Source: Gemmatimonas sp. | Lineage (GTDB): Bacteria; Gemmatimonadota; Gemmatimonadetes; Gemmatimonadales; Gemmatimonadaceae | DNA length: 64,000 nucleotides | Direction of reading: 5' to 3' | NCBI GenBank assembly: GCA_011390805.1 | Contig: JAABRT010000001.1 | Coordinates: 62,001 to 126,000, forward strand | Shown here: piece by piece, positions 1-64,000 of the stretch | Layout: each line of letters starts with the position of its first letter | Numbering within the stretch: the stretch's first letter is position 1 | Made by a program: the position numbers and the translations under genes | Notes under the pieces: model-generated | Told to the model about the DNA's origin: nothing | Seen by the model: only the letters and a program-made list of their open reading frames with translations | Database searches by the model: none

Positions 1-808
1 GTGATGGCACGCGTCGAAGCATCGCAGTGATGATCACCAGCGGTGGCAGCAGCAGTATCCAGTGCAGTGAGAATGCTTGTGCGAGTTCACTGAGCAGTGC
101 GGTTGCGGCTTCCGGCGCGGCAGCGACTGCACCGGATGCGCCGCCGGTGGCAACACGTGGCCCACCTGCACCGGAAACCGTGTAGGCAAGTGCCGCAATC
201 GCGAACGACGGAACCGCCGTTGGCAGCATACCACGTATATGCGCATACACATCAACTTCAGCCGCCACCGATGCAATAATCGTCGTATCCGAAAGTGGTG
301 ACATTTTGTCACCAAAGTAGGCTCCCGAAATCACGGCGCCGGCCACCATCGGCAATGAGACATCAAGCGCGGCAGCGGTACCCATCATGGCCACACCAAT
401 CGTGCCGGCCGACCCCCACGACGTGCCGGTAAACGAGGACATGATTGCGGACGCCACAAACGCCGTGATGGCCAGATGCGACGGATTGATCAGGCGTATG
501 CCCCACGACACGAGATACGGGATGGTGCCGGATAGCATCCAGCTGGCAATCAGCATACCGATGCCCAGCAGGATGAGCAGTGCGGGCAGCACACGCGCCA
601 CCTGTGCGCCAGCGGCAGATTGTACGTCGTGCCAGCTGTGGCCATAGCGCACTGCGACAATCGAGGCGCAGGCAGCGGCAAAGAGCATCGCCAGAAGAAT
701 CACTTCCCCGGAGAGTGCTGCGGCCAATGCACCCACGAGTAACGCGCCGGTCATGGCCATGATCGGCAGCAGCGCAACAGCGAGTGGCATCTGGCGTTCG
801 GCGCTCAT
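1..808 (-). CDS. nhaC: NhaC-family Na+/H+ antiporter (3' end cut by window edge)
   Basis: Translation of the minus strand from the ATG at 808 stays open to the window edge (about 269 residues visible, C-terminus missing). The protein is a chain of hydrophobic helices. It carries two stretches typical of NhaC/MleN-type antiporters: GTSWGSAGTIGVAMMG, and SGAYFGDKMSPLSDTT with the conserved GDKxSPLSDT core. Members of this family exchange Na+ for H+ or for organic acids or amino acids across the inner membrane; the substrate cannot be decided here. It is divergent from the MutS-like gene, with about 170 bp between the starts to hold both promoters. An 819-nt ORF in another frame of this region is a shadow. 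Confidence 0.85.
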   Translation of the reverse strand, partial: MSAERQMPLAVALLPIMAMTGALLVGALAAALSGEVILLAMLFAAACASIVAVRYGHSWHDVQSAAGAQVARVLPALLILLGIGMLIASWMLSGTIPYLVSWGIRLINPSHLAITAFVASAIMSSFTGTSWGSAGTIGVAMMGTAAALDVSLPMVAGAVISGAYFGDKMSPLSDTTIIASVAAEVDVYAHIRGMLPTAVPSFAIAALAYTVSGAGGPRVATGGASGAVAAAPEAATALLSELAQAFSLHWILLLPPLVIITAMLRRVPS

Positions 809-981
809 GGGCGAGTACGGGTGTGACCTGATCGCATGTGGCCAAACTCCGGCTTACCCGAACGGTGCGCAAGGCGGGAGCGTTGGTTGCGTATTGTTTG
901 GCGTCAGCACTATGCTTGCGCCATGCATCAACTACCCGCCGGGTTCCACGCGCGCACCATCCGTCTGTTCCCGCCCGCTGC

Positions 982-2742
982 ATGACACTGGCGACACTGT
1001 TGATCGGTGGTGCTCTGCTCACGGGCATTGTGTCAGCGTGGCTCGTCTTTCGCCAACGTAAGCGCGATCTGCTTGCCACGATCCGTACCAACTGGGGACA
1101 GGTACAACCTGTGCAGTTGCTTGATGACAGTTGGAGCGCAGAGGCATGGCGTACTGCCAACGCAGCCAACGCCGCCAACACGGCCAGCGCAGTGCACTCC
1201 GCGAACCCGGAACTCCCAATGAGCGCTGTGCACAGCTACGCACTTGATGAACGCACATGGAGCGATCTCGATCTTGATCGCGTGGTCGCAACGCTCGACC
1301 GGAGCTACAGCGCGATGGGAAGGCAACGGCTGTACCAGCGACTGCGCGAAGGCCGGGCATGGCGCGACACACCATGGCTGGAAGCCCTGACGCAGCACTG
1401 CACGAACAATCCACCGGTACGCGAATCGCTCGCATTAGTGTTGGCGCGCGCCGGTCGATCACTTGGGCCGGGTTTCTGGACGCTCACCATTCCCGGCGCA
1501 ATTGTGATACGCGCCTGGTACTGGTGCTTTCCGCTGCTGACGGTGGCGATGGTGACCAGCATTGCAGCCATCGCATTCTATCCACCGGCGATTCTGGCTG
1601 TCGCTATTCTCGCACTGGTCAACATGACGGTGCGTGCCATCGCCGGCTGGCAGGTGCCTGGATTGCTGGAGCCGCTCAGACAGCTCACGCCTCTGCTTTC
1701 AACTGCACGACGAGTTGCAGCAGTGCCCAACATACCACTGGTCGTTGTTGCTGGCGTGCACGAGAAGATCGAGCGCCTCCAGTCACTTGAGCGAATGGGT
1801 CAATGGGTGTCACGGGACCCACAGGCGTCGGGTGAACTGGTGTCCAGTTTGTGGGAGTATCTCAACATCGTTTTGCTGCTCGACGCGAACGCGTTGCTGA
1901 TTGCCGGCCGTGTACTTGATCGCTCGACAGAGACACTGCGCGGGCTGGCAGAGTGGGTGGGCGATGTTGATTGTGCGCTCACGGTTGCGTGTCTACGCGC
2001 GGAGCCGCGCAGCTGGACGCGTGTTGCCGAACGCGAGTCGAGCAGCAGCAGCATTCAGCAACTGTGGCATCCGCTCGTTGAACAACCGGTGGCCAATGAC
2101 GCCGAGTTTGAACCTGGGCGCGGGCTGATCCTCACCGGCGCCAACATGTCGGGCAAGAGCACCTACTTGCGGGCCACGGGTATCGCGATCGTGCTCGCGC
2201 ACTCGCTCGACACATGTCCCGCCGCAGCGTACCGCGGATGCGTCTGGCGCGTGCGCACCCTGATTGGCCGAAGCGACGATCTGGCCACCGGCACGAGTTA
2301 CTATTTCGCTGAAGCCAAACGCATTGTGGAGCTGTTGCACGATGTGAGCTCGCAACCACCAACCCTGTTTCTGCTCGACGAGCTGCTGCGCGGCACCAAT
2401 ACGGTTGAACGACTGGCCGCAGGAGAGGCAGTGCTGCGGGAGTTGCTTGCGCCCTCTGCATCGGAAGCATCAGCTTCCTCCTTGCACGCTGTACTTGTGG
2501 CAACGCACGATGGTGAGTTGGTTTCGCGACTGTCTGATTGCTACCGGGCTTGGCACTTCCGTGAATCCACCGACAACGGTACGCTTTCCTTTGATTTCCA
2601 GCGACGCAGCGGGCCGTCAGTCACTCGAACGGCGATTGCTCTGCTTGCCATGTCGGGTGCGCCGGACGGGGTTGTCTCCCGAGCCTATTCGCTGGCCGAA
2701 GCAACAGATCGTCTAACGCCGCCGCCGGACGTTCGGATGTAG
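982..2742 (+). CDS. Membrane-anchored MutS-like ATPase
   Basis: The C-terminal third is a clear MutS domain V ABC-type ATPase: Walker A GANMSGKST, then a Walker B region FLLDELLRGTNTVER and the histidine switch VATHDGE. The N-terminal half carries a first hydrophobic helix (about residues 1-22) and a paired hydrophobic block around residues 175-220. The usual mismatch-recognition domains I and II are absent. At about 586 residues it matches the shorter MutS-related membrane proteins found in several phyla, not MutS or MutS2. The ATG at 982 is preferred because residues read from the upstream GTG at 838 are Arg-rich and unlike a real N-terminus. Neither start has a convincing ribosome binding site. 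The function in the cell is unknown. Confidence 0.8.
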   Translation: MTLATLLIGGALLTGIVSAWLVFRQRKRDLLATIRTNWGQVQPVQLLDDSWSAEAWRTANAANAANTASAVHSANPELPMSAVHSYALDERTWSDLDLDRVVATLDRSYSAMGRQRLYQRLREGRAWRDTPWLEALTQHCTNNPPVRESLALVLARAGRSLGPGFWTLTIPGAIVIRAWYWCFPLLTVAMVTSIAAIAFYPPAILAVAILALVNMTVRAIAGWQVPGLLEPLRQLTPLLSTARRVAAVPNIPLVVVAGVHEKIERLQSLERMGQWVSRDPQASGELVSSLWEYLNIVLLLDANALLIAGRVLDRSTETLRGLAEWVGDVDCALTVACLRAEPRSWTRVAERESSSSSIQQLWHPLVEQPVANDAEFEPGRGLILTGANMSGKSTYLRATGIAIVLAHSLDTCPAAAYRGCVWRVRTLIGRSDDLATGTSYYFAEAKRIVELLHDVSSQPPTLFLLDELLRGTNTVERLAAGEAVLRELLAPSASEASASSLHAVLVATHDGELVSRLSDCYRAWHFRESTDNGTLSFDFQRRSGPSVTRTAIALLAMSGAPDGVVSRAYSLAEATDRLTPPPDVRM

Positions 2743-2762
2743 CCCCCACTCACCCCCACGCC

Positions 2763-4064
2763 ATGAACCTCGCCCCGATCGCCGATCTTGCCGTGGCAGC
2801 CCTGGCCGGTCTGGCGGTGGGTGTAGAGCGCGAATGGTCGGGGCACACGCGCGGACCCGACGCGCGCTTCGCCGGCGTGCGCACCTTTTTTCTGCTGGGC
2901 GGACTGGGTGGTATCGCAGGAAAGTTTCTTGCAGGCGGCGATACCGGAGTAGCGGTGGCACTGATATCGGGCGCCGCTGCACTCGTCGTAGCCGCGTACG
3001 TGCTCGCGGTGCGCCGCCCCGACTCCACACCCGATGGCACCACCGAGACGGCTGCACTGGTGGTGCTTGCACTCGGCGTACTCGCAGGGCTTGGCAACAG
3101 CGCGCTCGTGAGCGGCATTACGGCGCTGGTTGTTTTTGCACTCGCCGAAAAATCCCGCGTCCAACGTTGGCTCACACGCGTTGATGAACAGGAGATGCGC
3201 GCGGCGTTGCTCTTTGCCGTGCTCGCGCTGGTCGTACTGCCGCTGCTGCCCGATGGGCAGTACGGCCCGTACAACAGCATACGTCCGCGCGAGCTGTGGA
3301 TTGTGGTGCTGCTCTTCTCAGGGCTGAACTTTGCGGGCTACGTGGCGCGACAGGTCGTTGGCACAGAACGCGGTTACGGTGTCACCGGCCTGCTCGGCGG
3401 ACTCGTGTCCAGTACAGCGGTCACGTTGCATTTCAGTCGCAAAAGCAAAACCGAACCACAGTTCGGCCAATCACTGGGGCTCGGCGTGGTTGCGGCATGC
3501 ACCGTACTGGTGCCGCGGGTAATCATCGTCTCCACATTGCTCGAACCCGCAGTCGGTGCTCGTGTGATCCTGTTTCTGGCACCACCGTTTGTCGTGGGCG
3601 CGGGATTTGTGGCGTTCGTGTTGTGGCGCGCACGACGGCAATCGGATGACTTGTCAGTCAGCGGCGAACACGAAGCCTCTCCTTCCGACGTCGGACAGAA
3701 TCCGCTGGGCTTGCGCCAGGCCATTCAAATGGCGCTGGCGTTTCAGGTGGTACTGCTGGCTCTCGCCTGGGTGCAGAGCACGATCGGCACGCCGGGCGTG
3801 CTCATGACCGCCGCCGTACTGGGGCTCACCGATGTTGATGCGCTCACGCTTTCCATGAGCCGCCTGGGCGCCGATGCAGACCTGCAACGGCTCGCGGCAA
3901 TGGCAATTGCGGTAGGCGTGCTGTCCAATACACTGCTCAAACTCACGCTCACGCTGGTACTCGGCTCGCGTGCCTTTCAAGGCCGGGCAAGCCTCGGTTT
4001 GCTGGCGCTCGCACTGGCCAGCGGCGTTGGGTTGGCGCTCGGTGCATGGCTTGTCGGGCGCTAG
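2763..4064 (+). CDS. MgtC/SapB N-domain plus DUF4010 membrane protein
   Basis: A 433-residue polytopic membrane protein. The first ~140 residues follow the MgtC/SapB pattern (GLAVGVEREW, then RTFFLLGGLGG) and the remainder, about twelve hydrophobic segments in total, fits DUF4010. The middle contains GYGVTGLLGGLVSSTAVTLH, and the C-terminal part contains GLTDVDALTLSMSRLG, both usual in DUF4010 proteins. The role of this family is not established; transport or membrane homeostasis is usually assumed. It starts 20 bp after the MutS-like gene, so co-transcription is likely. Confidence 0.8.
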   Translation: MNLAPIADLAVAALAGLAVGVEREWSGHTRGPDARFAGVRTFFLLGGLGGIAGKFLAGGDTGVAVALISGAAALVVAAYVLAVRRPDSTPDGTTETAALVVLALGVLAGLGNSALVSGITALVVFALAEKSRVQRWLTRVDEQEMRAALLFAVLALVVLPLLPDGQYGPYNSIRPRELWIVVLLFSGLNFAGYVARQVVGTERGYGVTGLLGGLVSSTAVTLHFSRKSKTEPQFGQSLGLGVVAACTVLVPRVIIVSTLLEPAVGARVILFLAPPFVVGAGFVAFVLWRARRQSDDLSVSGEHEASPSDVGQNPLGLRQAIQMALAFQVVLLALAWVQSTIGTPGVLMTAAVLGLTDVDALTLSMSRLGADADLQRLAAMAIAVGVLSNTLLKLTLTLVLGSRAFQGRASLGLLALALASGVGLALGAWLVGR

Positions 4065-4082
4065 CGCATCATCTTGCTCTAC

Positions 4083-4161
4083 ATGACCGCAACCACGTCT
4101 TCAACGCACACCAGCTGCTCTGCGCCATGGGCGCGATGAGAGCGTCATGAGAGCGTCATGA
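4083..4161 (+). promoter_or_regulatory. Chain of coupled leader mini-ORFs upstream of mlaE
   Basis: Seen directly: an 18-codon ORF (MTATTSSTHTSCSAPWAR, 4083-4139) ends in TGA that overlaps an ATG as ATGA at 4136-4139. From there ATG AGA GCG TCA TGA (4136-4150) encodes MRAS. Its stop overlaps the next ATG, which starts an identical MRAS mini-ORF (4147-4161), and that stop overlaps the mlaE ATG at 4158. The two MRAS ORFs are exact 11-bp tandem copies (4136-4146 and 4147-4157). The arrangement suggests translational coupling or copy-number-tunable initiation. That function is inference; no expression evidence exists. Confidence 0.5.
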
Positions 4162-4961
4162 GTTCGCCCTCCGCGCTATTGCCGCTGGCGCGACTCGGTG
4201 CGTGGGTACGTGCCGCGCTTGAAGCAATCGGGCGTGCGGCGCGATTTGTGCGCGAGACAGCGCGCGCAGTACCTGACACTGCGACCTGGTGGCCACACGC
4301 CTCAATGCACGCACGTGTGCTTGGTGTCGACTCAATCCCGATCGGTATTTTTATCGCACTGTTCACCGGTATCGTACTGGCTATGCTGGCCGACTATTCG
4401 GTGGGCGATCTGGTGCCACCGTACTTTGTGGGCACGCTCGTGCAGAAGACGATCACGATGGAGCTGGCACCGGTGCTCACCGGTCTCGCGCTGGCTGGCA
4501 GGGTAGGCGCGAATATCGCGGCCGAAATCGGGACGATGAAGGTCACCGAACAGGTAGACGCTCTGGAAACGCTGGCGTACGACCCGTACGCCTATCTGGT
4601 GGTGCCGCGTGTGCTGGCTGGCACGCTCATGTTCCCCGTGGTCGTTGGCGCCGCTATGGTCGTTGGCGTGATGTCCGGCTGGCTGGCGGCGTATTTTCTT
4701 GTGGACGTGAGTACTGTGCAGTTCTTCAAGGGAGTGCGTCTGTTCTTTACCGAGTTTGATGTGCGCTACGGACTGGTGAAGTCGGCCAGCTTCGGCACGG
4801 CGGTGTCACTCATCGGCTGTTACGCGGGTCTCAATGCGCGCGGTGGCGCGCAGGGTGTGGGTGGTGCTGCCACGCGCGCAGTCGTCATTTCCGCCGTGAT
4901 GATTCTTGTCCTCGATGCATTCTGGGCGTTGGTCTGGCTGACCGGGAGAACACTCCAGTGA
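4158..4961 (+). CDS. mlaE: MlaE-type lipid ABC transporter permease
   Basis: A 267-residue inner-membrane permease of the MlaE/YrbE family. The signature stretch from ELAPVLTGLALAGR onward, followed by GANIAAEIGTM and VTEQVDALETLAYDP, is diagnostic. Members work with an MCE substrate-binding subunit (MlaD) and a separate ATPase (MlaF) to move phospholipids between outer and inner membranes. MlaD follows immediately, overlapping by four bases (GTGA, 4958-4961), but no ATPase gene adjoins. Initiation is probably coupled to the tiny upstream ORFs that overlap its start codon. Confidence 0.9.
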   Translation: MSSPSALLPLARLGAWVRAALEAIGRAARFVRETARAVPDTATWWPHASMHARVLGVDSIPIGIFIALFTGIVLAMLADYSVGDLVPPYFVGTLVQKTITMELAPVLTGLALAGRVGANIAAEIGTMKVTEQVDALETLAYDPYAYLVVPRVLAGTLMFPVVVGAAMVVGVMSGWLAAYFLVDVSTVQFFKGVRLFFTEFDVRYGLVKSASFGTAVSLIGCYAGLNARGGAQGVGGAATRAVVISAVMILVLDAFWALVWLTGRTLQ

Positions 4962-5971
4962 CTGGCAAACAACGCGTAAACGATGCGGTCGTCGGTCTGG
5001 CGGTGCTCACTGTCACGATCGTGGTGATCGCTGCTGTGCTCTGGCTCAACCAGTCGTCCATTGGTGACGACTCCAATAAGCTGTACACACGCATTCGAGA
5101 TGTCGGAGGCGTGGGCGTCGGCAATCAGGTGGTCATTCGCGGTGTGAAGAGCGGGCGTGTTGATCAGATCGCACTGGGGGATTCCGGATGGGTGGTCGTG
5201 CGGCTGGCGCTCGAAGAGAACGCGCCCATTCCCAGCGATCCGGTGGTGCTCTTTGCGTCATCGAGTCTGTTTGGTGAATGGCAGGTCACCGTGCTGTCCG
5301 CTGAGGGATTGCCCAGCGACCGGGAACTGCGCGCCGCAGTTGACGACGCCCGTGGAGCTGGCGATACGCTGCCCGGCGCTCTGCTCCCCGACATTGCCCA
5401 GCTCACCGCGGTGGCCGGCCGCATTGCCGGAGACGTGGCTGAAGTGGCCGACCGGTTCGGTGTCGCGTTTGACGACGACGCGGCCATGGAAATGCGCAGC
5501 ACCATTCGCAGCCTGGCCGATCTCTCGAGCGAGTTGCAGACCACTGTGAGCAAGCAATCGCGCAATCTTGATGTGGTAGGTGCCGAGGTACAGCGGGGCA
5601 TCAAGGACCTGTCGCAGGCCGCTTCACTCATTGACAGCGTTGCCCGTCGTGTAGACGCGAGCACCGGCAGCGGCGAGATCGGTATGATCGTATCAACCGT
5701 ACAAGCAGCGTCGCAGGAACTGCTGGCCGCGGCGGGACAGCTTCGCGTGCTGTCGGTTGATGTGGGACGTACGCAGGTACAGCTTGAGCGGGCAGTGGCC
5801 AACGCCGATTCGGTATTTGCCAAAATGAATCGTGGTGACGGTACATTGGGGTTGCTCGTCAATAACAAATCGCTCTATCAGAACAGCGATTCCGCTGTAG
5901 TGGAGCTGCGCGCGCTGTTGGCCGATATTCGTGCGAATCCCCGGCGGTATTTCAATCTTCGCGTCTTTTAA
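4958..5971 (+). CDS. mlaD: MlaD-family MCE protein
   Basis: A 337-residue protein with one N-terminal membrane helix (about residues 11-30). A single MCE domain follows (about 35-115), with GVGVGNQVVIRGVKSGRVDQI as the core; a long, largely helical C-terminal region ends the protein. This is the layout of the periplasmic lipid-binding subunit of MlaE-type transporters. It starts with GTG inside the stop of mlaE, so the two are translationally coupled. The helical tail (residues ~130-300) is rich in Ala, Leu, Val and Ser and may form a coiled-coil tube or bundle, as in longer MCE proteins; that is inference. Confidence 0.88.
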   Translation: MTGKQRVNDAVVGLAVLTVTIVVIAAVLWLNQSSIGDDSNKLYTRIRDVGGVGVGNQVVIRGVKSGRVDQIALGDSGWVVVRLALEENAPIPSDPVVLFASSSLFGEWQVTVLSAEGLPSDRELRAAVDDARGAGDTLPGALLPDIAQLTAVAGRIAGDVAEVADRFGVAFDDDAAMEMRSTIRSLADLSSELQTTVSKQSRNLDVVGAEVQRGIKDLSQAASLIDSVARRVDASTGSGEIGMIVSTVQAASQELLAAAGQLRVLSVDVGRTQVQLERAVANADSVFAKMNRGDGTLGLLVNNKSLYQNSDSAVVELRALLADIRANPRRYFNLRVF

Positions 5972-5994
5972 TCTGTGTTCCCCATAAACACCGT

Positions 5995-6351
5995 ATGAAC
6001 ACCATTGGTCGTTTGCTTGCCAACGCCGCCGCGCTTTGGGTGGCCTCGTATCTCATTGTCGGCATTGACTACGTGGGCGAATGGCCCGGCATTCTTGGCG
6101 TTGCCTTGGTGTTCGGCGTGGTGAATGCGTTCATCAAGCCGGTGCTCACCGTGCTGTCGCTGCCGATTCAGGTGCTCACGCTCGGATTGTTCACCTTTGT
6201 CATTAACGCTCTGCTGCTCATGCTCACCGGATGGCTGGCCAGCTCTGTCGGTATCAACTTTACCGTAACAGGCTTCTGGTCAGCGCTGCTGGGCGCACTG
6301 GTTGTCAGTATTGTGAGCGGATTGCTGAGCGTTTTTCTGACGGACGAGTAG
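5995..6351 (+). CDS. Phage-holin-4-like small membrane protein (YvlD type)
   Basis: A 118-residue protein with four hydrophobic helices and the pattern VNAFIKPVLTVLSLPIQVLTLG, shared by the family often named phage holin family 4 superfamily IV or YvlD. These are chromosomal membrane proteins of unknown role; the holin label does not imply a phage. It sits 23 bp after mlaD on the same strand and ends 9 bp before the convergent exonuclease gene. Confidence 0.8.
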   Translation: MNTIGRLLANAAALWVASYLIVGIDYVGEWPGILGVALVFGVVNAFIKPVLTVLSLPIQVLTLGLFTFVINALLLMLTGWLASSVGINFTVTGFWSALLGALVVSIVSGLLSVFLTDE

Positions 6352-6360
6352 ACAGAGCCT

Positions 6361-7245
6361 TCACGCCCAGCGGCGCATGAGATCCACTTTCTCAATGCTG
6401 GCCGTTCCGCGCCCGTTTACATACACCGCTGATTTCAACCACTCCTGCTCATCAGGGAGCTGGCTTTCCGGGATCTCCTTGCACCACGTCTTGGATGGCA
6501 CGCCGTCGTTGCCACTCCAGCGGTAGCCGCGTTCGCGCAGTGCGTCTTTGGTATCAAACGGACTGTTCACCGCGCACACGCGCACACGTGGTGTCCGGCA
6601 CGATTCCAGCAAACGCATGAGAGGAATCACACCTTCGGCAGTAGGCTTCGCCAGTAACGCCAGCGTGGCCTGACAATCATCTGCCGCGCGATGTCCGTCA
6701 AAGAACGCGCCGAGATGTTTGTAGACAAGAAACTCGAGCGAATGTGAGCCGATGCCGAGTGCACGCCAGTCGATGTCACGCTGTGTGCACCCCCAGTGCA
6801 CGTTGCGGAAGGCAGGAAAACGCCGCTCGATAAACGGCCGGTCGAAGCCGGCGTTATGCGCCAGAACAATGCCCACTCCCGAGAGCAACTCAAGCACACG
6901 CGCGTCATCAATGCGTTGCCCACGCACCATGTCGTCGGTTATGCCGGTGAGCTGCACAATCTCGGCGGGAAGCGGCCGCCCCGGATCTTCGAGCAGGGAT
7001 TCGGACGCCAGCACTTCGATGGGCTGACCGGTAAGCGCATCGTAGGAAAAGCGTACGATGCCGAGTTCAATGATTGCGTCGGTCGCTCGGTCAACGCCGG
7101 TGGTTTCCACATCCACGACCAGCGCATGCCGAACCTGATGATCACCTGACGACGCCACAAACCGCTGAGCCGGACGTAGCCGTCGCAATACGCGGTAGTC
7201 CGGATGTGCGTCGAGCTGTGCGGCCTGAGTATCGGGATCGGTCAT
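6361..7245 (-). CDS. DEDDh 3'-5' exonuclease (DNA polymerase III epsilon-like)
   Basis: A 294-residue protein with the three exonuclease motifs in order: VVDVETTG (ExoI, about residue 45-52), LAHNAGFDRPF (ExoII) and HRAADDC (ExoIII, with the catalytic His). The C-terminal ~75 residues form a small additional domain (RERGYRWSG, then KTWCKEI) often found in stand-alone epsilon-like exonucleases. It probably trims 3' DNA ends in repair rather than serving the replicase. The start ATG overlaps the TAA stop of the preceding ORF by one base (TAATG), so the two are coupled. It is the last gene of the minus-strand recCBD run. Confidence 0.88.
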   Translation of the reverse strand: MTDPDTQAAQLDAHPDYRVLRRLRPAQRFVASSGDHQVRHALVVDVETTGVDRATDAIIELGIVRFSYDALTGQPIEVLASESLLEDPGRPLPAEIVQLTGITDDMVRGQRIDDARVLELLSGVGIVLAHNAGFDRPFIERRFPAFRNVHWGCTQRDIDWRALGIGSHSLEFLVYKHLGAFFDGHRAADDCQATLALLAKPTAEGVIPLMRLLESCRTPRVRVCAVNSPFDTKDALRERGYRWSGNDGVPSKTWCKEIPESQLPDEQEWLKSAVYVNGRGTASIEKVDLMRRWA

Positions 7246-7931
7246 TACATCAAGATACCGAACGGATCATCATCCGCAGTAAGCACAATGCGCGGAACAC
7301 CGAGCAGCGTCGCTTCACCGTCACGCAGCGCCCGTTCCCACGCGTTGGGGTCGTCAATCATCGCACGTGTCATGTCCGTCATGCCGATGTCACGCAGGAA
7401 CGAGACTTCAATGGCCAATCGCACATTCGACCAGGTGTCCGAAAGTGTGCGGTACAGTGGAGAGTCCTGATGCAGCAGCGACTGCTCACCACTCTGTCCT
7501 TGACTCTGCTCATCGCTGCGTTCGGTCCACTCCTGCATCTCAAGCTCCATGCGTCGTTCGAGCTCTTCGCAGCAATCACCAAGAATCGGATCATCGGCGA
7601 TTTCGGCCAACAGTGACAGCAGCAGCCATCGTTCATCCCGCGAAAAGCGTGGCTCTGCCACACCCGATTTACTTGAACCGCCGGCAGCGGTGGCGGCAGT
7701 GGCAGCGGTGGCAGCGGTAGCGCCAGTGGCGTCGGCGAGAAATGCGGCGGACGCCTGAAAGACTTCCGGCGAATCGACTATTGCGTCAACCCACCGATCC
7801 AGTGCGGCTTCGGCGTGTTCCGTGCCGCGCGCGCGGAGCAGGTTTGTGAGTTGAAGCAGCGGCGGCTCAGCGCCGGCGGCCTTGCGCGGGCGCGTTCGGT
7901 TGCCGGTCGGTCGTGACGCACGGCGTGACAT
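7245..7931 (-). CDS. Conserved-looking protein of unknown function
   Basis: A 228-residue soluble protein that I do not recognise. Visible features: a basic N-terminus rich in Arg, an internal run of Ala-Thr-Ala triplets (about residues 68-85) encoded by near-perfect 9-bp repeats, and an acidic, Glu-rich helical segment (CCEELERRMELEMQEWTE). The C-terminus ends in DDDPFGILM. It is coupled by a TAATG overlap to the downstream exonuclease and lies 168 bp after recD on the same strand. A role in DNA metabolism is suggested by position only. Confidence 0.6.
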   Translation of the reverse strand: MSRRASRPTGNRTRPRKAAGAEPPLLQLTNLLRARGTEHAEAALDRWVDAIVDSPEVFQASAAFLADATGATAATAATAATAAGGSSKSGVAEPRFSRDERWLLLSLLAEIADDPILGDCCEELERRMELEMQEWTERSDEQSQGQSGEQSLLHQDSPLYRTLSDTWSNVRLAIEVSFLRDIGMTDMTRAMIDDPNAWERALRDGEATLLGVPRIVLTADDDPFGILM

Positions 7932-8099
7932 GAGAGAACCCCTGATGAATTGGCTTCATTGCCCGTGCAACATTCGGCGAAGTATCAGGGAAAATGGCAG
8001 TCTGCCGCCGCGGTTGCGAATCGCGTGCGGGAAAGGCGCGTCACACGACTGTCATCACACCGCAGCGAAGCGCCGCCGGATGGCCGCTTGCGGGCCGCT

Positions 8100-9857
8100 T
8101 CAGAGGGCGAGCCGCTGCCTGAGGCCGGTCGCCCGCCGAACCCGCGTTGCGTGCGCCGCTTCCACGGCGGCGGGTGGCCCCACCACTGTCACGCGCGAGC
8201 GTGCGCGCGAGACGGCGGTGTAGAGCAGCTCACGGGTGAGAATGGGCGACGGTGGTGGGGGCAGCAACACCATGACCTCGTCGAACTCCGACCCCTGCGC
8301 TTTGTGCACCGTCATGGCAAAGGCCGGCTCCCGGGCAGGCAACCGGCGCAGCGGAATGGCTCGCACACCGTCGGCATCGGCAAAAAGCGCTACCCGCTCG
8401 CCCTGCGCCGGTTGCCACACCACACCCAGATCGCCGTTGGCGAGACCTTCGTCGGGTGCGTTCTCAACAATGAGCACCGGCGCACCCGGTGCCAGCGCAC
8501 CGCCCAGCTCGCGCACAAACAACTCATTGATCGCCGCCGCTCCGATCGCACTGCGGCGAAGCGCGGTAAGCAGTCGAAAACGACCCAGCTCCGCCAGCGC
8601 GGCTTCCGCGGTGGGCGCCGAGCGCAGTCGCTGCGTATGCTCACGTACCGCACGCAGCACCTCTGGCGGCACGGTGTCGGCGTGCGTCATCTGCAACTGT
8701 GCTACCGATGCGTCGGGCGCCTGCAGCGCCTGTTGCACCGCGCTCCAGCTGTCACCGCGCAGCGCGATCACCAGCGCGCCGAGCGCACTGGCATCGGAAA
8801 AGCGACGGCTGAATGTGAGTGCGGCGCAAGATTGACCAAGCGCAGGCGCTTCCACCAGATCACGCAACACGGCTCCCGCATCAACCGACGCGAGCTGATC
8901 GGAATCACCAAGCAGCACAAGCCGTGCGTCAGACCGCACAGCGTCAAACAGGCGCGCCATGAGCGGCAGGTCCACCATCGATGTCTCGTCTACCACCACG
9001 ATATCAGCCGGCAGTTGATTGCCGGCGTGATGCCGCGGCTTGTGCGGACGATCCGGGTGAAGCCCAAGCGCGCGATGAATGGTTTGCGCCCGTTCAGGAA
9101 TCGCAGCTCGACGAGTCTCGTCGAGTATACCGGCGGGCAATCGCTCCAACCCTTGCACAATGCTTTCGGTAAGCCGCGAGGCCGCTTTGCCGGTAGGCGC
9201 AAGCAGCAGAATCTCGGGCAGCTGATCATGCGGTGCGCGCGCCAGCAAGGCCACAAGCATGCGCAGCACCGTGGTTGTTTTCCCGGTACCCGGACCGCCG
9301 GTGATCACCGCCAGCGGCGCGGAGAGCGCCATCGCCGCCGCATCACGCTGACCCGCGTCGCCACCACTCTCGGCGTCGGGGAAAAGCGCTGCAAGCAGAT
9401 CGTTGTCGTGTACACTCAGCGGCGTTCGTGTGCGCACTGCGCGTTCGCGCACGGACCGCGCGAGCAGTGCCTCGAGCACGTCAAACCGCTGCAGATACAA
9501 CTGGTCGTCGCGCAGCACCAACGGTGCCACTCCATCTGCCGCGTCCGGTTGCAACAGCGCAGACTCGTTTAATGCCGATCGCAACATGTCGGCAGTCGGC
9601 CACGGCAGATCACCGGGCAGCAGCGCACGTTGTTCATCGGTTACAAAGCGCGACAGCTGGCTGTCGTCGATGGTAAGACAGGTATGCCCATCGCGCGGCG
9701 CGCGGCACACCAGCGCGATCGCCAGCCGCAAGTCGGCGCTCTCGCTGTTCACCAGCGCGGACAGAGAGAGCGCGAGTTCAACATCCACGTCCTCAAGCAC
9801 GCCGGCCAGTCGCAACTGCTCAAGTCGTGTGTCGCTTTGCGAGCTGAGCGTAGTCAT
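8100..9857 (-). CDS. recD: RecD, exodeoxyribonuclease V alpha subunit
   Basis: A 585-residue SF1B helicase. Motifs seen: Walker A GGPGTGKTT (about residues 187-195), motif Ia APTGKAASR, Walker B VVVDETSMVD, motif III LGDSDQLASV, and near the C-terminus MTVHKAQGSEFDE and LLYTAVSRARS. In RecBCD it is the 5'-3' motor that helps unwind and digest double-strand ends. Its ATG overlaps the end of recB by four bases. Length and order (recC-recB-recD) fit the classic heterotrimer rather than AddAB or stand-alone RecD2. Confidence 0.95.
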   Translation of the reverse strand: MTTLSSQSDTRLEQLRLAGVLEDVDVELALSLSALVNSESADLRLAIALVCRAPRDGHTCLTIDDSQLSRFVTDEQRALLPGDLPWPTADMLRSALNESALLQPDAADGVAPLVLRDDQLYLQRFDVLEALLARSVRERAVRTRTPLSVHDNDLLAALFPDAESGGDAGQRDAAAMALSAPLAVITGGPGTGKTTTVLRMLVALLARAPHDQLPEILLLAPTGKAASRLTESIVQGLERLPAGILDETRRAAIPERAQTIHRALGLHPDRPHKPRHHAGNQLPADIVVVDETSMVDLPLMARLFDAVRSDARLVLLGDSDQLASVDAGAVLRDLVEAPALGQSCAALTFSRRFSDASALGALVIALRGDSWSAVQQALQAPDASVAQLQMTHADTVPPEVLRAVREHTQRLRSAPTAEAALAELGRFRLLTALRRSAIGAAAINELFVRELGGALAPGAPVLIVENAPDEGLANGDLGVVWQPAQGERVALFADADGVRAIPLRRLPAREPAFAMTVHKAQGSEFDEVMVLLPPPPSPILTRELLYTAVSRARSRVTVVGPPAAVEAAHATRVRRATGLRQRLAL

Positions 9858-12800
9858 TGGGCGTCTCCGTGGCGCAGCAATGCGTCCAAGGCTTCGATGC
9901 GCGCTTTGGGCGGGCGGTCTACAAACACGCCGCCTCCCGGAGCGCGCCTGTCCATACCGCGCACAAACAGATACGCGGCCCCCAACACATGCTGATCGTA
10001 GTCGTACGCGCTTTGTCGTAACCGCAGATATCGGTGCAATGCCACGAGGTACAGATGGTACTGCAGTACGTAGTGATGCGACTGCATGGCGTGCGCGAGC
10101 TGCGGCGCATCGTAATTGCTGAGCAGATCACCGAGGTAGTTGGATTTGTAGTCGACAATCACCCACTGCCCGTTTACTCGCGCCACAAGGTCAATGGCCC
10201 CGGTGAGCATGCCCCGGAGCGGCACAAAATCGAGTGACGCCACACGTTGTGCATACTCCGCCGCTACGACGCCTCCGGGATGATCTGAAAACACACGCGC
10301 CAGTGCGCGCGGCGATACGGCCTTGAGCGCTGCATCAACGTCCCCTCCCTCACCCGACGATACGGCAAAGTCGAACGCGAGTTCGGTAAAGCGCTGTGAT
10401 TGAGCCAGTGTGCGAAGTGTGGGCACCGCGGGATTGAGTCCCACAAGCGGCACATCAATCGCCAGCGACAGCGCCGGTTCGAGCACGGCACTCCAGCGCG
10501 CAGCATCAAGGCCATGACGCGTGAGTGCCTCAGGCACTGCCGCAGCAAACACATCGGCCATCTCGCCTGCGTGCATTGCGCGCTCCAGTACATCGTGCAA
10601 TGCGTTACCCGCTGCCCGCCCCCGGGGGAATGACGCCAGTGCGCTGCGCAGCGACGCCTCAGTCGCAGATACGTTCGCCGCCGCCGGTGCCACGGCGCTG
10701 TCATCGCCTTCGTCAGCGGCCGGCTCGCGCAGCCCATCCGTTTCCCGCTCTTCGCCAAAGCTTCCGAACAATGCGTTGCTCAGATCAACACGGGACGCCG
10801 GATCTGTACCCTCCGACACCGGCTCGATGGCTGCGCCGGCATTCACTGCGGCGCCTGCACCGACGCCACTCCGATGGTTGGTGAGCGCGGTAAAGCTTCC
10901 GCGCCGCCAGATCGTGTCGAGTGCCTGCGTGCGAGTCCACCGGGCAGCCTCAAGCGCACCCGACGCAGCGCTACCCTCAGCTGCCAGTCGCTGGCCACTC
11001 TGACCGGTGCCCAGCACCTCGGCGCGAATGCCATTGGCTGCATCAGCGGCCAATAATTCAACATGTGCCCAGGCCGTTTTCAGGTCACCGCCCAACAGTT
11101 CGGTGAGTGGTGAACGCGCCGCATTGGCGTGTTCGGCCAGGTACACCGTGCATCCGTTGCGCGCACGGGTGAGCGCGACATACAGCAACCGCTGTTGTTC
11201 AAGACGCAGCGCATCATGCTCCGCCCGAACAACCGGATTATCAGCGCGTTTACCATCACCCGCTGGCACGACTCCTTCAATGTCTTCGTGCTCAGCGTTG
11301 TAGCGGCGCACCAGCGGCTGATGCACCGTGGGACTGCGCTGCGCACGCGATGCCCACGCAAAGGGCACCCACACCAGCGGGAACTCCAACCCTTTGCTCG
11401 CGTGCGTTGTCAAAACGCGCACTGCTTCTTCGTCTGACTCAAGCCGCTCTTCCAACTCGTCGGCCATCGTTTGATCGGGCCGCTGTTCCTGCATGCGCTC
11501 CTGCAACCACCGCAGCACCTGTGGCGGCGCTGAATGCGTGCGGGATTCGTACGTTGCCAGCAGCTCCAGCAGATGACGTACGTCGGTGAGCCGTCGCTCC
11601 GCATCAGCAGTGGCGGCCATCAGACGTGACAGTCCCAGTTCCCGGTCAATGGCGATCCAGGCGTCCATGATGCCACGTGTACGCCAACGTGCATGTGCCG
11701 CCCGTACGGCGTCGTGCAACTGGCGTCCTGGTTCACCATCCAGCGCCTCGAGCATGGCACGCGGTGGTGACGACGGCGTGAGCCCAAGGGCAGGTCGAAC
11801 CAGAGCAGAAAGCGCCGATGCACGCAGTAGCGCGCGGTCATCCGGCGATTCCATGGCGCGCAACAGGGCGTGTACTTCGTAGGCAGAAGCCGACTGCGTG
11901 ACCGGATCGCGCGTGGCCGCAACCGCATGCACTCCCGCTGCGCGAAGTGCCTGCACGATTTGCCGAGCTTGCTGATTGGACGATACCAGCACCGCGCAGT
12001 CCCGCGCCTGCACCCGCTTGGCTTCCTGATCATGGCGTGCGAGATGCAGCGCACTGGCGTTGTCAGCACTGAGGATCGCAGCGATGCGACGTGCAACATC
12101 ATGTGCCACTTCATCGCGTACCGCCTGAATACCGCTACCGTCACTCACAACGTCTGCCGGCACGCGCACAAAGCAGAAGGGCTTTTGCACATCAGCGCTG
12201 CTGACGTTGGCTTTGGCGCTTACGCCGCGCTGCAACTCCGGCCGCGTGCGGTGCGCCAGGACCGGCGTAAAGGCAACGTCGTTTCCAAATACATCTGGTG
12301 CAGAGGTGTACACCGCGTTGACCGCCCCCACCAGCGCAGGATCACTGCGGAAGTTTGTGTCGAGTGAGTGGGGTGCGGTTGATGCGGCGGCGCGCGCCGC
12401 CAGGTACACAGCGACTTCCGCATTCCTGAAGCGATAGATGGACTGCTTGGGATCGCCAACCAGCACCAGCCGCTTGTTGTGCGATGCACCGTGAAACAGC
12501 GTGGAGAAAATGCGCCACTGCATGGGATCGGTGTCCTGCGATTCATCAATCAGCACCAGATCAGCACTGCGCCGCACACGCTCCGCTACCAGCGGATCCC
12601 GCAGCAGGCCGCTGGCCACCAACCGGAGCAGATCATCAAAGTCGTTGGCCTGGTGCGGCAGCGCTTCTGTCACGGCGTTCACAAAATGACGCAGCGGCAC
12701 AGCCAGCGTGGCGGAGAACGCGGGAAGCAGTTCGCACAGCTGCTCCACCTGATCGCTGAATGCGCCCAGTGACGTTGGCGGCTGGCCCTTGCACGCACAT

Positions 12801-13711
12801 TCGGCGAGGGCAGTGGTCCCAAACCGCACAAGCTGACCGATGGCCTTTTCATCAGCACGCAGCAGCTCGGGAAAGCCGGACAGCAATGTGTTGACCGTGC
12901 GCGCGCGCCCTTCGAGCCACTCGGTCCGCCACGACTTGATCTGTTTGGCCTGCACGGCCTCGCGCAGCGTCTGCACGTAGCGATCGCCGTTTTCCGCCCA
13001 ATCGTCGCTCAGACTATTGAACAGCGCCAACAGCTGTGAACTGAGACGCTCGAAGCGCTCAGCAAGATTTTTTTCATTGAGCACCGTGCCGTCCGCTTGC
13101 ACCACGCGCACGCGCGCGACACCCGCCAGAACCGCCGCGGCGACCTGATGCAGACCGTCGGCCGATGCACTTCGTGTGGCAAAGCCCTGCCAAAGGGCGT
13201 CGTTCACCTTCATCGATGCAATCAGAGCGCCGCGTTCAGTCAGCTCCGCCACAGGTGGCGACGACGATGTGCGGTCATCATCCGGCTCATCCAGTCCCAG
13301 CAGGTCGCCGTACTGCCCAAGCAACGTGGCACACCATCCGTGCATGGTGTCCACGGCAATCGCGTCTGACTCGGCGAGTGCCTGCGCGAGTCTGCCCTGC
13401 AGCGTTGCGCGCGCAGATGGTCCGCCGGCACGTGCAAGCAACGCCAGCGTGAAGGGGTCGTGCGTATGCTCATCCGCCAGCATCTCTGCCAGCTCGGCGA
13501 TGCGCTCCCGCACGCGCACCCGCAGCTCGGCCGTTGCGGCGCGAGTGAAGGTCACGGTGAGAATGCGTGACGGTGCCACGCTGCCCAGAGCCAGCGCTGC
13601 GGCCACGAGACTGGTAATGGTCCACGTTTTTCCAGTGCCTGCACTGGCTTCTATAACGTGCGTTCCGGGGTCCAGTGTCTCGAGCAGGCGGTTGAGTGCA
13701 AGATCACTCAT
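9854..13711 (-). CDS. recB: RecB, exodeoxyribonuclease V beta subunit
   Basis: A 1285-residue UvrD-like helicase-nuclease. Walker A ASAGTGKTW lies at residues 22-30. It is followed by TVTFTRAATAELR, VLIDESQDTDPMQW, GDPKQSIYRFR and LTTHASKGLEFPLVW, then LLYVALTRAR. The C-terminal RecB nuclease domain is intact: the His of GNALHDVLERA, the Asp of GAIDLVAR, and VDYKSNYLG with the catalytic Asp and Lys. It should therefore be an active helicase and nuclease for double-strand break processing. Its start overlaps the recC stop (ATGA) and its end overlaps the recD start. Confidence 0.95.
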   Translation of the reverse strand: MSDLALNRLLETLDPGTHVIEASAGTGKTWTITSLVAAALALGSVAPSRILTVTFTRAATAELRVRVRERIAELAEMLADEHTHDPFTLALLARAGGPSARATLQGRLAQALAESDAIAVDTMHGWCATLLGQYGDLLGLDEPDDDRTSSSPPVAELTERGALIASMKVNDALWQGFATRSASADGLHQVAAAVLAGVARVRVVQADGTVLNEKNLAERFERLSSQLLALFNSLSDDWAENGDRYVQTLREAVQAKQIKSWRTEWLEGRARTVNTLLSGFPELLRADEKAIGQLVRFGTTALAECACKGQPPTSLGAFSDQVEQLCELLPAFSATLAVPLRHFVNAVTEALPHQANDFDDLLRLVASGLLRDPLVAERVRRSADLVLIDESQDTDPMQWRIFSTLFHGASHNKRLVLVGDPKQSIYRFRNAEVAVYLAARAAASTAPHSLDTNFRSDPALVGAVNAVYTSAPDVFGNDVAFTPVLAHRTRPELQRGVSAKANVSSADVQKPFCFVRVPADVVSDGSGIQAVRDEVAHDVARRIAAILSADNASALHLARHDQEAKRVQARDCAVLVSSNQQARQIVQALRAAGVHAVAATRDPVTQSASAYEVHALLRAMESPDDRALLRASALSALVRPALGLTPSSPPRAMLEALDGEPGRQLHDAVRAAHARWRTRGIMDAWIAIDRELGLSRLMAATADAERRLTDVRHLLELLATYESRTHSAPPQVLRWLQERMQEQRPDQTMADELEERLESDEEAVRVLTTHASKGLEFPLVWVPFAWASRAQRSPTVHQPLVRRYNAEHEDIEGVVPAGDGKRADNPVVRAEHDALRLEQQRLLYVALTRARNGCTVYLAEHANAARSPLTELLGGDLKTAWAHVELLAADAANGIRAEVLGTGQSGQRLAAEGSAASGALEAARWTRTQALDTIWRRGSFTALTNHRSGVGAGAAVNAGAAIEPVSEGTDPASRVDLSNALFGSFGEERETDGLREPAADEGDDSAVAPAAANVSATEASLRSALASFPRGRAAGNALHDVLERAMHAGEMADVFAAAVPEALTRHGLDAARWSAVLEPALSLAIDVPLVGLNPAVPTLRTLAQSQRFTELAFDFAVSSGEGGDVDAALKAVSPRALARVFSDHPGGVVAAEYAQRVASLDFVPLRGMLTGAIDLVARVNGQWVIVDYKSNYLGDLLSNYDAPQLAHAMQSHHYVLQYHLYLVALHRYLRLRQSAYDYDQHVLGAAYLFVRGMDRRAPGGGVFVDRPPKARIEALDALLRHGDAQ

Positions 13712-16700
13712 GGTCCCACCCTGGCCGCCAGCATGGGGTCGTACACTGCGCGGGCAATCGCCGCAAACGACGCACGCTCCGTTGGCGGCACGTGATGCAA
13801 CAGCGCGTTGCCATCGTCCTCACACTCACCGCGTGCGTCGGGACTCAGCGGAGCCCATACCTGTTCCGCTTTGGTCAGCGCTGTTGATTCATCGGTTGTC
13901 TGTAACACCGCGGCATACTTGAGTGATGTACGCGGCGCGTACGGTGGCACATCCCGATCACCGTCGAAGTACAGGTTCACATACTCACCCAGTACCTCAA
14001 CCGGGTTTGGCGGTGCGTTGAGTACGGTGCTGCCTTCGGCATCAATGACCACGGCGTGCGTAACCGGTGCGCCGCCGGCCACGGCAAACGCCAGCGTTAC
14101 AAACGGTTTCAGCAAATGCACGTCATCGTTTTTTCCGTCGCGCAAAAAGAGCAGCGATTGCCCGTACCGCATGTTGATGGCACCGGTCAGCATAACGTGG
14201 CCTACGGTGACCCGCAGTACCTCCGGCGGTGCGAGCGGATGCGTTCCCACCACATCCCGTGCCTGATCCACCAGAAACCTGGCGCGACGTTCGGCCTGCT
14301 TCAGCCACACCTCGCCTAATCGAGCGGGCGGCATGACATCACGATGTTTGAACGCGTCACGGATTTGCTCAACCGCTCGCGCGTTCAGCTGCGCTTCGGC
14401 CAACTCAATCACCGCGCGCGACTCGGTGCGTCGATCGAGCGTGATCGGCAGCACGTCTTCCACCTGCACATCGTCGTAATCACCCCACACACCAAGTCGC
14501 GACAGAATCTCTGCTGCCGGTGCACGCAGGAACCGCAGTAACGTGGCCAGTGGAAGCACGCGCCCGTTGCGGGACGTTGCATCCGCCTGCGTCCCGACAG
14601 CCGGTGAGGGTGTCGGAAGCGACGCCACAGAGTGCGGCATGCGCAGCGCCTCGGCTGTTTGTGCAGACATGGCGTCATACGACGCCGCGTCACGCACCAG
14701 AGATTCCGAAAAGGCGCGCGCACTGAACGGTTGAAGCGGCATATCACGCTGTACCAGTGTTGACCACGCGGCTTCGCGATCAGCCCACTGCACGGTGGAA
14801 TGCAGCAGTTCTTCGAGCGCGCCCACCGGAACACTGGGTGGCAGCCGCATGGTACCGGCCCGGTTCCACCCGGTGTAGGTAATGATGAACTGATCCGACG
14901 CGTTGAGCATGGCATCGAACACCGTTTGCAACTGTTCACCACGTTCATCGGGATCACCAACCAGTGGATGCTCGGCCATCTGATCAAACCATGGTGTACC
15001 ACCGCGTCGCGGGAACCGATCGTCATCCATGCCCAGCAGCACAATCACACGCGCCGGATGCACCCAGCCGGTGGCCAGTGGTGCGACGGTAATCGCACCC
15101 AGCTGACCAGGGGTTGCCACTGGTTCGTCCATGCGATGTGCCAGCAGCTGTGCCAAGCCTGCAGCGGTGAGCAAGCGCGATGTGCGCGACAATGACGCAT
15201 CGTGTGACAACGTGGTCATGAGCTCACGCAGTCGGGTGGCGCTGGCAGCCGAGTCTCCGCTGTCGCTGACCAGTCGCGAGAGGGTGTGTTGCATGAACTC
15301 GTCCCACGCGGCGATAGGACGCGCTGCGGTGGCGGACTTCACCAGCTCCAGCACTGTACGCAAGGCTCGTGCAGCGCGACCGGCCAGCAACGCCCGTTCC
15401 CCCTCCAATCCGTGCACCGGTGCATGCCCATGCACATGTACATTGAGGAGTGACGCGTTGTCAGCGGCCACGTTGTCGAGTACGGCGACTCCCAGCAGCA
15501 TGCGCGTCAGGCCGCGCTGCCATGTGCCCTCCTCGCCCAGACCCAGGCCGTCGCGCTGTGTGTCAGTGCCATCAATACCCCAGCGCACACCGGCGTCTTT
15601 CACCAGCGCACGGATCGCTGGTGCATCGGTTGGGGCGAGCGCAAAACGCTCGGCAATCGGACCGCGTTCAATGAGTGACAGCACACTGCTTGCCGTGACG
15701 CGTTCGTTGGCCAGCGCGAGCAGGCGCAGCATCACATCGGCCACCGGGTTGGTGGTGCGCGGTGTGCGCCCCTGCACGTAAAGAGGCAATCCGGGGGCAT
15801 GTGCGCCTGAGTCCCGGACACTCGCCAACGGGAATACAGCCTGCAGCAACGGCACGAATCGCGTTGGATCAGGCGTGAGAATGAGCACATCGCGCGGCTG
15901 CAGCGTTGCGTCGTGATTCAATGCGTGCAACACGGCATCTTTGGCCACTTCCACCTGGCGGAGCGCACCATGGCAGGAGAATACGCGCCACGACCGGTCG
16001 GTGTGTTCACCGGTACCGGCCACATGGTACACCGCCGCCGGCCCAGCAACCGATGCACGTGCGTGCTGTTGCGCGGCTTGCAGCAATGAGGTGGGCGCCG
16101 CTGTCTCCGCAGCCGTTGCGGGGTGCATCACCACCTCGGTTGCCAGGCGGCGTGCGGCCCCATCAGCTGGCGCAACTTGCTGTGTTGCCTCGCGCAGCGT
16201 GCGCTCCAACAACAGCACACCGTCAGTGCGCACCCGGTCCAGCCGGTTGGCAACCTCATGCTGCTCGGCGACAATGTGTTGCCGCCAGGCGGCCGGTGAA
16301 TCGTCGTCCGTGTTGATGCCGTTGGGGTGAAGAGCGTTCGCCTGTGCCGCCGCGCGGTTTGCATCGCTCAATCGCAGCAATGGCTGGGTGACCGCGTGAA
16401 CGAGCACATGCACTTCGCGATGCGACGCCAGTGCGAGAAGCAACGACAGGTGCGCGGGTGAAAGTCTACCCTGATGCAGCACAGTCCAGCGCGGTGGCAG
16501 CCCGTCAATGTTTCCATCGCGAAGCCGTTCGATTGTGCGCTGCAGCGCACTCGCCGACGGATACGAGTTGGCTACGACAGCGCGCCACAAACGCGCCTGC
16601 CAATCGGCTACGTCTGCGACGCTGTCACCGTGTGACTCCCACATCGCCAGCCATTCCGGTCGATACAGGCTGTATTGCTCGTAGGTGCGCGCCATGCGCG

Positions 16701-17091
16701 AGGCCCACGTGAGCAGGAGCGGTCCGGCGGGCCCATGATCGCCCGCTGCCTGATCGTTCAGGTGCTGCAGTTCAGTTGGCAGCAGCGACGGATCGTGTGA
16801 AACCGCCGACAGAATCGCCAGCGTGAGCCGTGAAGCACCACCACCGGCGCCCGGTACTGCCCACCGCTGCAGATCGCTCACAAGGCGTGACGGCGACCAG
16901 AGCTGCACGTTGGTGAGAATGTCCAACCGCTGCACCAGTGTTCGGCGCAGCCACTGCTCCACGCCACGTCCGCCTACCACCAGCACGTCGGGCGCAAACG
17001 GATCGGCACCAGGCGGGGGCGTGCGTAGAATCGCAGCAGCCTGTTCGGCCACAGCGTGCAGATCGGGTAACCAGTGTGTGTGCAGGGTCAT
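13708..17091 (-). CDS. recC: RecC, exodeoxyribonuclease V gamma subunit
   Basis: About 1127 residues, with the inactive-helicase architecture of RecC, which holds the Chi-scanning channel. Recognisable blocks include EQWLRRTL near the N-terminus, VLILTPDPTRF, VIVLLGMDDDRFPRRGGTPWFDQM and TYTGWNRAGT. The ATG at 17091 is chosen because the resulting N-terminus (MTLHTHWLPDLHAV) lines up with the start of E. coli RecC. The GTG at 17166 would add 25 residues and leave only 29 bp to the divergent MFS gene. It is the first gene of the coupled recC-recB-recD unit. Confidence 0.92.
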   Translation of the reverse strand: MTLHTHWLPDLHAVAEQAAAILRTPPPGADPFAPDVLVVGGRGVEQWLRRTLVQRLDILTNVQLWSPSRLVSDLQRWAVPGAGGGASRLTLAILSAVSHDPSLLPTELQHLNDQAAGDHGPAGPLLLTWASRMARTYEQYSLYRPEWLAMWESHGDSVADVADWQARLWRAVVANSYPSASALQRTIERLRDGNIDGLPPRWTVLHQGRLSPAHLSLLLALASHREVHVLVHAVTQPLLRLSDANRAAAQANALHPNGINTDDDSPAAWRQHIVAEQHEVANRLDRVRTDGVLLLERTLREATQQVAPADGAARRLATEVVMHPATAAETAAPTSLLQAAQQHARASVAGPAAVYHVAGTGEHTDRSWRVFSCHGALRQVEVAKDAVLHALNHDATLQPRDVLILTPDPTRFVPLLQAVFPLASVRDSGAHAPGLPLYVQGRTPRTTNPVADVMLRLLALANERVTASSVLSLIERGPIAERFALAPTDAPAIRALVKDAGVRWGIDGTDTQRDGLGLGEEGTWQRGLTRMLLGVAVLDNVAADNASLLNVHVHGHAPVHGLEGERALLAGRAARALRTVLELVKSATAARPIAAWDEFMQHTLSRLVSDSGDSAASATRLRELMTTLSHDASLSRTSRLLTAAGLAQLLAHRMDEPVATPGQLGAITVAPLATGWVHPARVIVLLGMDDDRFPRRGGTPWFDQMAEHPLVGDPDERGEQLQTVFDAMLNASDQFIITYTGWNRAGTMRLPPSVPVGALEELLHSTVQWADREAAWSTLVQRDMPLQPFSARAFSESLVRDAASYDAMSAQTAEALRMPHSVASLPTPSPAVGTQADATSRNGRVLPLATLLRFLRAPAAEILSRLGVWGDYDDVQVEDVLPITLDRRTESRAVIELAEAQLNARAVEQIRDAFKHRDVMPPARLGEVWLKQAERRARFLVDQARDVVGTHPLAPPEVLRVTVGHVMLTGAINMRYGQSLLFLRDGKNDDVHLLKPFVTLAFAVAGGAPVTHAVVIDAEGSTVLNAPPNPVEVLGEYVNLYFDGDRDVPPYAPRTSLKYAAVLQTTDESTALTKAEQVWAPLSPDARGECEDDGNALLHHVPPTERASFAAIARAVYDPMLAARVGP

Positions 17092-17195
17092 GGCAGCTTG
17101 CAATATCGCGTAGGGGTGTGACAGCCGCAGCGATTCAGCAGTGCCCGGGGGGAGAGTAGGAAACACGCTGCACCTGCCTTAGCCTTCGCGCACCC

Positions 17196-18404
17196 ATGTT
17201 TACGCTCTTCATCATTGTGTTTCTCGACCTGATCGGCTTCGGGATGATCATTCCGGTGTTCCCGTTTTACGCGGAGCGCACCGGGGTTGACCCGGCGTCG
17301 GTCATTTTCTTTCTCGGGCTCTATTCGCTCGGGCAGCTGGTCGGATCGCCAATCTGGGGAACACTCTCCGATCGCATCGGTCGTCGGCCGGTGCTGCTCA
17401 TCACGTTGCTCGGCAACGCCGCCGCGTCGGTGATGCTGGCGTTTGCCGATTCCGGCTTCACGCTGGGGCTCTCCCGCGTAGCCGCCGGTCTGGCCGCCGG
17501 CAACGTTGCCACGGCGTATGCCTACGCCACCGACATCACGACCGATGCCACGCGCCCGAAAGCGCTCGGCTTGCTCGGCTCAGCGTTCGGACTCGGATTT
17601 ATTGCCGGTCCGGCATTGGGTGGGCTGCTCGCGGGTAACGACGCAGGCGGCGACGGTTTGGTGCGCGTCGCCTGGGGCGCCGCTGTGATGTCGCTGATTG
17701 CGTTCGTGCTCACACTCGTCCGACTCCCCGAATCACTTTCGCAACAGACGCGCGAAACGTCCCGCAGTCGTCCGCGTCCCAAGCTGGCCGAATATTTCAC
17801 GCGCGATGGACTGCGTCAGGTGCTCATGACCACCGTTGTGGTGATCGCTGCGGTGGCCATGCTGCAAAGCACGCTCGCACTCTGGGCCGCCGAAGACCTC
17901 AACATGGGTCCGCGTACACTCGGCTGGGTGTACATGTTCGTGGGCATCGTGAGTGTGATTGTGCAGGTTTGGCTGACTGGCCCGCTTACCAAGCGCTTTG
18001 GCGCGTACACGTTGGCCCAGGTGGGCATTGTATTGGCCGGTGTGGGTATGTTCGCCGTACCGTTCTCGGCACAATTGGCGCCGCTCCTGGTCGCGCTGGG
18101 CGTGTTTGGCGTTGGTTCAGCCATTCTCAACCCCACCTTCGGCAACCTTGTTGCAGGGCTGGCCGGCGCACACGAGCGGGGCGCGGCGCTTGGTGCGTAT
18201 CAGAGTGCCGCGTCGCTCGGCCGCGTAGTCGGGCCGTTTACCGCCAGCGGTATTGCGTTGGTGTCCAACCTGTCGTGGCCATTCTGGATCGGGGCCGTGG
18301 TATCGCTGGGTGGCATTGGACTGGTGCGCGGCGCCGAACGACAAGCTGAGCGAACGCGCATCGACGACGCTGACCGCAGTGTGCGATCCGGCGCGTCGGA
18401 ATAG
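17196..18404 (+). CDS. MFS exporter, TetA-like
   Basis: A 402-residue, twelve-helix major facilitator. The N-terminus FLDLIGFGMIIPVFPFYAER and the cytoplasmic loop WGTLSDRIGRRPVLL are typical of the TetA/multidrug DHA1 group. It probably exports a drug or small metabolite by proton antiport; the substrate cannot be told from the sequence. No adjacent TetR-type repressor is present. It is divergent from recC and convergent with the small membrane gene that follows. Confidence 0.88.
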   Translation: MFTLFIIVFLDLIGFGMIIPVFPFYAERTGVDPASVIFFLGLYSLGQLVGSPIWGTLSDRIGRRPVLLITLLGNAAASVMLAFADSGFTLGLSRVAAGLAAGNVATAYAYATDITTDATRPKALGLLGSAFGLGFIAGPALGGLLAGNDAGGDGLVRVAWGAAVMSLIAFVLTLVRLPESLSQQTRETSRSRPRPKLAEYFTRDGLRQVLMTTVVVIAAVAMLQSTLALWAAEDLNMGPRTLGWVYMFVGIVSVIVQVWLTGPLTKRFGAYTLAQVGIVLAGVGMFAVPFSAQLAPLLVALGVFGVGSAILNPTFGNLVAGLAGAHERGAALGAYQSAASLGRVVGPFTASGIALVSNLSWPFWIGAVVSLGGIGLVRGAERQAERTRIDDADRSVRSGASE

Positions 18405-18428
18405 ACCGCGACCGCTGCACCAACCGCG

Positions 18429-18764
18429 TTATTTCATGCCACCCCGTGCATGCGCGGCCTTGCCACCGGCCCAGGCCAGCAGCACTGGAATCAGCAAACT
18501 GGCCAGAATCACCAGTACCGATTGCGCGCTCGTAAGCACATTCCACAGCACGAGCACCAGCGCGATCTGACCAACAACCAGTGCCGGCATCAGGCCGCGG
18601 CGCGGGGCCAGCTTCGTGGCAACAAAACCACCACCAAACGCTCCGACTGCGTACGCCGCCAATACCAGCAACGGATGTACCGGCGTGCCCAATGATTGCA
18701 CACCGAACACCAACAGCGCATTCACTACGACGCCAACAAAAATTGCCAGTAGCAATCGGCCCAT
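18429..18764 (-). CDS. Small four-helix membrane protein, unknown function
   Basis: A 111-residue protein made almost entirely of hydrophobic helices, with a conserved-looking GAFGGGFVATKLAPRRG turn in the middle and a basic C-terminus (AHARGGMK). The ATG at 18764 is chosen over an upstream start because it follows a good ribosome binding site (GCAGGAGTCAGT). I do not recognise the family with confidence. Confidence 0.65.
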   Translation of the reverse strand: MGRLLLAIFVGVVVNALLVFGVQSLGTPVHPLLVLAAYAVGAFGGGFVATKLAPRRGLMPALVVGQIALVLVLWNVLTSAQSVLVILASLLIPVLLAWAGGKAAHARGGMK

Positions 18765-18825
18765 ACTGACTCCTGCAAAGAGTGGACATACCGGCAGCTC
18801 GCGATGAGCCATCCGGTTCCAGCAG

Positions 18826-19758
18826 TTAGAACCCGATTTGCGATGTTGCGTCGCGGATAACGCGCGCGCTTTGGGACATCTGCTCCAGCTCCGACGGGTT
18901 CATGTCTGGTTCGAGCGTATGCGTTACGCCGGCCCGTCCCACCACGCGCTGCAGTGAAAGTGCAACATCATTGAATCCTGCGACCTTCGGTGTGCGCGCG
19001 CTCACCGTGAGCACCACACGTTCGTCGTCGCGTATTGCATCAACGATGCGCGCAATACCGGCCGCCACGCCAAACGATGTAAAACCCTTACCCTCCAGAA
19101 TGCGATAGCCGGCCCGTCGCACATCCTGATCAATGCGGTCGCGTACTTCTTTTGTCAGTGGTCGCGACAGCTGTTCAGACACTTCGCTCAGCGGCAACCC
19201 GCCAACGCGTGCGCTTGACCATGCCAACACCTCGCTGTCGCCGTGTTCACCCAGCACGTAGGCTTGCACCGACGCCGATGCAATGCCCAGATGGGCGCTC
19301 AGCTGCGCACGAAACCTGAGTGTGTCAAGCAGCGTGCCCGACCCGATCACACGCCCCGCGGGCAGCCCCGATACCACCGTGGTCACGTGTGTCATGACGT
19401 CCACCGGGTTACTCGCCACAATGAGAATGGCATCGGGCGCAGCTTCCATCACCTGCGGCACAACTTTTCTGAAAATGTCGGTGCTCTGTTGCAGAATCGA
19501 CAAACGATTCTGTCCCGGCTCAATGCTCGGGCCGCACGCCAACACGACAATATCAAAGTTGCGCATGGCCGAGATCTCACCACCCGTTACGCGCACCGGA
19601 AACGCGACAGGGACAGCGTGGGCCACATCCTCTGCCTGCGCCGCTGCACGCGCAGCATTCACATCCGACAGCACAATCTCGGTGGCGCTCCCGCGCAAGG
19701 TGAGTGCGTACGCGGTCGTGCTGCCTACATGTCCTGCTCCAACAATTCCAACTTTCAT
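18826..19758 (-). CDS. LDH/MDH-family 2-hydroxyacid dehydrogenase with atypical substrate loop
   Basis: A 310-residue NAD-dependent dehydrogenase. It has the Rossmann loop VGIVGAGHVGS, VASNPVDVMTH, RVIGSGTLLDTLRFR (the Asp/Arg pair) and the active-site His in VLGEHGDSE. The fold and order are those of L-lactate/malate dehydrogenase. In the mobile substrate loop the sequence is GPSIEPGQNR. By eye the Ile falls where LDH has Gln102 and MDH has Arg102, so neither lactate nor malate can be assigned. The ATG at 19758 gives the expected N-terminus directly before the first strand; the longer reading adds 34 residues without similarity. Confidence 0.85.
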   Translation of the reverse strand: MKVGIVGAGHVGSTTAYALTLRGSATEIVLSDVNAARAAAQAEDVAHAVPVAFPVRVTGGEISAMRNFDIVVLACGPSIEPGQNRLSILQQSTDIFRKVVPQVMEAAPDAILIVASNPVDVMTHVTTVVSGLPAGRVIGSGTLLDTLRFRAQLSAHLGIASASVQAYVLGEHGDSEVLAWSSARVGGLPLSEVSEQLSRPLTKEVRDRIDQDVRRAGYRILEGKGFTSFGVAAGIARIVDAIRDDERVVLTVSARTPKVAGFNDVALSLQRVVGRAGVTHTLEPDMNPSELEQMSQSARVIRDATSQIGF

Positions 19759-19964
19759 GGTCTCACATTTTTCCGGGAGAGTGTCACAGTGCGCAACTGA
19801 TACATAAAAAGCTAACCCGTTCAGCGTCACGATTCTTGACGTTGTTGCGGTCAGCGCCACATGTTGACGTCGCTAGCTAGGACGGATCTCTCTCGTCCGG
19901 CCACACGATTTGTGCGTCGCAGCGACACTCCCAAGTCGGCGCTCCTTCCCGCACTCTCCCACTT

Positions 19965-20987
19965 GTGCACACATCTCACGCAGTTCCGGCCAAGGCGCCA
20001 CCCACGCAATCCACGCGACTTCGCGTACCGCGCGCACCGCACGCGTTTGCTTGTACCGCTTCGTTGCTTGCTGCTGTGCTCGTTACCGCATGCGGTAGCA
20101 GCATACGCCCCAGCAGCACACCAACGCCCTCAGCCGCAGACTCTGCTGCTCTGGCCGCCGAACGGTCTACCGGAGCGCTGAACCGGCGTGCGCTGGGTGT
20201 TCCGCCATTCGCGGTGCGCGGCACCGACAGCAAACTCACCCCGCTGAGCTACGCGCTGGCGGATCTTATTACAACCGATCTCGCGCGCAGTGGCCAGCTC
20301 ACGCTTGTTGAGCGTACCCGGCTTGGTGATGTGCTGCGTGAACTCGACCTGGCCGCCTCGGGACGTGTGGACTCTGCTACGGCCCCGCGCGTTGGTCGGC
20401 TGGTAAGTGCGCGCCGCCTGGTGATCGGTTCGCTCGATGAGCTGCCGAACGACGGCGGTCTGCGCATGGGTGTGCGGCTGGCCGATGTGGAGCGCGGCAC
20501 GGTGGAACAGGCCATCGATGCCACGGCACCGCTCGTCGATATCCTCGACGCACAGAAAGCGCTGGTGTTTCGCATTCTCACCTCGTTGGGTGTGACGCTC
20601 ACACCCGCTGAACGTGCGGCCATCGAACAACGTCCCACCAATAACGTCACGGCACTGCTGGCCTACGGAGAGGGCATTAAAGCCGAGTACGCGGGCGACT
20701 ACCGCACCGCCGCCTCGCAGTACCGGCGCGCGCAACGTCTTGATGCGTCGTTCGTAAGCGCGGGTGTGCGGGCGCGCGAAGTGCGCGCGCGCTCAGAAAC
20801 CGGTACCACCGCGCCCATTGCCATACCCGGACTGCGATCGCGTGAAGCCGCGGTTGGCAACGCGCTCGACGGCGTGAATCGACCGTTGAGTCAGATCACC
20901 ACCGTGCTGCGCAACACCGGCGGCGCCGCCGACCCCGGATTTCCCACCACCGCTGCGATCGTGCTGATCACGGTAACCCGCCCATGA
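19965..20987 (+). CDS. CsgG/FlgO-like lipoprotein
   Basis: A 340-residue protein with a long N-region and a lipobox (LLAAVLVTAC), so probably lipid-anchored to the outer membrane facing the periplasm. The middle resembles the CsgG-type domain: GVPPFAVRG, ADLITTDLARSGQLTLVERTRL, then LAASGRVDSATAPRVGRLVSAR. A helical, possibly TPR-like, tail follows (YRTAASQYRRAQRLDASFVS). It uses GTG at 19965. The last bases overlap the start of the next gene (ATGA at 20984), so it is coupled to the barrel protein downstream. It shares its core with the minus-strand protein at 24747-25466. Confidence 0.72.
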   Translation: MHTSHAVPAKAPPTQSTRLRVPRAPHAFACTASLLAAVLVTACGSSIRPSSTPTPSAADSAALAAERSTGALNRRALGVPPFAVRGTDSKLTPLSYALADLITTDLARSGQLTLVERTRLGDVLRELDLAASGRVDSATAPRVGRLVSARRLVIGSLDELPNDGGLRMGVRLADVERGTVEQAIDATAPLVDILDAQKALVFRILTSLGVTLTPAERAAIEQRPTNNVTALLAYGEGIKAEYAGDYRTAASQYRRAQRLDASFVSAGVRAREVRARSETGTTAPIAIPGLRSREAAVGNALDGVNRPLSQITTVLRNTGGAADPGFPTTAAIVLITVTRP

Positions 20988-22201
20988 GCGCGCGCCGATT
21001 TCTCATTGCCGGCGCCGCTGCGCTGTGCATCGCGGGCACCGCTTCGGCCCAGGATCGCCTGGTTGGTTTACGCGCACTCAGCGGCGGTGGCGTGTTTGAA
21101 CGCATTGAGTTCGCCGACGGCGGACTGCTGCAGTCACCGCTGGTAGGACAGGATTCACTGCGCATCACCTCAGCCACGCAGATTTCGTTTCCCGTAGCCG
21201 CCTCCATGCCGCTCGGACGCAGTTGGACGGTAGACATCACCACCGTCTATTCGTCCGGCGAGGTAGGGTTCACGTCGGGCAACTCCAACACAGCCGGCAC
21301 CGCGACCCTTTCGGGGCTGAGTGACGTCCGCGTACGCACAACCGGACGGTTTTTCAACGACGGACTGATTTTCACCGCCGGACTGAACGCACCCACCGGC
21401 AAAACCGAGCTGAGTGCGCTCGAACTCACCGCGGTGCGCGTGCTCTCGGCACCGGCACTCGCACTTGGTGCGTCACCAATCGGTGCGGGACCCAGTGGAA
21501 CCGTCGGGTTGCTTTCGGCGCGCTCCCTCGGACCGTGGGCTGTCGCGGCCGGCGTCGCCTATGAACATCGGGGCAGCTATCAGCCGGTGGCCGCACTCGT
21601 TGCCGGTGCCCCCAGCGCCGACTTTCAGCCCGGCGGCGTGATTCGCGCCTCACTTGGCCTCGATCGACTCATCGGGAACAACCGGTTGTCGATCACAGCG
21701 GCCGGCGATTTTTTCCAGACTGATGAACTGCGGGCGCCATCAGGCTCCGCCCCCATCGCACAGGTGCGACTGGGCCCCGTGTTCTCCGCCGACGCGCAAC
21801 TGCAGCTCGGCGTGCCGCGGGTACGCGACTTTGTACTGTGGACGGCGGCGCGCTATCGCTCCAACTTCTCGCGCGACGACATCACCGTCGACAACTCCAG
21901 CGGTACGTATTTTGACGGCGGCCTGCGCACCACCGTGCCTGTCGCCCGCTCTACTGATGTGATTTTCGCGGTGGACGGACGCTTTCACAGCGGTCTGGAA
22001 ATCGACGAAGGACTCCCGACGTCAGGTGTGACCAGCGGTTCGGCAACGCTTGGATTTTCGCAGCGCATCGGCATGCTTGCCTTCCAGCCGTTTGCCCGCG
22101 GCACGCTGGGATCGGTGAACGCCAGAGGAAACGCGCGAGACAGCCAGCAGGCAAACTTCACTGGCGTGTCTCTTGGTCTCGTCATCATTTCCCGTTTCTG
22201 A
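20984..22201 (+). CDS. Outer-membrane beta-barrel protein, unknown substrate
   Basis: A 405-residue protein with a cleavable signal peptide (MSARRFLIAGAAALCIAG, then ASAQ) and a chain of alternating, amphipathic strands. It ends in Phe (IISRF), as outer-membrane barrels do. No plug or enzymatic motif is seen. Its start overlaps the stop of the CsgG-like lipoprotein and it is followed after 11 bp by the InlB-repeat lipoprotein, so the three are one operon and may act together at the outer membrane. Confidence 0.7.
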   Translation: MSARRFLIAGAAALCIAGTASAQDRLVGLRALSGGGVFERIEFADGGLLQSPLVGQDSLRITSATQISFPVAASMPLGRSWTVDITTVYSSGEVGFTSGNSNTAGTATLSGLSDVRVRTTGRFFNDGLIFTAGLNAPTGKTELSALELTAVRVLSAPALALGASPIGAGPSGTVGLLSARSLGPWAVAAGVAYEHRGSYQPVAALVAGAPSADFQPGGVIRASLGLDRLIGNNRLSITAAGDFFQTDELRAPSGSAPIAQVRLGPVFSADAQLQLGVPRVRDFVLWTAARYRSNFSRDDITVDNSSGTYFDGGLRTTVPVARSTDVIFAVDGRFHSGLEIDEGLPTSGVTSGSATLGFSQRIGMLAFQPFARGTLGSVNARGNARDSQQANFTGVSLGLVIISRF

Positions 22202-22212
22202 GGCCGCCCGAC

Positions 22213-24681
22213 ATGCGTACAACTCATTCTGGTTTGCGGCGTCTGGCCGCGGCCGCTTTGCTTTTCACGCTCGCCGCCTGCGGATCCATTGGCGATATGC
22301 TGTCGCCGGGCAAGCCGGCTGGCGATGCGTTGCCGGCCAAACTGGCCCTCAACGCCATCATTCCCCGCTTTCAGCAGTCGAGCTTCTCGCGACTTGAACT
22401 GCGGGTCATCACCTCATACCTGCGCGAAGATCAATCGGAACGTCCACTCGGTACACAAACCATTGCCTTGACCGGTGCCACCACACAAACGGTTCCGGTG
22501 AGTCTCGAGCTCGGTCCCTGCCTCACCGACCCGGATCGATCGGGGGCCGCCACCAACCCTGATGCCTGTTTTGTTCGACTGGAGCTCATTTTGCTGGGCG
22601 ACGGGCGTGAACTCGACAGAGTCCAGTTGCTCGGCCTGCGTCTGACACCGGGCGCGACCACTGCGGTGCCGCAAACAGTGGAGCTGTTCGAGGTGGCGTC
22701 GGTGGAGATCAGTGTGGCGGGGCAATCCGCTCCGATTCCCGCTACCGGCGTATCCGTTGAAGCCGGCACCACCGTCGCGCTGGCGGCCCGGGCACTCGAC
22801 GCCACCAATCAGCCGGTTGCCGGCCGAGACGTCACCTGGAGCTCAAGCAACAGTGCCGTCGCGTCGGTGTCCGCAACCGGCGTGGTCACCGCCGCGGCGG
22901 CCGGTCAGGCAACCATTTCGGCCTCCATCGGCGGACGCACCACATCGGTGAACTTTACGGTCCGACCGCCCGTGCGCCGTCTCTCGGTAACCGCAACGCC
23001 TGGAAGCGGTGCAGGACGCATTGTGTCGGTTCCTGCGGGGATCGATTGCGCCATCAACGCCGGTGTCGCCACCGGTATTTGTGCGTTCGATTTCCAGAAC
23101 GGCGCCAGCGTCACGCTCACGGCGAGCTTCTCGCCACTCACCGCACGCTTTGCCGGCTGGACCGGCGCCTGCCTTTCCAACGGACAGGGCAGCAGCTGCC
23201 AGCTGGTCATGGACCAACCGCGTGCGACAGGCGCGTCCTTCACTTCGCTCACGCCGGTCACGGTGCAGGGTTCAGGTAGCGGCGTGATCATCAACAGCAG
23301 CCCGGTGGAGGGCATTGCCTGCACGTTGGGAAGTCCGCCGTCGGGCGCGTGCACCTTTGGCTTCGTCTCAGGGCAAACGATTGTGCTCACCGCGCAGGAA
23401 ATCACACTCGCCCGCGTCGATGGTTGGGTTGGCTGTGATGCCGTCACGCGCACAAGCTGTACGCTGTCGCTCGCCGGCGTGTCACGCAGCGTATCCGTGC
23501 TGGTGGTCCCGCCGCGTGTTCTGCTGGGTGCACCGCGCGGTAACGGCAACGGAATCGTGACCTCGCCCGCCGCCGGCAGCTCTGCTGACGCACTCGGCTT
23601 GTCATGTGCGCAACCGGCGTCCGATGGCGAAGGACGCTGCGAATCATCCTACCCGTTCCCGAGCAGCGTGACCGTGACCGCCACGCCGGCTTCCGGCAGT
23701 CGCTTTGTGCGATGGGAGGGCGGCGGCTGCGAAAACCGCAGCACGCCGCAGTGCGTGGTCAACCTGACCAACCGTGACGTCGTGCAAACGGAGCTGTTTG
23801 CCGTGTTTGAAGTGGCGGCTCCGCTTACCATTGATCTCTCGGGCACCGGCGGCGGTAACGTGTTTGTGAACGGCGCACCGGCGTGCGCACTGGGCTTCGT
23901 GCAGCCAACCAACCGGTGCGTGCTGAACTTTGATGCCGGTGCCACCGTGACGCTTACAGCATCACCGTTGCTTAGTGGGCAGTTCCTGGGCTTTGGCGGC
24001 GCCTGTCCCACCGGCAGCAGCAGCTGTACGCTCACGCTCACCGGACCGACCACGGTCACCGGCGCTTTTGCTGCGCAATCACCCACGGTTGACGTAACCA
24101 TTGCGGTGGCCGGTGCGGGCAGCGGCGCAGGTTACGTGGTAAGCGGCAACGAAGACATCGCCTGCGACATTATCGGTTCAACGCTGCTGGGTCCGCGCTG
24201 CAGCACCACGATCGATCGCGGTACGAGCATCACATTGTCAGCGTTTGACGACATTGCGATTGTCACCAGCGGATTGAACGTGTTCCGTCGTTGGGGTGCC
24301 AACTCGCCGTGTCCGCTGAGCCCGGAGCCTGAGTGCACGTTTACGCCAACGGAAAACAACACCGTCGTAGAAGTCGAGTTTGTACCAGCCGTCAGCATCG
24401 CACTGTCCCTGTTTGGCGATGCGGGCGGCCAGATTTCGCTGAGCGTGCCTGGCTACCGCTCCATCCCGGGGTGCGCCTTCAACCCCAACCAGAGCAGCGT
24501 GGAATGTGAGTTCTTTGTGCCGCTCGGCAGCAACGTCACCCTCACGGCGATTCCGGAAAGCGGCGCGATAGCCAGCTTCTCATCGGTCGCGTTCTGTTCG
24601 GTGAGCGGAAACAGTTGCACCTTCATCGCGCAGAACGACGAGTCAGGAGCGATCGTCTTCCTTGGACAGGACGACGATTAA
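22213..24681 (+). CDS. Large lipoprotein with Big2 and six divergent InlB B-repeat-like units
   Basis: An 822-residue lipoprotein (LLFTLAACGS lipobox). Residues ~162-254 form a bacterial Ig-like (Big2) domain with DVTWSSSNSAVASVSATG. From about 256, 349, 435, 537, 625 and 726 start six units with the pattern GxGxI(x)n-C-(x)n-C-F-(x)n-VTLTA-(x)n-F-GW-(x)n-C-(x)n-C, like divergent InlB B-repeats. Most units contain paired Cys residues, so disulfides are likely. Presumably it is exposed in the periplasm or on the cell surface as an adhesin or stalk. It is third in the operon after the CsgG-like lipoprotein and the barrel. Confidence 0.75.
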   Translation: MRTTHSGLRRLAAAALLFTLAACGSIGDMLSPGKPAGDALPAKLALNAIIPRFQQSSFSRLELRVITSYLREDQSERPLGTQTIALTGATTQTVPVSLELGPCLTDPDRSGAATNPDACFVRLELILLGDGRELDRVQLLGLRLTPGATTAVPQTVELFEVASVEISVAGQSAPIPATGVSVEAGTTVALAARALDATNQPVAGRDVTWSSSNSAVASVSATGVVTAAAAGQATISASIGGRTTSVNFTVRPPVRRLSVTATPGSGAGRIVSVPAGIDCAINAGVATGICAFDFQNGASVTLTASFSPLTARFAGWTGACLSNGQGSSCQLVMDQPRATGASFTSLTPVTVQGSGSGVIINSSPVEGIACTLGSPPSGACTFGFVSGQTIVLTAQEITLARVDGWVGCDAVTRTSCTLSLAGVSRSVSVLVVPPRVLLGAPRGNGNGIVTSPAAGSSADALGLSCAQPASDGEGRCESSYPFPSSVTVTATPASGSRFVRWEGGGCENRSTPQCVVNLTNRDVVQTELFAVFEVAAPLTIDLSGTGGGNVFVNGAPACALGFVQPTNRCVLNFDAGATVTLTASPLLSGQFLGFGGACPTGSSSCTLTLTGPTTVTGAFAAQSPTVDVTIAVAGAGSGAGYVVSGNEDIACDIIGSTLLGPRCSTTIDRGTSITLSAFDDIAIVTSGLNVFRRWGANSPCPLSPEPECTFTPTENNTVVEVEFVPAVSIALSLFGDAGGQISLSVPGYRSIPGCAFNPNQSSVECEFFVPLGSNVTLTAIPESGAIASFSSVAFCSVSGNSCTFIAQNDESGAIVFLGQDDD

Positions 24682-24732
24682 CCCGGGCGCTAAAGTCGAC
24701 GTGATTTGATCCTGGCGTTATTTGCGAGTCGC

Positions 24733-24763
24733 GGACGCCGGAGCAGTTACTGCTCCGGCGTTC
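24733..24763. terminator. Near-perfect inverted repeat between convergent genes
   Basis: Arms acgccggagcag (24735-24746) and ctgctccggcgt (24750-24761) are exact complements around a 3-base loop. One G-T and one G-C pair extend the stem to 14 bp. The loop TTA is the complement of the TAA stop of the minus-strand CsgG-like gene, so the stem includes its last codons. No T-run follows on either strand, so it may be a Rho-assisted or bidirectional terminator or an mRNA-protecting hairpin. Confidence 0.55.
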
Positions 24764-25466
24764 CGCGCTCCAGGGTGGCCAACAACACCTTGGCACGCTC
24801 GAAATCCGGATTGGCATCAATCGCCTGCTTATACAGCGCCACCGCTTCCGGCACGTTTTTGCGATCCTGCTCTTCAATCGCGCGACTCAGGAGCAGCATG
24901 GCGCGGAACTGATTGGGGTTCTTTCCGCCGGCATCAGAAAACTTCGACGCGTTGGCCGGACGCGGGGGAAGCTTGAGCCCCGAGTTGATCTTGGTGCCCA
25001 GCTGGCTGATAAGCCCGATCAGCTTGTCCGCTTTGCCCTCGATGGTCTCCACATATTCCACTTCAGACGTCTCGGTGTTCACCGCCCGCACGTCAATGCG
25101 CATGTTCTCGCGCGGATCGATAATGAACGTGCCCAGCAGCATGTGGCGCGCGCCCAGAATCTTGCCCACCCGCACCGCTGTTTCCGCATCTACGCGACCT
25201 GATGCCGAAAGGTCCTGCTCCTCGAGCAACTGCTGCAAACGGTCACGCTCGACCACACGAATGGTGGGGTTGCGCGAGAGCTCGGTGATGAGCACCTCGG
25301 CCATGCCTTTGCTCAACGGGGCATAATCAGCGTTGCCCATGAGCGCGCTGTTCGTGAAGTACATGACAGCAACGGTTGGTTTGGCCGCGTCCTGCGCTAC
25401 GGCGGGTGCCGACACAACCACTGTTGCCAGCGCGAATGCAGCCACGATTGAGTTCAACGTCTTCAT
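24747..25466 (-). CDS. Periplasmic CsgG-like protein with C-terminal TPR-like helices
   Basis: A 239-residue protein with a signal peptide (ALATVVVSAPAVAQ) and no lipobox Cys. A CsgG-type domain follows (VAVMYFTNSAL, LITELSRNPTIRVVERDRL, LSASGRVDAETAVRVGKILGARHMLLG). A short helical repeat (KNVPEAVALYKQAIDANPDFERA) resembles a TPR. The ATG at 25466 is preferred because it follows a TGGAG ribosome binding site; longer readings add an unrelated 33-residue tail. It is divergent from the Ser/Thr kinase gene and homologous to the lipoprotein at 19965-20987. Confidence 0.75.
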   Translation of the reverse strand: MKTLNSIVAAFALATVVVSAPAVAQDAAKPTVAVMYFTNSALMGNADYAPLSKGMAEVLITELSRNPTIRVVERDRLQQLLEEQDLSASGRVDAETAVRVGKILGARHMLLGTFIIDPRENMRIDVRAVNTETSEVEYVETIEGKADKLIGLISQLGTKINSGLKLPPRPANASKFSDAGGKNPNQFRAMLLLSRAIEEQDRKNVPEAVALYKQAIDANPDFERAKVLLATLERGTPEQ

Positions 25467-25631
25467 AAACCATTTTCTCCAGTAAGCAGCGGCGACTGCA
25501 ACGGCAGTCTTCATGTCACATCCCTCGGTCTGCATAAAGCGACAAGCAAGCCGAAAGAACGTCACTCAGATTCGCACACGGTGCAATAGTACGCCGAGTT
25601 GCGGTCTGTGCCTGCTCCCTACCCCTGCGCC

Positions 25632-27431
25632 ATGCCCAAGGTCTGTCCCGTCTGCGAAGCATCGTTTCCCGATGCCACCATGTTCTGCCCCACCGACGGC
25701 TCCACCTTGCGGGCGGCCGAGGTCGATGGTGATCTCATCGGCTCGGTAATTGCCGATCGCTACCTGGTTACCGATCTGCTGGGTGAAGGCGGGATGGGCA
25801 AGGTGTATCTGGCCCGACACGTTCGCCTGCCGCAGCAGGCCGCAATCAAGGTGTTGCGTCCGGCCATGCTGCGCGACCCGGCAGCCGTGGCCCGCTTTAA
25901 GCGTGAAGCGGCCAACGCCAGTCGCATTGAGCATGAGCGCATCGCGCGCGTTTTTGACTTCGGGGAATCGTCCGACGGCACCGTCTATCTGGCCATGGAG
26001 TTCGTGCCCGGGCGCACCCTCAAGCGCATCATCACCGCAGACGGTGCGCTGACTCCGGAACGCGCCTCTACCATCACACGGCAGATCAGCGAAGCGCTTG
26101 ATGCCGCCCACCGGCTCGGCATCGTGCATCGCGATCTCAAGCCTGACAATGTCATGGTGATTGAGGACGCGGAAGTCGGAGACCGCTGCAAGGTGGTGGA
26201 TTTCGGGATCGCCAAAGCTGTGGGTGGCGACGCGGGAGAAGCGGGCTTAACAAAAACCGGCTTCATCGTGGGCACGCCCGAGTTCATGAGCCCGGAGCAG
26301 TTGCTCGGAGAAAACGTAGATCATCGAAGTGATGTGTACGCGCTCGCGCTGCTGGCTTTTCAATGCCTCACCGGGGCACTGCCGTTTGACTCCACCACGC
26401 CTGAGCGCGCGATGACGGCCCGGCTGGTTGAGAAGCCCAGAACGCTTGACGCGGTTCACCCGCGTACCGCGTGGCCCGCGTCAGTGCAGGCAGTGTTTGA
26501 TCGAGGGCTGGCCAAAAGCGCCGCCGATCGGTACCCAAGCGCTGGTGCGTTCGCGAAGGATCTGGCCTCGGCGATCGCGTCGTGGAACGCGGGCCCGGCC
26601 AGCGCGCCGTCAGCGCCGCCGGCCGAGGCAAAGCCGCTGAGCTCACCCGTCGCCTCATCAGCGATTGCGGGTGGCGCGCCTTATTCATCGCCCGCAACTT
26701 CCGGAAAAACCGAAGAAAATAGCACCAGCAACAAGACTTCAAAAAGCCAGTTACCGCTCATCGGTGGCGGTATAGCGGCAATTGTGGGGATAGCGGCGCT
26801 GGTCTTTGTGCTTACGCGTCCTGACGCGACAAATCAAAACGACACAGTCTCACAGCCCGCCGAAATGCCCTCCGGGAGCGAAGCGATCGCACCTCAAGTG
26901 ATTTCTCAAGGGCAAGACACAGATCAGATTCAAGCACCTGTAGGCGACACACAAGAGCCACAACTGGAACTTAATAAAGACAGAGAGACGGCAAACGCTG
27001 CGGCCGGTTCCGCTTCGGGAAATCAGGCTAACGTTGGCTCGCAACCTCGGACCAGCGGTGCCAGCGCCGACACTCCTCAAGCCGGCAGCAGTTCGTCCAG
27101 CACCGCCTCTACCGCAACCGGCAGCACCGAATCCAACGCCGCCGCCCGGGCCAGAGTCACGCTCGACAGCATCAGGCGGGCCATTGATCCGCTCACCGCC
27201 ACGCCAGCCCAGGCGCGCGAGGGGGTGGCTGCGCTGCGTGTGCTCATGCCTCGCCTGGGATCGGCCGAAGACAGCGCCTGGGCCTTCCTGCGGCAGGCCG
27301 AAGCGCACTTCATCATGAACGATGCACGGTCCGCTTGTGTCGCACTCAAGGCCGCACGACCCCTGCTTCGGACCGCCGGACAGCGGGATATCATGGCGCT
27401 CATGAGCGGCTCCATCAGCGACGATTGCTGA
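25632..27431 (+). CDS. Membrane Ser/Thr protein kinase with N-terminal zinc ribbon
   Basis: A 599-residue protein. Residues 5-23 form a zinc ribbon (CPVCEAS, FCPTDG). The kinase domain has the glycine loop GEGGMGKV (51-58), Lys73 in AIKVL, HRDLKPDN (from 166) and DFG (190-192), and is intact. A Pro/Ala/Ser linker leads to a single membrane helix (about 374-394), a low-complexity segment, and a C-terminal helical TPR-like domain outside. The ATG at 25632 places the ribbon at the N-terminus. It lies next to, and converges with, tssM. That suggests a PpkA-like role in controlling the secretion machine, but no PppA phosphatase or FHA protein is seen in this window. Confidence 0.88.
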   Translation: MPKVCPVCEASFPDATMFCPTDGSTLRAAEVDGDLIGSVIADRYLVTDLLGEGGMGKVYLARHVRLPQQAAIKVLRPAMLRDPAAVARFKREAANASRIEHERIARVFDFGESSDGTVYLAMEFVPGRTLKRIITADGALTPERASTITRQISEALDAAHRLGIVHRDLKPDNVMVIEDAEVGDRCKVVDFGIAKAVGGDAGEAGLTKTGFIVGTPEFMSPEQLLGENVDHRSDVYALALLAFQCLTGALPFDSTTPERAMTARLVEKPRTLDAVHPRTAWPASVQAVFDRGLAKSAADRYPSAGAFAKDLASAIASWNAGPASAPSAPPAEAKPLSSPVASSAIAGGAPYSSPATSGKTEENSTSNKTSKSQLPLIGGGIAAIVGIAALVFVLTRPDATNQNDTVSQPAEMPSGSEAIAPQVISQGQDTDQIQAPVGDTQEPQLELNKDRETANAAAGSASGNQANVGSQPRTSGASADTPQAGSSSSSTASTATGSTESNAAARARVTLDSIRRAIDPLTATPAQAREGVAALRVLMPRLGSAEDSAWAFLRQAEAHFIMNDARSACVALKAARPLLRTAGQRDIMALMSGSISDDC

Positions 27432-27455
27432 TGGTCACGCGCTGCCGCTCACGCG

Positions 27456-30400
27456 CTACGGCGCCTTGACCACCGGCGATGGACAGTTGAGCGACTGACC
27501 CAGCCAGCCGCTCTGCATGAGCGGCAAACCGCCGGCAAAACTGTAGCTGACCACCACGGTGCGATCGCCCTCGGTGTAGGTCACCTTCAACTCGCCATTC
27601 GCCCAGCTGCCGTTGCCTTTGGCAATCAGGCGGAACAGCGCCCACTCACCCGACTCGTCGGCGAAGCTCACGCGGCTGGTGCGCCCGAAGCTTCTCGACA
27701 CCTCCACCTCCAGCTGCGCCGTTTGCGGGTTGCCGGCGGCCAGTGGCCACTCCAACACGTTGGCCGGCGTGCGCGTGTCAAACTGCGCCAGCGTATTGCC
27801 ATGCTTGAGCAGCACGCGATCAACTTCGCCGCCCGGTGTTGACTTGGCGTCTACACGGACACGCGGTTCAGTGGCCCCGTTGGGAAACAGCGCGCTCGAA
27901 ATCCGTGCGGCCCGATTAAAGAACTGCAGGAACTCGTCGGTGAGCTGCATGGGTGCCCCCGCACGCTGCACCCACTGCGTGCCGCGCTGTTCAACCAACG
28001 GCGCCAGATGGTCGGCATGCAGAATCCAGAATGCGCCAATATCAGGTGCCAGCACGTTGCTGATCTCTCCCAGCGTGGCTTCGGCGCGCGCGCTGCTGTT
28101 AAACGGATAACGGGACGTGAGCCCGCCCAGCGTCCGGCAGAACTCCACCCCCGCTCGATTCACCGCCGCCGACGGTGGTTCGGCGGCTGCCCCGCCACCA
28201 CCGCCACCGCCGCCGCCAGCCGCGGGCGCCGGAGCTGGTGCGGGTGCCGCTTGTGCCACGCGTACACGAGGTGGGCGTGTGGCCGCCACGGTGCGCAGTA
28301 CACCTTCGGCACCGGAAATCGGCGCCTCGAGCAGCGCCGACACCACCGGGCCGAGCTGAGACGCGGCCGTGTCCACCGCAAACGTCTGCGCGACCTGACG
28401 CGCCGACACCTTGGCGCGCGTAGCCTCGGACATCGCGCCTTGCGCGCTCTGTGCGATGGCCAGTGCACTGGCCGTGTCTACCACGGGCGGCATATTCGCG
28501 ACCTGCTCCAGCGCGCCTTGCAGATTGAGCAAACCGTTCGCGTACGGTTGATTAGGCTCGCTCACCAGCTTGTCCTTCACCGCCGGCGGTGTCACCGCGT
28601 GCACCGGCTGAAAGGCGGCCGTGGTGATGGAGTCCACATCGGTGTTCTGCGCAACGAGCGAGAAGAGACCCAGCAACGGCGACTGTGCACCACCCAGAAT
28701 GCCGAGCTTCTGCGCTGCATCGGCCGTGCTGCCCGGCGGCACGATGGCCGTTGAACGCACAAACTGACGCCACTGGCGGATGTAGTCGCTTGTATAGCGC
28801 GCCTTCAGCTCGTCGATCACACGATCACGATCGTCGGCCAGCGCGGCCGTCGCGTCCCCAACCACCCACTGCTCACCCTGGAAGTAGCGGTCGGCGTTCA
28901 CGAACGCATCCTGCATGAACGTCCATCCGCCACGCGTGAACGCGCCCGCCACTTCCCCCGACGACGCCATCACACCCGCAGAGTTGGGCACTGCTTGCGC
29001 CAAACGGACCGACGGATTGTTCTTTCCCGCCTCGGCCAGCATTGACTGATAAATCGGCTCCGCCCCGGTGAATCGGCCAAGGTAGTTGCGCGATGTGCCA
29101 ACCAGGCGCGCGTCGGCGGCCGTTGGCCATGGATGCTCAACCGCCAACTCCTCGGCAAAATATTCAAACTGCCGGCGCGCCAATGCGGTGACGTCGGCGT
29201 CCACCGTCTCGCCGCGCTGCCAAGAAGCGAGTAACACCGGCGCCAGAAAATCAGACGTACTGCGTTCGTGTTCAGCAGTGGTGATGAGATACGCCTTCAG
29301 CCGGTTGTACACTGTGCCGTAGTCATCGGAGGGACTGGGCGCGCTGGGCAGGGCGCGCAGCGAGTCCACCAAGGGCTGCCAGCTGTCGGTGTAAAGTTGC
29401 TGACGGAAACCCTGCAGCCACACCGGCCGTGCCGCATCGAGCAGCGCCGGTCCGCTCCAGAGTCCCATGCGCATCATGAGCGGTGCACCATCACGCTCGT
29501 AGCCGCGCAACGTGTCCAGCACAGCGCGCAGCGTCTCCAGCCGGCGCAGCGCTTCAGGCGACGGAAACACAATCGTGCCCTGCGGCGCCGTAACCTGTGG
29601 CAAGGCGGCCACGGCGCGCGCGGCGTCTTCGGTGCGCGATGTGAGCGAACGGTTGTTGGCCCACGAAATCGTAAACAGAATCGACGCGACAGCGGCAACG
29701 CCAACCGCAGTGCCCAGCATCGCGCGACGCAGCCGGTGCACACGGACACCTCCGCGCGCGGCCGACGCCGCACCCGTGTCTGCCAGCACCACGTCACTGA
29801 AGAAGCGGTCGAGAAACATCCACTCCGGCACTTTGCGGGTTGGCGCGTTGCTCGACGCAGCGAGTGATTGTGCAGGTTGCTGAACTTTTGCAAACACCGC
29901 CGTGGCGTCGGCTGCCATGGGAGATCGCAACGCCTGTGGTGCCGACGGCGCACTGGCCACATCCCGCACCAGCACCGGTCGCACACCCACGAAGTAGAAG
30001 CCGCGCAGCTGCGGGCTCACTCCCAACTGGGTGGGACGCGTGATTTCCGTGAGAAACTTTGTGGCCGCGACGGCGACTTTGCGGAACTCACGGGGCAACT
30101 CGTACGACGCCAACCGTTTGTCGCTGGCATTCTCACGTCCGAGCAACTCCAGTCGCCGCGTGGCCAATGAACGGGTGATGGCGTCGAACGCCTCGGTAAG
30201 GCGCGGCGTGAGGCGTTCTGCATGAGCACCGGGCGCACCATCGGCATCAAAGGGCAGGCCGGCGCCGAGCGGAGCACGCGTTTCGTCGCGCGTGAACGTT
30301 GAAGCCCACGCCTCGTAATGAGGAATCCGATCGGCTTTGGTGAACAGTACATACACCGGCAACTTGATACCGAACTCACGTGCGGCTTCGGCCAGCCGTT

Positions 30401-31034
30401 GCCTGGTGAGTTGCGCCAGCGTTTCGAGTTGCTCGCCGGCGTTGCCGCTGTAGAACAGATCACAGCTTACACACAGCACAGCGGCGCGCGGCGCGACTTC
30501 GCCGCGTCCCACAGCGGCGGCAACACGCGGTGCACGAAGCGCACGCACGACACGTTGCCAGCGCGTGGCATCGGTAAGCAGTCCCCCACCTGCCTCGGCC
30601 AGAATCGCAGCGCGCACGGCCCACACATTCACTGCGGCAGTTGGTGCGTCGGCGCCGGTAGCTTCACCGGCCAGCAGTTCGGGATCCAATCCACTGCGTG
30701 TGACAACGGTTGTCTTGCAACTGCTGCTGCTACCGAGCAGCAACACCAGAGGCCGTTGATCAAAGGCCCCGCGCGCCAGACGTTTGCGCGCTTCGGCAAT
30801 AGTCTGTACGGCATCATCGCCGCTGGTATCGATGTTTGGATCCGGTGCTTCACGCGGTCGCAGGTACCACCAGAGCATCGCGGCCGCGGCGACGCCCAGC
30901 AGTACCAACCCGATGCGCAGAATCCATTGCTCTGTGGTGCTGAGCGTCAACAGGTTGCCAAGCAGCCATGCGGCTGCAACAAAGAGCAGCAGCACGACGC
31001 CGGCGGCAATCCAACGGGTAGCGGGTTTTTTCAT
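27456..31034 (-). CDS. tssM: TssM/IcmF, type VI secretion inner-membrane protein
   Basis: About 1192 residues. Two N-terminal membrane helices (~8-32 and ~38-58) precede a P-loop-like cytoplasmic domain. A third helix (LGTAVGVAAVASILFTISWA) leads to a long periplasmic region, a Pro/Ala/Gly9 linker and a C-terminal beta domain. The P-loop reads GSSSSCKTT (residues 101-109; bases 30708-30734), with Cys where the last Gly of GxxxxGK[ST] should be. The DTAGR motif of other TssM proteins reads AEAGGG, while TKAD is kept. So nucleotide hydrolysis is doubtful. TssM and TssL form the membrane complex. The ATG at 31034 follows the tssL stop directly; a TTG at 31040 is the alternative. Confidence 0.9.
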   Translation of the reverse strand: MKKPATRWIAAGVVLLLFVAAAWLLGNLLTLSTTEQWILRIGLVLLGVAAAAMLWWYLRPREAPDPNIDTSGDDAVQTIAEARKRLARGAFDQRPLVLLLGSSSSCKTTVVTRSGLDPELLAGEATGADAPTAAVNVWAVRAAILAEAGGGLLTDATRWQRVVRALRAPRVAAAVGRGEVAPRAAVLCVSCDLFYSGNAGEQLETLAQLTRQRLAEAAREFGIKLPVYVLFTKADRIPHYEAWASTFTRDETRAPLGAGLPFDADGAPGAHAERLTPRLTEAFDAITRSLATRRLELLGRENASDKRLASYELPREFRKVAVAATKFLTEITRPTQLGVSPQLRGFYFVGVRPVLVRDVASAPSAPQALRSPMAADATAVFAKVQQPAQSLAASSNAPTRKVPEWMFLDRFFSDVVLADTGAASAARGGVRVHRLRRAMLGTAVGVAAVASILFTISWANNRSLTSRTEDAARAVAALPQVTAPQGTIVFPSPEALRRLETLRAVLDTLRGYERDGAPLMMRMGLWSGPALLDAARPVWLQGFRQQLYTDSWQPLVDSLRALPSAPSPSDDYGTVYNRLKAYLITTAEHERSTSDFLAPVLLASWQRGETVDADVTALARRQFEYFAEELAVEHPWPTAADARLVGTSRNYLGRFTGAEPIYQSMLAEAGKNNPSVRLAQAVPNSAGVMASSGEVAGAFTRGGWTFMQDAFVNADRYFQGEQWVVGDATAALADDRDRVIDELKARYTSDYIRQWRQFVRSTAIVPPGSTADAAQKLGILGGAQSPLLGLFSLVAQNTDVDSITTAAFQPVHAVTPPAVKDKLVSEPNQPYANGLLNLQGALEQVANMPPVVDTASALAIAQSAQGAMSEATRAKVSARQVAQTFAVDTAASQLGPVVSALLEAPISGAEGVLRTVAATRPPRVRVAQAAPAPAPAPAAGGGGGGGGGAAAEPPSAAVNRAGVEFCRTLGGLTSRYPFNSSARAEATLGEISNVLAPDIGAFWILHADHLAPLVEQRGTQWVQRAGAPMQLTDEFLQFFNRAARISSALFPNGATEPRVRVDAKSTPGGEVDRVLLKHGNTLAQFDTRTPANVLEWPLAAGNPQTAQLEVEVSRSFGRTSRVSFADESGEWALFRLIAKGNGSWANGELKVTYTEGDRTVVVSYSFAGGLPLMQSGWLGQSLNCPSPVVKAP

Positions 31035-31041
31035 CGCCAAC

Positions 31042-31740
31042 TCAGCGTGCCTCAGTTACTGCCAACGACCGCACATCGGCGCGATCGCTCTGCAATAACA
31101 TGGTATAGGAGCCCCAGAGAGCCACGGCCAGCACGGCACTGGCAATCGCGGCAACAGTCAATCGGCGGAGCCAGGGATCGCGCTCCACCACGGAATCGTT
31201 GGGCGGACGCCACTCGGGGGCCAGATCACCCGCCGGACCACGCAAACGGTTTATGCGTTCGCTGATGCGTGACGTCAGCGCATGCAACGGTGACTGATCC
31301 CCCGCGCCGTAGCGGCCCTTGAAGCCGAGCAGCAGACACAGTTGATGCACTTCGAGCAGGTCGGCCAGTTGGGCATCGTCGGGACGGCTCAGCAGCTGGT
31401 CCACATGCTGAAAGAACCACTCGCCGCCCATATGCCCACCGTACAGCTCGTCCTGCAATGGCCTGCGGGCCCATTCGGCCAACGCCGGCTGTCCGGTGTT
31501 GAGCGCCGATTCGTCGAGAAACGCAACCACGGCAAACACACCCAGCCGTGCATCCTGTTCGGAGTAGCCGGCCGCTCGCGCTTCCTGTTCGGCGCGCGCG
31601 AGCAGTTGCATCATTTGCGTGCGAAATGCACCGGCGTCGGAAATGGGTTGGCGGTTGGCGCGCAGTCGCACCACGGCGGTGATGGCTTCCTGCAGAATCA
31701 GCGCGAGTCGTCCGGTGGTGGACGTGACGAGTTGCGGCAT
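31042..31740 (-). CDS. tssL: TssL/DotU, type VI secretion inner-membrane protein
   Basis: A 232-residue DotU-family protein: a cytoplasmic helical domain (FAVVAFLDESALNTG, LADLLEVHQLCLLLGFKGRYG) and a single C-terminal membrane helix (VAAIASAVLAVALWGSYTML). No peptidoglycan-binding (OmpA-like) extension is present, and only ~20 residues follow the helix. Its stop lies next to the start of tssM, as expected for the membrane-complex pair. It probably shares a transcript with tssK1 upstream. Confidence 0.92.
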   Translation of the reverse strand: MPQLVTSTTGRLALILQEAITAVVRLRANRQPISDAGAFRTQMMQLLARAEQEARAAGYSEQDARLGVFAVVAFLDESALNTGQPALAEWARRPLQDELYGGHMGGEWFFQHVDQLLSRPDDAQLADLLEVHQLCLLLGFKGRYGAGDQSPLHALTSRISERINRLRGPAGDLAPEWRPPNDSVVERDPWLRRLTVAAIASAVLAVALWGSYTMLLQSDRADVRSLAVTEAR

Positions 31741-31793
31741 GATGGATTATCAGGTGGGGAGGGTGAGCACAGCACAGCGATCACGAACACTGA

Positions 31794-33203
31794 CTATTCG
31801 GGCACCATCACTGCAACGTGCAGTTCAATGTCAGGAAGTGCAGCGGGCACGTACACGCCAATTTCCTTTGTGTCGCGCAGCGCTTTGGCGCAGGGGCCGT
31901 CGAGCGTGAGTTCGAAATACGCAAAATCAGGGCGCGGTGCGATAGCCGGAGGCGGCGAGGGCACGTGATCAAGCGCCAACCCGTGAAACGCCCGCTTCAC
32001 CAGCTCAAGCACAAACTTTGTGGCACACACTTTGGTGAGCTGCGGCACCAGCGACACCGTTTGCGACATGCCAAGTGAGGTACGCACCGCCAGAAACCAG
32101 CGCGCCGACGGCTCGTAACAGCGCGCATCGCTGACGGGCGCACCGTAGAGCACATCGGCCAGCTGCGGCAATGGTGTCACCACCGCGCGTACGGCAATCA
32201 CAACATCGAGTTGCTCTCGCAGAAAGCGCTCAAGACGGTCGAAGCATTCCTGCGGTGCGTCATGATCATAGCTTGGCAGATCACGCGCGTGCGTGGTAAG
32301 CGAGAAGGTGCACAGCGCTCCGGCCAGTCGCAGGATTTCCAGCCACAGCTGTTCCGGATGCGCATCCTGACTGCGCAGCATATGACGCAACGGTGCTTCA
32401 GCCGACCGGACAGCGTGCAGCAGCCATCGTGTGGCCAACTCGTTACCGAGGTAGGCCTGTGCACCGCCGCTGCCACCGCTGTTTTGCGCGGGTGCGAGCG
32501 ATTCAGCGAGCGCTTGCCCCTTCGCATCGAGCATGCCCACAAGGCGGTGTGTGAACTCGAGTAACCGCGTGCTGGCACCAATGCGGACGCTGGGCGGAAT
32601 AAATCGCGGATCGAGCACGTATGCGCCCGCCCCGTCACGACGCACGCGCGCAATGGGCAGCGTGATTTCATCGCCCGTCAGCTCTTCGTCAAGCAACAAG
32701 CGGCACTGGCGCATGGCGAAGGTCACGGAAACCGGATCCTGCCCCGTTGTTTCATCGGTCACCGACCGTTCGTCGCGCACAAAACGGTGCCGTTCGCGCG
32801 GCGCCGGCGTGTCGAGCGCACCAATGGGCGCCTCACTCCACACGTTGGCTGCGCCATGCTGCCAGGTTGGCAATGCGAGATGAACCACGTGCGCATCGCG
32901 CGTGGGCGAAAATCGATCGGCCAGTGGCGTTGGACTGGGCACACGGTCACCGTCAGGGATGTCAAACGGCGTACCGTCCGGCCAGATGCCCCGCGCGTGC
33001 AGCACGGACAGCGTGCCGTTGCGCAAGGCATCGGTATCGAGTTCACAGGACGCCAGTCCATACGGAAAGGCGTGCAATACGTCGATTGAAGACGCCGCGG
33101 TTGCCTCGAGGTGCCGACGGTGCAGCTGAAAATGCTGCGGAGCGAGGTGCATACCCTCTTCCCACACCACGCGGGCTACCGTTGAGGGAATACGACGACT
33201 CAT
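31794..33203 (-). CDS. tssK: TssK, type VI baseplate protein (copy 1)
   Basis: A 469-residue TssK/VasE protein. It opens with VVWEEGMHLAPQHFQ, matching the family N-terminus, and continues with the shell and head domains (ELTGDEITLPIARVRRDG, TRLLEFTHRLVGM). TssK links the baseplate wedges to the TssL/TssM membrane complex. The ATG at 33203 is chosen because it begins just before the conserved N-terminus; a longer reading to 33614 runs into the promoter region of the divergent gene. It is transcribed with tssL and tssM. A second full tssK lies at 35239-36585. Confidence 0.9.
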   Translation of the reverse strand: MSRRIPSTVARVVWEEGMHLAPQHFQLHRRHLEATAASSIDVLHAFPYGLASCELDTDALRNGTLSVLHARGIWPDGTPFDIPDGDRVPSPTPLADRFSPTRDAHVVHLALPTWQHGAANVWSEAPIGALDTPAPRERHRFVRDERSVTDETTGQDPVSVTFAMRQCRLLLDEELTGDEITLPIARVRRDGAGAYVLDPRFIPPSVRIGASTRLLEFTHRLVGMLDAKGQALAESLAPAQNSGGSGGAQAYLGNELATRWLLHAVRSAEAPLRHMLRSQDAHPEQLWLEILRLAGALCTFSLTTHARDLPSYDHDAPQECFDRLERFLREQLDVVIAVRAVVTPLPQLADVLYGAPVSDARCYEPSARWFLAVRTSLGMSQTVSLVPQLTKVCATKFVLELVKRAFHGLALDHVPSPPPAIAPRPDFAYFELTLDGPCAKALRDTKEIGVYVPAALPDIELHVAVMVPE

Positions 33204-33437
33204 GAAGCGTCCGCAATCAGACCGCGCGTCGGCGCGATGGGCCCGCACAGGTTTGTCAATTGAGGAATCTGCAGTAGGGAGTGCACGATCGAAGGGCAGA
33301 ATCGGGACATTGCGTGAGCCCGGGCATTGCCTGCACTTCACACGTGATGAACAATAGACGAGTATGCTTGAGGATGCGCGCCAGCCCACCATTCGGGAAG
33401 GGCTACCATGCGCTTTCTGTTCTAGACTCCCCAATCT

Positions 33438-35180
33438 ATGAGCGACGACTTCCATAACCGCTATCGTTTGTTGAAGTGCATTGCACTCGAAGATCAGGTG
33501 CGGTCGCACAACGCGCAGGAAGTCGCGACAGGGCGCGTGGTCATGGTGCATCTGCTGGACGACGCCGGGCCGAGCGAGATCAGCGCGTTGCGATCCCAAC
33601 TCGATCGCTTGCATCCGAGCGACAAGTCGCGCGTGCTCGAACTGGCGGTCCTCACATCCGGCTTTGCGGTGGTGACCGACTTTCTGCCGGGCTTCAGTTC
33701 ACTGCCGGGCTGGCTGGCCACGCGCGGCGTCTCCGCGGTTGCAGGAGGCGGAAGCGCCGCACCCGCACCGGGCGGCGCAGCCGCGAATGCTCCACCATCC
33801 GCCAGCGGGGCGGTTGCTCCCAGCCCGGCCAGTAGGCAGGCGCCTCCGGTGAGCGCCGATGATGTGACCGCCGAGGTGCCTTCCATGGCGCCACCGGGCA
33901 ATGCCTTCAATGCGGCGGCTCCCGCTCCGGCTCCAGCAGCTCAGCCAGGCGAGTTCACGAAGCTGTTTGCGGCACCCGCAGCACCCGCAGCACCCGCAGC
34001 GCCCGCAGCGCCCGCGGCGGCGGCGTCAGGTACACCAGCGTCTCCATCCGCGCCGGCGGCGGCTTCTCCGGCGGCTTCTCCGCCTGCTTCACCAGCGCCA
34101 CCAGCTGCGCCATCGCAGCCGGGCGAGTTCACAAAAATGTTCGCGGTACCGGCGGCGGCGCCGGTCCAGCCAACTGCTCCATCACCCCAGGCGCCGCCCG
34201 CGACGCCACCGGCCGCACCGCCGGTGGCCAAACCCGCCATGCCCGCGCCATCAGCGCAGCCTCCCAAAGCGACCCCGGCTGCGCCACCGATGCAGTCGGA
34301 GTATTCGGCGATGTTCAAGCCGCTGGCGGTGCCGCCGCCGCCCGATTTCACGCCTGCGGCAGGCACTGGCGTGCCAGCAGCGTCCAGTGCACCGGCCAAA
34401 CCTCCGGCAGCTCCCACACCTCCGGCACCTCCGGCCACGCCCCAGTTTCCCTCGGCGGGCGCTCCGCCCTCCGCGGCGCCCGGCGAGTTCACACAGCTGT
34501 TCAAGCAGGGCGCGATTGGTGGCGGCAGTTCGGCTCCGCCTTCATCTGCTTCGCTGCCGCCCGCAGCCAATCCCTCACAGTCTCCCTTCGGGTTCTCGTC
34601 ACCACCGCAGCCGCCACGTAGCAGTTCGCCACCTGTCAGCAGCGATGATGCTACCGGTGTGATGCGTGCCATGCCCAGCCCTTCGGCTTCACCGATGTCG
34701 ATGCCCGGCCTTGGCTCCACTGCATTACCCCCGGCAAACTCCTCCAACACCGCACCTTCCCCGGCGCCAGAACCCTCCTCGGCGCCGCCTGCAAAGCAGT
34801 CGGGGCTTCCGCCATTGCTACCGCCCCCGATGTTCGGGGCTAATGCTCCGGCACCGAACAAACCCAGCGCTGTTTCTCCGGTCTCGGCGAGCACTCCGGC
34901 CCCCAGCGCCGCCGCCGGACCGTCGGAATACACACAAATGATCAGCCAGGTGACGCCACCGCCGCCGGCTCCGCCCAAGCCGGCTGCTGCTTCCGTCAAG
35001 GATCAGCCACCGGCGCGCAAGATGCCGATTGGGCTGCTCATCGGGCTGAACGTTGTGGTCGTGCTCGCAATCGCGCTGATTTTGTACTTTGTCTTGCGGC
35101 CTGCCGCGCCTGAAGCGGCAACTCCTGAGACCCCCGCTGATACGGTGGCGCCGGCTACTCCCGGCGCATCTGCGGCGTAG
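33438..35180 (+). CDS. Membrane-anchored Pro/Ala-rich protein with kinase-N-lobe-like domain and five [GS]E[FY][ST] motifs
   Basis: A 580-residue protein of no family I can name. Residues ~1-100 read like a protein-kinase N-lobe (YRLLKCIAL, ATGRVVMVHLLDD, SGFAVVTDFLPGF) but lack a glycine loop, HRD and DFG. A Pro/Ala/Ser-rich region follows. It carries five spaced motifs: PGEFTKLF (170-177), PGEFTKMF (228-235), SEYSAMF (287-293), PGEFTQLF (348-355) and PSEYTQMI (495-502). One membrane helix (about 530-552) and a short Ala-rich tail end it, so most of it should face the cytoplasm. It sits between the two tssK genes, divergent from tssK1 and convergent with tssK2. A signalling scaffold for the secretion machine is inferred. 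Confidence 0.6.
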   Translation: MSDDFHNRYRLLKCIALEDQVRSHNAQEVATGRVVMVHLLDDAGPSEISALRSQLDRLHPSDKSRVLELAVLTSGFAVVTDFLPGFSSLPGWLATRGVSAVAGGGSAAPAPGGAAANAPPSASGAVAPSPASRQAPPVSADDVTAEVPSMAPPGNAFNAAAPAPAPAAQPGEFTKLFAAPAAPAAPAAPAAPAAAASGTPASPSAPAAASPAASPPASPAPPAAPSQPGEFTKMFAVPAAAPVQPTAPSPQAPPATPPAAPPVAKPAMPAPSAQPPKATPAAPPMQSEYSAMFKPLAVPPPPDFTPAAGTGVPAASSAPAKPPAAPTPPAPPATPQFPSAGAPPSAAPGEFTQLFKQGAIGGGSSAPPSSASLPPAANPSQSPFGFSSPPQPPRSSSPPVSSDDATGVMRAMPSPSASPMSMPGLGSTALPPANSSNTAPSPAPEPSSAPPAKQSGLPPLLPPPMFGANAPAPNKPSAVSPVSASTPAPSAAAGPSEYTQMISQVTPPPPAPPKPAAASVKDQPPARKMPIGLLIGLNVVVVLAIALILYFVLRPAAPEAATPETPADTVAPATPGASAA

Positions 35181-35238
35181 GGCTCGAGCGGTACGGAGAG
35201 GATAACGACCGCTGGGCCGCTGCGCACCGACAGCTAGT

Positions 35239-36585
35239 TCATCGCAGAACTATCACAAGTTCAAAACGCGCGTTCACCAGATCAGAGGGCACGTACACGG
35301 CCAGGTTGCGCGCCCGCTCAACAGCTTCCCACGCCGTACCGTGCCGCTGGATGGCAAAGTACTGGTGGTCGAGCTTCACCGGCACCGCGCTCGGCGGCTG
35401 AGGCGTGTGCACCAGCGACAATCCTGACAACGCCTGGCGGATAAGCGTTTCCACCATGTCTGCCGAGCCCACTTTGCAGCCGCTTTGCACTTTGTGCACA
35501 AGCTCGGCCTGCTTGAGCGGCGCGCTGACCGCCAGAAACCATTGCGGCGCCGTCATCCACGCCGCCTGCTCGATGGCCACCGCCGACAGCGTAGGCCGTA
35601 CAGGACGCAACGGCAACGACACGACAATGTCTGGCACCGACGTTTCGAGAAGCGAAAGCAGCCGCGCTTCAAGTGCGCTGAAGCAATCGCCGAGACGCAG
35701 ATGGTCGTAGGCCGGCAGCGTACGCACCGATTGGTCGGGCTGAAACGTGGTTAGCGCTCCGGTGAGTGCGAGCATGGCTTCCCAGAGTGCGGAAGGGTGC
35801 CCGCGTCGCACATCAGCCAGGTGTCGTAACGTGCCTTCGTGACTGTTGAGGGTGTACAGCAGCCAGAAACTGGCGATGTCGGCCACGGAAAAATCGGCCA
35901 GCCCCTGATTCCGCTGGCGTCGTCCGCCGGCCAGTGTCCCGCTTTTGGCGGACACGATTTCAACCAGCCGACGTGCCATGCTGCGCAGGTAGTCACTGGC
36001 CGACAGGTCGAGCAGCGGAGGCACGAAACTGTGATCCACCGTGACCGCGCCCGCGTCGGAGCGGAGTAGCCGGGCCACGGGCATCGTGGCAAAGCCTTCG
36101 GTCGATTCGCCTTCCATCAGCAGGCGCAGATTGCTGCGCGCCACCTGAATGGGTCGTTCCGCCAGTCCGGTGGTTTCATCGCGCTGCAACAGCTCGTCCA
36201 CGCGCCATCGCGTTGGCAGAGCCGTCGCGGTCGGAGCCACGTTCCGACCATCGGGTCGGTACTCGGGCACGCCGAGCAACACATTCATCACGCGCTGGTC
36301 GGGCTGCCAGAGCTGCGTAATGGTGCGCGGCGGCGGAGCCGGATCGCCGCGAGGCGCGTCAAACAGCAGGCCGTCGGGAAAGCGACCGCTGGCGGTGGAG
36401 ACAACCAGCGTCCCACCGGCCAACGCTTCACGATCGAAGGAGAGTTCGGAAAAGCCCCACGGCGAAAACGCCAGCGCACCGAGCTGCAGCGCCAACGCGT
36501 CGTCGTGGTAGCGGTCCTGCGCTTGCAGATGTTGCGGAGCAAGCAGGACGCCTTTGGTCCAGAGCACTGGGGAGAGCTGACGCAT
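35239..36585 (-). CDS. tssK: TssK, type VI baseplate protein (copy 2)
   Basis: A 448-residue second TssK. The N-terminus VLWTKGVLLAPQHLQAQDRY matches the family pattern and the domains run to the end (NLAVYVPSDLVNARFELVIVLR). It is clearly diverged from copy 1 but has no visible frameshift or deletion. The ATG at 36585 is chosen because it directly precedes the conserved N-terminus. It is divergent from tssB with a 281-bp gap, and stands alone on the minus strand. It may replace or combine with copy 1 in the TssK trimer. Confidence 0.88.
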   Translation of the reverse strand: MRQLSPVLWTKGVLLAPQHLQAQDRYHDDALALQLGALAFSPWGFSELSFDREALAGGTLVVSTASGRFPDGLLFDAPRGDPAPPPRTITQLWQPDQRVMNVLLGVPEYRPDGRNVAPTATALPTRWRVDELLQRDETTGLAERPIQVARSNLRLLMEGESTEGFATMPVARLLRSDAGAVTVDHSFVPPLLDLSASDYLRSMARRLVEIVSAKSGTLAGGRRQRNQGLADFSVADIASFWLLYTLNSHEGTLRHLADVRRGHPSALWEAMLALTGALTTFQPDQSVRTLPAYDHLRLGDCFSALEARLLSLLETSVPDIVVSLPLRPVRPTLSAVAIEQAAWMTAPQWFLAVSAPLKQAELVHKVQSGCKVGSADMVETLIRQALSGLSLVHTPQPPSAVPVKLDHQYFAIQRHGTAWEAVERARNLAVYVPSDLVNARFELVIVLR

Positions 36586-36639
36586 GGTGCGTAACGTAGG
36601 CTTGGTGCGCTTGGGCGCCAGTGCATCTTCACGCTTCGC

Positions 36640-36668
36640 TTGACATTTGGCGCGCGACGCGGGACTGT
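36640..36668 (+). promoter_or_regulatory. Candidate promoter of the tssB operon
   Basis: A perfect TTGACA (36640-36645) in the tssK2-tssB gap is followed after 17 bp by GACTGT, which keeps only the second A and last T of TATAAT. A TGTAGG lies two bases further on. The 5' untranslated leader would be about 190 nt. The -35 match is strong and the -10 weak. Confidence 0.3.
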
Positions 36669-36866
36669 AGGCTGTCGTTGGGCGCAGTGAAAGTGCAGAT
36701 GGCAGTACATCATGAGCTCGCACTGCTCCCCGCAGACCGCTTGTACGATCACCCACCGACGATCGCACGAAGGCGTATCGGGACTCCCCGAAGCATCGGG
36801 GACCGGATGCAAACTCGTGCGCTTGTCTTCCTCTCCCCTCCGCTCCGCATCCGCAGGAGAGTTCGC

Positions 36867-37388
36867 ATGTCTGGCAGCACCCAGAAAAAAGTCGAACGTG
36901 TTCGGCCACCGCGCATCAACATCTCGTATGAGGTGGAAACAGGCGGCGCAATCGAAATGAAGGAGTTGCCCTTCCTGATGGGCGTCATGGGCGACTTCAC
37001 CGGTCATCCCAGCGAGCCGCTGGAGAAACTCAAAGACCGGAAGTTCGTGGAAGTCACCCCGGACAACTTTGACGACGTGCTCGCGAGCATGAAACCGCAT
37101 CTCGGTTTCGCGGTCGAGAACAAGCTCAGTGAAGATGCCGACGCGCCAAAACTCGCCGTCGATCTGAACTTCCGGAGCCTTGACGACTTCTCGCCCGACA
37201 AGGTCGCACAGCAGGTCAAACCGCTGCGTGAGTTGCTGGAGCTCCGCACCGAACTCGCCAACCTGCGCGCGAATCTGCAAACCAACGAGAAGCTGGACGA
37301 AGTGCTGCAGGAGACGCTCGGCGATACCGACAAGATGTCCAAGTTGAAGTCCGAACTCGGACTCGATGGAGGCGACAGCAATGGCTGA
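36867..37388 (+). CDS. tssB: TssB/VipA, contractile sheath small subunit
   Basis: A 173-residue VipA-family protein (RPPRINISYEVETGG, ELPFLMGVMGDFTG, KFVEVTPDNFDDVL). With TssC it polymerises into the contractile sheath. The ATG at 36867 is preceded by GCAGGAGA, a good ribosome binding site, and gives the normal family length; longer readings extend upstream into the promoter gap. It overlaps tssC by eight bases. Confidence 0.95.
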   Translation: MSGSTQKKVERVRPPRINISYEVETGGAIEMKELPFLMGVMGDFTGHPSEPLEKLKDRKFVEVTPDNFDDVLASMKPHLGFAVENKLSEDADAPKLAVDLNFRSLDDFSPDKVAQQVKPLRELLELRTELANLRANLQTNEKLDEVLQETLGDTDKMSKLKSELGLDGGDSNG

Positions 37389-38859
37389 GCAGAAAACGGC
37401 GGCCGCGGCGGCCACCACGGAGACCACCGAACTGGGTCTGCTTGATCAGATCGTTGAGCAGGGAAAGATGGGGCGCGATGTGGAAGCGAAGTCGCGCGGC
37501 AAGGACATGCTGAAGCGCTTTGTCGCCGAAGTGCTGGAAGGCTCCATCACGATTGCACGCGACACGGAGTCGATGATCAATGCGCGCATCGCGCAGATCG
37601 ACCATCTGCTCTCGATTCAGCTCAACGAAATTCTGCATCACCCCGATTTTCAGCAGCTCGAAGCCAGCTGGCGCGGACTGAAGTATCTGCTCAATCAGTC
37701 CGAGACGAGTTCCATGCTGAAAGTGAAAATGCTCAACGTCTCCAAGAAGGATTTGCTGCGCGACCTGCAGCGCGCGCCGGAGTTTGACCAGAGCGCGTTG
37801 TTCAAGAAGGTGTACGAAGAGGAATACGGTGTGTTTGGCGGAACACCGTTTGGTGCGCTGGTCGGAGATTATTTCTTTGACAAGAGCGGCCAGGATATGG
37901 AGTTGCTGGAAAAGATTTCCAATGTGGCTGCCGCGGCGCACGCGCCGTTTTTGTCGGCCGCAAGCAACGACATGTTCAATCTTGAAAGCTTCACGGAGCT
38001 CGATACGCCGCGTGATCTTGGCAAGATCTTTGACAGCACCGAGTACGCGAAGTGGAAGGCGTTCCGCAATACTGAAGACTCGCGCTACGTGGCGCTCACG
38101 GCACCGCGCGTGCTCATGCGCGAACCGTACGGCAGCACCACGGTCCCCATTGAAGCGTTCAACTTCGAGGAGCGCGTGGACGGCACCGTGCACGAGAACT
38201 ATCTGTGGGGCAACGCTGCGTACGCGATGGCCGCCAATGTGAACAAGGCGTTCTCGATGTATGGCTGGTGCGCCAGCATTCGCGGTGTGGAGAGTGGCGG
38301 ACTGGTGGAAGGATTGCCGGTGCACAACTTCCGTACCGACGCCGGCGAAATGGTCATGAAGTGCCCCACCGAAGTGCAGATCACCGATCGTCGCGAAAAG
38401 GAACTGGCCGATCTCGGCTTCGCGCCGCTGGTGCATCAGAAGGGCACACCCAACGCCGCCTTCTTCAGCGTGCAGTCGTGTCAGCGACCCAAGACCTACG
38501 ACACACCGCAGGCATCGGCCAGTGCGCGCCTGTCGGCGCAGCTGCCCTACATCTTCGCCACGTCACGCTTCGCGCACTATCTCAAGGTGATGATGCGTGA
38601 CAAGATCGGCGGCTACACGTCGCGCACCGAAGTCGATGCGTTTCTCAACCGCTGGATTCAGAACTACGTCGCCGTTGAGGGCGCTTCGGCGGCCATCAAG
38701 GCCAAGCGTCCTCTGTCGGAAGCGCGCATTGACGTGGTTGAAGTACCGGGCAAGCCCGGTGTCTACCGTGCCGTGGCGTTCCTCAAGCCGCACTTCCAGC
38801 TCGATGAACTGGCGGTCTCCATGCGCCTCGTCGCCGAGCTGCCGGCACCGGCAAAATAA
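37381..38859 (+). CDS. tssC: TssC/VipB, contractile sheath large subunit
   Basis: A 492-residue VipB/EvpB-family protein with typical blocks: IDHLLSIQLNEILHHPDFQ, LEASWRGLKYL, GALVGDYFF, LPYIFATSRFAHYLK and RPLSEARIDV. It is the major sheath component, partner of TssB, disassembled after contraction by ClpV (encoded downstream). The ATG at 37381 follows GGAGGCGACAGCA; an in-frame ATG at 37366 is less likely because it lies directly at that ribosome binding site. Confidence 0.95.
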   Translation: MAEQKTAAAAATTETTELGLLDQIVEQGKMGRDVEAKSRGKDMLKRFVAEVLEGSITIARDTESMINARIAQIDHLLSIQLNEILHHPDFQQLEASWRGLKYLLNQSETSSMLKVKMLNVSKKDLLRDLQRAPEFDQSALFKKVYEEEYGVFGGTPFGALVGDYFFDKSGQDMELLEKISNVAAAAHAPFLSAASNDMFNLESFTELDTPRDLGKIFDSTEYAKWKAFRNTEDSRYVALTAPRVLMREPYGSTTVPIEAFNFEERVDGTVHENYLWGNAAYAMAANVNKAFSMYGWCASIRGVESGGLVEGLPVHNFRTDAGEMVMKCPTEVQITDRREKELADLGFAPLVHQKGTPNAAFFSVQSCQRPKTYDTPQASASARLSAQLPYIFATSRFAHYLKVMMRDKIGGYTSRTEVDAFLNRWIQNYVAVEGASAAIKAKRPLSEARIDVVEVPGKPGVYRAVAFLKPHFQLDELAVSMRLVAELPAPAK

Positions 38860-38872
38860 GTGTGACGGGTTT

Positions 38873-38912
38873 GCACCGGTTGTGTCGCTTTGCTAGGCGA
38901 GGTAACCGGTGC
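38873..38912 (+). promoter_or_regulatory. Stem-loop between tssC and hcp
   Basis: gcaccggtt (38873-38881) and aaccggtgc (38904-38912) are exact inverted repeats with a 22-nt loop, which itself contains a small tcgc/gcga stem. There is no T-run after it. It could be an mRNA-processing or stabilising hairpin, or a partial terminator, that separates the very high expression needed for Hcp from the sheath genes. Confidence 0.4.
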
Positions 38913-38942
38913 GCACACGTTGCCCAGTACGTTCCGACGACC

Positions 38943-38971
38943 TTGTCAGTCCCGCAGTATCACGCTGTATC
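38943..38971 (+). promoter_or_regulatory. Candidate hcp promoter
   Basis: TTGTCA (38943-38948) and TGTATC (38966-38971) are spaced by 17 bp in the 221-bp tssC-hcp gap, giving a leader of about 100 nt. The -35 matches five of six bases and the -10 three of six. An own promoter for hcp would fit its need for excess protein. Confidence 0.3.
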
Positions 38972-39080
38972 CCGATAGACCCGCGCGTCAGATGGCGCCG
39001 GTACAACCCTGCCGTTGGCTGGCACCCGCCACCGACATCACAACACGCCGCAATGCGGCACACCCCCTTGGAGGCATCTC

Positions 39081-39572
39081 ATGGCCTACGATTGTTACCT
39101 CAAGCTCGACGGAATTCCCGGCGAAGCAACCGCAGCCGGCATGGAAAAGCAGATCGGCGTTTATTCGTTCAGCTGGGGCGCTTCGGCACCCGCGCAGGTA
39201 AGCGCCGGAGCTGGTGGTATCTCGGCCAGCAAGGTGAGCATTTCCAGCTTCCAGTTCATGAAGCAGGTAGACAAGTCCAGCGTACCGCTCTTCCAGGCCT
39301 GCTGTGAAGGCAAGCACATCAAGGAGGCCGTCCTTACCCTGCGTAAGCAGACCGGCACCGCGCAGGAAGGATTCCTCATCTACACGCTCAAAGACGTGAT
39401 GGTTGAATCGGTTCAGACGAGCGGATCTTCAGGTGGCGATGACACTCCCACGGAGTCGTTGTCACTGGTCTTCGCCAAGATGGAAATCGAATACAAGTCG
39501 CAGGGCGCAGACGGCAAGCTCAAGGCCGACGGCCAGGCTTCGTGGGATCTCACCACGGTCAGCTCCAAGTAA
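39081..39572 (+). CDS. hcp: Hcp (TssD), inner-tube protein
   Basis: A 163-residue Hcp-family protein (YLKLDGIPGEA, IGVYSFSWGAS, VSISSFQFMKQVDKSSVPLF, LTLRKQTG). It forms hexameric rings stacked inside the sheath and is exported. The ATG at 39081 follows TTGGAGGCATCTC. The C-terminus is standard, with no fused effector. It is preceded by a 221-bp gap carrying a stem-loop and a possible promoter, and followed directly by tagJ. Confidence 0.95.
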   Translation: MAYDCYLKLDGIPGEATAAGMEKQIGVYSFSWGASAPAQVSAGAGGISASKVSISSFQFMKQVDKSSVPLFQACCEGKHIKEAVLTLRKQTGTAQEGFLIYTLKDVMVESVQTSGSSGGDDTPTESLSLVFAKMEIEYKSQGADGKLKADGQASWDLTTVSSK

Positions 39573-40298
39573 GTGTCATCTTCCGCAACCCCGTCCGCGC
39601 GCCAGCTGTACGCGGACGGGCATCTCGAAGCCGCTATTAAACAGCTGGGCGACGAGCTACGCGCCAATCCGGATGACGCACAGCGGCGCACGTTCCTGTT
39701 TGAGCTGCTCGCCTTTGCCGGTCAGTACGATCGCGCGCGAAAACAACTTGATGTACTCGCGTCCAAAGGCACGCAAACCGAAGCTGGCACCCTGCTCTAT
39801 CGCGCCGCCATCGACGCGGAGCGCGTGCGCGAGCACATGTTTGACACCGGCGACTATCCGGGAGGTACTGCACCAGCCCCGGTGAGCGGTACACTGAACG
39901 GCACACCGTTCACATCCATCGAAGACGCCGATCCCCGGATCGGTGCCAGAATGGAAGTGATGGCCGGTGGCCGGTACCTGTGGTTGCCCTTTGCGCACAT
40001 TGCCACGCTGCACATGGAGCCGCCGGCACGGCTGCGCGACTTGCACTGGATGCCGGCCCGCATTGCCACCGGCCCCAGCGTACGCGACATGGAGCTCGGC
40101 GAAGTATTGCTGCCTGTGCTCACGCCAGCTGCACATCGCGCTGTCGAAGACAGCGTGCGACTCGGCCGCGTCACCGCGTGGGAACTCGATGCGCAGGAGC
40201 GCGAAGTTCCGGTGGGACTCAAACTGCTTCTGGTAGATGGCGAAGAAGTGCCGTTGCTCGAAGTACGCGACCTCGTCATTCACAGCACGCCATCATAG
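39573..40298 (+). CDS. tagJ: TagJ/ImpE accessory protein
   Basis: A 241-residue ImpE-family protein. It has an N-terminal TPR-like region (YADGHLEAAIKQLGDELRAN) and the family C-terminal half (IEDADPRIGARMEVMAGGRY, YLWLPFAHI). TagJ homologues bind the TssB sheath N-terminus and are thought to help ClpV-dependent sheath recycling. It begins with GTG immediately after the hcp stop (no spacing), so translation is probably coupled. Confidence 0.85.
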   Translation: MSSSATPSARQLYADGHLEAAIKQLGDELRANPDDAQRRTFLFELLAFAGQYDRARKQLDVLASKGTQTEAGTLLYRAAIDAERVREHMFDTGDYPGGTAPAPVSGTLNGTPFTSIEDADPRIGARMEVMAGGRYLWLPFAHIATLHMEPPARLRDLHWMPARIATGPSVRDMELGEVLLPVLTPAAHRAVEDSVRLGRVTAWELDAQEREVPVGLKLLLVDGEEVPLLEVRDLVIHSTPS

Positions 40299-40408
40299 GC
40301 TGATGTCGTAGCCGTCGCTGTTGTTGTTCGTGGTGTTATGTATATCAAAGACACTGTTGTTGCAGTCTGCACGCCCGCTCGCCCGCTCGCTCCCCGCCGC
40401 CACCACCG

Positions 40409-42301
40409 ATGCCCGCCAACGCCGAGTTACTGTCACGGCTGCTTACGCCCGTTTCCGAAGACGCACCGTCCGGCCAGGATCTGCGCTACGACGCCCGCTA
40501 CGCGGCCGTCAAGGAAGCGCGCCGCGAAGACCCTGACCTGCCGTCAGGTGAACTGGACGCACCACGCAAACTCGCCGATTGGCCACAGACTGTGGCGCTC
40601 GCATCGACGCTGCTGGAAACGGAAACAAAAGATCTGCAGTTGGCGGCGTGGTTAACCGAAGCATTGCTTCGGAAAGACGGTGTGGGTGGACTCATTACCG
40701 GCTTGCAGTTTTTTGAAGGACTGCTTCAGCACTTCTGGGAATCGGTCTTTCCGCTCATCGAAGACGACGATATCGAGTTGCGTTCGGGACCCATTGAATG
40801 GGTGGGCGCGCGCCTCGACTTGGCTGTGCGTCAGGCACCCATTGCACTCAGTGGCATCAGCACGCTCGACTATTCCACGTCGCGCGGTATTCCCACCGAG
40901 GTTGAAGCAGAAGCAAACAGCGAAAAGAAGGCCCAGCGTGATGAGGCCATCGCGGCAGGCAAGCGCACACCCGAAGAAGTTGATGCGGCAATTGATGCAT
41001 CGTCCAAAGTCTTTTACCGGGCGCTGCTCGGTGATATCGACGCTGCCGTGGTGGCCGTCGATTCGCTGGAGAAGGTCAGTGACGACCGGTTCGGTCGTGA
41101 CGCGCCGGCGTTCACGACCATGCGCAAGGCGCTGGCCGACATGCGGCAAAGCTGCGCCACGATTCTCGCGCGCAAACTGGAGCTCGATCCGGATCCGGTT
41201 GATGAAGTGGCCGATGGAGCTGAGGAATCGTTGGACGCCGCCGCCGGCGACGGCACGATTTCCAGCGAAGTCACATCGGCCCGTGACGCCGCCACACGGA
41301 TTGCGGCCGCGGCGCGATTCCTGCGCAAGGAAGACCCCACCAGTCCGGCCCCGTACCTGCTGGTACGCGGCTATCGATGGGGTGAGTTGCGCGCGAATCC
41401 ACACGATCTTGACGCACGTTTACTTGAGGCACCAGCCACCGCGATCCGTTCGCGTTTGAAAGGGCTGCTGCTCGACGGTCGCTGGCAGGAACTGCTCGAA
41501 CAGGGCGAAGCGCTCATGGCCAGCGCACAGGGGCGCGGCTGGCTCGACCTGCAGCGCTACACGCTCACCGCGTGCGCCAATCTTGGCGACGCGTACGATG
41601 GAGTCGCCGCCGTCGTGCGCAGCGAGTTACGCGCACTGCTCACCGCGCTTCCGCAGCTTCCGCACATGACGCTTATGGATGATACCCCCACCGCCAATGG
41701 CGAAACGCGCGACTGGCTCACCGCTGAGGGGCTGACCGGCGAGGCATCGGTCAACGAAGAGGCGCCGTTGGAAACGCCGGAGGGTGCCGCGTCGGAAGAA
41801 GACGCACCCGACGACGATGGCACCGAAGCGCTGGAAACCGCGCTTGATGAAGAAGACGCGACCGCGTCCAACGGCGGCCTGGCGAAAGCACCGGCACGAC
41901 GTGCCACGTCGCGACCTGGCACAGTTGGTCGGGATCCGTTTTCCATTGCACGTCAGGAACTGGCGCTCGGCCGCCCCAACCGTGCCGTCGAGTTGATGGT
42001 GGCGCAGCACGCACGCGAACGATCACCGCGCGGGCGGTTTGTACGGCAGACACAGATCGCGTTTTTGATGGTGGAGGCGGGAATGGAAAGTGTGGCGCGT
42101 CCGATGCTCGAACGACTGGTTCAGATCATTGACGAGCGTTCACTGGAAGATTGGGAATCGGGCCCGCTGGTGGCACAGCCGATGTCCTTGCTGTGTCGCA
42201 TTTACAGCAAGCTCGAAATCAAGGAAGACGATCGCGAAGAACTGTACCTGCGTGTCTGTCGCCTCGATCCGCTGCAGGCGTTGAGCCTCAAGCAGGGCTG
42301 A
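40409..42301 (+). CDS. tssA: TssA/ImpA, sheath-assembly cap protein
   Basis: A 630-residue protein with the ImpA N-terminal domain (LLTPVSEDAPSGQDLRYD, ETKDLQLAAWLTEALLR, FWESVFPLIEDDDIE) and a long C-terminal domain. An acidic insert (EEDAPDDDGTEALETALDEE) lies before the last domain (PFSIARQELALGRPNRAVEL), as in long-form TssA with a VasJ-like C-terminus. It primes baseplate and sheath growth. The 110-bp gap upstream has an AT-rich patch (40337-40350) but no clear ribosome binding site, so the start is less sure. Confidence 0.88.
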   Translation: MPANAELLSRLLTPVSEDAPSGQDLRYDARYAAVKEARREDPDLPSGELDAPRKLADWPQTVALASTLLETETKDLQLAAWLTEALLRKDGVGGLITGLQFFEGLLQHFWESVFPLIEDDDIELRSGPIEWVGARLDLAVRQAPIALSGISTLDYSTSRGIPTEVEAEANSEKKAQRDEAIAAGKRTPEEVDAAIDASSKVFYRALLGDIDAAVVAVDSLEKVSDDRFGRDAPAFTTMRKALADMRQSCATILARKLELDPDPVDEVADGAEESLDAAAGDGTISSEVTSARDAATRIAAAARFLRKEDPTSPAPYLLVRGYRWGELRANPHDLDARLLEAPATAIRSRLKGLLLDGRWQELLEQGEALMASAQGRGWLDLQRYTLTACANLGDAYDGVAAVVRSELRALLTALPQLPHMTLMDDTPTANGETRDWLTAEGLTGEASVNEEAPLETPEGAASEEDAPDDDGTEALETALDEEDATASNGGLAKAPARRATSRPGTVGRDPFSIARQELALGRPNRAVELMVAQHARERSPRGRFVRQTQIAFLMVEAGMESVARPMLERLVQIIDERSLEDWESGPLVAQPMSLLCRIYSKLEIKEDDREELYLRVCRLDPLQALSLKQG

Positions 42302-42312
42302 CGGCGTAGCAT

Positions 42313-42816
42313 ATGGCACGCACCGAACTCGATCGTGCGGTTCAGCCATCGCTGGTTGACCGCCTTACCGATCTCGCCCCGCGCGAACGTCTTGACCCGG
42401 TGCCGACACGTGATGGCTCGGAACGCGATTACCGGGCATCGGTGCAGCGCGACATTGAGTGGTTGCTCAACTCGCGACGCACCATGTGGCTGGCGCCCGA
42501 CGGTCTCGAAGAAGTGCACAAATCGGTGTACGAGTACGGACTGATCGATACCACGGCGCTGTTTGTGGGCAGTCTCGAAGGACGTAACAGCCTGCGCGAA
42601 GCGGTTGAAGACACCATCGCGCGATTTGAGCCGCGGCTGGCCAACGTACGCGTGCGCCTGGTTGACGCCGATCAGAAGTCGGCGCCGCAGCTGCGCTTCG
42701 TTATTGAAGCATTGCTGCGCATGGATCCCAATCCGGAACAGGTAGTGTTTGATACGGTCTTCGATACAGCCAACGGCTCTTACGAAGTAGGCGACAGTGT
42801 GGGCAGCGCGCTGTGA
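42313..42816 (+). CDS. tssE: TssE, gp25-like baseplate protein
   Basis: A 167-residue GPW/gp25-family protein (LVDRLTDLAP, RDIEWLLNSRR, YGLIDTTAL, AIARFEPRL-type segment, then RFVIEALLRMDPNPEQV). It is a wedge component with TssF and TssG. It starts 11 bp after tssA. The upstream bases have no strong Shine-Dalgarno, so coupling to tssA is possible. Confidence 0.9.
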   Translation: MARTELDRAVQPSLVDRLTDLAPRERLDPVPTRDGSERDYRASVQRDIEWLLNSRRTMWLAPDGLEEVHKSVYEYGLIDTTALFVGSLEGRNSLREAVEDTIARFEPRLANVRVRLVDADQKSAPQLRFVIEALLRMDPNPEQVVFDTVFDTANGSYEVGDSVGSAL

Positions 42817-42839
42817 GTCGCGCATGAAGGGAGACCATC

Positions 42840-44681
42840 GTGCAGGATGATCTGCTCCAGTACTACGAGCGCGAGCTGGCCTACCTGCGGCGCCTCGGCG
42901 CGCAGTTTGCCGAACGCTATCCCAAAGTTGCGTCACGCTTGCAACTGGAGCCGGCGAAGTGTGAAGACCCGCACGTGGAGCGCCTGCTCGAGGGCTTCGC
43001 ATTCCTGGCCGCACGCGTACACCACCGTATTGACGACGATATACCGGAGCTCTCCGAGGCGTTTCTCGAAGTGCTCTACCCGCAGCATGTGCGCCCCATT
43101 CCATCGCTGTCGATCGCTGAGTTGCAACTCGATCCGCAGCAGGGTGCCATCCCGCAGGGTTTTGCCGTGGCACGTGGCAGCGAGTTACGTACGCCACCGG
43201 TGCAGGGCGTGCCCTGTCTGTTTCAAACGTCGTACGACACCACGCTCTGGCCTATTCAGATCACCGATGTGAAGTGGACCTCACCCGACGGCGGTGCAGG
43301 TTCACGCGTTGGTGATGCCGTAGGTGCCGTGCGTGTTGATGTGAGCGCGTTTGACGGGTTGCGGCTTGAAGAAATCACACTTGATCGTGTGCGCTTTCAC
43401 CTCACCGGTGAAGCGGGCAGCGCGGATACACTGTACGAACTGCTGCTCAACAGCTGCCTGCGCGTACTGGTGCGTGATCCCGATCAACCATCACGCCCCG
43501 CCGTGGAGCTGTCGGCGCGCGCGATCGAAGCGGTTGGGTTTGATGAAGCGCAGGGGCTGCTGCCGTATCCCGGTCGCACGTTTGTGGGCCACCGCCTGCT
43601 GCAGGAGATGTTCACCTTCCCGCAGAAGTTTGCGTTTGTTGATGTCGTGGGACTCGGTGAGGCCATGCGTTCGCTGGGAGCCGGTGCGCGCGCCCAGATC
43701 TCGTTCCTGATCGCCGGCTTTGAGCGCGCCGAACGCAAACAGATGCTGGAAACGGCGCTGACGGCCGAATCCATCAAGCTCGGCTGCACGCCGGTGGTGA
43801 ATCTGTTCAAGCAGAGTGCTGAACCGATTCTCCTGTCCGAACGCACGTACGAGTATCCACTGATCGCCGAAGCGCGTCGCCGACTCGAAGTGAATGTGTG
43901 GGCGGTGGAACGCATCGCACTGATCAAACCCAACACCGATCGACCGCTGCCGGTGGCACCGCTCTACGGATTCCGTCATGGCAGCGCACGTGGTGATGGT
44001 CAGCTGTTCTGGCACGCCGCCCGCCGCGCCAGTGCCTGGCGTACCGACGGCGGGACCGATCTGTTTTTGAGCTTCGCTGATCTCTCGGGGAACATGCGTG
44101 TGCCCGATGCAGAAGTGGTGTCACCAACGGTGATCTGCAGCAACGGTGACCTGCCCAGTCGTCTCGCTTTCGGAAGCGATGATCGCTCGGACTTTGAACT
44201 GACCTCCGGCGGACCGGTCAAACGCATCGTGTGTCTGGTGCGCCCTACGCCGCAGATTCAGCCGGCGCTTGGCAAGCCGCTGCTGTGGCGACTGATCTCG
44301 GCGATGTCGCTCAATCATTTGTCGCTGGTTGATGAAGGTGTTTCGGCGCTGCGTGAGCTGCTCACGCTGCACAACACCGGTAACTCGCTCTCCGGTGAAC
44401 GGCAGATTGAAGGATTGCTGCACGTGCAGAGCACACCATCATTTGCGCGCGTGGCGTCGGCCAACGGTGTGGCGTTTGCACACGGACGTCGTGTGGAAAT
44501 GGAGTTTGATGAGGACCACTTTCCCGGTGGTGGATTGTTTCTGTTCACCAGCGTGCTTGAACGGTTTCTCGGGCTCTATGCATCCATGAACAGCTTTACC
44601 CAGCTGGCCGTGAAGTCGCGCCAACGGCGCAAGCCATTGCGTGAGTGGGCGCCGCGCGCCGGTTGGAGAACGTTGGTGTGA
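42840..44681 (+). CDS. tssF: TssF/ImpG, baseplate wedge protein
   Basis: A 613-residue VasA/ImpG-family protein. It begins DDLLQYYERELAYLRRLG, followed by FAERYPKVASRL and RLLEGFAFLAARVHHRIDDD, the expected N-terminal signature, and ends at a normal length. It forms the wedge with TssE, TssG and TssK. GTG at 42840 follows GAAGGGAGACCATC, a strong ribosome binding site. Confidence 0.93.
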   Translation: MQDDLLQYYERELAYLRRLGAQFAERYPKVASRLQLEPAKCEDPHVERLLEGFAFLAARVHHRIDDDIPELSEAFLEVLYPQHVRPIPSLSIAELQLDPQQGAIPQGFAVARGSELRTPPVQGVPCLFQTSYDTTLWPIQITDVKWTSPDGGAGSRVGDAVGAVRVDVSAFDGLRLEEITLDRVRFHLTGEAGSADTLYELLLNSCLRVLVRDPDQPSRPAVELSARAIEAVGFDEAQGLLPYPGRTFVGHRLLQEMFTFPQKFAFVDVVGLGEAMRSLGAGARAQISFLIAGFERAERKQMLETALTAESIKLGCTPVVNLFKQSAEPILLSERTYEYPLIAEARRRLEVNVWAVERIALIKPNTDRPLPVAPLYGFRHGSARGDGQLFWHAARRASAWRTDGGTDLFLSFADLSGNMRVPDAEVVSPTVICSNGDLPSRLAFGSDDRSDFELTSGGPVKRIVCLVRPTPQIQPALGKPLLWRLISAMSLNHLSLVDEGVSALRELLTLHNTGNSLSGERQIEGLLHVQSTPSFARVASANGVAFAHGRRVEMEFDEDHFPGGGLFLFTSVLERFLGLYASMNSFTQLAVKSRQRRKPLREWAPRAGWRTLV

Positions 44682-45703
44682 GCACCGAGTTACCGGAGCC
44701 CACGGCGCAGCGCGCCATGGCGGCGCTGCTCACCAGCCGCCCGCGCGGATTTGCGTTCTTCCGCGCGGTGCACGTGCTCTCGCGCCTGCATCCGGAGCGT
44801 AATCCGGTGGGCGAATGGCACGACCCCACCTCGGAAGTGGTGCGCTTTACGGTGCCCCCGTCGCTGGCCTTTCCGCCTACGGAAATCACCTCGCTCGATC
44901 TCACGGAGCTGGAGGAAAAGCGGCCGGCCCGAATGGGTGTTGCGTTCTTCGGATTAACCGGGCCGCAAGGCGTGATGCCACACGCCTACACACATCATGT
45001 TGCCGACCGTGCCCGCTCGCGTGACACGGCGATGCGGGATTTTCTCGATCTCTTTCACCATCGGTTGCTCTCGCTCTTTTACCGCGCGTGGGCCCGCAAT
45101 CGTTTTGTTGAGAGCTCGGAAGCCGGTCGCCCCGACAAGCTGCGCGATCACCTGCTGGATCTGGTGGGCTACGGCACATCGGGTGTGCAGAACCGTTCGG
45201 CTGTGCCCGACGATGTGATGGCCTACTACGCCGGACTGTTTGCAGCGCGTCCGCGCAGCGCCGCCGGTCTGGCGCAGCTGGTCTCCGATTACTTCGCCGT
45301 ACCGGTGTCCGTTGAACAGTTTGTCGGGACCTGGCGGACGCTGGGCACGACCGGGCGCTTTGCCGTAGGTGCCGACGATGACGACGGACGACTGGGTTTC
45401 GGTGTGGTAGGAGATGCCGTATGGGACCCGCAGGCACGGGTGCGTATTCGCCTCGGTCCACTCAAACGACAGCAGTTCAGTGAATTTCTGCCAGGTGGTT
45501 CCGCGCACGCGGCGCTGGTATCACTGGCGCGGTTGTACGCCGATGATCAAATCGGTGTTGAAGCACAGCTCGTACTTTCGCGTGATGATGTGCCCGGCGT
45601 GACACTCGGTGCCGATGATGTTCCGACGCTCGGGTTTGGCACGTGGCTTCGCGTGCGCCCCATGCAGCGCGATCCTGATGAAACTGTTCTCATGCTCTGC
45701 TGA
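44678..45703 (+). CDS. tssG: TssG/ImpH, baseplate wedge protein
   Basis: A 341-residue ImpH-family protein (FFRAVHVLSRLHPERNPVG, FFGLTGPQGVMPHAYTHHV, RDFLDLFHHRLLSLFYRAW). It pairs with TssF in the wedge. The GTG at 44678 overlaps the tssF TGA (GTGA) and follows GGAGAACG, so the two are coupled; a longer reading from 44645 has no support. Confidence 0.93.
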   Translation: MSTELPEPTAQRAMAALLTSRPRGFAFFRAVHVLSRLHPERNPVGEWHDPTSEVVRFTVPPSLAFPPTEITSLDLTELEEKRPARMGVAFFGLTGPQGVMPHAYTHHVADRARSRDTAMRDFLDLFHHRLLSLFYRAWARNRFVESSEAGRPDKLRDHLLDLVGYGTSGVQNRSAVPDDVMAYYAGLFAARPRSAAGLAQLVSDYFAVPVSVEQFVGTWRTLGTTGRFAVGADDDDGRLGFGVVGDAVWDPQARVRIRLGPLKRQQFSEFLPGGSAHAALVSLARLYADDQIGVEAQLVLSRDDVPGVTLGADDVPTLGFGTWLRVRPMQRDPDETVLMLC

Positions 45704-45745
45704 CCACCCTTGATGTTCCTTTTCGCCTAACCAACCGGAGTCCCC

Positions 45746-48508
45746 ATGTCGGTGAACCTTCGCGGCTTGATCGGGAAACTGAATCCCGCCACACGCGGCC
45801 ATGTAGAAGCGGCCGCCGGATTGTGTTTGTCTCGCACACATTACGATGTGGAGATTGAGCACTTCCTCATGAAAGCGCTCGATAATGCCGACGGCGATAT
45901 GGCCGCGATTCTCAAGCACTACGGTGTGAATCGTTCCCGATTGGCCGATGATCTGGCGCGCGGGCTTGACCGTCTCAAGAGCGGGAACGCACGCACACCG
46001 CGTCTCAGCCCGCAGCTGGTAAAAATGCTGCGCGAAGCCTGGGTGCTGGGCAGTGTTGATTACGGTGCACCGCGTGTGCGCTCAGGGCATTGCCTGCTGG
46101 CGATGCTGGCCAACGAGGAATTGGCGCGCGTGGCGGGAGATATCAGTGGCGAGTTTGGCAAAGTGCCGCTCGATGCGCTGCGCAAGGATTTTGTCACCAT
46201 CACCGCGCCGTCAGCTGAAGCCGTTGAAGAAGTGGCGCAGGACAGCGGCGCCGGTGAGTCGGCCGCAGCCGCCGCAGCACCGGGCGCCAAAGCCGGTGGA
46301 CGCACACCCAACCTTGATCAGTACACGGTTGACCTCACCGAAAACGCGCGGCAGGGGAAAATCGACCCGGTGCTTGGTCGTGATTTTGAAGTACGGCAGG
46401 TGGTGGACATTCTCACCCGCCGTCGTCAAAACAATCCGATTCTTGTAGGTGAGGCGGGTGTAGGCAAGACCGCTGTCGTGGAGGGTTTCGCGCGCCGCAT
46501 TGCCGAAGGCGATGTGCCGCCGCCACTGCGCAATGTATCGTTGCGTTCGCTCGATCTGGCCATGCTGCAGGCGGGCGCTGGTGTGAAGGGCGAGTTCGAA
46601 AATCGTCTCAAGGGGCTGATCGCCGAAGTGAAAGCGTCGCCCACGCCAATCATTCTTTTCATCGACGAAGCACACACGATGATTGGTGCCGGCGGAGCCG
46701 CCGGACAGAACGATGCGGCGAATCTGCTCAAGCCGGCGCTGGCGCGCGGCGAGCTGCGCACGGTAGCCGCCACCACCTGGAGCGAATACAAGAAGTTCTT
46801 CGAGAAGGATCCGGCGCTCTCACGTCGCTTTCAGGTTGTGAAGGTAGACGAGCCCACCGAAGATGTGTGCCTGCTGATGTTGCGCGCTGTGGTACCGGCG
46901 CTTGAGAAGCATCACAAGGTGCGCATTCTCGACAGCGGAGTAGATGCTGCGGTTCGTCTGTCGCATCGCTATCTCCCTGACCGTCAGCTACCGGACAAAG
47001 CCGTGAGCGTTCTCGATACTGCGTGTGCACGATTGGCGCTTGGACAAAGCGCCACGCCGGGTCCGATTGAGGACCTGCGTCGCCAGATCAATGATCTGGA
47101 TGTGCAATCGCGTGTGCTCATGCGTGAACAGGCCGCCGGTGCCGACCACGCCGAACGATTGGAACAGATCGCCACCGCACGCGGGAATGTGCAGGAGCAT
47201 CTGGCGGTACTCGAAGGTCGTTGGGAAAAAGAACGTGCCCTGGTAGACAGCATCCGTGTGTTGCGCGATCAACTCGAGTCGGGAGCCGACCACGCGGCCA
47301 ACGCGGCGGAAAACGGCGCATCAGACAACGGTGCTGCCGCCGGCGAGGAAGCGGGCAAGGACGCGGCCGCAGCCAACGCTGACACCGACGCGCTGCGCGC
47401 TGAACTCTCGGCTAAAAACGACGAGCTCGAAGCACTGCAGGGCGAAACACCGCTGGTCCGTGTGTGTGTCGATGCGTCAATCGTTGGCGAAGTCATCTCC
47501 GGCTGGACCGGTATTCCGGTTGGCAAGATGCTGCGTGACGAGCTGGGCACCATGCTCAAGCTTGAGGAGTATCTGGGCAGCCGCGTCATCGGTCAGTCGC
47601 ACGCACTCGAACAGCTTTCGCGGCGCATTCGTACCAGCAAGGCCGGTATCGAAGATCCCAACAAGCCCAAAGGCGTGTTCATGCTGGTTGGTCCGTCGGG
47701 TGTTGGCAAAACGGAAACGGCACTCACGCTGGCCGACCTGCTGTACGGTGGTGATCGCAATCTCATCACCATCAACATGTCGGAGTTTCAGGAAGCGCAC
47801 ACGGTGTCCACGTTGAAGGGATCACCGCCGGGTTATGTAGGCTACGGAGAAGGTGGTGTGCTTACCGAAGCGGTACGCCGGCGTCCGTACAGTGTGGTAT
47901 TGCTCGACGAAGTCGAGAAGGCGCATCCCGATGTGCTTGAGCTGTTCTTTCAGGTGTTTGACAAAGGTGTGATGGACGACGGCGAAGGACGGCAGATTGA
48001 TTTCAAGAACACCATCATTCTGCTCACCACCAACGCCGGTACCGAAACCATCATGAAGCTCACGGCCGATCCGGACACCATGCCGTACGCCGATGCGCTG
48101 GGCAAGGCACTCAAGCCCGAACTCGATGGTGTGTTCAAACCGGCGTTTCTTGGACGCATGGTCATCATTCCATACTACCCGGTGCGTGACGAGGCCCTCA
48201 AGCAGATCATTCGCCTCAAGCTTGCACGTGTGGAACGGCGACTGTTCGAAATACATCGTGTGGTATTGCAGCATGACGAGTCATTGGTGGAACAGATTGC
48301 CGCGCGATGCACCGAAGTCGAAAGTGGTGCACGCAACGTGGACAACATTCTCACCAACACGCTGCTGCCCGAAGTATCGCTGTTATTGCTCGCGTCCATG
48401 GCCGACGGTCAGAAGCCGTCTGCGTTGCGCGTGATTGTTGGTGAGAACGGTGAGCTGCGCTACGAAGCGGAACTCGCCGACATACCCGAACCGGCCGCTG
48501 TAGCCTGA
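45746..48508 (+). CDS. clpV: ClpV (TssH), AAA+ sheath-disassembly ATPase
   Basis: A 920-residue class-I AAA+ protein: Clp N-domain (LNPATRGHVEAAAGLCLSR), first Walker A GEAGVGKT (about 235-242), and FIDEAHTMIGAGG, which separates ClpV from ClpB. A middle coiled-coil segment carries an Ala/Asp-rich insert (~515-545). The second Walker A GPSGVGKTE (about 649) and a C-terminal D2-small domain follow. It extracts TssC from contracted sheaths. A good ribosome binding site (CCGGAGTCCCC) precedes the ATG. Confidence 0.95.
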   Translation: MSVNLRGLIGKLNPATRGHVEAAAGLCLSRTHYDVEIEHFLMKALDNADGDMAAILKHYGVNRSRLADDLARGLDRLKSGNARTPRLSPQLVKMLREAWVLGSVDYGAPRVRSGHCLLAMLANEELARVAGDISGEFGKVPLDALRKDFVTITAPSAEAVEEVAQDSGAGESAAAAAAPGAKAGGRTPNLDQYTVDLTENARQGKIDPVLGRDFEVRQVVDILTRRRQNNPILVGEAGVGKTAVVEGFARRIAEGDVPPPLRNVSLRSLDLAMLQAGAGVKGEFENRLKGLIAEVKASPTPIILFIDEAHTMIGAGGAAGQNDAANLLKPALARGELRTVAATTWSEYKKFFEKDPALSRRFQVVKVDEPTEDVCLLMLRAVVPALEKHHKVRILDSGVDAAVRLSHRYLPDRQLPDKAVSVLDTACARLALGQSATPGPIEDLRRQINDLDVQSRVLMREQAAGADHAERLEQIATARGNVQEHLAVLEGRWEKERALVDSIRVLRDQLESGADHAANAAENGASDNGAAAGEEAGKDAAAANADTDALRAELSAKNDELEALQGETPLVRVCVDASIVGEVISGWTGIPVGKMLRDELGTMLKLEEYLGSRVIGQSHALEQLSRRIRTSKAGIEDPNKPKGVFMLVGPSGVGKTETALTLADLLYGGDRNLITINMSEFQEAHTVSTLKGSPPGYVGYGEGGVLTEAVRRRPYSVVLLDEVEKAHPDVLELFFQVFDKGVMDDGEGRQIDFKNTIILLTTNAGTETIMKLTADPDTMPYADALGKALKPELDGVFKPAFLGRMVIIPYYPVRDEALKQIIRLKLARVERRLFEIHRVVLQHDESLVEQIAARCTEVESGARNVDNILTNTLLPEVSLLLLASMADGQKPSALRVIVGENGELRYEAELADIPEPAAVA

Positions 48509-48545
48509 CGGCTGGTTCCCCGATCCCAGGTTTCCGGAGCGCTCC

Positions 48546-50597
48546 ATGACCAAGTATTCGCAGGACGGACGACCGTTCCGCCTCGAGACACCGCTCGGCA
48601 AAGATGTGCTGCTGCTCGTGCGGTGGCGCGGCGAAGAGCGCGTCTCACAGCTCTACGAGTTCACCGTCGAGGCGTGGAGCACGGATGCGGACATTGACGT
48701 CAAGAAGCTGCTGCTCCAGTCGGTCTCGCTCAAGTTTGCATTGCCGGAGGGTGGCGAGCGCACGATCGGCGGCATTGTAAAGCGCTTTGTGAACGCCGGT
48801 GAGACACCCTCAGGTCTCACGGCGTATCACCTGGATATCGTGCCGCCGCACTGGGTGCTGACCATCGGGCGCAGCTACGAAATTTTTCAGGACATGGATG
48901 TTCCGGAAATTCTTGAGGAAGTGTTTACCGGTCTCGACATCAAGAAGGAACTCAACGAGCAATACAACAAGCGGCAGTACTGCTTTCAGTACCGCGAAAC
49001 CAAGTGGGATTTTGCCTCGCGGCTCATGGAGCAGGAAGGCATCTGGTACAAGTTTGATCACACGGCGTCACCACCCACGCTGGTCATGGCCAGCGCAAAC
49101 TCCACCGCACGAAACGAGTGGGGACTTTCTGATGTGCTCGTCAACGCAACCGATCAGGTGGAAGAACGCGTGCTCAAGCTGCGGGTGGAGCATGTGCCGT
49201 ACGTGGGCAAAACGATTTCGCGCACGTACAGCGAGTTTCTCACGCAAAAGGATCTGAAGGAAGAGACGGTGGCCATCGGTGGTGCCGGTCGCTTCAAGGC
49301 GCCAGCATCATTGGTGGACTATGTGTTTGATCAGCAGCTGGCGTCGCACCGGCAAGGTGTCAAGGCTGGTGGCAGCGATCAGGCGTCGGATCTGCAGAAG
49401 CTGTTTCCCGAAAATGCGCGCAATGCCAAGCTGCGCCAGCAGTCTGAGGAAACGCGTGCTTTCCGTTTGTTCGCGGAGAGTACGCACATGGGTGTGACAG
49501 CGGGAGCCAAAGTGACGCTGGCGCGACATGAGTCTGCGGCACTGAATACCGCCTGGATGGTTTTGTCGGTGCGTCATACGGGAAGCAACGGCAGCTATCT
49601 CGGCGGCGACGATGCCAAGGAGAGCTACAGCAACGAATGGGAAGCGATGCCGCACGAAGTGCCGTATCGCCCGTTACGCACTACGCCGTGGCCGCGTGTT
49701 TCCGGCACACATGTGGGTGTGGTCGTGGGACCGGAAGGCGAGGAAATCTATCCCGACAAGTTCGGCCGCGTGCACGTCGCGTTTCGGTTCGACGACAACA
49801 AACCCGGTCTCAAGCGTTCGTGCTGGGTACGGATCGCGCAGATGTTCGCCGGACCATCGTACGGCTCCGTGTTTCTGCCGCGCATTGGTCACGAAGTGCT
49901 GGTGGACTTTCTTGACGGCAACCCTGACAACCCGATGATTGTCGGGCAGCTCTACAGCGATCACAACATGCCGCCGTGGACGTTGCCCGATAACAAGACG
50001 CAGAGCGGTGTTCGCACGCATAGTACTCCCAAAGGCGCGAGCGACGCGTTCAACGAGCTGCGTTTTGAAGACAAAAAAGACGCCGAACTGATTTTCATGC
50101 AGGCGCAAAAAGATCTGGAAACGCTGGTCAAGAATGATGAAAAGCGCGAGGTACAAAACGACCGTACCACGATCATCGAAGAGAACGACACGCGCACGGT
50201 CAATAAAGGCAACGACACGCACACGATCAAAGAGGGCAATCAGTCCAACGAAGTGAGCAAGGGCAATCAGGTGAATGAGGTCAAGCAGGGGAATCAGACC
50301 ATCACCGTGAGCGGCAATCGCACGATCGAAGTGAAGAAGGGCAACGAAAGCACGACCGTGAAAATGGGTAACATTACCATTAAAGCGTCGGCTGGAAAAA
50401 TCACGATAGAAGCGGCACAAAGCATTGAGCTCAAGGTCGGTACCAGCAGCCTCAAGCTCGATCCGAGTGGCGTGCAGATGAAGGGTGCGATGATCAAGAT
50501 TGCAGGCACCGGTATGGCCGAACTGAAGGCGCCGATGACCACGGTCAAAGGAGACGGCGTGCTGATCCTGAAGGGTGGCGTCACCATGATCAACTGA
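48546..50597 (+). CDS. vgrG: VgrG (TssI), spike protein
   Basis: A 683-residue spike of the VgrG family: gp27-like domain (LLVRWRGEERVSQLYEF), then the OB-fold gp5-like part (VVGPEGEEIYPDKFGRVHVAF, RSCWVRIAQMFAGPSYG, RIGHEVLVDFLDGNPDNP). The needle is built of short KGN-type repeats (about 540-610) and ends with GVTMIN. There is no C-terminal toxin domain. The ribosome binding site is TCCGGAGCGCTCC. It is the first gene of a spike cassette with the DUF6931-like gene and PAAR. Confidence 0.94.
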   Translation: MTKYSQDGRPFRLETPLGKDVLLLVRWRGEERVSQLYEFTVEAWSTDADIDVKKLLLQSVSLKFALPEGGERTIGGIVKRFVNAGETPSGLTAYHLDIVPPHWVLTIGRSYEIFQDMDVPEILEEVFTGLDIKKELNEQYNKRQYCFQYRETKWDFASRLMEQEGIWYKFDHTASPPTLVMASANSTARNEWGLSDVLVNATDQVEERVLKLRVEHVPYVGKTISRTYSEFLTQKDLKEETVAIGGAGRFKAPASLVDYVFDQQLASHRQGVKAGGSDQASDLQKLFPENARNAKLRQQSEETRAFRLFAESTHMGVTAGAKVTLARHESAALNTAWMVLSVRHTGSNGSYLGGDDAKESYSNEWEAMPHEVPYRPLRTTPWPRVSGTHVGVVVGPEGEEIYPDKFGRVHVAFRFDDNKPGLKRSCWVRIAQMFAGPSYGSVFLPRIGHEVLVDFLDGNPDNPMIVGQLYSDHNMPPWTLPDNKTQSGVRTHSTPKGASDAFNELRFEDKKDAELIFMQAQKDLETLVKNDEKREVQNDRTTIIEENDTRTVNKGNDTHTIKEGNQSNEVSKGNQVNEVKQGNQTITVSGNRTIEVKKGNESTTVKMGNITIKASAGKITIEAAQSIELKVGTSSLKLDPSGVQMKGAMIKIAGTGMAELKAPMTTVKGDGVLILKGGVTMIN

Positions 50598-50610
50598 GCG
50601 AGGGCAATCC

Positions 50611-51297
50611 ATGACCGAGCATCAGACAGCCGGACTCACTCCGGTACAATGGATCGCTGCGCGCGCCGCCTTGCCAGAGGAGGTCGCGCCACTGGTTACG
50701 TCGGCTAACGACCCCGGTGCGTTGGTGCAGTCGCTTATGCAAGAGGGTCTCGCTCCTGAAGCGATTCGTTGTATTGCCGGTGCGCTGCCGGCGCGCGAGG
50801 GTGTGTGGTGGGCATGGGTGTCAGCACGTCACGCCGCAACGTCAACACATGGAGACGCCATTCCCGACAACGTACAAGAGGCGCTCAATGCCGTCGAGCG
50901 CTGGATCAACGCGCCAGACGACACTACGCGTCGTGAGGCCTGGACGGTGGGCGAAAGCGTGGGCACCGATACACCGGTTGGCGCGGCGGCGGCGGCCGTG
51001 TTCTTGAGTGGCGGAAGCATCGCTCCAGCGGGGGTTGCGAATACACCGGCACCTCCGGGAATCTGCGGAACGCTGGTCAGCACCGCGGTGGTGCTCTCCG
51101 TCGCCACCTCACCACCAGCCGTGATGCCGGCGTTGTTCGATGCGTACGTCAAACAGGGGCTGGCCGTGATCGAACAGCTGGGTGGCTGGGATGTGGCCAT
51201 CGCAAAAACGTGGCAGGCACTTGAAGCGCAGCAGCGCGAAGTCATGAACGCACAAGCCGCTGCTGAACCTGACGCTACCGGGGGACAGCCCTCATGA
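50611..51297 (+). CDS. DUF6931-like protein in spike cassette
   Basis: A 228-residue, mostly helical, soluble-looking protein that lies between VgrG and PAAR and overlaps PAAR by four bases. It contains LTPVQWIAARAALPEEVAPL, EAIRCIAGALPAREGVWWAW and NVQEALNAVERWINAPDDTTR. It resembles a family (DUF6931, by memory) that turns up beside VgrG/PAAR in other genomes. Its role could be a chaperone/adaptor loading a cargo on the spike, or an effector; neither is shown. There is no signal peptide. Confidence 0.65.
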   Translation: MTEHQTAGLTPVQWIAARAALPEEVAPLVTSANDPGALVQSLMQEGLAPEAIRCIAGALPAREGVWWAWVSARHAATSTHGDAIPDNVQEALNAVERWINAPDDTTRREAWTVGESVGTDTPVGAAAAAVFLSGGSIAPAGVANTPAPPGICGTLVSTAVVLSVATSPPAVMPALFDAYVKQGLAVIEQLGGWDVAIAKTWQALEAQQREVMNAQAAAEPDATGGQPS

Positions 51298-51593
51298 TGC
51301 CCGCCGCACGTATCGGCGATATGCACGTCTGCCCCATGGTCACACCCGGTGTACCACCCATTCCGCACGTTGGTGGTCCGGTGGTTTCGCCGGGTGGTCC
51401 CACGGTGCTCATTTGCAGCGTGCCGTCAGCTACGGCCACGAGCACTTGTGTGTGCGTCGGTCCGCCGGATGTCATCGCCAAGGGGTCAATGACCGTGCTG
51501 ATTTGTAAAAAGCCCGCCGCGCGCATCGGTGATCTGACGGCGCACGGCGGCAGCATTGTAGCGGGAGCGCCAACCGTACTGATTGGCGGCTGA
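51294..51593 (+). CDS. PAAR-domain spike tip
   Basis: A 99-residue stand-alone PAAR protein: AARIGDMHVCPM at the start, the Pro/Gly-rich centre (GGPVVSPGGPTVLIC), GPPDVIAKGSMTVLI and ARIGDLTAHGG at the end. The Cys and His residues placed for zinc binding are present. It sharpens the VgrG tip. No effector extension is fused. The ATG overlaps the previous stop (ATGA), so it is co-translated, and the operon ends here, 10 bp before a convergent gene. Confidence 0.93.
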   Translation: MMPAARIGDMHVCPMVTPGVPPIPHVGGPVVSPGGPTVLICSVPSATATSTCVCVGPPDVIAKGSMTVLICKKPAARIGDLTAHGGSIVAGAPTVLIGG

Positions 51594-51603
51594 CGATCAA
51601 TCG

Positions 51604-52173
51604 TTAGTTGCCAACCGTGTAGTTGAACGTGACGTCGATATCCGTATCAAACGTGCACGTCGTCGCGGCCGCCGGCTTGGGGTTGTCGGAGTAGTGGCAG
51701 AGCACCACGCGAATGTTGCCGCTGCCGGCCGCCGCCGCGTTGGCGCTGAACGTGACGCCGAGTGGACGCCCCTGTGAGTCAACGTCAGTGGTGGTGATGG
51801 TCACACCGGGTCCGGTCACCGTGTAGAAGACCCGATGTTCATCGGCTTCCTCTTCCACTTCTTCCGTAATGTTCTCCGGCGGATTTTCCAGACGGTTTTC
51901 GAACAGCACCGAGCCCGTGTACGTGGAACCGGCGGTCAGTGACAGCGCTCCCACCTGTGCACTCGGAGCCTGCGGGCCCGCGCCGTCTGCGTCGTCGATG
52001 TAGGTCACGATCGCGGACCCACCACCGGCCGGAGTCAGCGAAAGCGTCACGCGCGAAATCAGCTCCTGTTCTCCACCAGGTGCAGTGCTGGAATCACCGC
52101 ATGCAGCGACTGTTAACAAAGTGCCAAGCACCAGCGTGCCGGTGGTAAATCGACGTGAGTTCCTGTTCATCAT
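51604..52173 (-). CDS. Small lipoprotein with acidic EE-rich motif, partner of the TonB receptor
   Basis: A 189-residue lipoprotein (LLTVAACGDSS lipobox). The mature part is beta-rich and has the notable motif ENITEEVEEEADEHRVFY, then TTTDVDSQGRPLGVTF and IRVVLCHYSDNPK. The acidic/His segment looks like a metal site. From memory, similar lipoproteins with a PxxDITEEVREEAxEHQ-like segment are common next to TonB receptors in Bacteroidota; I cannot confirm it here. It follows the receptor on the same strand after 108 bp. GGAGCAGATC precedes the ATG. Confidence 0.65.
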   Translation of the reverse strand: MMNRNSRRFTTGTLVLGTLLTVAACGDSSTAPGGEQELISRVTLSLTPAGGGSAIVTYIDDADGAGPQAPSAQVGALSLTAGSTYTGSVLFENRLENPPENITEEVEEEADEHRVFYTVTGPGVTITTTDVDSQGRPLGVTFSANAAAAGSGNIRVVLCHYSDNPKPAAATTCTFDTDIDVTFNYTVGN

Positions 52174-52281
52174 GATCTGCTCCAGAAATTACTGAGGGTT
52201 TGAACATGGTCGCCGTGACACCCTCGTCGTCATGGCGATGTTGTGAACCGCTGCTTTTTGCGTTGTGTGCAGCGGTGGGAA

Positions 52282-54624
52282 TCAATCTCCAATCGGCACA
52301 CGCACTCTCAGCACCACATCGCGGCCGGCGTCGTTAACAAACAGCCGGTAGCGACTGAGATAGTCGCGGAAGCGTGTGTTGAGTGCATTGTTCACGGACA
52401 CGGACACATCCATTTCACGTCCGAACACCATGGCGCTTGTGCCACCCAGCTCGGCACTCAGCAGCGCATAGCCATCGGTGGGCAACGTGTAGATGGTGCC
52501 TTCGGGTACACCGTCCTGCTGCCGGACCAGTGTAGCCCCGGCACCAATGTGCCACGCACCGAACTGCTGATTGCGGCCAACCACACGTGCCTGCAGCAAG
52601 GCGCGGTCGGCCGGCATGTCATAGAGCGGCTGGCCGTTGGCGCGATTGGTGCCGCGCACAGCATTCACGTTGGCCGTGAGCTGCAGCCATTCCAGCGCGC
52701 TCCATGAAGCTGCCAACTCGACACCACGCAACCGCGCGTTTGTTTGTGCATAGTTGTAGGCCGGGAACGCACCACGCAGCGTGAACACCGGCTCACGTGG
52801 CTGCAGGAAAATGAAGTTGTTGATTGCGTTCTGATAGGTGGCCAGATCGAGCGACAGCGTGGGTCCGCCGTAACGCAGTGATGCTTCAACACCGAGCGAA
52901 CGTTCGGCGGCCAGGTCAGCCTGTCCGAGTTCATACTGCGCGGTGCCATGATGCACACCCTGTGCGTAGCGTTCATTGACCGTGGGCGGACGCCACGCGC
53001 GCGCCAGTCGCAGCGATGCGTTCCACGCGTCGCCAATGCGCACGGCGGTGCCCAATGATCCGGAGAATCCACCCCATGAGCGCGAGCCGGCTTCGCTGCG
53101 AATGCCGGCGTCAGCGAACTCGAGGGTGGTTTGTGAAATCAGATCGCCGCGCAACCCGCCGGTTATTGACACCCGTCCCGTGCTCCATTCTTCCTGCGCG
53201 TACAGCGCGCCCTGCCGCAAATCAAAACCGGGAATCAGGAACGCCTTGCCGAGTGTCTGGTTGCCCTGCAGCTGAGCACTGGCACCAACTGTTCCATACA
53301 GGCCGTTCCACGGTGCATGCTTCCAGCGCACATCCAGCGAGTTCGTGAACAGCTTCAGGTTGAACGCCGCTTCATTGCGAAAGCGCAGCGGACCATGGCC
53401 ATCGTACTCGCGCCGATGATTGTACTGCAGTCCGTACACCACCTCGACTTCACTGCCGTCATCGCGCAAGAACGTGTTGCGCCACCGCGCTGTAGTGTGC
53501 GACACCTGCTGGTTGGGATTGTCGATGTCATACGAAAACGATGAGTCGCGCGGCGGCGACATCATCGCGCGCTGCAAGTCATCAAAGTTGCCGGCGTGCG
53601 CCTGACTCAGCACACCAAGCTCCGTCGCAAACCGGCTGAGCAGCAGTTCGCTGGTGCCCCATTCACGCTGCACACCAAACGTCGCGCTGCCGTTGAGTTC
53701 GCGGAATCCGGTGTTGTTCAGGAAATAGTCTGGCGCCGCGCCGTTGCCGGCCACGCGGCTGGTGAGTCGCAGTCGGTACCCGGTGCGCCCGATCAGCGGC
53801 AGCTGCAATCCGCCGCCGTGCACGGAGAGCGAGAGCGCGCCCTGGCGGCTGTTGCTGAAGGTGTTCACCGCCAGATCACCGTGCATTGCCCCGGTATCCG
53901 GGACCAGCGCATGATCAACGCGCACTACGCCACCGAGTGCATCGGCTCCGTAGAGCACGGTGGCTGCGCCGCGTACCACGGTCACCGCATCGGCGTCAAA
54001 GCTGTCAAGATTTGGGGCGTGCTCCGTACCCCACTGCTGATCTTCCTGACGCAGTCCGGCGTTGAGTACCAGAACGCGCTGCGAGTTCAGGCCGCGAATA
54101 ACGGGCTTGGCAATGCTCGGCCCCAGCTGTATAACCGAGACGCCGGGCAGATTCTTGATCGTTTCGCCCAGTGTCTGGCCGCGCATCGCATTGAGCGCGG
54201 CCGCATCGAGCGAGTTCATTGAGGCGACGCGCTCCAGCGCATCGACGAGCGTATCCGCCTGCACATCGACCGACTGCAAGCTGATGGACTGCTGACTCAT
54301 GACCAGCCGCAACAGCACATCCTGGCGCGACAGATCGATCACGCGTTCCACGGGCGCGTACCCAAGGCGTCGCACACGCATGGCCACGCGCTGTGCGGGC
54401 AGATCACGGAAATCGAAACGTCCCGCTTCATCGGTGCGTGTGGTACGGGTGCGAATCGGCTCCCCACCCCAACTCACCGATACCTCGGCGGCCACCAACG
54501 GCGCGGCAGTAGCGGAGTCCGCTACCGTTCCGTGCAAGTGCCGTCCACCTTGCGCACGTACAGCGCGCAACGGCAGCGATACGAGCGACATGATGAGTAG
54601 GAGATGGATGGGCCAGGGGATCAC
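52282..54624 (-). CDS. TonB-dependent receptor (metal or metal-complex uptake likely)
   Basis: A roughly 780-residue outer-membrane receptor. It has a signal peptide (IHLLLIMSLVSLPLRAVRAQ), an N-terminal carboxypeptidase-regulatory-like fold (HGTVADSATAAPLVAAEV), a plug (LPGVSVIQLGPSIAKPVIRG, VVRGAATVLYGADALGGVV) and a beta-barrel ending LRVRVPIGD. The start is set at the GTG of 54624 because a promoter with Fur-like hexamers lies at 54690-54717. A longer reading to 54720 would begin inside it. It is followed by the acidic-motif lipoprotein. The substrate is unknown; the operator points to a metal. Confidence 0.87.
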   Translation of the reverse strand: MIPWPIHLLLIMSLVSLPLRAVRAQGGRHLHGTVADSATAAPLVAAEVSVSWGGEPIRTRTTRTDEAGRFDFRDLPAQRVAMRVRRLGYAPVERVIDLSRQDVLLRLVMSQQSISLQSVDVQADTLVDALERVASMNSLDAAALNAMRGQTLGETIKNLPGVSVIQLGPSIAKPVIRGLNSQRVLVLNAGLRQEDQQWGTEHAPNLDSFDADAVTVVRGAATVLYGADALGGVVRVDHALVPDTGAMHGDLAVNTFSNSRQGALSLSVHGGGLQLPLIGRTGYRLRLTSRVAGNGAAPDYFLNNTGFRELNGSATFGVQREWGTSELLLSRFATELGVLSQAHAGNFDDLQRAMMSPPRDSSFSYDIDNPNQQVSHTTARWRNTFLRDDGSEVEVVYGLQYNHRREYDGHGPLRFRNEAAFNLKLFTNSLDVRWKHAPWNGLYGTVGASAQLQGNQTLGKAFLIPGFDLRQGALYAQEEWSTGRVSITGGLRGDLISQTTLEFADAGIRSEAGSRSWGGFSGSLGTAVRIGDAWNASLRLARAWRPPTVNERYAQGVHHGTAQYELGQADLAAERSLGVEASLRYGGPTLSLDLATYQNAINNFIFLQPREPVFTLRGAFPAYNYAQTNARLRGVELAASWSALEWLQLTANVNAVRGTNRANGQPLYDMPADRALLQARVVGRNQQFGAWHIGAGATLVRQQDGVPEGTIYTLPTDGYALLSAELGGTSAMVFGREMDVSVSVNNALNTRFRDYLSRYRLFVNDAGRDVVLRVRVPIGD

Positions 54625-54689
54625 AAACACCGGGCGGAATGGTTCGATAGTGAACAAGCTCGACTTCCGCAGGCCGAGCGGGAGCAGAA

Positions 54690-54717
54690 ATGATAGATAA
54701 TGATAAGCCACAATCAA
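54690..54717 (-). promoter_or_regulatory. Promoter with Fur/Zur-box-like hexamers for the TonB receptor
   Basis: Read on the minus strand, TTGATT (54712-54717) and TATCAT (54690-54695) are separated by 16 bp, a good sigma-70-type pair. On the plus strand the same DNA has GATA-GATAAT-GATAAG (54692-54707): adjoining hexamers as in the classical Fur box half-site GATAATGATAA. A repressor bound here would cover the -10 and spacer. It supports iron- or zinc-regulated uptake and the start at 54624. Confidence 0.5.
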
Positions 54718-54840
54718 CACCAGCCCCTTGAGAAGTCACCCCCAACCGTGATCGGTCGAGAGCCGAACGGGGCGCGTGCCTGACACACCCCGTCGGATGT
54801 ACTATCGTGCAGCAACGGTTTTCATCCTCTGAGCAACGTC

Positions 54841-55251
54841 ATGGTCCTGATTCTGATCGTCGCACTCCTGGCAGGATGCGCCATGCTTGGCGCATGGTAC
54901 GGACGACTTCAGGAACGCGCCTGGTGGACGAGGCGCCTGATCGACCGCGGTATTAACCCGAACACGTTGTACCCGCGTGGCAGCGGCATGCCCCACGCAC
55001 CGCTTGAACCACTCGAGCCGGAAGCGGATGCCATGCGCGATACCATGGAAGACATCGCGCGTGAGGTGGAGCGGTTGGCCGAAGGTCAGCGTTTCCTCAC
55101 CAAGGTGCTCACAGAACGGCCGGCTCCCGATCGAACAATCGACAAACCGGATGACACCCGAAACGGCGCCCCGCATGGCAGCGCTTCGGGAAAGCCGGGC
55201 GATAACGACCGGCCTGACACCCACCCGGACAGGTCAGACCAGGCCATCTGA
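54841..55251 (+). CDS. Membrane-anchored small protein, unknown function
   Basis: A 136-residue protein. One N-terminal hydrophobic helix (ILIVALLAGCAMLGAWYG) may also act as a lipobox-type signal. A basic turn, a helical region (MRDTMEDIAREVERLAEGQRF) and a charged, Gly/Asp/Pro-rich unstructured tail follow. I do not recognise a family. It is divergent from the TonB receptor and converges on the HhH-type gene. Confidence 0.55.
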   Translation: MVLILIVALLAGCAMLGAWYGRLQERAWWTRRLIDRGINPNTLYPRGSGMPHAPLEPLEPEADAMRDTMEDIAREVERLAEGQRFLTKVLTERPAPDRTIDKPDDTRNGAPHGSASGKPGDNDRPDTHPDRSDQAI

Positions 55252-55300
55252 GGGCGACGGCGCGTGCCCCCGACCGCACCAAGCACGAGGCCATCGCGCC

Positions 55301-55906
55301 TCAACCCGTCGCGCCCGCCTTCCCTCCCACATGCGCCCACAATGCACGCTCCACGTCGGTGCACGTGAAGCTTCCGCCGAGCGCGCCCGCCCGCTCGCGC
55401 AGTGCAGCCGCGTAGCGCTCGTAATACTTCAGTGTGAAAGCAGGTGCACCAAGTTCGGGCACCTGTGCGGCCACCAGCTCATCGAGAAAGGGGTAGTCTC
55501 GTGGCGTGTAAGCGCTGAGCACCGCCGAGGCAGTCGCCGGCCCGACACCTCCCAGCTTTGCGATGCCGGCAATCGGCTTCGTGGGGTGAGGCACCTGGGA
55601 CAGCGCATCCTGCGTGACCGCTTTCACGTTGTCGGGCGCATTGCCGCGCACCAGCACCAGGTTGCGGGCACGCCATACCCCGCGAGCCATCTTCCATTCG
55701 GTGAGGCGCACCAGTTCAGCGTGCGTGACAAACGAGGGATTCCGGCCGTGCAGAATCTCCGGCAGCTCACCACGATACCACGCGTCGAGTGAAGTCAACG
55801 CGGGCACGCCCTGGGCTGCAATCACCTGGTCGTACCGCGCCAACGCCGACTGCCAGCGGGCGACTCCTGACTCGTGCCACAGATTCACGGTTGGGCTGGG
55901 CAACAT
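55301..55906 (-). CDS. HhH-type protein, possibly DNA glycosylase-like
   Basis: A 201-residue, helical protein. Its best landmark is GIAKLGGVGPATASAVLSAY, a helix-hairpin-helix pattern. It is followed by an Asp-containing segment (YPFLDELVAAQVPELG) where HhH-GPD enzymes place the catalytic Asp. The N-terminal half (HGRNPSFVTHAELVRLTEWKM) fits proteins of similar kind in fungi and bacteria, all uncharacterised. The ATG at 55906 is preferred to the TTG at 55909. A repair role is inferred only. Confidence 0.6.
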   Translation of the reverse strand: MLPSPTVNLWHESGVARWQSALARYDQVIAAQGVPALTSLDAWYRGELPEILHGRNPSFVTHAELVRLTEWKMARGVWRARNLVLVRGNAPDNVKAVTQDALSQVPHPTKPIAGIAKLGGVGPATASAVLSAYTPRDYPFLDELVAAQVPELGAPAFTLKYYERYAAALRERAGALGGSFTCTDVERALWAHVGGKAGATG

Positions 55907-56111
55907 CAAGGGAAGCGTAGGCTAAGTTGCGGAGCGCCGAGCGGCGCCGACAGTTTAAGGTGTTCATGCGCCATGTAGTGTAGAATCTGCGTCATTCCGC
56001 GCTGTGGCGCGCTAGTGCGCGACGTTGTGCGCGGTTTCGCTTCAGTTTACCCGGTCCAATCGTGCGCACATCGAGAAATCGGTTGGTGCCGCCGATACTC
56101 AAGACTCTGGC

Positions 56112-57812
56112 GTGTCACTGATCCATCTCCGGTTTTTTCTCTCTTTGCCCGCTGTGTTGCTCTCCGCGTTCAATCATTCGACTGTCACGAGTCCCCGACG
56201 CACGCGTTGGCGACTCGCGATTGGCCTGGCGGCGTGTCTGTTCGCGCCAAGCATCGGGTCCCTGATGGCGCAGTCGGCGCCCGACAGTGTCGCGCTGAGG
56301 AACGCCACGCGGACCATCGACTCGCTGTTGCTTGTCAACGATGATCTCGCGCTCGCACGCGCGTATCGTGCACTGGGCGATTTGCACGATTCCGTAGACA
56401 ACGCGACTCCCGCAATCGACGCCTACCGCCACGCCATTACTCGTGCTGAACGGGTTGCGGATTCGGTCACACTCGGTGCGGTGTACAACAACCTCGGATT
56501 GCGGCACTGGACAGCCAATCGCTACGACAGCGCACTCACCTGGCTCACCAGAGCGCGGGATATCCGACAGGCACGCGGTGACCGGCCCGGACTATCGCGT
56601 GTGCTTAACAGCCTTGGCGCTTCCTACTATCAGCTCGGCTACTACGAACCCGCACTTGATGCATTTTTGTCGGCGCTCGAACTTCGTCGCCGCGACAGTA
56701 CACTCGGCGGTGTGTCAGTTGTGTATACCAACATCGGCAAAACGTACCACGATTGGCGACAGTTTGATCGGGCGCTGCCGATGCTGAAGAACGGTGTGGC
56801 CACAGCACTCAGTGAAAACGAGCCGGTCGCCGCCGGTTACGCACTCAACTCCCTGGCCATGCTGTATCTGGACATGGGTGACTTTGCGCGTGCGCGTACG
56901 TTCATTGACAGCTCTACGGTCACCTACAATCGTGCCCGTTCGCAAATGACGTACAACGATTCGTTGAGCGGCTGGTCGTTGAACACGATCGCCCGTGGTT
57001 TGTTGCTGGTTCGTGAGGGGCAGGCGCAGACAGCGCTGCCGCTGTTGGATTCCGTGCTGCAAATGGGCGTGCAGCGAAAAAGCATCCGGGGCCAATCCCG
57101 CGCCCAGTTGTATCTGGGCGAAGCGTATGGTCGCCTGGGAGATCTGGAACGGGCCACAAACGCGATGAACCAGGCGGTTGCCTTGGCCACCAGCGTATCG
57201 CAACGCGTGTACATCCTTGAAGCGCTTGCGCAACTGGCCAATCTGGAGGAACGGGCTGGCAACACGCGCGTTGCGCTCGCACATCTGAGAAGTTATCAGG
57301 CGCTGCGTGATACCATCTTTGATCAATCCACGGCGCAACGCGTAGCCAGTATGGAAGCACGCGCGGAAACGGAGCGGGAACAGCGCCTGAATGCCCAGCT
57401 GCGCGCTCAGCAACGCGAGCAGTCTCTCGAGCTCAAGCGCAGTGAGCTGGTAGTAGCATTGGGTGCCATCTCGTTGGCGCTGGCAGTAACGCTGCTGGCA
57501 TTGCTCGTGCACTTTAACCGTAAAGGGCGCGCCCGCGAGGCGTTGCTGGCTGAAACCAACGCCAACGTTGAGCGCGCGAATGAAGAGCTGCGCACCGCAC
57601 TGTCTGAGGTCCGTGCCCTTTCCGGTCTCATCCCGATTTGTGCGAAGTGCAAGAAAGTGCGTGACGACGAGGGCTTCTGGGAGGCGGTTGAGACATACAT
57701 CACCAGCCGCTCCGAGGCCACGTTCAGCCACGGCATTTGTACCTCATGCGGGCCAGAGCTGTATGGTGAGCACTGGCCCGACGATGAGTTCAGCGCGTCA
57801 ACACAATCGTGA
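56112..57812 (+). CDS. Periplasmic TPR protein with membrane helix and C-terminal CxxC zinc-ribbon domain
   Basis: About 566 residues: an N-terminal hydrophobic signal (~residues 4-55), about seven TPR repeats to ~350 (for example RYDSALTWLTRARDIRQ, YYEPALDAFLSALELRR), and a coiled coil (EAERETEREQRLNAQ-type, Arg/Glu/Gln-rich). A membrane helix (~446-466) and a short coiled coil precede a final domain IPICAKCKKVRDDEGFWE ending FSHGICTSCG. That Cys2-Cys2 module is normally attached to PAS/receiver signalling proteins. The start is uncertain: GTG 56112, or TTG 56025 adding 29 residues. A TAGAAT at 55981-55986 could be its promoter -10. The last 23 bp overlap the convergent lipoprotein gene. Confidence 0.72.
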   Translation: MSLIHLRFFLSLPAVLLSAFNHSTVTSPRRTRWRLAIGLAACLFAPSIGSLMAQSAPDSVALRNATRTIDSLLLVNDDLALARAYRALGDLHDSVDNATPAIDAYRHAITRAERVADSVTLGAVYNNLGLRHWTANRYDSALTWLTRARDIRQARGDRPGLSRVLNSLGASYYQLGYYEPALDAFLSALELRRRDSTLGGVSVVYTNIGKTYHDWRQFDRALPMLKNGVATALSENEPVAAGYALNSLAMLYLDMGDFARARTFIDSSTVTYNRARSQMTYNDSLSGWSLNTIARGLLLVREGQAQTALPLLDSVLQMGVQRKSIRGQSRAQLYLGEAYGRLGDLERATNAMNQAVALATSVSQRVYILEALAQLANLEERAGNTRVALAHLRSYQALRDTIFDQSTAQRVASMEARAETEREQRLNAQLRAQQREQSLELKRSELVVALGAISLALAVTLLALLVHFNRKGRAREALLAETNANVERANEELRTALSEVRALSGLIPICAKCKKVRDDEGFWEAVETYITSRSEATFSHGICTSCGPELYGEHWPDDEFSASTQS

Positions 57813-58248
57813 AGCTGGCACCACCCACGCTCTGGTTGGTCACGGAAATGGTGTTGTTGGTGAACGCCCAGTTCAGATCGCGCACAAACGTGTCTGCCGT
57901 CTGATCAAACTGCACGCCGCTGCCGTTGAGTTCGGCGGTTCCGGCCATGCTGGCCTGTAACGCCTCATCGCCAGTCACAACCGCCGGCAGGTTGAGCGTG
58001 CCCGCGGTGGTGTTATCTACGCCAATGGCAATCACCAGCGCTCCACCCTGCGTGAGTACATCAATTTCAGACTGACCGGCTGGTGTCACACGAAACGTGG
58101 TGGCGGTGTAGGCGCCGGCAATGGGATTGGGGTCAATGAGCCCGTCATCGCCGCACGCGGCCAATGAACCCATCACGGCGGCGACAGCAAACAGTGCTCG
58201 AAACGACGATCTGACAGTGGCGCGGCGACGCAGAACGGAATGGCGCAT
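57790..58248 (-). CDS. Small lipoprotein, Gemmatimonad-style, unknown function
   Basis: A 152-residue lipoprotein (VMGSLAACGDDG lipobox). A beta-rich mature domain follows with GAYTATTFRVTPAGQSEIDVL, GGALVIAIGVDNTTAGTLNLP and GVQFDQTADTFV. This arrangement of Ser/Thr-rich strands recurs, from memory, in numerous short lipoproteins of Gemmatimonadota. Its end overlaps the convergent TPR gene by 23 bp. Confidence 0.6.
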   Translation of the reverse strand: MRHSVLRRRATVRSSFRALFAVAAVMGSLAACGDDGLIDPNPIAGAYTATTFRVTPAGQSEIDVLTQGGALVIAIGVDNTTAGTLNLPAVVTGDEALQASMAGTAELNGSGVQFDQTADTFVRDLNWAFTNNTISVTNQSVGGASFTIVLTR

Positions 58249-58492
58249 AGTGGTTTAGTAAGAAGGGTTGATGAGGAAAAATCGACAACGCCGCTTTACC
58301 CCGCACCGTCACCTGGGTGCCGGTTTGTGAGCCGCCGCACAGCTACGCATATACCCACTCGTGCCAATGCAAATCGGTGTCGCAGGTGCGCTATTGTGGT
58401 AGGTGCGGCGCAAGAGCAGCGTACCCTGCGGTACAACGGCACGGATGCTGCACAAGCGCTGTCACGCCTCGTGTTTGAACCGGGAGGTTCTC

Positions 58493-59431
58493 ATGCCACC
58501 AACCCGACCCATCTGGAAAGGGCAACTCCGACTCTCGCTTGTTTCCATCGCGGTGGAGTTGTTCACCGCCACCAAGAGCGGAGCCAAACCTTCGTTTCGG
58601 CAGATCCACGAGCCTACCGGTAAACCCATCAAGTACGAGAAGGTTGTCGCAGGGGTGGGTCCGGTGGACCGCGATCAGATCATGAAGGGCTTTGAATACG
58701 AAAAAGGCGAGTACGTGCTGCTCACGGAAGATGAAATCAACGACGTCAAGCTTGAGACGCGGCGCACCCTTGAACTCACGCAGTTTGTCGGCGCGTGCGA
58801 GATTGATCCGATCTACTTTGACAAGTCGTACTTTGTTGTTCCAGCCGATGAACTCGCTGAGGATGCGTTCCGCGTCATCCGTGACGCATTGCGGGTGTCT
58901 GAACGCGTGGGGCTGGGGCAGCTCGCGCTGCGGGGCAAGGAGTATCTGGTAGCAATCAAGCCGACCGGTACCGGTATGATGCTCGAGACGTTGCACTACG
59001 AAGACGAGATCCGGAAATCGGACGCATTCTTTGCGCAAATCCCGGCCAAAAAGGCCGACGACGATCTGCTTGACGTCGCCACAGCACTGATCGACCGCAA
59101 AACCGCTCCCTTCGACGCAAACGTATTCAAGAACAACTACGTGCAGGCGTTGCGCGAGCTTATCGATGCAAAACTCGAGTCGAAAGGAAAACGCGTTGCC
59201 GTGAGCGAGAGCAGTACCGCCGAACCGGCGGGTGAATCGAAGGTGCTGGACCTGATGGCAGCGCTGAAGAAAAGTCTGGAGAGTGGGCGTACCGGCGCGG
59301 CGAAAACCGCGACAGGAAGAAAGAGCGCCTCACGCAAGCAAGCATCGGGCACACCCGGAAAAACAGCCAGCACCGCGCAGCGTAAATCGGCCAAAGCCAA
59401 GCGACCTGCCGCCAGCCGGAAGGCCGGTTGA
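58493..59431 (+). CDS. ku: Ku protein for non-homologous end joining
   Basis: A 312-residue bacterial Ku with the core ring: RPIWKGQLRLSLVSIAVELF, RQIHEPTGKPIKYEKV, GFEYEKGEYVLLTEDE, FVGACEIDPIYFDKSYFVVP and RKSDAFFAQIP. A Lys/Ala/Ser-rich tail (residues ~265-312) can contact DNA. It binds broken ends and recruits LigD, whose gene begins at the base after its stop. The ATG at 58493 follows CGGGAGGTTCTC; the longer reading is not supported. Confidence 0.95.
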   Translation: MPPTRPIWKGQLRLSLVSIAVELFTATKSGAKPSFRQIHEPTGKPIKYEKVVAGVGPVDRDQIMKGFEYEKGEYVLLTEDEINDVKLETRRTLELTQFVGACEIDPIYFDKSYFVVPADELAEDAFRVIRDALRVSERVGLGQLALRGKEYLVAIKPTGTGMMLETLHYEDEIRKSDAFFAQIPAKKADDDLLDVATALIDRKTAPFDANVFKNNYVQALRELIDAKLESKGKRVAVSESSTAEPAGESKVLDLMAALKKSLESGRTGAAKTATGRKSASRKQASGTPGKTASTAQRKSAKAKRPAASRKAG

Positions 59432-61228
59432 ATGACCTCCGCTAGCACACCGGCGTTTCGTGCTCCGCAGCTGGCCACGCTGTCCCGGAGCGTACCCACC
59501 GGCGACGGCTGGATTTTTGAAATGAAGTTTGATGGTTACCGCTGTACGGCCGCGCTTGCCGGCCGTGAGGTACGCCTGTACACCCGCAATGGGCACGACT
59601 GGACGCGTCAGTTCTCGTCGCTGGTTGCACCGCTTGCCGAGCTTACCCGCGGCACAGCGCTCATTGATGGAGAAGTGTGTGTGATGAACGCTGAGGGGCG
59701 GAGCGACTTTGCCATGTTGCGCACTGCACTGAGCAACGGCACTCCTTTAATGTTCTATGCTTTTGACGCGCTCGAGATCGACGGCGTCGACATCACATCG
59801 GAGCCACTCGTTGAGCGTAAACGGCAACTGGAACTGCTGCTGGGCGAACGTGACAGCGCGTCACCGATTCAATATTCCGCTCATGTTCCGGGTTGTGGCG
59901 AGCACGTTTATGACGCGCTGTGTCACGACGGCTTTGAGGGTGTCATTGCCAAAAAAGCCGACGCGCCATATCGCGGTAAGCGCACGAGGAGTTGGCTCAA
60001 GCTCAAATGTGAGCGGCGGCGGGAGTTCATCATTGCCGGATGGACACCGTCCAGCAGGAAGCAATCATTTGCATCACTGCTGCTCGCGTCAGATGAAGAG
60101 AACACGCTGCGCTACCGCGGGCGGGTGGGCACCGGGTTCACAGTCGATGAAGCCGAAGCACTGCAGTCATTGCTGGATGCCAGAGCCCGCGCGACGCCAC
60201 CCTTGCACAACGTACCGCGCGCCATCGCACGTTCAGCACGCTGGGTCACACCCGATCTGGTAGCGGAAGTTGCATTTACCGAGTTCACAGCCGACGGGGT
60301 GTTGCGGCATCCCTCGTTTATTGCGCTGCGGGACAAAAGCACAGCCACCACAGCAACCCCCGCTGTCATCACGCTTACCAGTCCGGATCGCATTGTCTTT
60401 CCTGAACAGGGCGTCAGCAAGCGCGATCTGGCGGCGTACTACGAAGCAGTGGCGCATCGCATGCTGCCGCTGGTTGCGCACCGTCCCCTGAGCTTGCTGC
60501 GCTGTCCACAAGGCCGCGCCAAACACTGCTTCTTTCAGAAGCACGACAGTGGCGGCTTTCCGGACGCACTGCAGAAAGTTGCCATCACCGAGCGCAGCGG
60601 TGCAGAGGCTGACTATTTCTACCTCACTAACGCAGAGGGATTGCGCGCCGGCGTGCAAATGAATGTGCTCGAATGGCACGTCTGGGGATCATGTGTGCAC
60701 GATATCGAGCGCCCCGAACGCATCATCTTTGACATTGATCCCGACGAAGCGCTGGCGTTTGCCGATGTGCGTGATGCAGCACGGACGATCGCCGAGTTGC
60801 TCACGCAGCTGGGGTTGCGCAGTTTCCCCATGCTGACCGGTGGCAAGGGAATCCATGTGATCGCGCCCATCGAGCAGGAGTTTGCATGGCCTGCGGTAAA
60901 GGCCTTCTGCAAAACCATCGCCCAGGAGCTGGCTTCTCGCGAGCCCGATCGATTTGTGGCAGTCATGTCCAAGGCCAGACGCAAAGGGCGACTGTTCATT
61001 GATTACCTGCGCAATGATCGCGGCAGTACTGCCATTGCACCTTGGTCTACACGTGCGCGAGCGGGAGCGCCGGTGGCCATGCCGGTTCGCTGGGACGAAC
61101 TCAACAGCTTTGCAGGCGCCGATCATTTTACGTTGGCGAGCGCTATTGAACGGTCGCGCGACGCCGAATCGTGGCCCGATTATGGCACAGTTCGCCAATC
61201 ATTACGGGCGGCGAGCACGAGCGGATGA
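59432..61228 (+). CDS. ligD: LigD, ATP-dependent DNA ligase fused to primase-polymerase
   Basis: A 598-residue two-domain LigD. The ligase (residues 1-290) has motif I EMKFDGYR with the catalytic Lys32, then EGVIAKKADAPYRGKRTRSW and LKLK. The polymerase (about 310-598) has FPEQGVSKRDLAAYY, HVWGSCVHDIERPERIIFDIDP and LTGGKGIHVIAPIE. The phosphoesterase (PE) domain of long LigD is missing, so 3'-end cleaning must come from another enzyme. It directly follows ku with no spacer; the two are one operon. Confidence 0.94.
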   Translation: MTSASTPAFRAPQLATLSRSVPTGDGWIFEMKFDGYRCTAALAGREVRLYTRNGHDWTRQFSSLVAPLAELTRGTALIDGEVCVMNAEGRSDFAMLRTALSNGTPLMFYAFDALEIDGVDITSEPLVERKRQLELLLGERDSASPIQYSAHVPGCGEHVYDALCHDGFEGVIAKKADAPYRGKRTRSWLKLKCERRREFIIAGWTPSSRKQSFASLLLASDEENTLRYRGRVGTGFTVDEAEALQSLLDARARATPPLHNVPRAIARSARWVTPDLVAEVAFTEFTADGVLRHPSFIALRDKSTATTATPAVITLTSPDRIVFPEQGVSKRDLAAYYEAVAHRMLPLVAHRPLSLLRCPQGRAKHCFFQKHDSGGFPDALQKVAITERSGAEADYFYLTNAEGLRAGVQMNVLEWHVWGSCVHDIERPERIIFDIDPDEALAFADVRDAARTIAELLTQLGLRSFPMLTGGKGIHVIAPIEQEFAWPAVKAFCKTIAQELASREPDRFVAVMSKARRKGRLFIDYLRNDRGSTAIAPWSTRARAGAPVAMPVRWDELNSFAGADHFTLASAIERSRDAESWPDYGTVRQSLRAASTSG

Positions 61229-61436
61229 ATACGGGCGCGAAAGTGGCGGGTTTGGTGATGATGACCACCAATACTTCCTGTCCGTAAGGGGGAGAGAGAG
61301 ATCAACCGCGTGGCTAATCGCGTCAAACGACGCTGACGCCGATTGTGTGAGAGCGCACAGTGCATGCAACGGACTGTGCAACCGAGCAGGTGCGGTACAA
61401 TGCGCCCACAATCCGTGTTACACGTCAGGAGTTTTC

Positions 61437-62009
61437 ATGCGCACCGCCCAGACCAGCCACGTTGAGTTTGCACCGTCGCCGTCGCCGTCGCCGTTGTCAC
61501 CGTCATCGTTATCAGCGCAACCGACGACGGGTCTTCTGCAACCGACGACGGGTCTTTTATTGTCACGTTCATTGCCCGCTGCCAATGCGCCTCAGCGCCT
61601 GGCACTGTCCATTCGCATTACCTGTCCGGCTTTCCAGCTTTTCCGGGCGTGGAAAGATCTCGCAGGGGGACAGGCTGCACATACCGAACTCAAGCGCGCC
61701 GCAGCGGCGGGCTTTGCTGCCAGTGCCGTGATCAAGGCACCGTGCCTGGGTAATGTTGGCAGCGCCCTGCTGGTTGATCAGATACCGGGCTTGTTCCTCG
61801 CGTGGCAGTCGCTGCCACATGCCACGCTGCTGCAGCGCGGTGAAGTGTGGTTTCATCAGACATCAACCGATCAGGCCAGCGAAGTGTGCGTGATGCTCAG
61901 CTGGGAAACCACTGAGACAAGCACTGGCAACACACATGTGATTGTGAAGAACGCGCGAGCGCAGATATCGCAGGATCTCGAGCGGTTCAAACTGCTGATG
62001 GAGCATTAG
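61437..62009 (+). CDS. SRPBCC-family protein with Ser/Pro repeat N-terminus
   Basis: A 190-residue protein. The N-terminus is low-complexity (SPSPSPSPLSPSSLSAQ, then two copies of QPTTGLL). The rest reads as an SRPBCC/cyclase-type fold: LALSIRITCPAFQLFRAWKDL, LFLAWQSLPHATLLQRGEVWF and VCVMLSWE. Such proteins bind hydrophobic ligands; the ligand is unknown. The ATG at 61437 follows CAGGAGTTTTC; a near-consensus -10 TACAAT lies at 61396-61401 with a poor -35. No stop codon breaks the frame for a further 480 bases upstream, but this reads across the ligD end. Confidence 0.65.
   Translation: MRTAQTSHVEFAPSPSPSPLSPSSLSAQPTTGLLQPTTGLLLSRSLPAANAPQRLALSIRITCPAFQLFRAWKDLAGGQAAHTELKRAAAAGFAASAVIKAPCLGNVGSALLVDQIPGLFLAWQSLPHATLLQRGEVWFHQTSTDQASEVCVMLSWETTETSTGNTHVIVKNARAQISQDLERFKLLMEH
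61517..61558 (+). repeat. 21-bp tandem duplication inside the SRPBCC gene
   Basis: The 21-base unit gcaaccgacgacgggtcttct (61517-61537) is repeated immediately at 61538-61558 with one change. It is preceded by a (CCGTCG)n-type stretch (61467-61500). In frame it adds seven residues, QPTTGLL, per copy. Length polymorphism between strains is likely. Confidence 0.7.
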
Positions 62010-62028
62010 ACTCTTCACCAATCCGTCC

Positions 62029-62754
62029 ATGAGCAATGCGAGAGCGGTTCCTCAGGCGCCATTCTCGAGGTTAGTTGGCGTTGCAATGCTCATGTTGGCC
62101 GTTGCGGCTGTCGCATTCACTGTGAAGTGGACTTTCATGCCGCGCATCAGTCGGCTGCAGCGCTCCCGGTCGGCGAGAGCGCCGCGCCCTGCGGGTCAGT
62201 ATGCGCTGGGAGCGCAACGTGCGGCGCTGGGTGTGGGCCCGCTTCTGCATCGCCGATACACAGTGGAGATTCCCCGCTCCGTTGCGAACGAGCAGGTTTC
62301 CAGCGCTGTGCTCATGCGCGCAATCAAATCGCAGATCGCTCAGCTTTCGCCGTCTGCGCTGGCGCAGTTCCGCAAAACACACGGCAAACCGGGTGAGATG
62401 CGCGTGGGCGACGAATACGATATCACCATGCTTGGACCGTGGAATGGCCGCGTGCGCGTGGTGTCGGTGGCGCGCGATTCCTTTACGCTCATCACCCTGA
62501 AAGGACACCCCGAGTCGGGGCACATTACCTTCCGTGTTCAGGAGCTCCGTGCTCCCGGTCGACCGTTTCGTGTCAGCATTGATTCATGGGCACGATCGCG
62601 GAATGCATCGGTTGACCTCATGTACGCGAAGCTCGGTGTTGGCAAGCAGGTGCAAGCCAGGGTATGGGTCACGTTTTTGCGACGTGCCTGCGCGCTGGCG
62701 GGACTGAAGGTGCCGCCGCGCATTCGCATCACGTCCAAGGAGGTTAATGCGTGA
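62029..62754 (+). CDS. DUF1990-like protein with membrane anchor
   Basis: A 241-residue protein. One hydrophobic helix (about 18-30) near the N-terminus precedes a basic stretch and a folded region that recalls DUF1990: GDEYDITMLGPWNGRVRVV, DSFTLITLKGHPESGHITFRV. Proteins with this domain are uncharacterised. It overlaps the next gene by GTGA (62751-62754), whose product is a clearer DUF1990 member, so the two may act together. Confidence 0.55.
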   Translation: MSNARAVPQAPFSRLVGVAMLMLAVAAVAFTVKWTFMPRISRLQRSRSARAPRPAGQYALGAQRAALGVGPLLHRRYTVEIPRSVANEQVSSAVLMRAIKSQIAQLSPSALAQFRKTHGKPGEMRVGDEYDITMLGPWNGRVRVVSVARDSFTLITLKGHPESGHITFRVQELRAPGRPFRVSIDSWARSRNASVDLMYAKLGVGKQVQARVWVTFLRRACALAGLKVPPRIRITSKEVNA

Positions 62755-63386
62755 TTGATGACGGCCTGCGCGCCCGTCTCGACGAAATCGAAGCACTGGA
62801 ATCAAGCATCGATCTGACCAAGCGCGATGAATATCTCGCGGCCGATGGCTGGAACGTTGACGCGCGTGAAATAGCCCTTCCCGCCGAGTCGCCCGGTCCA
62901 CCAGCGCCCGACGGTCCGTTCGCCGCAGCCGTGGACATTCTGAAGGCATATTCGTTCACACCACAGCGACTGATTACCGGGCGTTTTGATCCCGCCACAC
63001 CGCTTGAAAAGCGCTCCATGCTGCTCTCGGCGCGATTCCTCTGGATCAGGCTGGAGCTTGGAGTACGCATTAATCGCGTATTGGATCAGCAACGCGAGGG
63101 CAAGAGGGGTACAGAACAGGTGTGGGGTTACAGTTACCACACGCTGAAGGGCCATCTGGAGCGCGGTGAGATCACCTTCGAAGTGGTAAAGGTGCTCGAA
63201 ACCGGCGCGATGGCGTTCCGCATTCACTCGTTTTCACAAACGGGGCACATTCCGAGCTGGTTTTATCGTCTGGGCTTTCGGCTGGTAGGACGGCATTTGC
63301 AAAAGCGATTCGCCGAGCAGTCACTGGAGAATATGCAGGCGCAGGTGGTCGCTCGCGTGGGTGGGCGGGAGTCGGTGGGCACGTAA
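62751..63386 (+). CDS. DUF1990-family protein
   Basis: A 211-residue soluble protein matching DUF1990: RLELGVRINRVLDQQ, VWGYSYHTLKGHLERGEITF, MAFRIHSFSQTG, then FRLVGRHLQKRFAEQ. The family function is unknown. It begins with GTG inside the stop of the preceding related gene, and is the last gene of a plus-strand group after ku-ligD and the SRPBCC gene. Confidence 0.65.
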   Translation: MIDDGLRARLDEIEALESSIDLTKRDEYLAADGWNVDAREIALPAESPGPPAPDGPFAAAVDILKAYSFTPQRLITGRFDPATPLEKRSMLLSARFLWIRLELGVRINRVLDQQREGKRGTEQVWGYSYHTLKGHLERGEITFEVVKVLETGAMAFRIHSFSQTGHIPSWFYRLGFRLVGRHLQKRFAEQSLENMQAQVVARVGGRESVGT

Positions 63387-63760
63387 TCACTTCCCGACGC
63401 CTCTTGTCAGTTGCTCCCTGACTTGCCATCTTATAAGGTTGTGGTGAGTTCCATTCGGACCATCGCAGCACACACGGTTTGCCGCCGCCGCGAGAATACG
63501 CTGCTTGCTCGCCGCCGTTCGCCTTGCTGACTCACCCGTGGTCAGCGCTTCCATCAGACGAATGCGCCACAGTTCGAGACAGCATGTCTGGATTAATGTC
63601 ATGACTCCGGCGCTTACGCCGCCCTGATTTCAGGATCTGCGCGCAGCCGGTGTTATCGCACACCTTTGCAGCCGCGCTCGACTTTTTAAAACTGTCGTGC
63701 CCTGCGTCGCTCCCTCCAACGAATGCTTGGAGCCAGCGTCCCTGTGCCTTTTTTCATTGT
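63387..63760. other. Intergenic region with no supported gene
   Basis: These 374 bases separate the DUF1990 gene and the SulP gene. I see no rRNA, tRNA or IS end, and no convincing ORF: a 71-codon minus-strand reading (63387-63602) has no family resemblance or ribosome binding site. The base composition is a little less GC-rich toward 63690-63760. It presumably holds the SulP promoter. Confidence 0.5.
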
Positions 63761-64000
63761 ATGTCGCTGAAGACTCTTCGTATTGACTGGCTGTCGAACA
63801 TCCGAAATGATTTGCTGGCCGGAGTCGTGGTCGCGCTCGCTCTCATTCCTGAAGCCATCGCGTTTTCCATCATTGCTGGCGTCGACCCGAAGGTGGGGTT
63901 GTACGCGTCGTTTGCTATCTCGGTGGTAATCGCATTTGTGGGTGGTCGATCCGGCATGATCTCGGCTGCCACGGGCGCCATGGCGCTGCTCATGGTCACG
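63761..64000 (+). CDS. SulP-family inorganic anion transporter (cut by window edge)
   Basis: The first 80 residues of a SulP transporter: [40 protein letters not shown] and [17 protein letters not shown] are the first helices with the family motifs. SulP proteins carry sulfate, bicarbonate or other anions across the inner membrane. The C-terminus lies outside the window, so a STAS domain cannot be checked. Confidence 0.9.

Follow-up and report, generated by a model that had tools for sequence, protein, structure and literature searches.

A five-gene envelope and kinase module next to a T6SS in Gemmatimonas is a candidate cell-surface sensing or display unit

Do the two CsgG-type proteins encoded at this locus form outer-membrane pores that secrete the repeat lipoprotein encoded between them, as the original prediction had it, or does the gene set point to something else? 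The stretch of DNA that was analysed (the window, 64,000 nucleotides from Gemmatimonas sp.) encodes an envelope module that includes a Ser/Thr kinase and adjoins a T6SS. Tied to T6SSs without a detectable TssJ in the class, this envelope-kinase module is a stronger lead than the pore reading. It looks like a candidate unit for sensing or display at the cell surface, found in many bacteria of one class beside the type VI secretion system (T6SS), whose usual outer-membrane anchor, TssJ, was not detected there.

Results

Gene content of the locus

The four genes originally predicted (A1, B1, R1 and A2) were read directly from the sequence at the places given for them (Table 1). The tight operon was also found as described, with an ATGA overlap between A1 and B1 and a gap of 11 bp between B1 and R1. 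A2 lies on the opposite strand, convergent with R1, and the VER[TD]RL...L[AS]ASGRVD core is indeed common to A1 and A2. As for the terminator-like hairpin proposed between R1 and A2, a perfect 12-bp inverted repeat exists there, but it is not among the sites reported by the terminator scan, which found no excess of sites (3 versus 6.8 in shuffles), so that its role as a terminator is only putative. The predicted gene set stopped before the kinase gene K, which is divergent from A2, and before the T6SS that begins next to K. The unit comprises five genes in the order A-B-R-A2-K.

Table 1. Features of the locus and of the adjacent T6SS, with positions in the window.
Feature	Position	Strand	Description
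A1, lipoprotein	19965-20987	+	TolB_N/CsgG-type domain (~73-227), TPR (226-279), low-complexity linker, conserved C-terminal strand-like tail
B1, outer-membrane beta-barrel	20984-22201	+	16 strands by manual count; without Pfam or NCBIfam family
R1, lipoprotein	22213-24681	+	Base domain, Big_2, six 4-Cys InlB-type repeats
Perfect 12-bp inverted repeat	24735-24761	.	Between convergent R1 and A2; overlaps A2 stop codon
A2, predicted periplasmic protein	24747-25565	-	TolB_N/CsgG-type domain and TPR; start probably 25466
K, Ser/Thr kinase	25599-27431	+	Cys cluster at the N-terminus, probably a single transmembrane segment (read by eye), conserved C-terminal helical-looking domain
TssM (IcmF), adjacent T6SS	27456-31040	-	Domain scan
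TssL (DotU)	31042-31740	-	Domain scan
TssK, first copy	31794-33614	-	True start probably downstream of listed one
TssK, second copy	35239-36909	-	Domain scan
TssC (VipB)	37366-38859	+	Domain scan
Hcp	39015-39572	+	Domain scan
TssA (ImpA_N, VasJ)	40409-42301	+	Domain scan
TssE, TssF, TssG, ClpV-type AAA ATPase, VgrG-type spike	42313-50597	+	Domain scan

A1 and A2 as TolB_N/CsgG-type adaptors

Both proteins match the Pfam family CsgG (PF03783) above the curated cut-off (1e-10 for A1, 1e-19 for A2), with best stretches that are partial, at 31-98 of 210 in A1 and 4-98 of 210 in A2. They also match TolB_N or LpoB, while TPR_Slam matches on A and A2 fall under the curated cut-off. Read from its probable start, the one picked in the original prediction, A2 opens with a signal peptide (MKTLNSIV...AVAQ) without a lipobox, so it looks like a periplasmic protein and not a lipoprotein.

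The structural model of A1 (pLDDT 76.9) contains a compact domain followed by the TPR, at the residues given in Table 1. Three strands of 9-10 residues are joined by 4-6 residues and none is longer; the long transmembrane beta-hairpins of CsgG were not found in this model of A1 alone. The best structural match was TolB (1c5k; Z 14.3, rmsd 2.7 over 132 residues), followed by FlgT, CadC, GNA1162, LpoB (2mii; Z 10.6 over 111 residues), PelC (Z 10.5, rmsd 3.0 over 111 residues for 5t10_C; Z 9.0 for 9h80_A; both below TolB) and CsgG (Z 9.3, well under TolB). Judged by the model, A1 is a member of the TolB_N/LpoB fold class, nearer to TolB_N, LpoB and PelC than to CsgG. No genes for a curli subunit, CsgE or CsgF were found among the annotated neighbours in domain scans of the window. 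The CsgG-like pore was rejected on the basis of the partial PF03783 domain, the compact TolB_N-type domain plus TPR of the hairpin-less A1 model, and the ranking of TolB above CsgG.

At its C-terminus, after a low-complexity linker, A carries a strand-like tail with a late proline. A strict tail filter (strand and proline) was passed by 58/75 A, 2/30 A2, 1/75 B and 90/1692 other frames, and 11 of the 14 A proteins failing the strand part still show the tail by eye. The A-like proteins of loci without a B match (L087, L090, L093 and L120) have different C-terminal ends, which ties the tail to the occurrence of B; L141, a repeat of L097, whose B is past its edge, is not a B-less case. When modelled on its own, the tail is unstructured.

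The outer-membrane barrel B

The AlphaFold2 model of B1 is a barrel (mean pLDDT 89.7; strand count in Table 1). Its top structural matches, CdiB, PelB, PgaA, FhaC, OprB and BcsC (Z 19.2-18.3, rmsd 3.5-4.5, 263-291 residues), are tied within one Z, with ordinary porins close behind. For example, the match to PelB (9h80_M; Z 19.1, rmsd 4.2 over 274 residues) is tied with matches to unrelated 16-strand barrels. Since porins are nearly level with exporters, the match tells the fold and not the function. The candidate for a pore at this locus is B, and not a CsgG-type protein.

No family was found for B1 or its paralogue in Pfam at E <= 0.1, or for the two B copies scanned in NCBIfam, and a PDB sequence search with B gave no convincing relative (best E 0.9). 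Membership of B in Slam was rejected for want of a Slam (DUF560) family match. No natural A-B fusion was noticed among the stop-to-stop frames of the loci.

The repeat lipoprotein R

The Cys-paired repeat lipoprotein of the original prediction was borne out. The 27 Cys of R1 are made up of one in the lipobox, one pair (103, 119) in the base domain and six 4-Cys repeats, and the 35 Cys of its paralogue of 1 + 2 + eight 4-Cys repeats. R1 matches Big_2 and Divergent InlB B-repeat in Pfam, the latter with 44.2 bits (89.9 for the paralogue; cut-off 23.6). An iterated profile of the base domain collected 31 frames, and 20 of these come immediately after B. The genes after B (n=72) were sorted into 20 base-domain lipoproteins, 14 other lipobox ORFs, 11 YebC and 27 other, by a regular expression with some errors (L052 and L061 were miscalled; L103 and L108 were missed).

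The profile does not reach the deeper B lineage, where the gene after B often encodes a lipoprotein all the same. Four of these lipoproteins were scanned: all have Big_2 within residues 227-331, two also have Fn3, and one has a carboxypeptidase-regulatory domain. A fifth protein, from L088, which the profile does reach, gave a weak propeller match only. With Big_2 at a similar place and differing tips, R looks like a constant base with exchangeable tips (InlB repeats, Fn3, carboxypeptidase-regulatory), as far as its domain matches indicate.

A second block and spread across the class

The source assembly (3.96 Mb, 170 contigs) contains the A-B-R-A2-K block twice. The second block, on contig C135, has the same order and orientation, with identities of 49, 49, 30, 55 and 42 % for A, B, R, A2 and K, respectively, and no T6SS alongside within the 16 kb read. 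By a search with one protein, close relatives that carry a name are Gemmatimonas MAGs.

With B1 as query, B was found in 33/60 relatives, and with a 34-row B alignment in 116 of the 295 genomes of the class, 11 of which are weak or partial by manual count. We examined 78 stretches around B matches, plus the window and the C135 copy. Of the 76 B places (B >100 bits), 72 have A immediately upstream, and two of the other four (L106 and L107) are cut by contig ends. The A-B-R order, with overlapping or close genes, recurs in relatives, and lipoproteins after B occur away from a T6SS too. Moreover, K with its conserved C-terminal domain adjoins A2 in 18/18 distinct loci. A different setting, beside radA/yebC, holds 13 A-B pairs without R, A2 or K alongside. 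Blocks were also found in genomes without a TssM match (G208 and G261).

Co-occurrence had been proposed as the check on the original prediction, and it was observed: the block is duplicated in the genome, A precedes B, and an R-type or other Ig-like-domain lipoprotein often follows B. This makes a display set plausible, and the predicted display of R by these genes is possible.

Linkage to the T6SS and the kinase

The T6SS of the window includes the canonical membrane-complex parts TssL and TssM. TssM (PF06761) was detected in 31/295 genomes of the class, and B is present in 29 of these 31 versus 87 of the 264 without TssM (Fisher p 3e-11, treating genomes as independent and ignoring relatedness). 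The two T6SS genomes without B are G057 and G123, the latter with two TssM places. B lies <=15 kb from TssM in 13 of the 29 genomes with both, many of the others being on fragmented contigs; in G003 and G192 the module is ~40 kb from TssM. In a B tree of 78 rows, T6SS-linked rows (including L047, from a genome outside the 295) are found in both main lineages, and the label needs 8 changes.

Going outward from TssM, a K-type kinase comes next in 24 of the 29 readable places, a count that excludes G157 and G162, whose contigs end at TssM, and G057; three places end at TssM. The five readable places without a K-type kinase are in G025, which has another-looking kinase, and in G003, G192 and both places of G123, which have none. 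In G019 and G020, 1.6-3 kb separate TssM from the K-type kinase. A2 follows the kinase in all 20 places with enough contig. In 11 of these 20, none of them belonging to the window's family, an FHA protein is encoded between K and A2, and 9 of the 11 have a PP2C as well. The kinase, PP2C, FHA and CsgG-type A2 were confirmed by Pfam at one scanned locus, whose FHA protein additionally carries a trypsin-like domain. With their TssM-kinase-(phosphatase-Fha)-A2 order, these relatives have the genes of the threonine-phosphorylation pathway. Neither fha nor pppA adjoins K in the window, and the FHA and PP2C matches of the source genome are on other contigs. The Fha-type loci encode kinases in which the C-terminal domain that K has in Gemmatimonas-type blocks was not detected, so that this position may be taken by different kinases.

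TssJ was not detected by PF12790 in any of the 295 genomes or by TIGR03352 in any of the 31 T6SS genomes, with a positive E. coli control; a divergent TssJ could escape both models. A TssJ concealed in the T6SS cluster was also considered, but no candidate came up when 27.4-51.8 kb was scanned for lipoboxes with a crude regular expression. For R as the TssJ, no evidence was found.

Discussion

A proposed role for the module

From the gene order, the gene pairing, the predicted folds and the T6SS linkage, we infer which proteins would be in contact, how R would be displayed, which way a signal would flow and what K would target. The locus would be one end of a five-gene trans-envelope module. 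B would be the outer-membrane barrel and A its dedicated partner on the periplasmic side, a lipoprotein of the outer membrane that combines a TolB_N-type domain with TPR and is perhaps held to B via the strand-like tail. Together, A and B would seat or thread R, whose variable rod (the six InlB-type repeats in the window) would point outward. A2, soluble in the periplasm, would touch the periplasmic part of K and connect the kinase's C-terminal domain with the envelope, and K would report inward. In genomes with a T6SS, the module usually sits by TssM, taking the position of the PpkA-PppA-Fha pathway, and would most likely act as a T6SS input, a surface or envelope cue passing through K to license T6SS assembly. 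We give an even chance to this reading, in which the envelope module presents R and passes its signal to a PpkA-like kinase that is often connected with a T6SS. The known inputs of the pathway (RtkS, TssW), proteins of the periplasm or outer membrane whose genes adjoin ppkA/fha, speak for it.

Several observations run against this reading: the blocks of C135, G208 and G261 without a T6SS, B in 87 genomes without TssM, the A-B pairs beside radA/yebC, the B-less T6SS genomes G057 and G123, the distant modules of G003 and G192, the window K without fha or pppA, and the differing kinases of the Fha-type loci. The T6SS-free blocks, B-less genomes, distant modules and differing kinases mean that the module may be a general surface-signalling unit repeatedly kept by T6SS clusters, or an export unit with the kinase and T6SS as neighbours.

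The export reading, in which A and B form an export or display machine for R and its relatives, PelBC- or Slam-like, and the kinase and T6SS linkage reflects only a shared envelope island, is one we consider possible though doubtful. It draws on the A-B-R order with its overlapping or close genes, on the exporters CdiB, PelB, PgaA and BcsC among the best matches of B, on the match of A to PelC and on the lipoproteins after B away from T6SSs. However, porins tie with exporters for B, which has no Slam family match, the 13 A-B pairs beside radA/yebC have no R alongside, and export alone leaves A2 and K unexplained. Even less can be said for the pores of the original prediction: A1 and A2 do match CsgG above the curated cut-off, but with stretches that stop at 98 of 210, a short-stranded A1 model and a clear preference for TolB, their secreting R is highly improbable.

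A structural role is another alternative, in which the module would be the outer-membrane anchor of a TssJ-less T6SS and A, A2 or R would bind the periplasmic end of TssM. We think this quite improbable. The TssJ searches and the presence of B in nearly all T6SS genomes are consistent with such an anchor, as are two precedents in the available parts of the reports, namely Acinetobacter, also without TssJ and using other envelope proteins (PMC10564176), and TssW, an outer-membrane anchor encoded between ppkA and fha (PMC12607579). Blocks nevertheless occur without a T6SS, B is missing from G123 despite its two TssM places, and the TssJ models could miss a divergent protein. The two functions might also be combined, A-B with its exchangeable rod R and adaptor A2 both anchoring the TssJ-less membrane complex and sensing neighbours, with signalling to the TssM-linked kinase, which we consider unlikely.

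The preferred reading, an envelope module that would present R and feed the kinase, bears on what may anchor and trigger T6SSs outside the Proteobacteria when no TssJ is seen, and A-B-R-A2-K gives a defined, testable gene set. B is a barrel family outside Pfam, without PDB sequence relatives, that is paired with a TolB_N-type partner across the class. If the A tail does dock in or on the barrel, it would couple a lipoprotein to a barrel in a new way. In the accessible parts of the literature on T6SSs in Gemmatimonas, Gemmatimonadetes or Gemmatimonadota, or on T6SS together with CsgG, no such module was found.

Comparison with known systems

Slam surface-lipoprotein exporters combine TPR, a barrel and a lipoprotein cargo. 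The module likewise has TPR, barrel and lipoprotein, but B is without any Pfam match and TPR_Slam stays under its cut-off on A and A2. With CsgG, the TolB N-terminal domain and LpoB, A and A2 share the fold class, A1 being closest to TolB_N. Unlike TolB, A and A2 have no propeller, the A1 model shows no channel hairpins of the CsgG kind, and both proteins add TPR, to which A adds its tail. In the exopolysaccharide exporter PelB-PelC (PDB 9h80), as described in the available part of PMC12141448, a barrel of 16 strands is likewise accompanied by a lipoprotein from this fold class, with TPR involved. Here, however, the TPR is in the lipoprotein and not in the barrel, B has no PDB sequence match, and there are no polysaccharide genes among the annotated neighbours.

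The Acinetobacter T6SS membrane complex is described, in the accessible part of PMC10564176, as lacking TssJ and involving other envelope proteins; TssJ was not detected here either, but the proteins differ and an anchoring role is only putative. The module resembles the threonine-phosphorylation pathway (TagQRST-PpkA-PppA-Fha; RtkS; TssW) in having a kinase at the TssM end, to which relatives add PP2C and FHA genes, and periplasmic and outer-membrane proteins encoded next to the kinase. It differs in its envelope parts, a TolB_N-TPR pair, a barrel and a repeat lipoprotein, and in the window K, which has no adjacent fha or pppA. According to the parts of the sources available, TagQRST feeds PpkA in P. 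aeruginosa; in Serratia, a periplasmic protein, RtkS, whose gene lies downstream of fha and pppA, binds PpkA at its periplasmic part (PMC6082577); and in Acidovorax, TssW, located in the outer membrane, interacts with the membrane complex and determines where it is placed (PMC12607579). TssW, RtkS and TagQ are likened to the module by description and gene position, not by sequence, and on this analogy A2 and A-B would occupy places comparable to those of RtkS and TssW beside ppkA and fha.

Additional copies of the block and its parts

The genome of the window carries a complete second block of the five genes (A, TolB_N/CsgG-type lipoprotein; B, barrel; R, repeat lipoprotein; A2, probably periplasmic CsgG-like protein; K, kinase), next to an aminotransferase-like gene; similar places are seen at loci L043 and L044. 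In genomes G004 and G003, R or B is interrupted by contig breaks (L037 with L118; L038 with L068), and the pieces flanking these breaks suggest the gene order of the window. At many of the loci L051–L064, L084, L094 and L114, the surroundings of the A–B pair are of a housekeeping kind: its neighbours are a RadA-like gene and yebC, and R, A2 and K are absent.

The T6SS cluster

The TssK pair was present again in most of the T6SS loci read in the class. In the window, the two genes are separated by a Pro/Ala-rich frame of 580 residues (33438-35180) that likely carries a transmembrane segment. The DUF6931 protein is possibly a T6SS accessory.

Positions of the features mapped
Feature	Stretch	Position	Remark
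Region with two TssK genes	Window	31794-36909	
DUF6931 protein	Window	50611-51297	Immediately downstream of VgrG
Second A-B-R-A2-K block	L005	605-8866	Complete; genome of the window
FHA protein	L125	3861-5321	T6SS-linked; plus trypsin-like domain

Follow-up and report, generated by a model that had tools for sequence, protein, structure and literature searches.

The threonine-phosphorylation pathway of the proteobacterial type VI secretion system (T6SS) consists of the kinase PpkA, the phosphatase PppA and Fha; PpkA phosphorylates membrane-bound TssL and Fha binds the phosphothreonine (PMC3953482); in Agrobacterium this is pThr14 of TssL. PpkA and Fha also form condensates that recruit T6SS parts (PMC12607579), and the baseplate normally reaches the membrane complex via the head of TssK on TssL and TssM (PMC6300606). 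Dead kinase folds are known from membrane proteins of other systems, as in EssB/YukC of the type VIIb secretion machine (PMC12599244, PMC9600267) and in MviN/Rv3910, a pseudokinase that is phosphorylated by PknB and bound by FhaA (PMC12599244; PDB 3oun).

The 580-aa protein described here resembles each of these in part. As in the PpkA/PppA/Fha pathway, Ser/Thr kinase, PP2C and FHA genes are found in the T6SS clusters of relatives, and a conserved Thr lies in the probably cytoplasmic part of a membrane protein; however, what may be phosphorylated here is a new protein with several sites in an array, not TssL or Fha, and of these genes the locus under study has the kinase only. Like the PpkA/Fha condensates, the protein is predicted to be a membrane-linked, probably multivalent recruiter of T6SS subunits, although it has no FHA domain, no active kinase domain and no detected homology to them. 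EssB has a whole pseudokinase domain and belongs to a different machine, whereas our protein has an N-lobe only and forms without the lobe exist. The lobe matches Rv3910 structurally, and in Rv3910 a dead kinase fold stands beside a Thr that is phosphorylated and read by an FHA domain, as may be the case here, but Rv3910 has both lobes, acts in cell-wall synthesis and lacks an array.

A membrane protein gene between two tssK genes

The window, a stretch of 64,000 nucleotides from Gemmatimonas sp., holds a T6SS locus in which the 580-aa ORF sits between two minus-strand tssK genes (E-values for the TssK family 1.7e-120 and 2.6e-131; Table 1). Past tssK1 lie tssL, tssM and a Ser/Thr kinase gene, and past tssK2 lie tssB, tssC, hcp, tagJ, tssA, tssE, tssF, tssG, clpV and vgrG. 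The full protein matched no family in Pfam or NCBIfam, and its N-terminal domain alone and 13 family members queried singly against Pfam gave nothing significant. No FHA domain was matched in the protein, a single-sequence phmmer search of the PDB returned chance hits only (Ras, TLR3), and a published description of the protein was not found in the literature. The view of an earlier note that the protein lies outside the described T6SS subunit families therefore stands.

Table 1. Features of the T6SS locus in the window
Feature	Position	Strand	Basis or remark
Ser/Thr kinase gene next to tssM, putative writer of the Thr switch	25599..27431	+	PF00069; recurs by tssM in relatives
tssM (IcmF)	27456..31040	-	PF06761, PF14331
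tssL (DotU)	31042..31740	-	PF09850
tssK1	31794..33134	-	PF05936; start approximate, ORF reads on to 33614
Motif-array membrane protein gene	33438..35180	+	580-aa ORF, ATG start; homologues at same place
Degenerate protein-kinase N-lobe, residues 1-99	33438..33734	+	AF2, Foldseek, alignments; His38 for catalytic Lys
Motif 1, PGEFTKLF (T174; E172FTKLF)	33945..33968	+	
Motif 2, PGEFTKMF (T232; E230FTKMF)	34119..34142	+	
Motif 3, QSEYSAMF (S290; E288YSAMF)	34293..34316	+	degenerate copy
Motif 4, PGEFTQLF (T352; E350FTQLF)	34479..34502	+	
Motif 5, PSEYTQMI (T499; E497YTQMI)	34920..34943	+	distinct juxtamembrane copy, also in Acidobacteriota
Membrane helix, residues 531-553	35028..35096	+	pLDDT about 90
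tssK2	35239..36531	-	PF05936; start approximate, ORF reads on to 36909

A profile search detected the family in 45 of 394 genomes of the class, two further genomes giving kinase hits only; in a sample of 298 genomes of the phylum no hit fell outside the class. Weak profile hits in G020 (C2), G050 and G202 were rejected as family members, being true kinases instead. Two full TssK genes are present in 47 of the 394 genomes, 45 of which have the family, while it occurs in none of the seven genomes with a single divergent TssK. The TssK-like gene of these seven (G018, G023, G222, G248, G281, G310 and G349; E about 1e-42) apparently belongs to another contractile system.

The gene adjoins tssK1 in 38 of 39 loci, and tssK2 lies on its other side in 34 of 39, within the retrieved DNA; in the remainder the contig or the retrieved stretch ends, or tssK2 is about 30 kb away, as in Gemmatirosa kalamazoonensis. 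The exception to the tssK1 adjacency is a second family member in G123 (locus L063), which lies away from tssK. There (L063:7015-15213) the gene is divergent from a Ser/Thr kinase gene, and vgrG, DUF2169, ketosynthase-like, AHH nuclease and Imm11 genes follow; the region is an orphan VgrG effector island that has a motif-array protein to itself. The motif-array proteins are thus an undescribed, conserved family associated with the T6SS, and the idea of a T6SS-embedded membrane protein with a scaffold-like build is borne out by its architecture, its loci and the co-occurrence.

Motif array, membrane anchor and N-terminal lobe

The ORF begins with the kinase-N-lobe-like domain and ends with a C-terminal membrane helix; between the two, a disordered Pro/Ala arm carries the five E[FY][ST]xx[FI] motifs. 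The C-terminal helix is the only membrane helix in the protein, which confirms the single anchor proposed earlier. The arm is probably cytoplasmic, since the protein has no signal peptide and several homologues have at most 10 residues past the helix. In G003 (L019:10640-10760) an in-frame stop lies just upstream of the helix and in G125 (L087:9400-9660) the frame seems shifted near it, these defects being either sequencing errors or real truncations.

The motifs are far more frequent than composition would give: the window's linker has 5 against 0.015 expected (5000 shuffles, maximum 1), and the 39 homologues together have 138 against 1.1 expected by shuffling (maximum 6), so that the motifs are kept in homologues at the same locus. 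Elsewhere in the window's long open frames a single match was found, in a spurious frame at 53446. At the DNA level the pattern GEFTx[hydrophobic]F has three hits in the source genome, all within the motif-array gene, and in 60 relatives most matches fall inside motif-array genes, with a reversed control near zero. The five motifs noticed earlier exist where they had been placed, but the central residue of the third is Ser290 and not Ser289, and this copy (MQSEYSAMF) does not fit the prefix [AQP][PS][GS] given for it; it is degenerate in the closest homologue too. The near-regular spacing that had been pointed out (58, 58, 62 and 147 residues in the window by our count) is not a feature of the family, because spacings in the homologues range from 15 to 382 residues.

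The repeated consensus is [PA]G[ESA]FT[RQK][LM]F, with 1-9 motifs per homologue and about ten in Granulicella; most homologues have a distinct last copy, PS[ED][FY]TR[VIM][IV], and in most the last motif is 34-53 aa from the membrane helix. The motif is conserved within a disordered, freely diverging arm. Besides the Thr, its constants are F at -1, L/M at +2 and F at +3 (Ile/Val in the last motif), while the Glu at -2 is dispensable. When the central position was left free, Thr was found in 115 of 125 motif-like matches in Gemmatimonadota (3.6 matches with any residue expected by shuffling) and in 11 of 13 in Granulicella; it is the most constant motif residue in both phyla and nearly invariant. 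A preference for Thr over Ser and for a hydrophobic residue at +3 is shared by FHA domains and mycobacterial kinases. The ETTSVF site of GarA/OdhI, a target of PknB/PknG, presumably offers a parallel to the motif in sequences that are not homologous: counted from its Thr it has Glu at -2 and Phe at +3, and FHA domains read motifs of this kind at +3. The placement of F, L/M and F at i, i+3 and i+4 suggests that the motif forms an amphipathic helix; full-length AF2 models have short helices at motifs 2 and 5, with low confidence at all motifs. With this low confidence the models gave no support to a binding of the motifs by the lobe in cis, and a universal pairing of lobe and motifs is disfavoured because lobe-less homologues exist.

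The profile for the lobe, built from 13 sequences, gave weak, in-register kinase hits in the PDB (MARK1, E 0.017; PknA, 0.068; Rv3910, 0.89) that ranked below artefact hits to designed repeat proteins, and hits to true Ser/Thr kinases of the same class at E 2e-4 to 9e-4. After these weak hits it was the predicted structure that settled the identity of the domain as a kinase N-lobe. AlphaFold, given eight sequences, modelled the lobe with pLDDT 88 and pTM 0.80 in the order b1-b2-b3-aC-b4-b5 plus a short helix, that is, a five-stranded sheet plus helix C, and in a Foldseek search of the PDB protein kinases took every one of the first 50 places (probability 1.00; query TM-score about 0.6). One of these hits is the pseudokinase Rv3910 in its complex with FhaA. 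The beta-3 Lys is replaced by His38, which is invariant in the 13 aligned sequences, and of the features that mark an active kinase (Gly-rich loop, VAIK Lys, HRD, DFG and C-lobe) the 580-aa protein lacks the Lys and the Gly-rich loop, while the arm replaces the whole C-lobe. On its modelled fold, the N-terminal domain is a dead kinase N-lobe, so that the earlier description of residues 1-100 as an N-lobe without catalytic parts was correct in both respects.

Of the two paired-tssK genomes that at first seemed to be without the gene, G330 has an assembly broken at the site. In G296 the stretch between the two tssK genes encodes, in the same direction as these, a protein without the lobe that has GEFTRLF, GEFTKQF, GDFSRLF and a membrane helix. 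The evidence from Acidobacteriota is one record of a plasmid collection, a plasmid of Granulicella tundricola, with an 816-aa 'hypothetical protein' between two tssK genes and on the opposite strand to them; an amidohydrolase gene also lies between the two. This protein has about ten PGSFTQMF-type motifs, a last motif AGPSEFTRIV and a C-terminal membrane helix, and again no lobe. A scan of viral contigs with the Granulicella protein gave no hits. The Granulicella TssK pair are reciprocal best matches of the window's TssK2 (44%) and TssK1 (34%), and the TssK pair and the array therefore probably descend together; a survey has placed the plasmid T6SS of Acidobacteria and Gemmatimonadetes in one clade (PMC9113992). 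Since the lobe is absent from G296 and Granulicella while array and anchor remain, the conserved core of the family is the motif array with the last motif and the membrane anchor, and the N-lobe is a lineage-specific part. The design read from the window thus largely holds, with the array rather than the lobe as its central part.

Kinase neighbours and proposed role

Of the 28 loci with enough sequence, 24 have a Ser/Thr kinase gene either no more than about 3 kb from tssM or next to the motif gene, as counted by hand from locus maps. The source genome has 41 kinases in 3.96 Mb, and about one such kinase-adjacent locus would therefore be expected by chance. The four loci without a nearby kinase (G003, G024, G123 and G192) all keep the motif Thr. 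Seven genomes (L097-L103) share the gene order tssM, lipoprotein, kinase, FHA-trypsin protein and CsgG, with which L111 (G296) and L118 (G275) agree; a PP2C relative lies between the kinase and the FHA gene in seven of these nine (L098-L101, L103, L111 and L118). In all nine, the FHA-domain protein beside the T6SS kinase also has a membrane helix and a trypsin-like domain; kinase, FHA-protease and, in several, PP2C form a compact module that closes the T6SS cluster. In Granulicella a Stp1-type PP2C gene follows 78 bases after tssM. The window's locus has the kinase and CsgG only: PP2C and FHA genes were not found there, and the genome's two FHA genes lie elsewhere. Taken over the family, the neighbouring genes make up the parts list of the T6SS threonine-phosphorylation pathway (PMC3953482, PMC12607579), and the case for phosphorylation of the motif Thr by the neighbouring kinase, with reading by an FHA protein, is circumstantial.

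The role that we propose for the family is a reasoned guess from sequence: an inner-membrane, multivalent docking scaffold for T6SS assembly that would be switched by Thr phosphorylation, a reading which, taken whole, may as easily be wrong as right. Each motif would be a short, inducible amphipathic helix able to dock in a groove of a T6SS subunit, and one arm would thus gather several copies of that subunit at the membrane complex. One of the two TssK paralogues of the baseplate, encoded on either side of the array gene, is the best candidate for the docking receptor, and a second TssK together with a membrane-bound arm that repeats the motif would be in keeping with a multivalent tether. 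The near-invariant Thr would act as the switch: the Ser/Thr kinase next to tssM would phosphorylate it, and the PP2C found in the clusters of some relatives and of Acidobacteriota would remove the phosphate. Phosphorylation might enable or prevent docking, or recognition by an FHA protein, as with PpkA/PppA/Fha in Proteobacteria. The dead N-lobe of the Gemmatimonadota forms would most likely bind the kinase or dimerise. That the protein is a multivalent scaffold dedicated to the T6SS is probable; for phosphorylation of the motif Thr the chances seem evenly balanced, and gene order and co-occurrence make TssK a plausible main partner, at somewhat less than even confidence. The reading of a docking scaffold with a switch is favoured by the co-occurrence with paired TssK, the adjacency to tssK1, the lobe-less forms at the same place, the shared TssK pair, the motif kept in a diverging arm, the constancy of the Thr and the recurring kinase, PP2C and FHA neighbours; the phosphorylation of TssL by PpkA, with its binding by Fha, and the PpkA/Fha condensates are precedents for it. 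Against it count the kinase-less loci that keep the Thr, the lack of a PP2C or FHA gene at the window's locus, the low AF2 confidence at the motifs, and the second member in G123 away from tssK.

Several of these observations would also suit a tether that works without phosphorylation, in which FTxLF is a plain helical docking motif recognised by a TssK paralogue or by some other subunit of the T6SS, the Thr is structural and the kinase serves something else. The TssK pair is the most constant companion of the gene, F, L/M and F fall on one helix face with short AF2 helices at motifs 2 and 5, and the Thr is retained without a nearby kinase; yet the hydrophobic residues are no more constant than the Thr, replacement of the Thr by Val or Ile was not seen, and kinase and PP2C genes recur in the clusters, which leaves this explanation unlikely although worth serious attention. 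The kinase-N-lobe fold raises the alternative of a kinase adaptor, whose dead lobe binds and regulates the neighbouring receptor-type kinase, with the motifs as multisite substrate or pseudosubstrate and only an indirect link to T6SS structure. Rv3910 is a precedent, and a kinase gene directly follows the motif gene in one cluster of G354 (L060) and lies beside the second copy in G123. We consider such an adaptor improbable, given that array and anchor remain where the lobe is missing, in Granulicella and in G296, whose cluster keeps the kinase, and that a nearby kinase is missing at some loci.

The order of lobe, linker and membrane helix is also that of receptor kinases, and together with the stop in G003 and the apparent frameshift in G125 it could point to decay: the protein would be what is left of a receptor kinase, cut short, filled out with low-complexity sequence and without a function. 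Conservation speaks strongly against this, as both the open frame and the motifs persist across dozens of genera in two phyla while the linker diverges, and co-occurrence with the paired TssK is near-perfect; decay is very improbable indeed.

Returning to the docking scaffold with a Thr switch, its most specific form would be a conserved part, so far unrecognised, of the T6SS with paired TssK in Gemmatimonadota and Acidobacteriota. Anchored in the membrane, this multivalent Thr-switch arm would link one TssK paralogue of the baseplate with the membrane complex and would control the time and place of assembly; we put this forward tentatively, as a possibility that is rather doubtful in all its parts together. 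The family adds an undescribed, near-constant partner gene to a T6SS branch with two old TssK paralogues, and suggests a reason for the second TssK, as one of the two may be the docking receptor. It also offers a short peptide motif that is directly testable. If the Thr is a switch, threonine control of the T6SS would extend outside Proteobacteria by way of a new kind of target, with an array instead of a single site. The lobe is one more case of a dead kinase lobe put to new use by a secretion machine.

Other genes of the clusters

A conserved lipoprotein-like gene lies directly after tssM (L097:659-1441, with related ORFs in 20-odd further loci) and is absent from the window's family; TssJ was not seen in the window, and the lipoprotein-like gene is a possible TssJ stand-in. 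A second tssC-like gene is found between tssK2 and tssB in L022, L024, L061, L062, L067 and L076. In the window, a DUF6931 gene after vgrG and two nearby ORFs without a Pfam or NCBIfam match occupy 50611-51294, 51607-52173 and 54977-55789. A contig titled Candidatus Kuenenia stuttgartiensis (L093) bears a typical Gemmatimonadota-like family member and probably comes from a mislabelled or mixed MAG.
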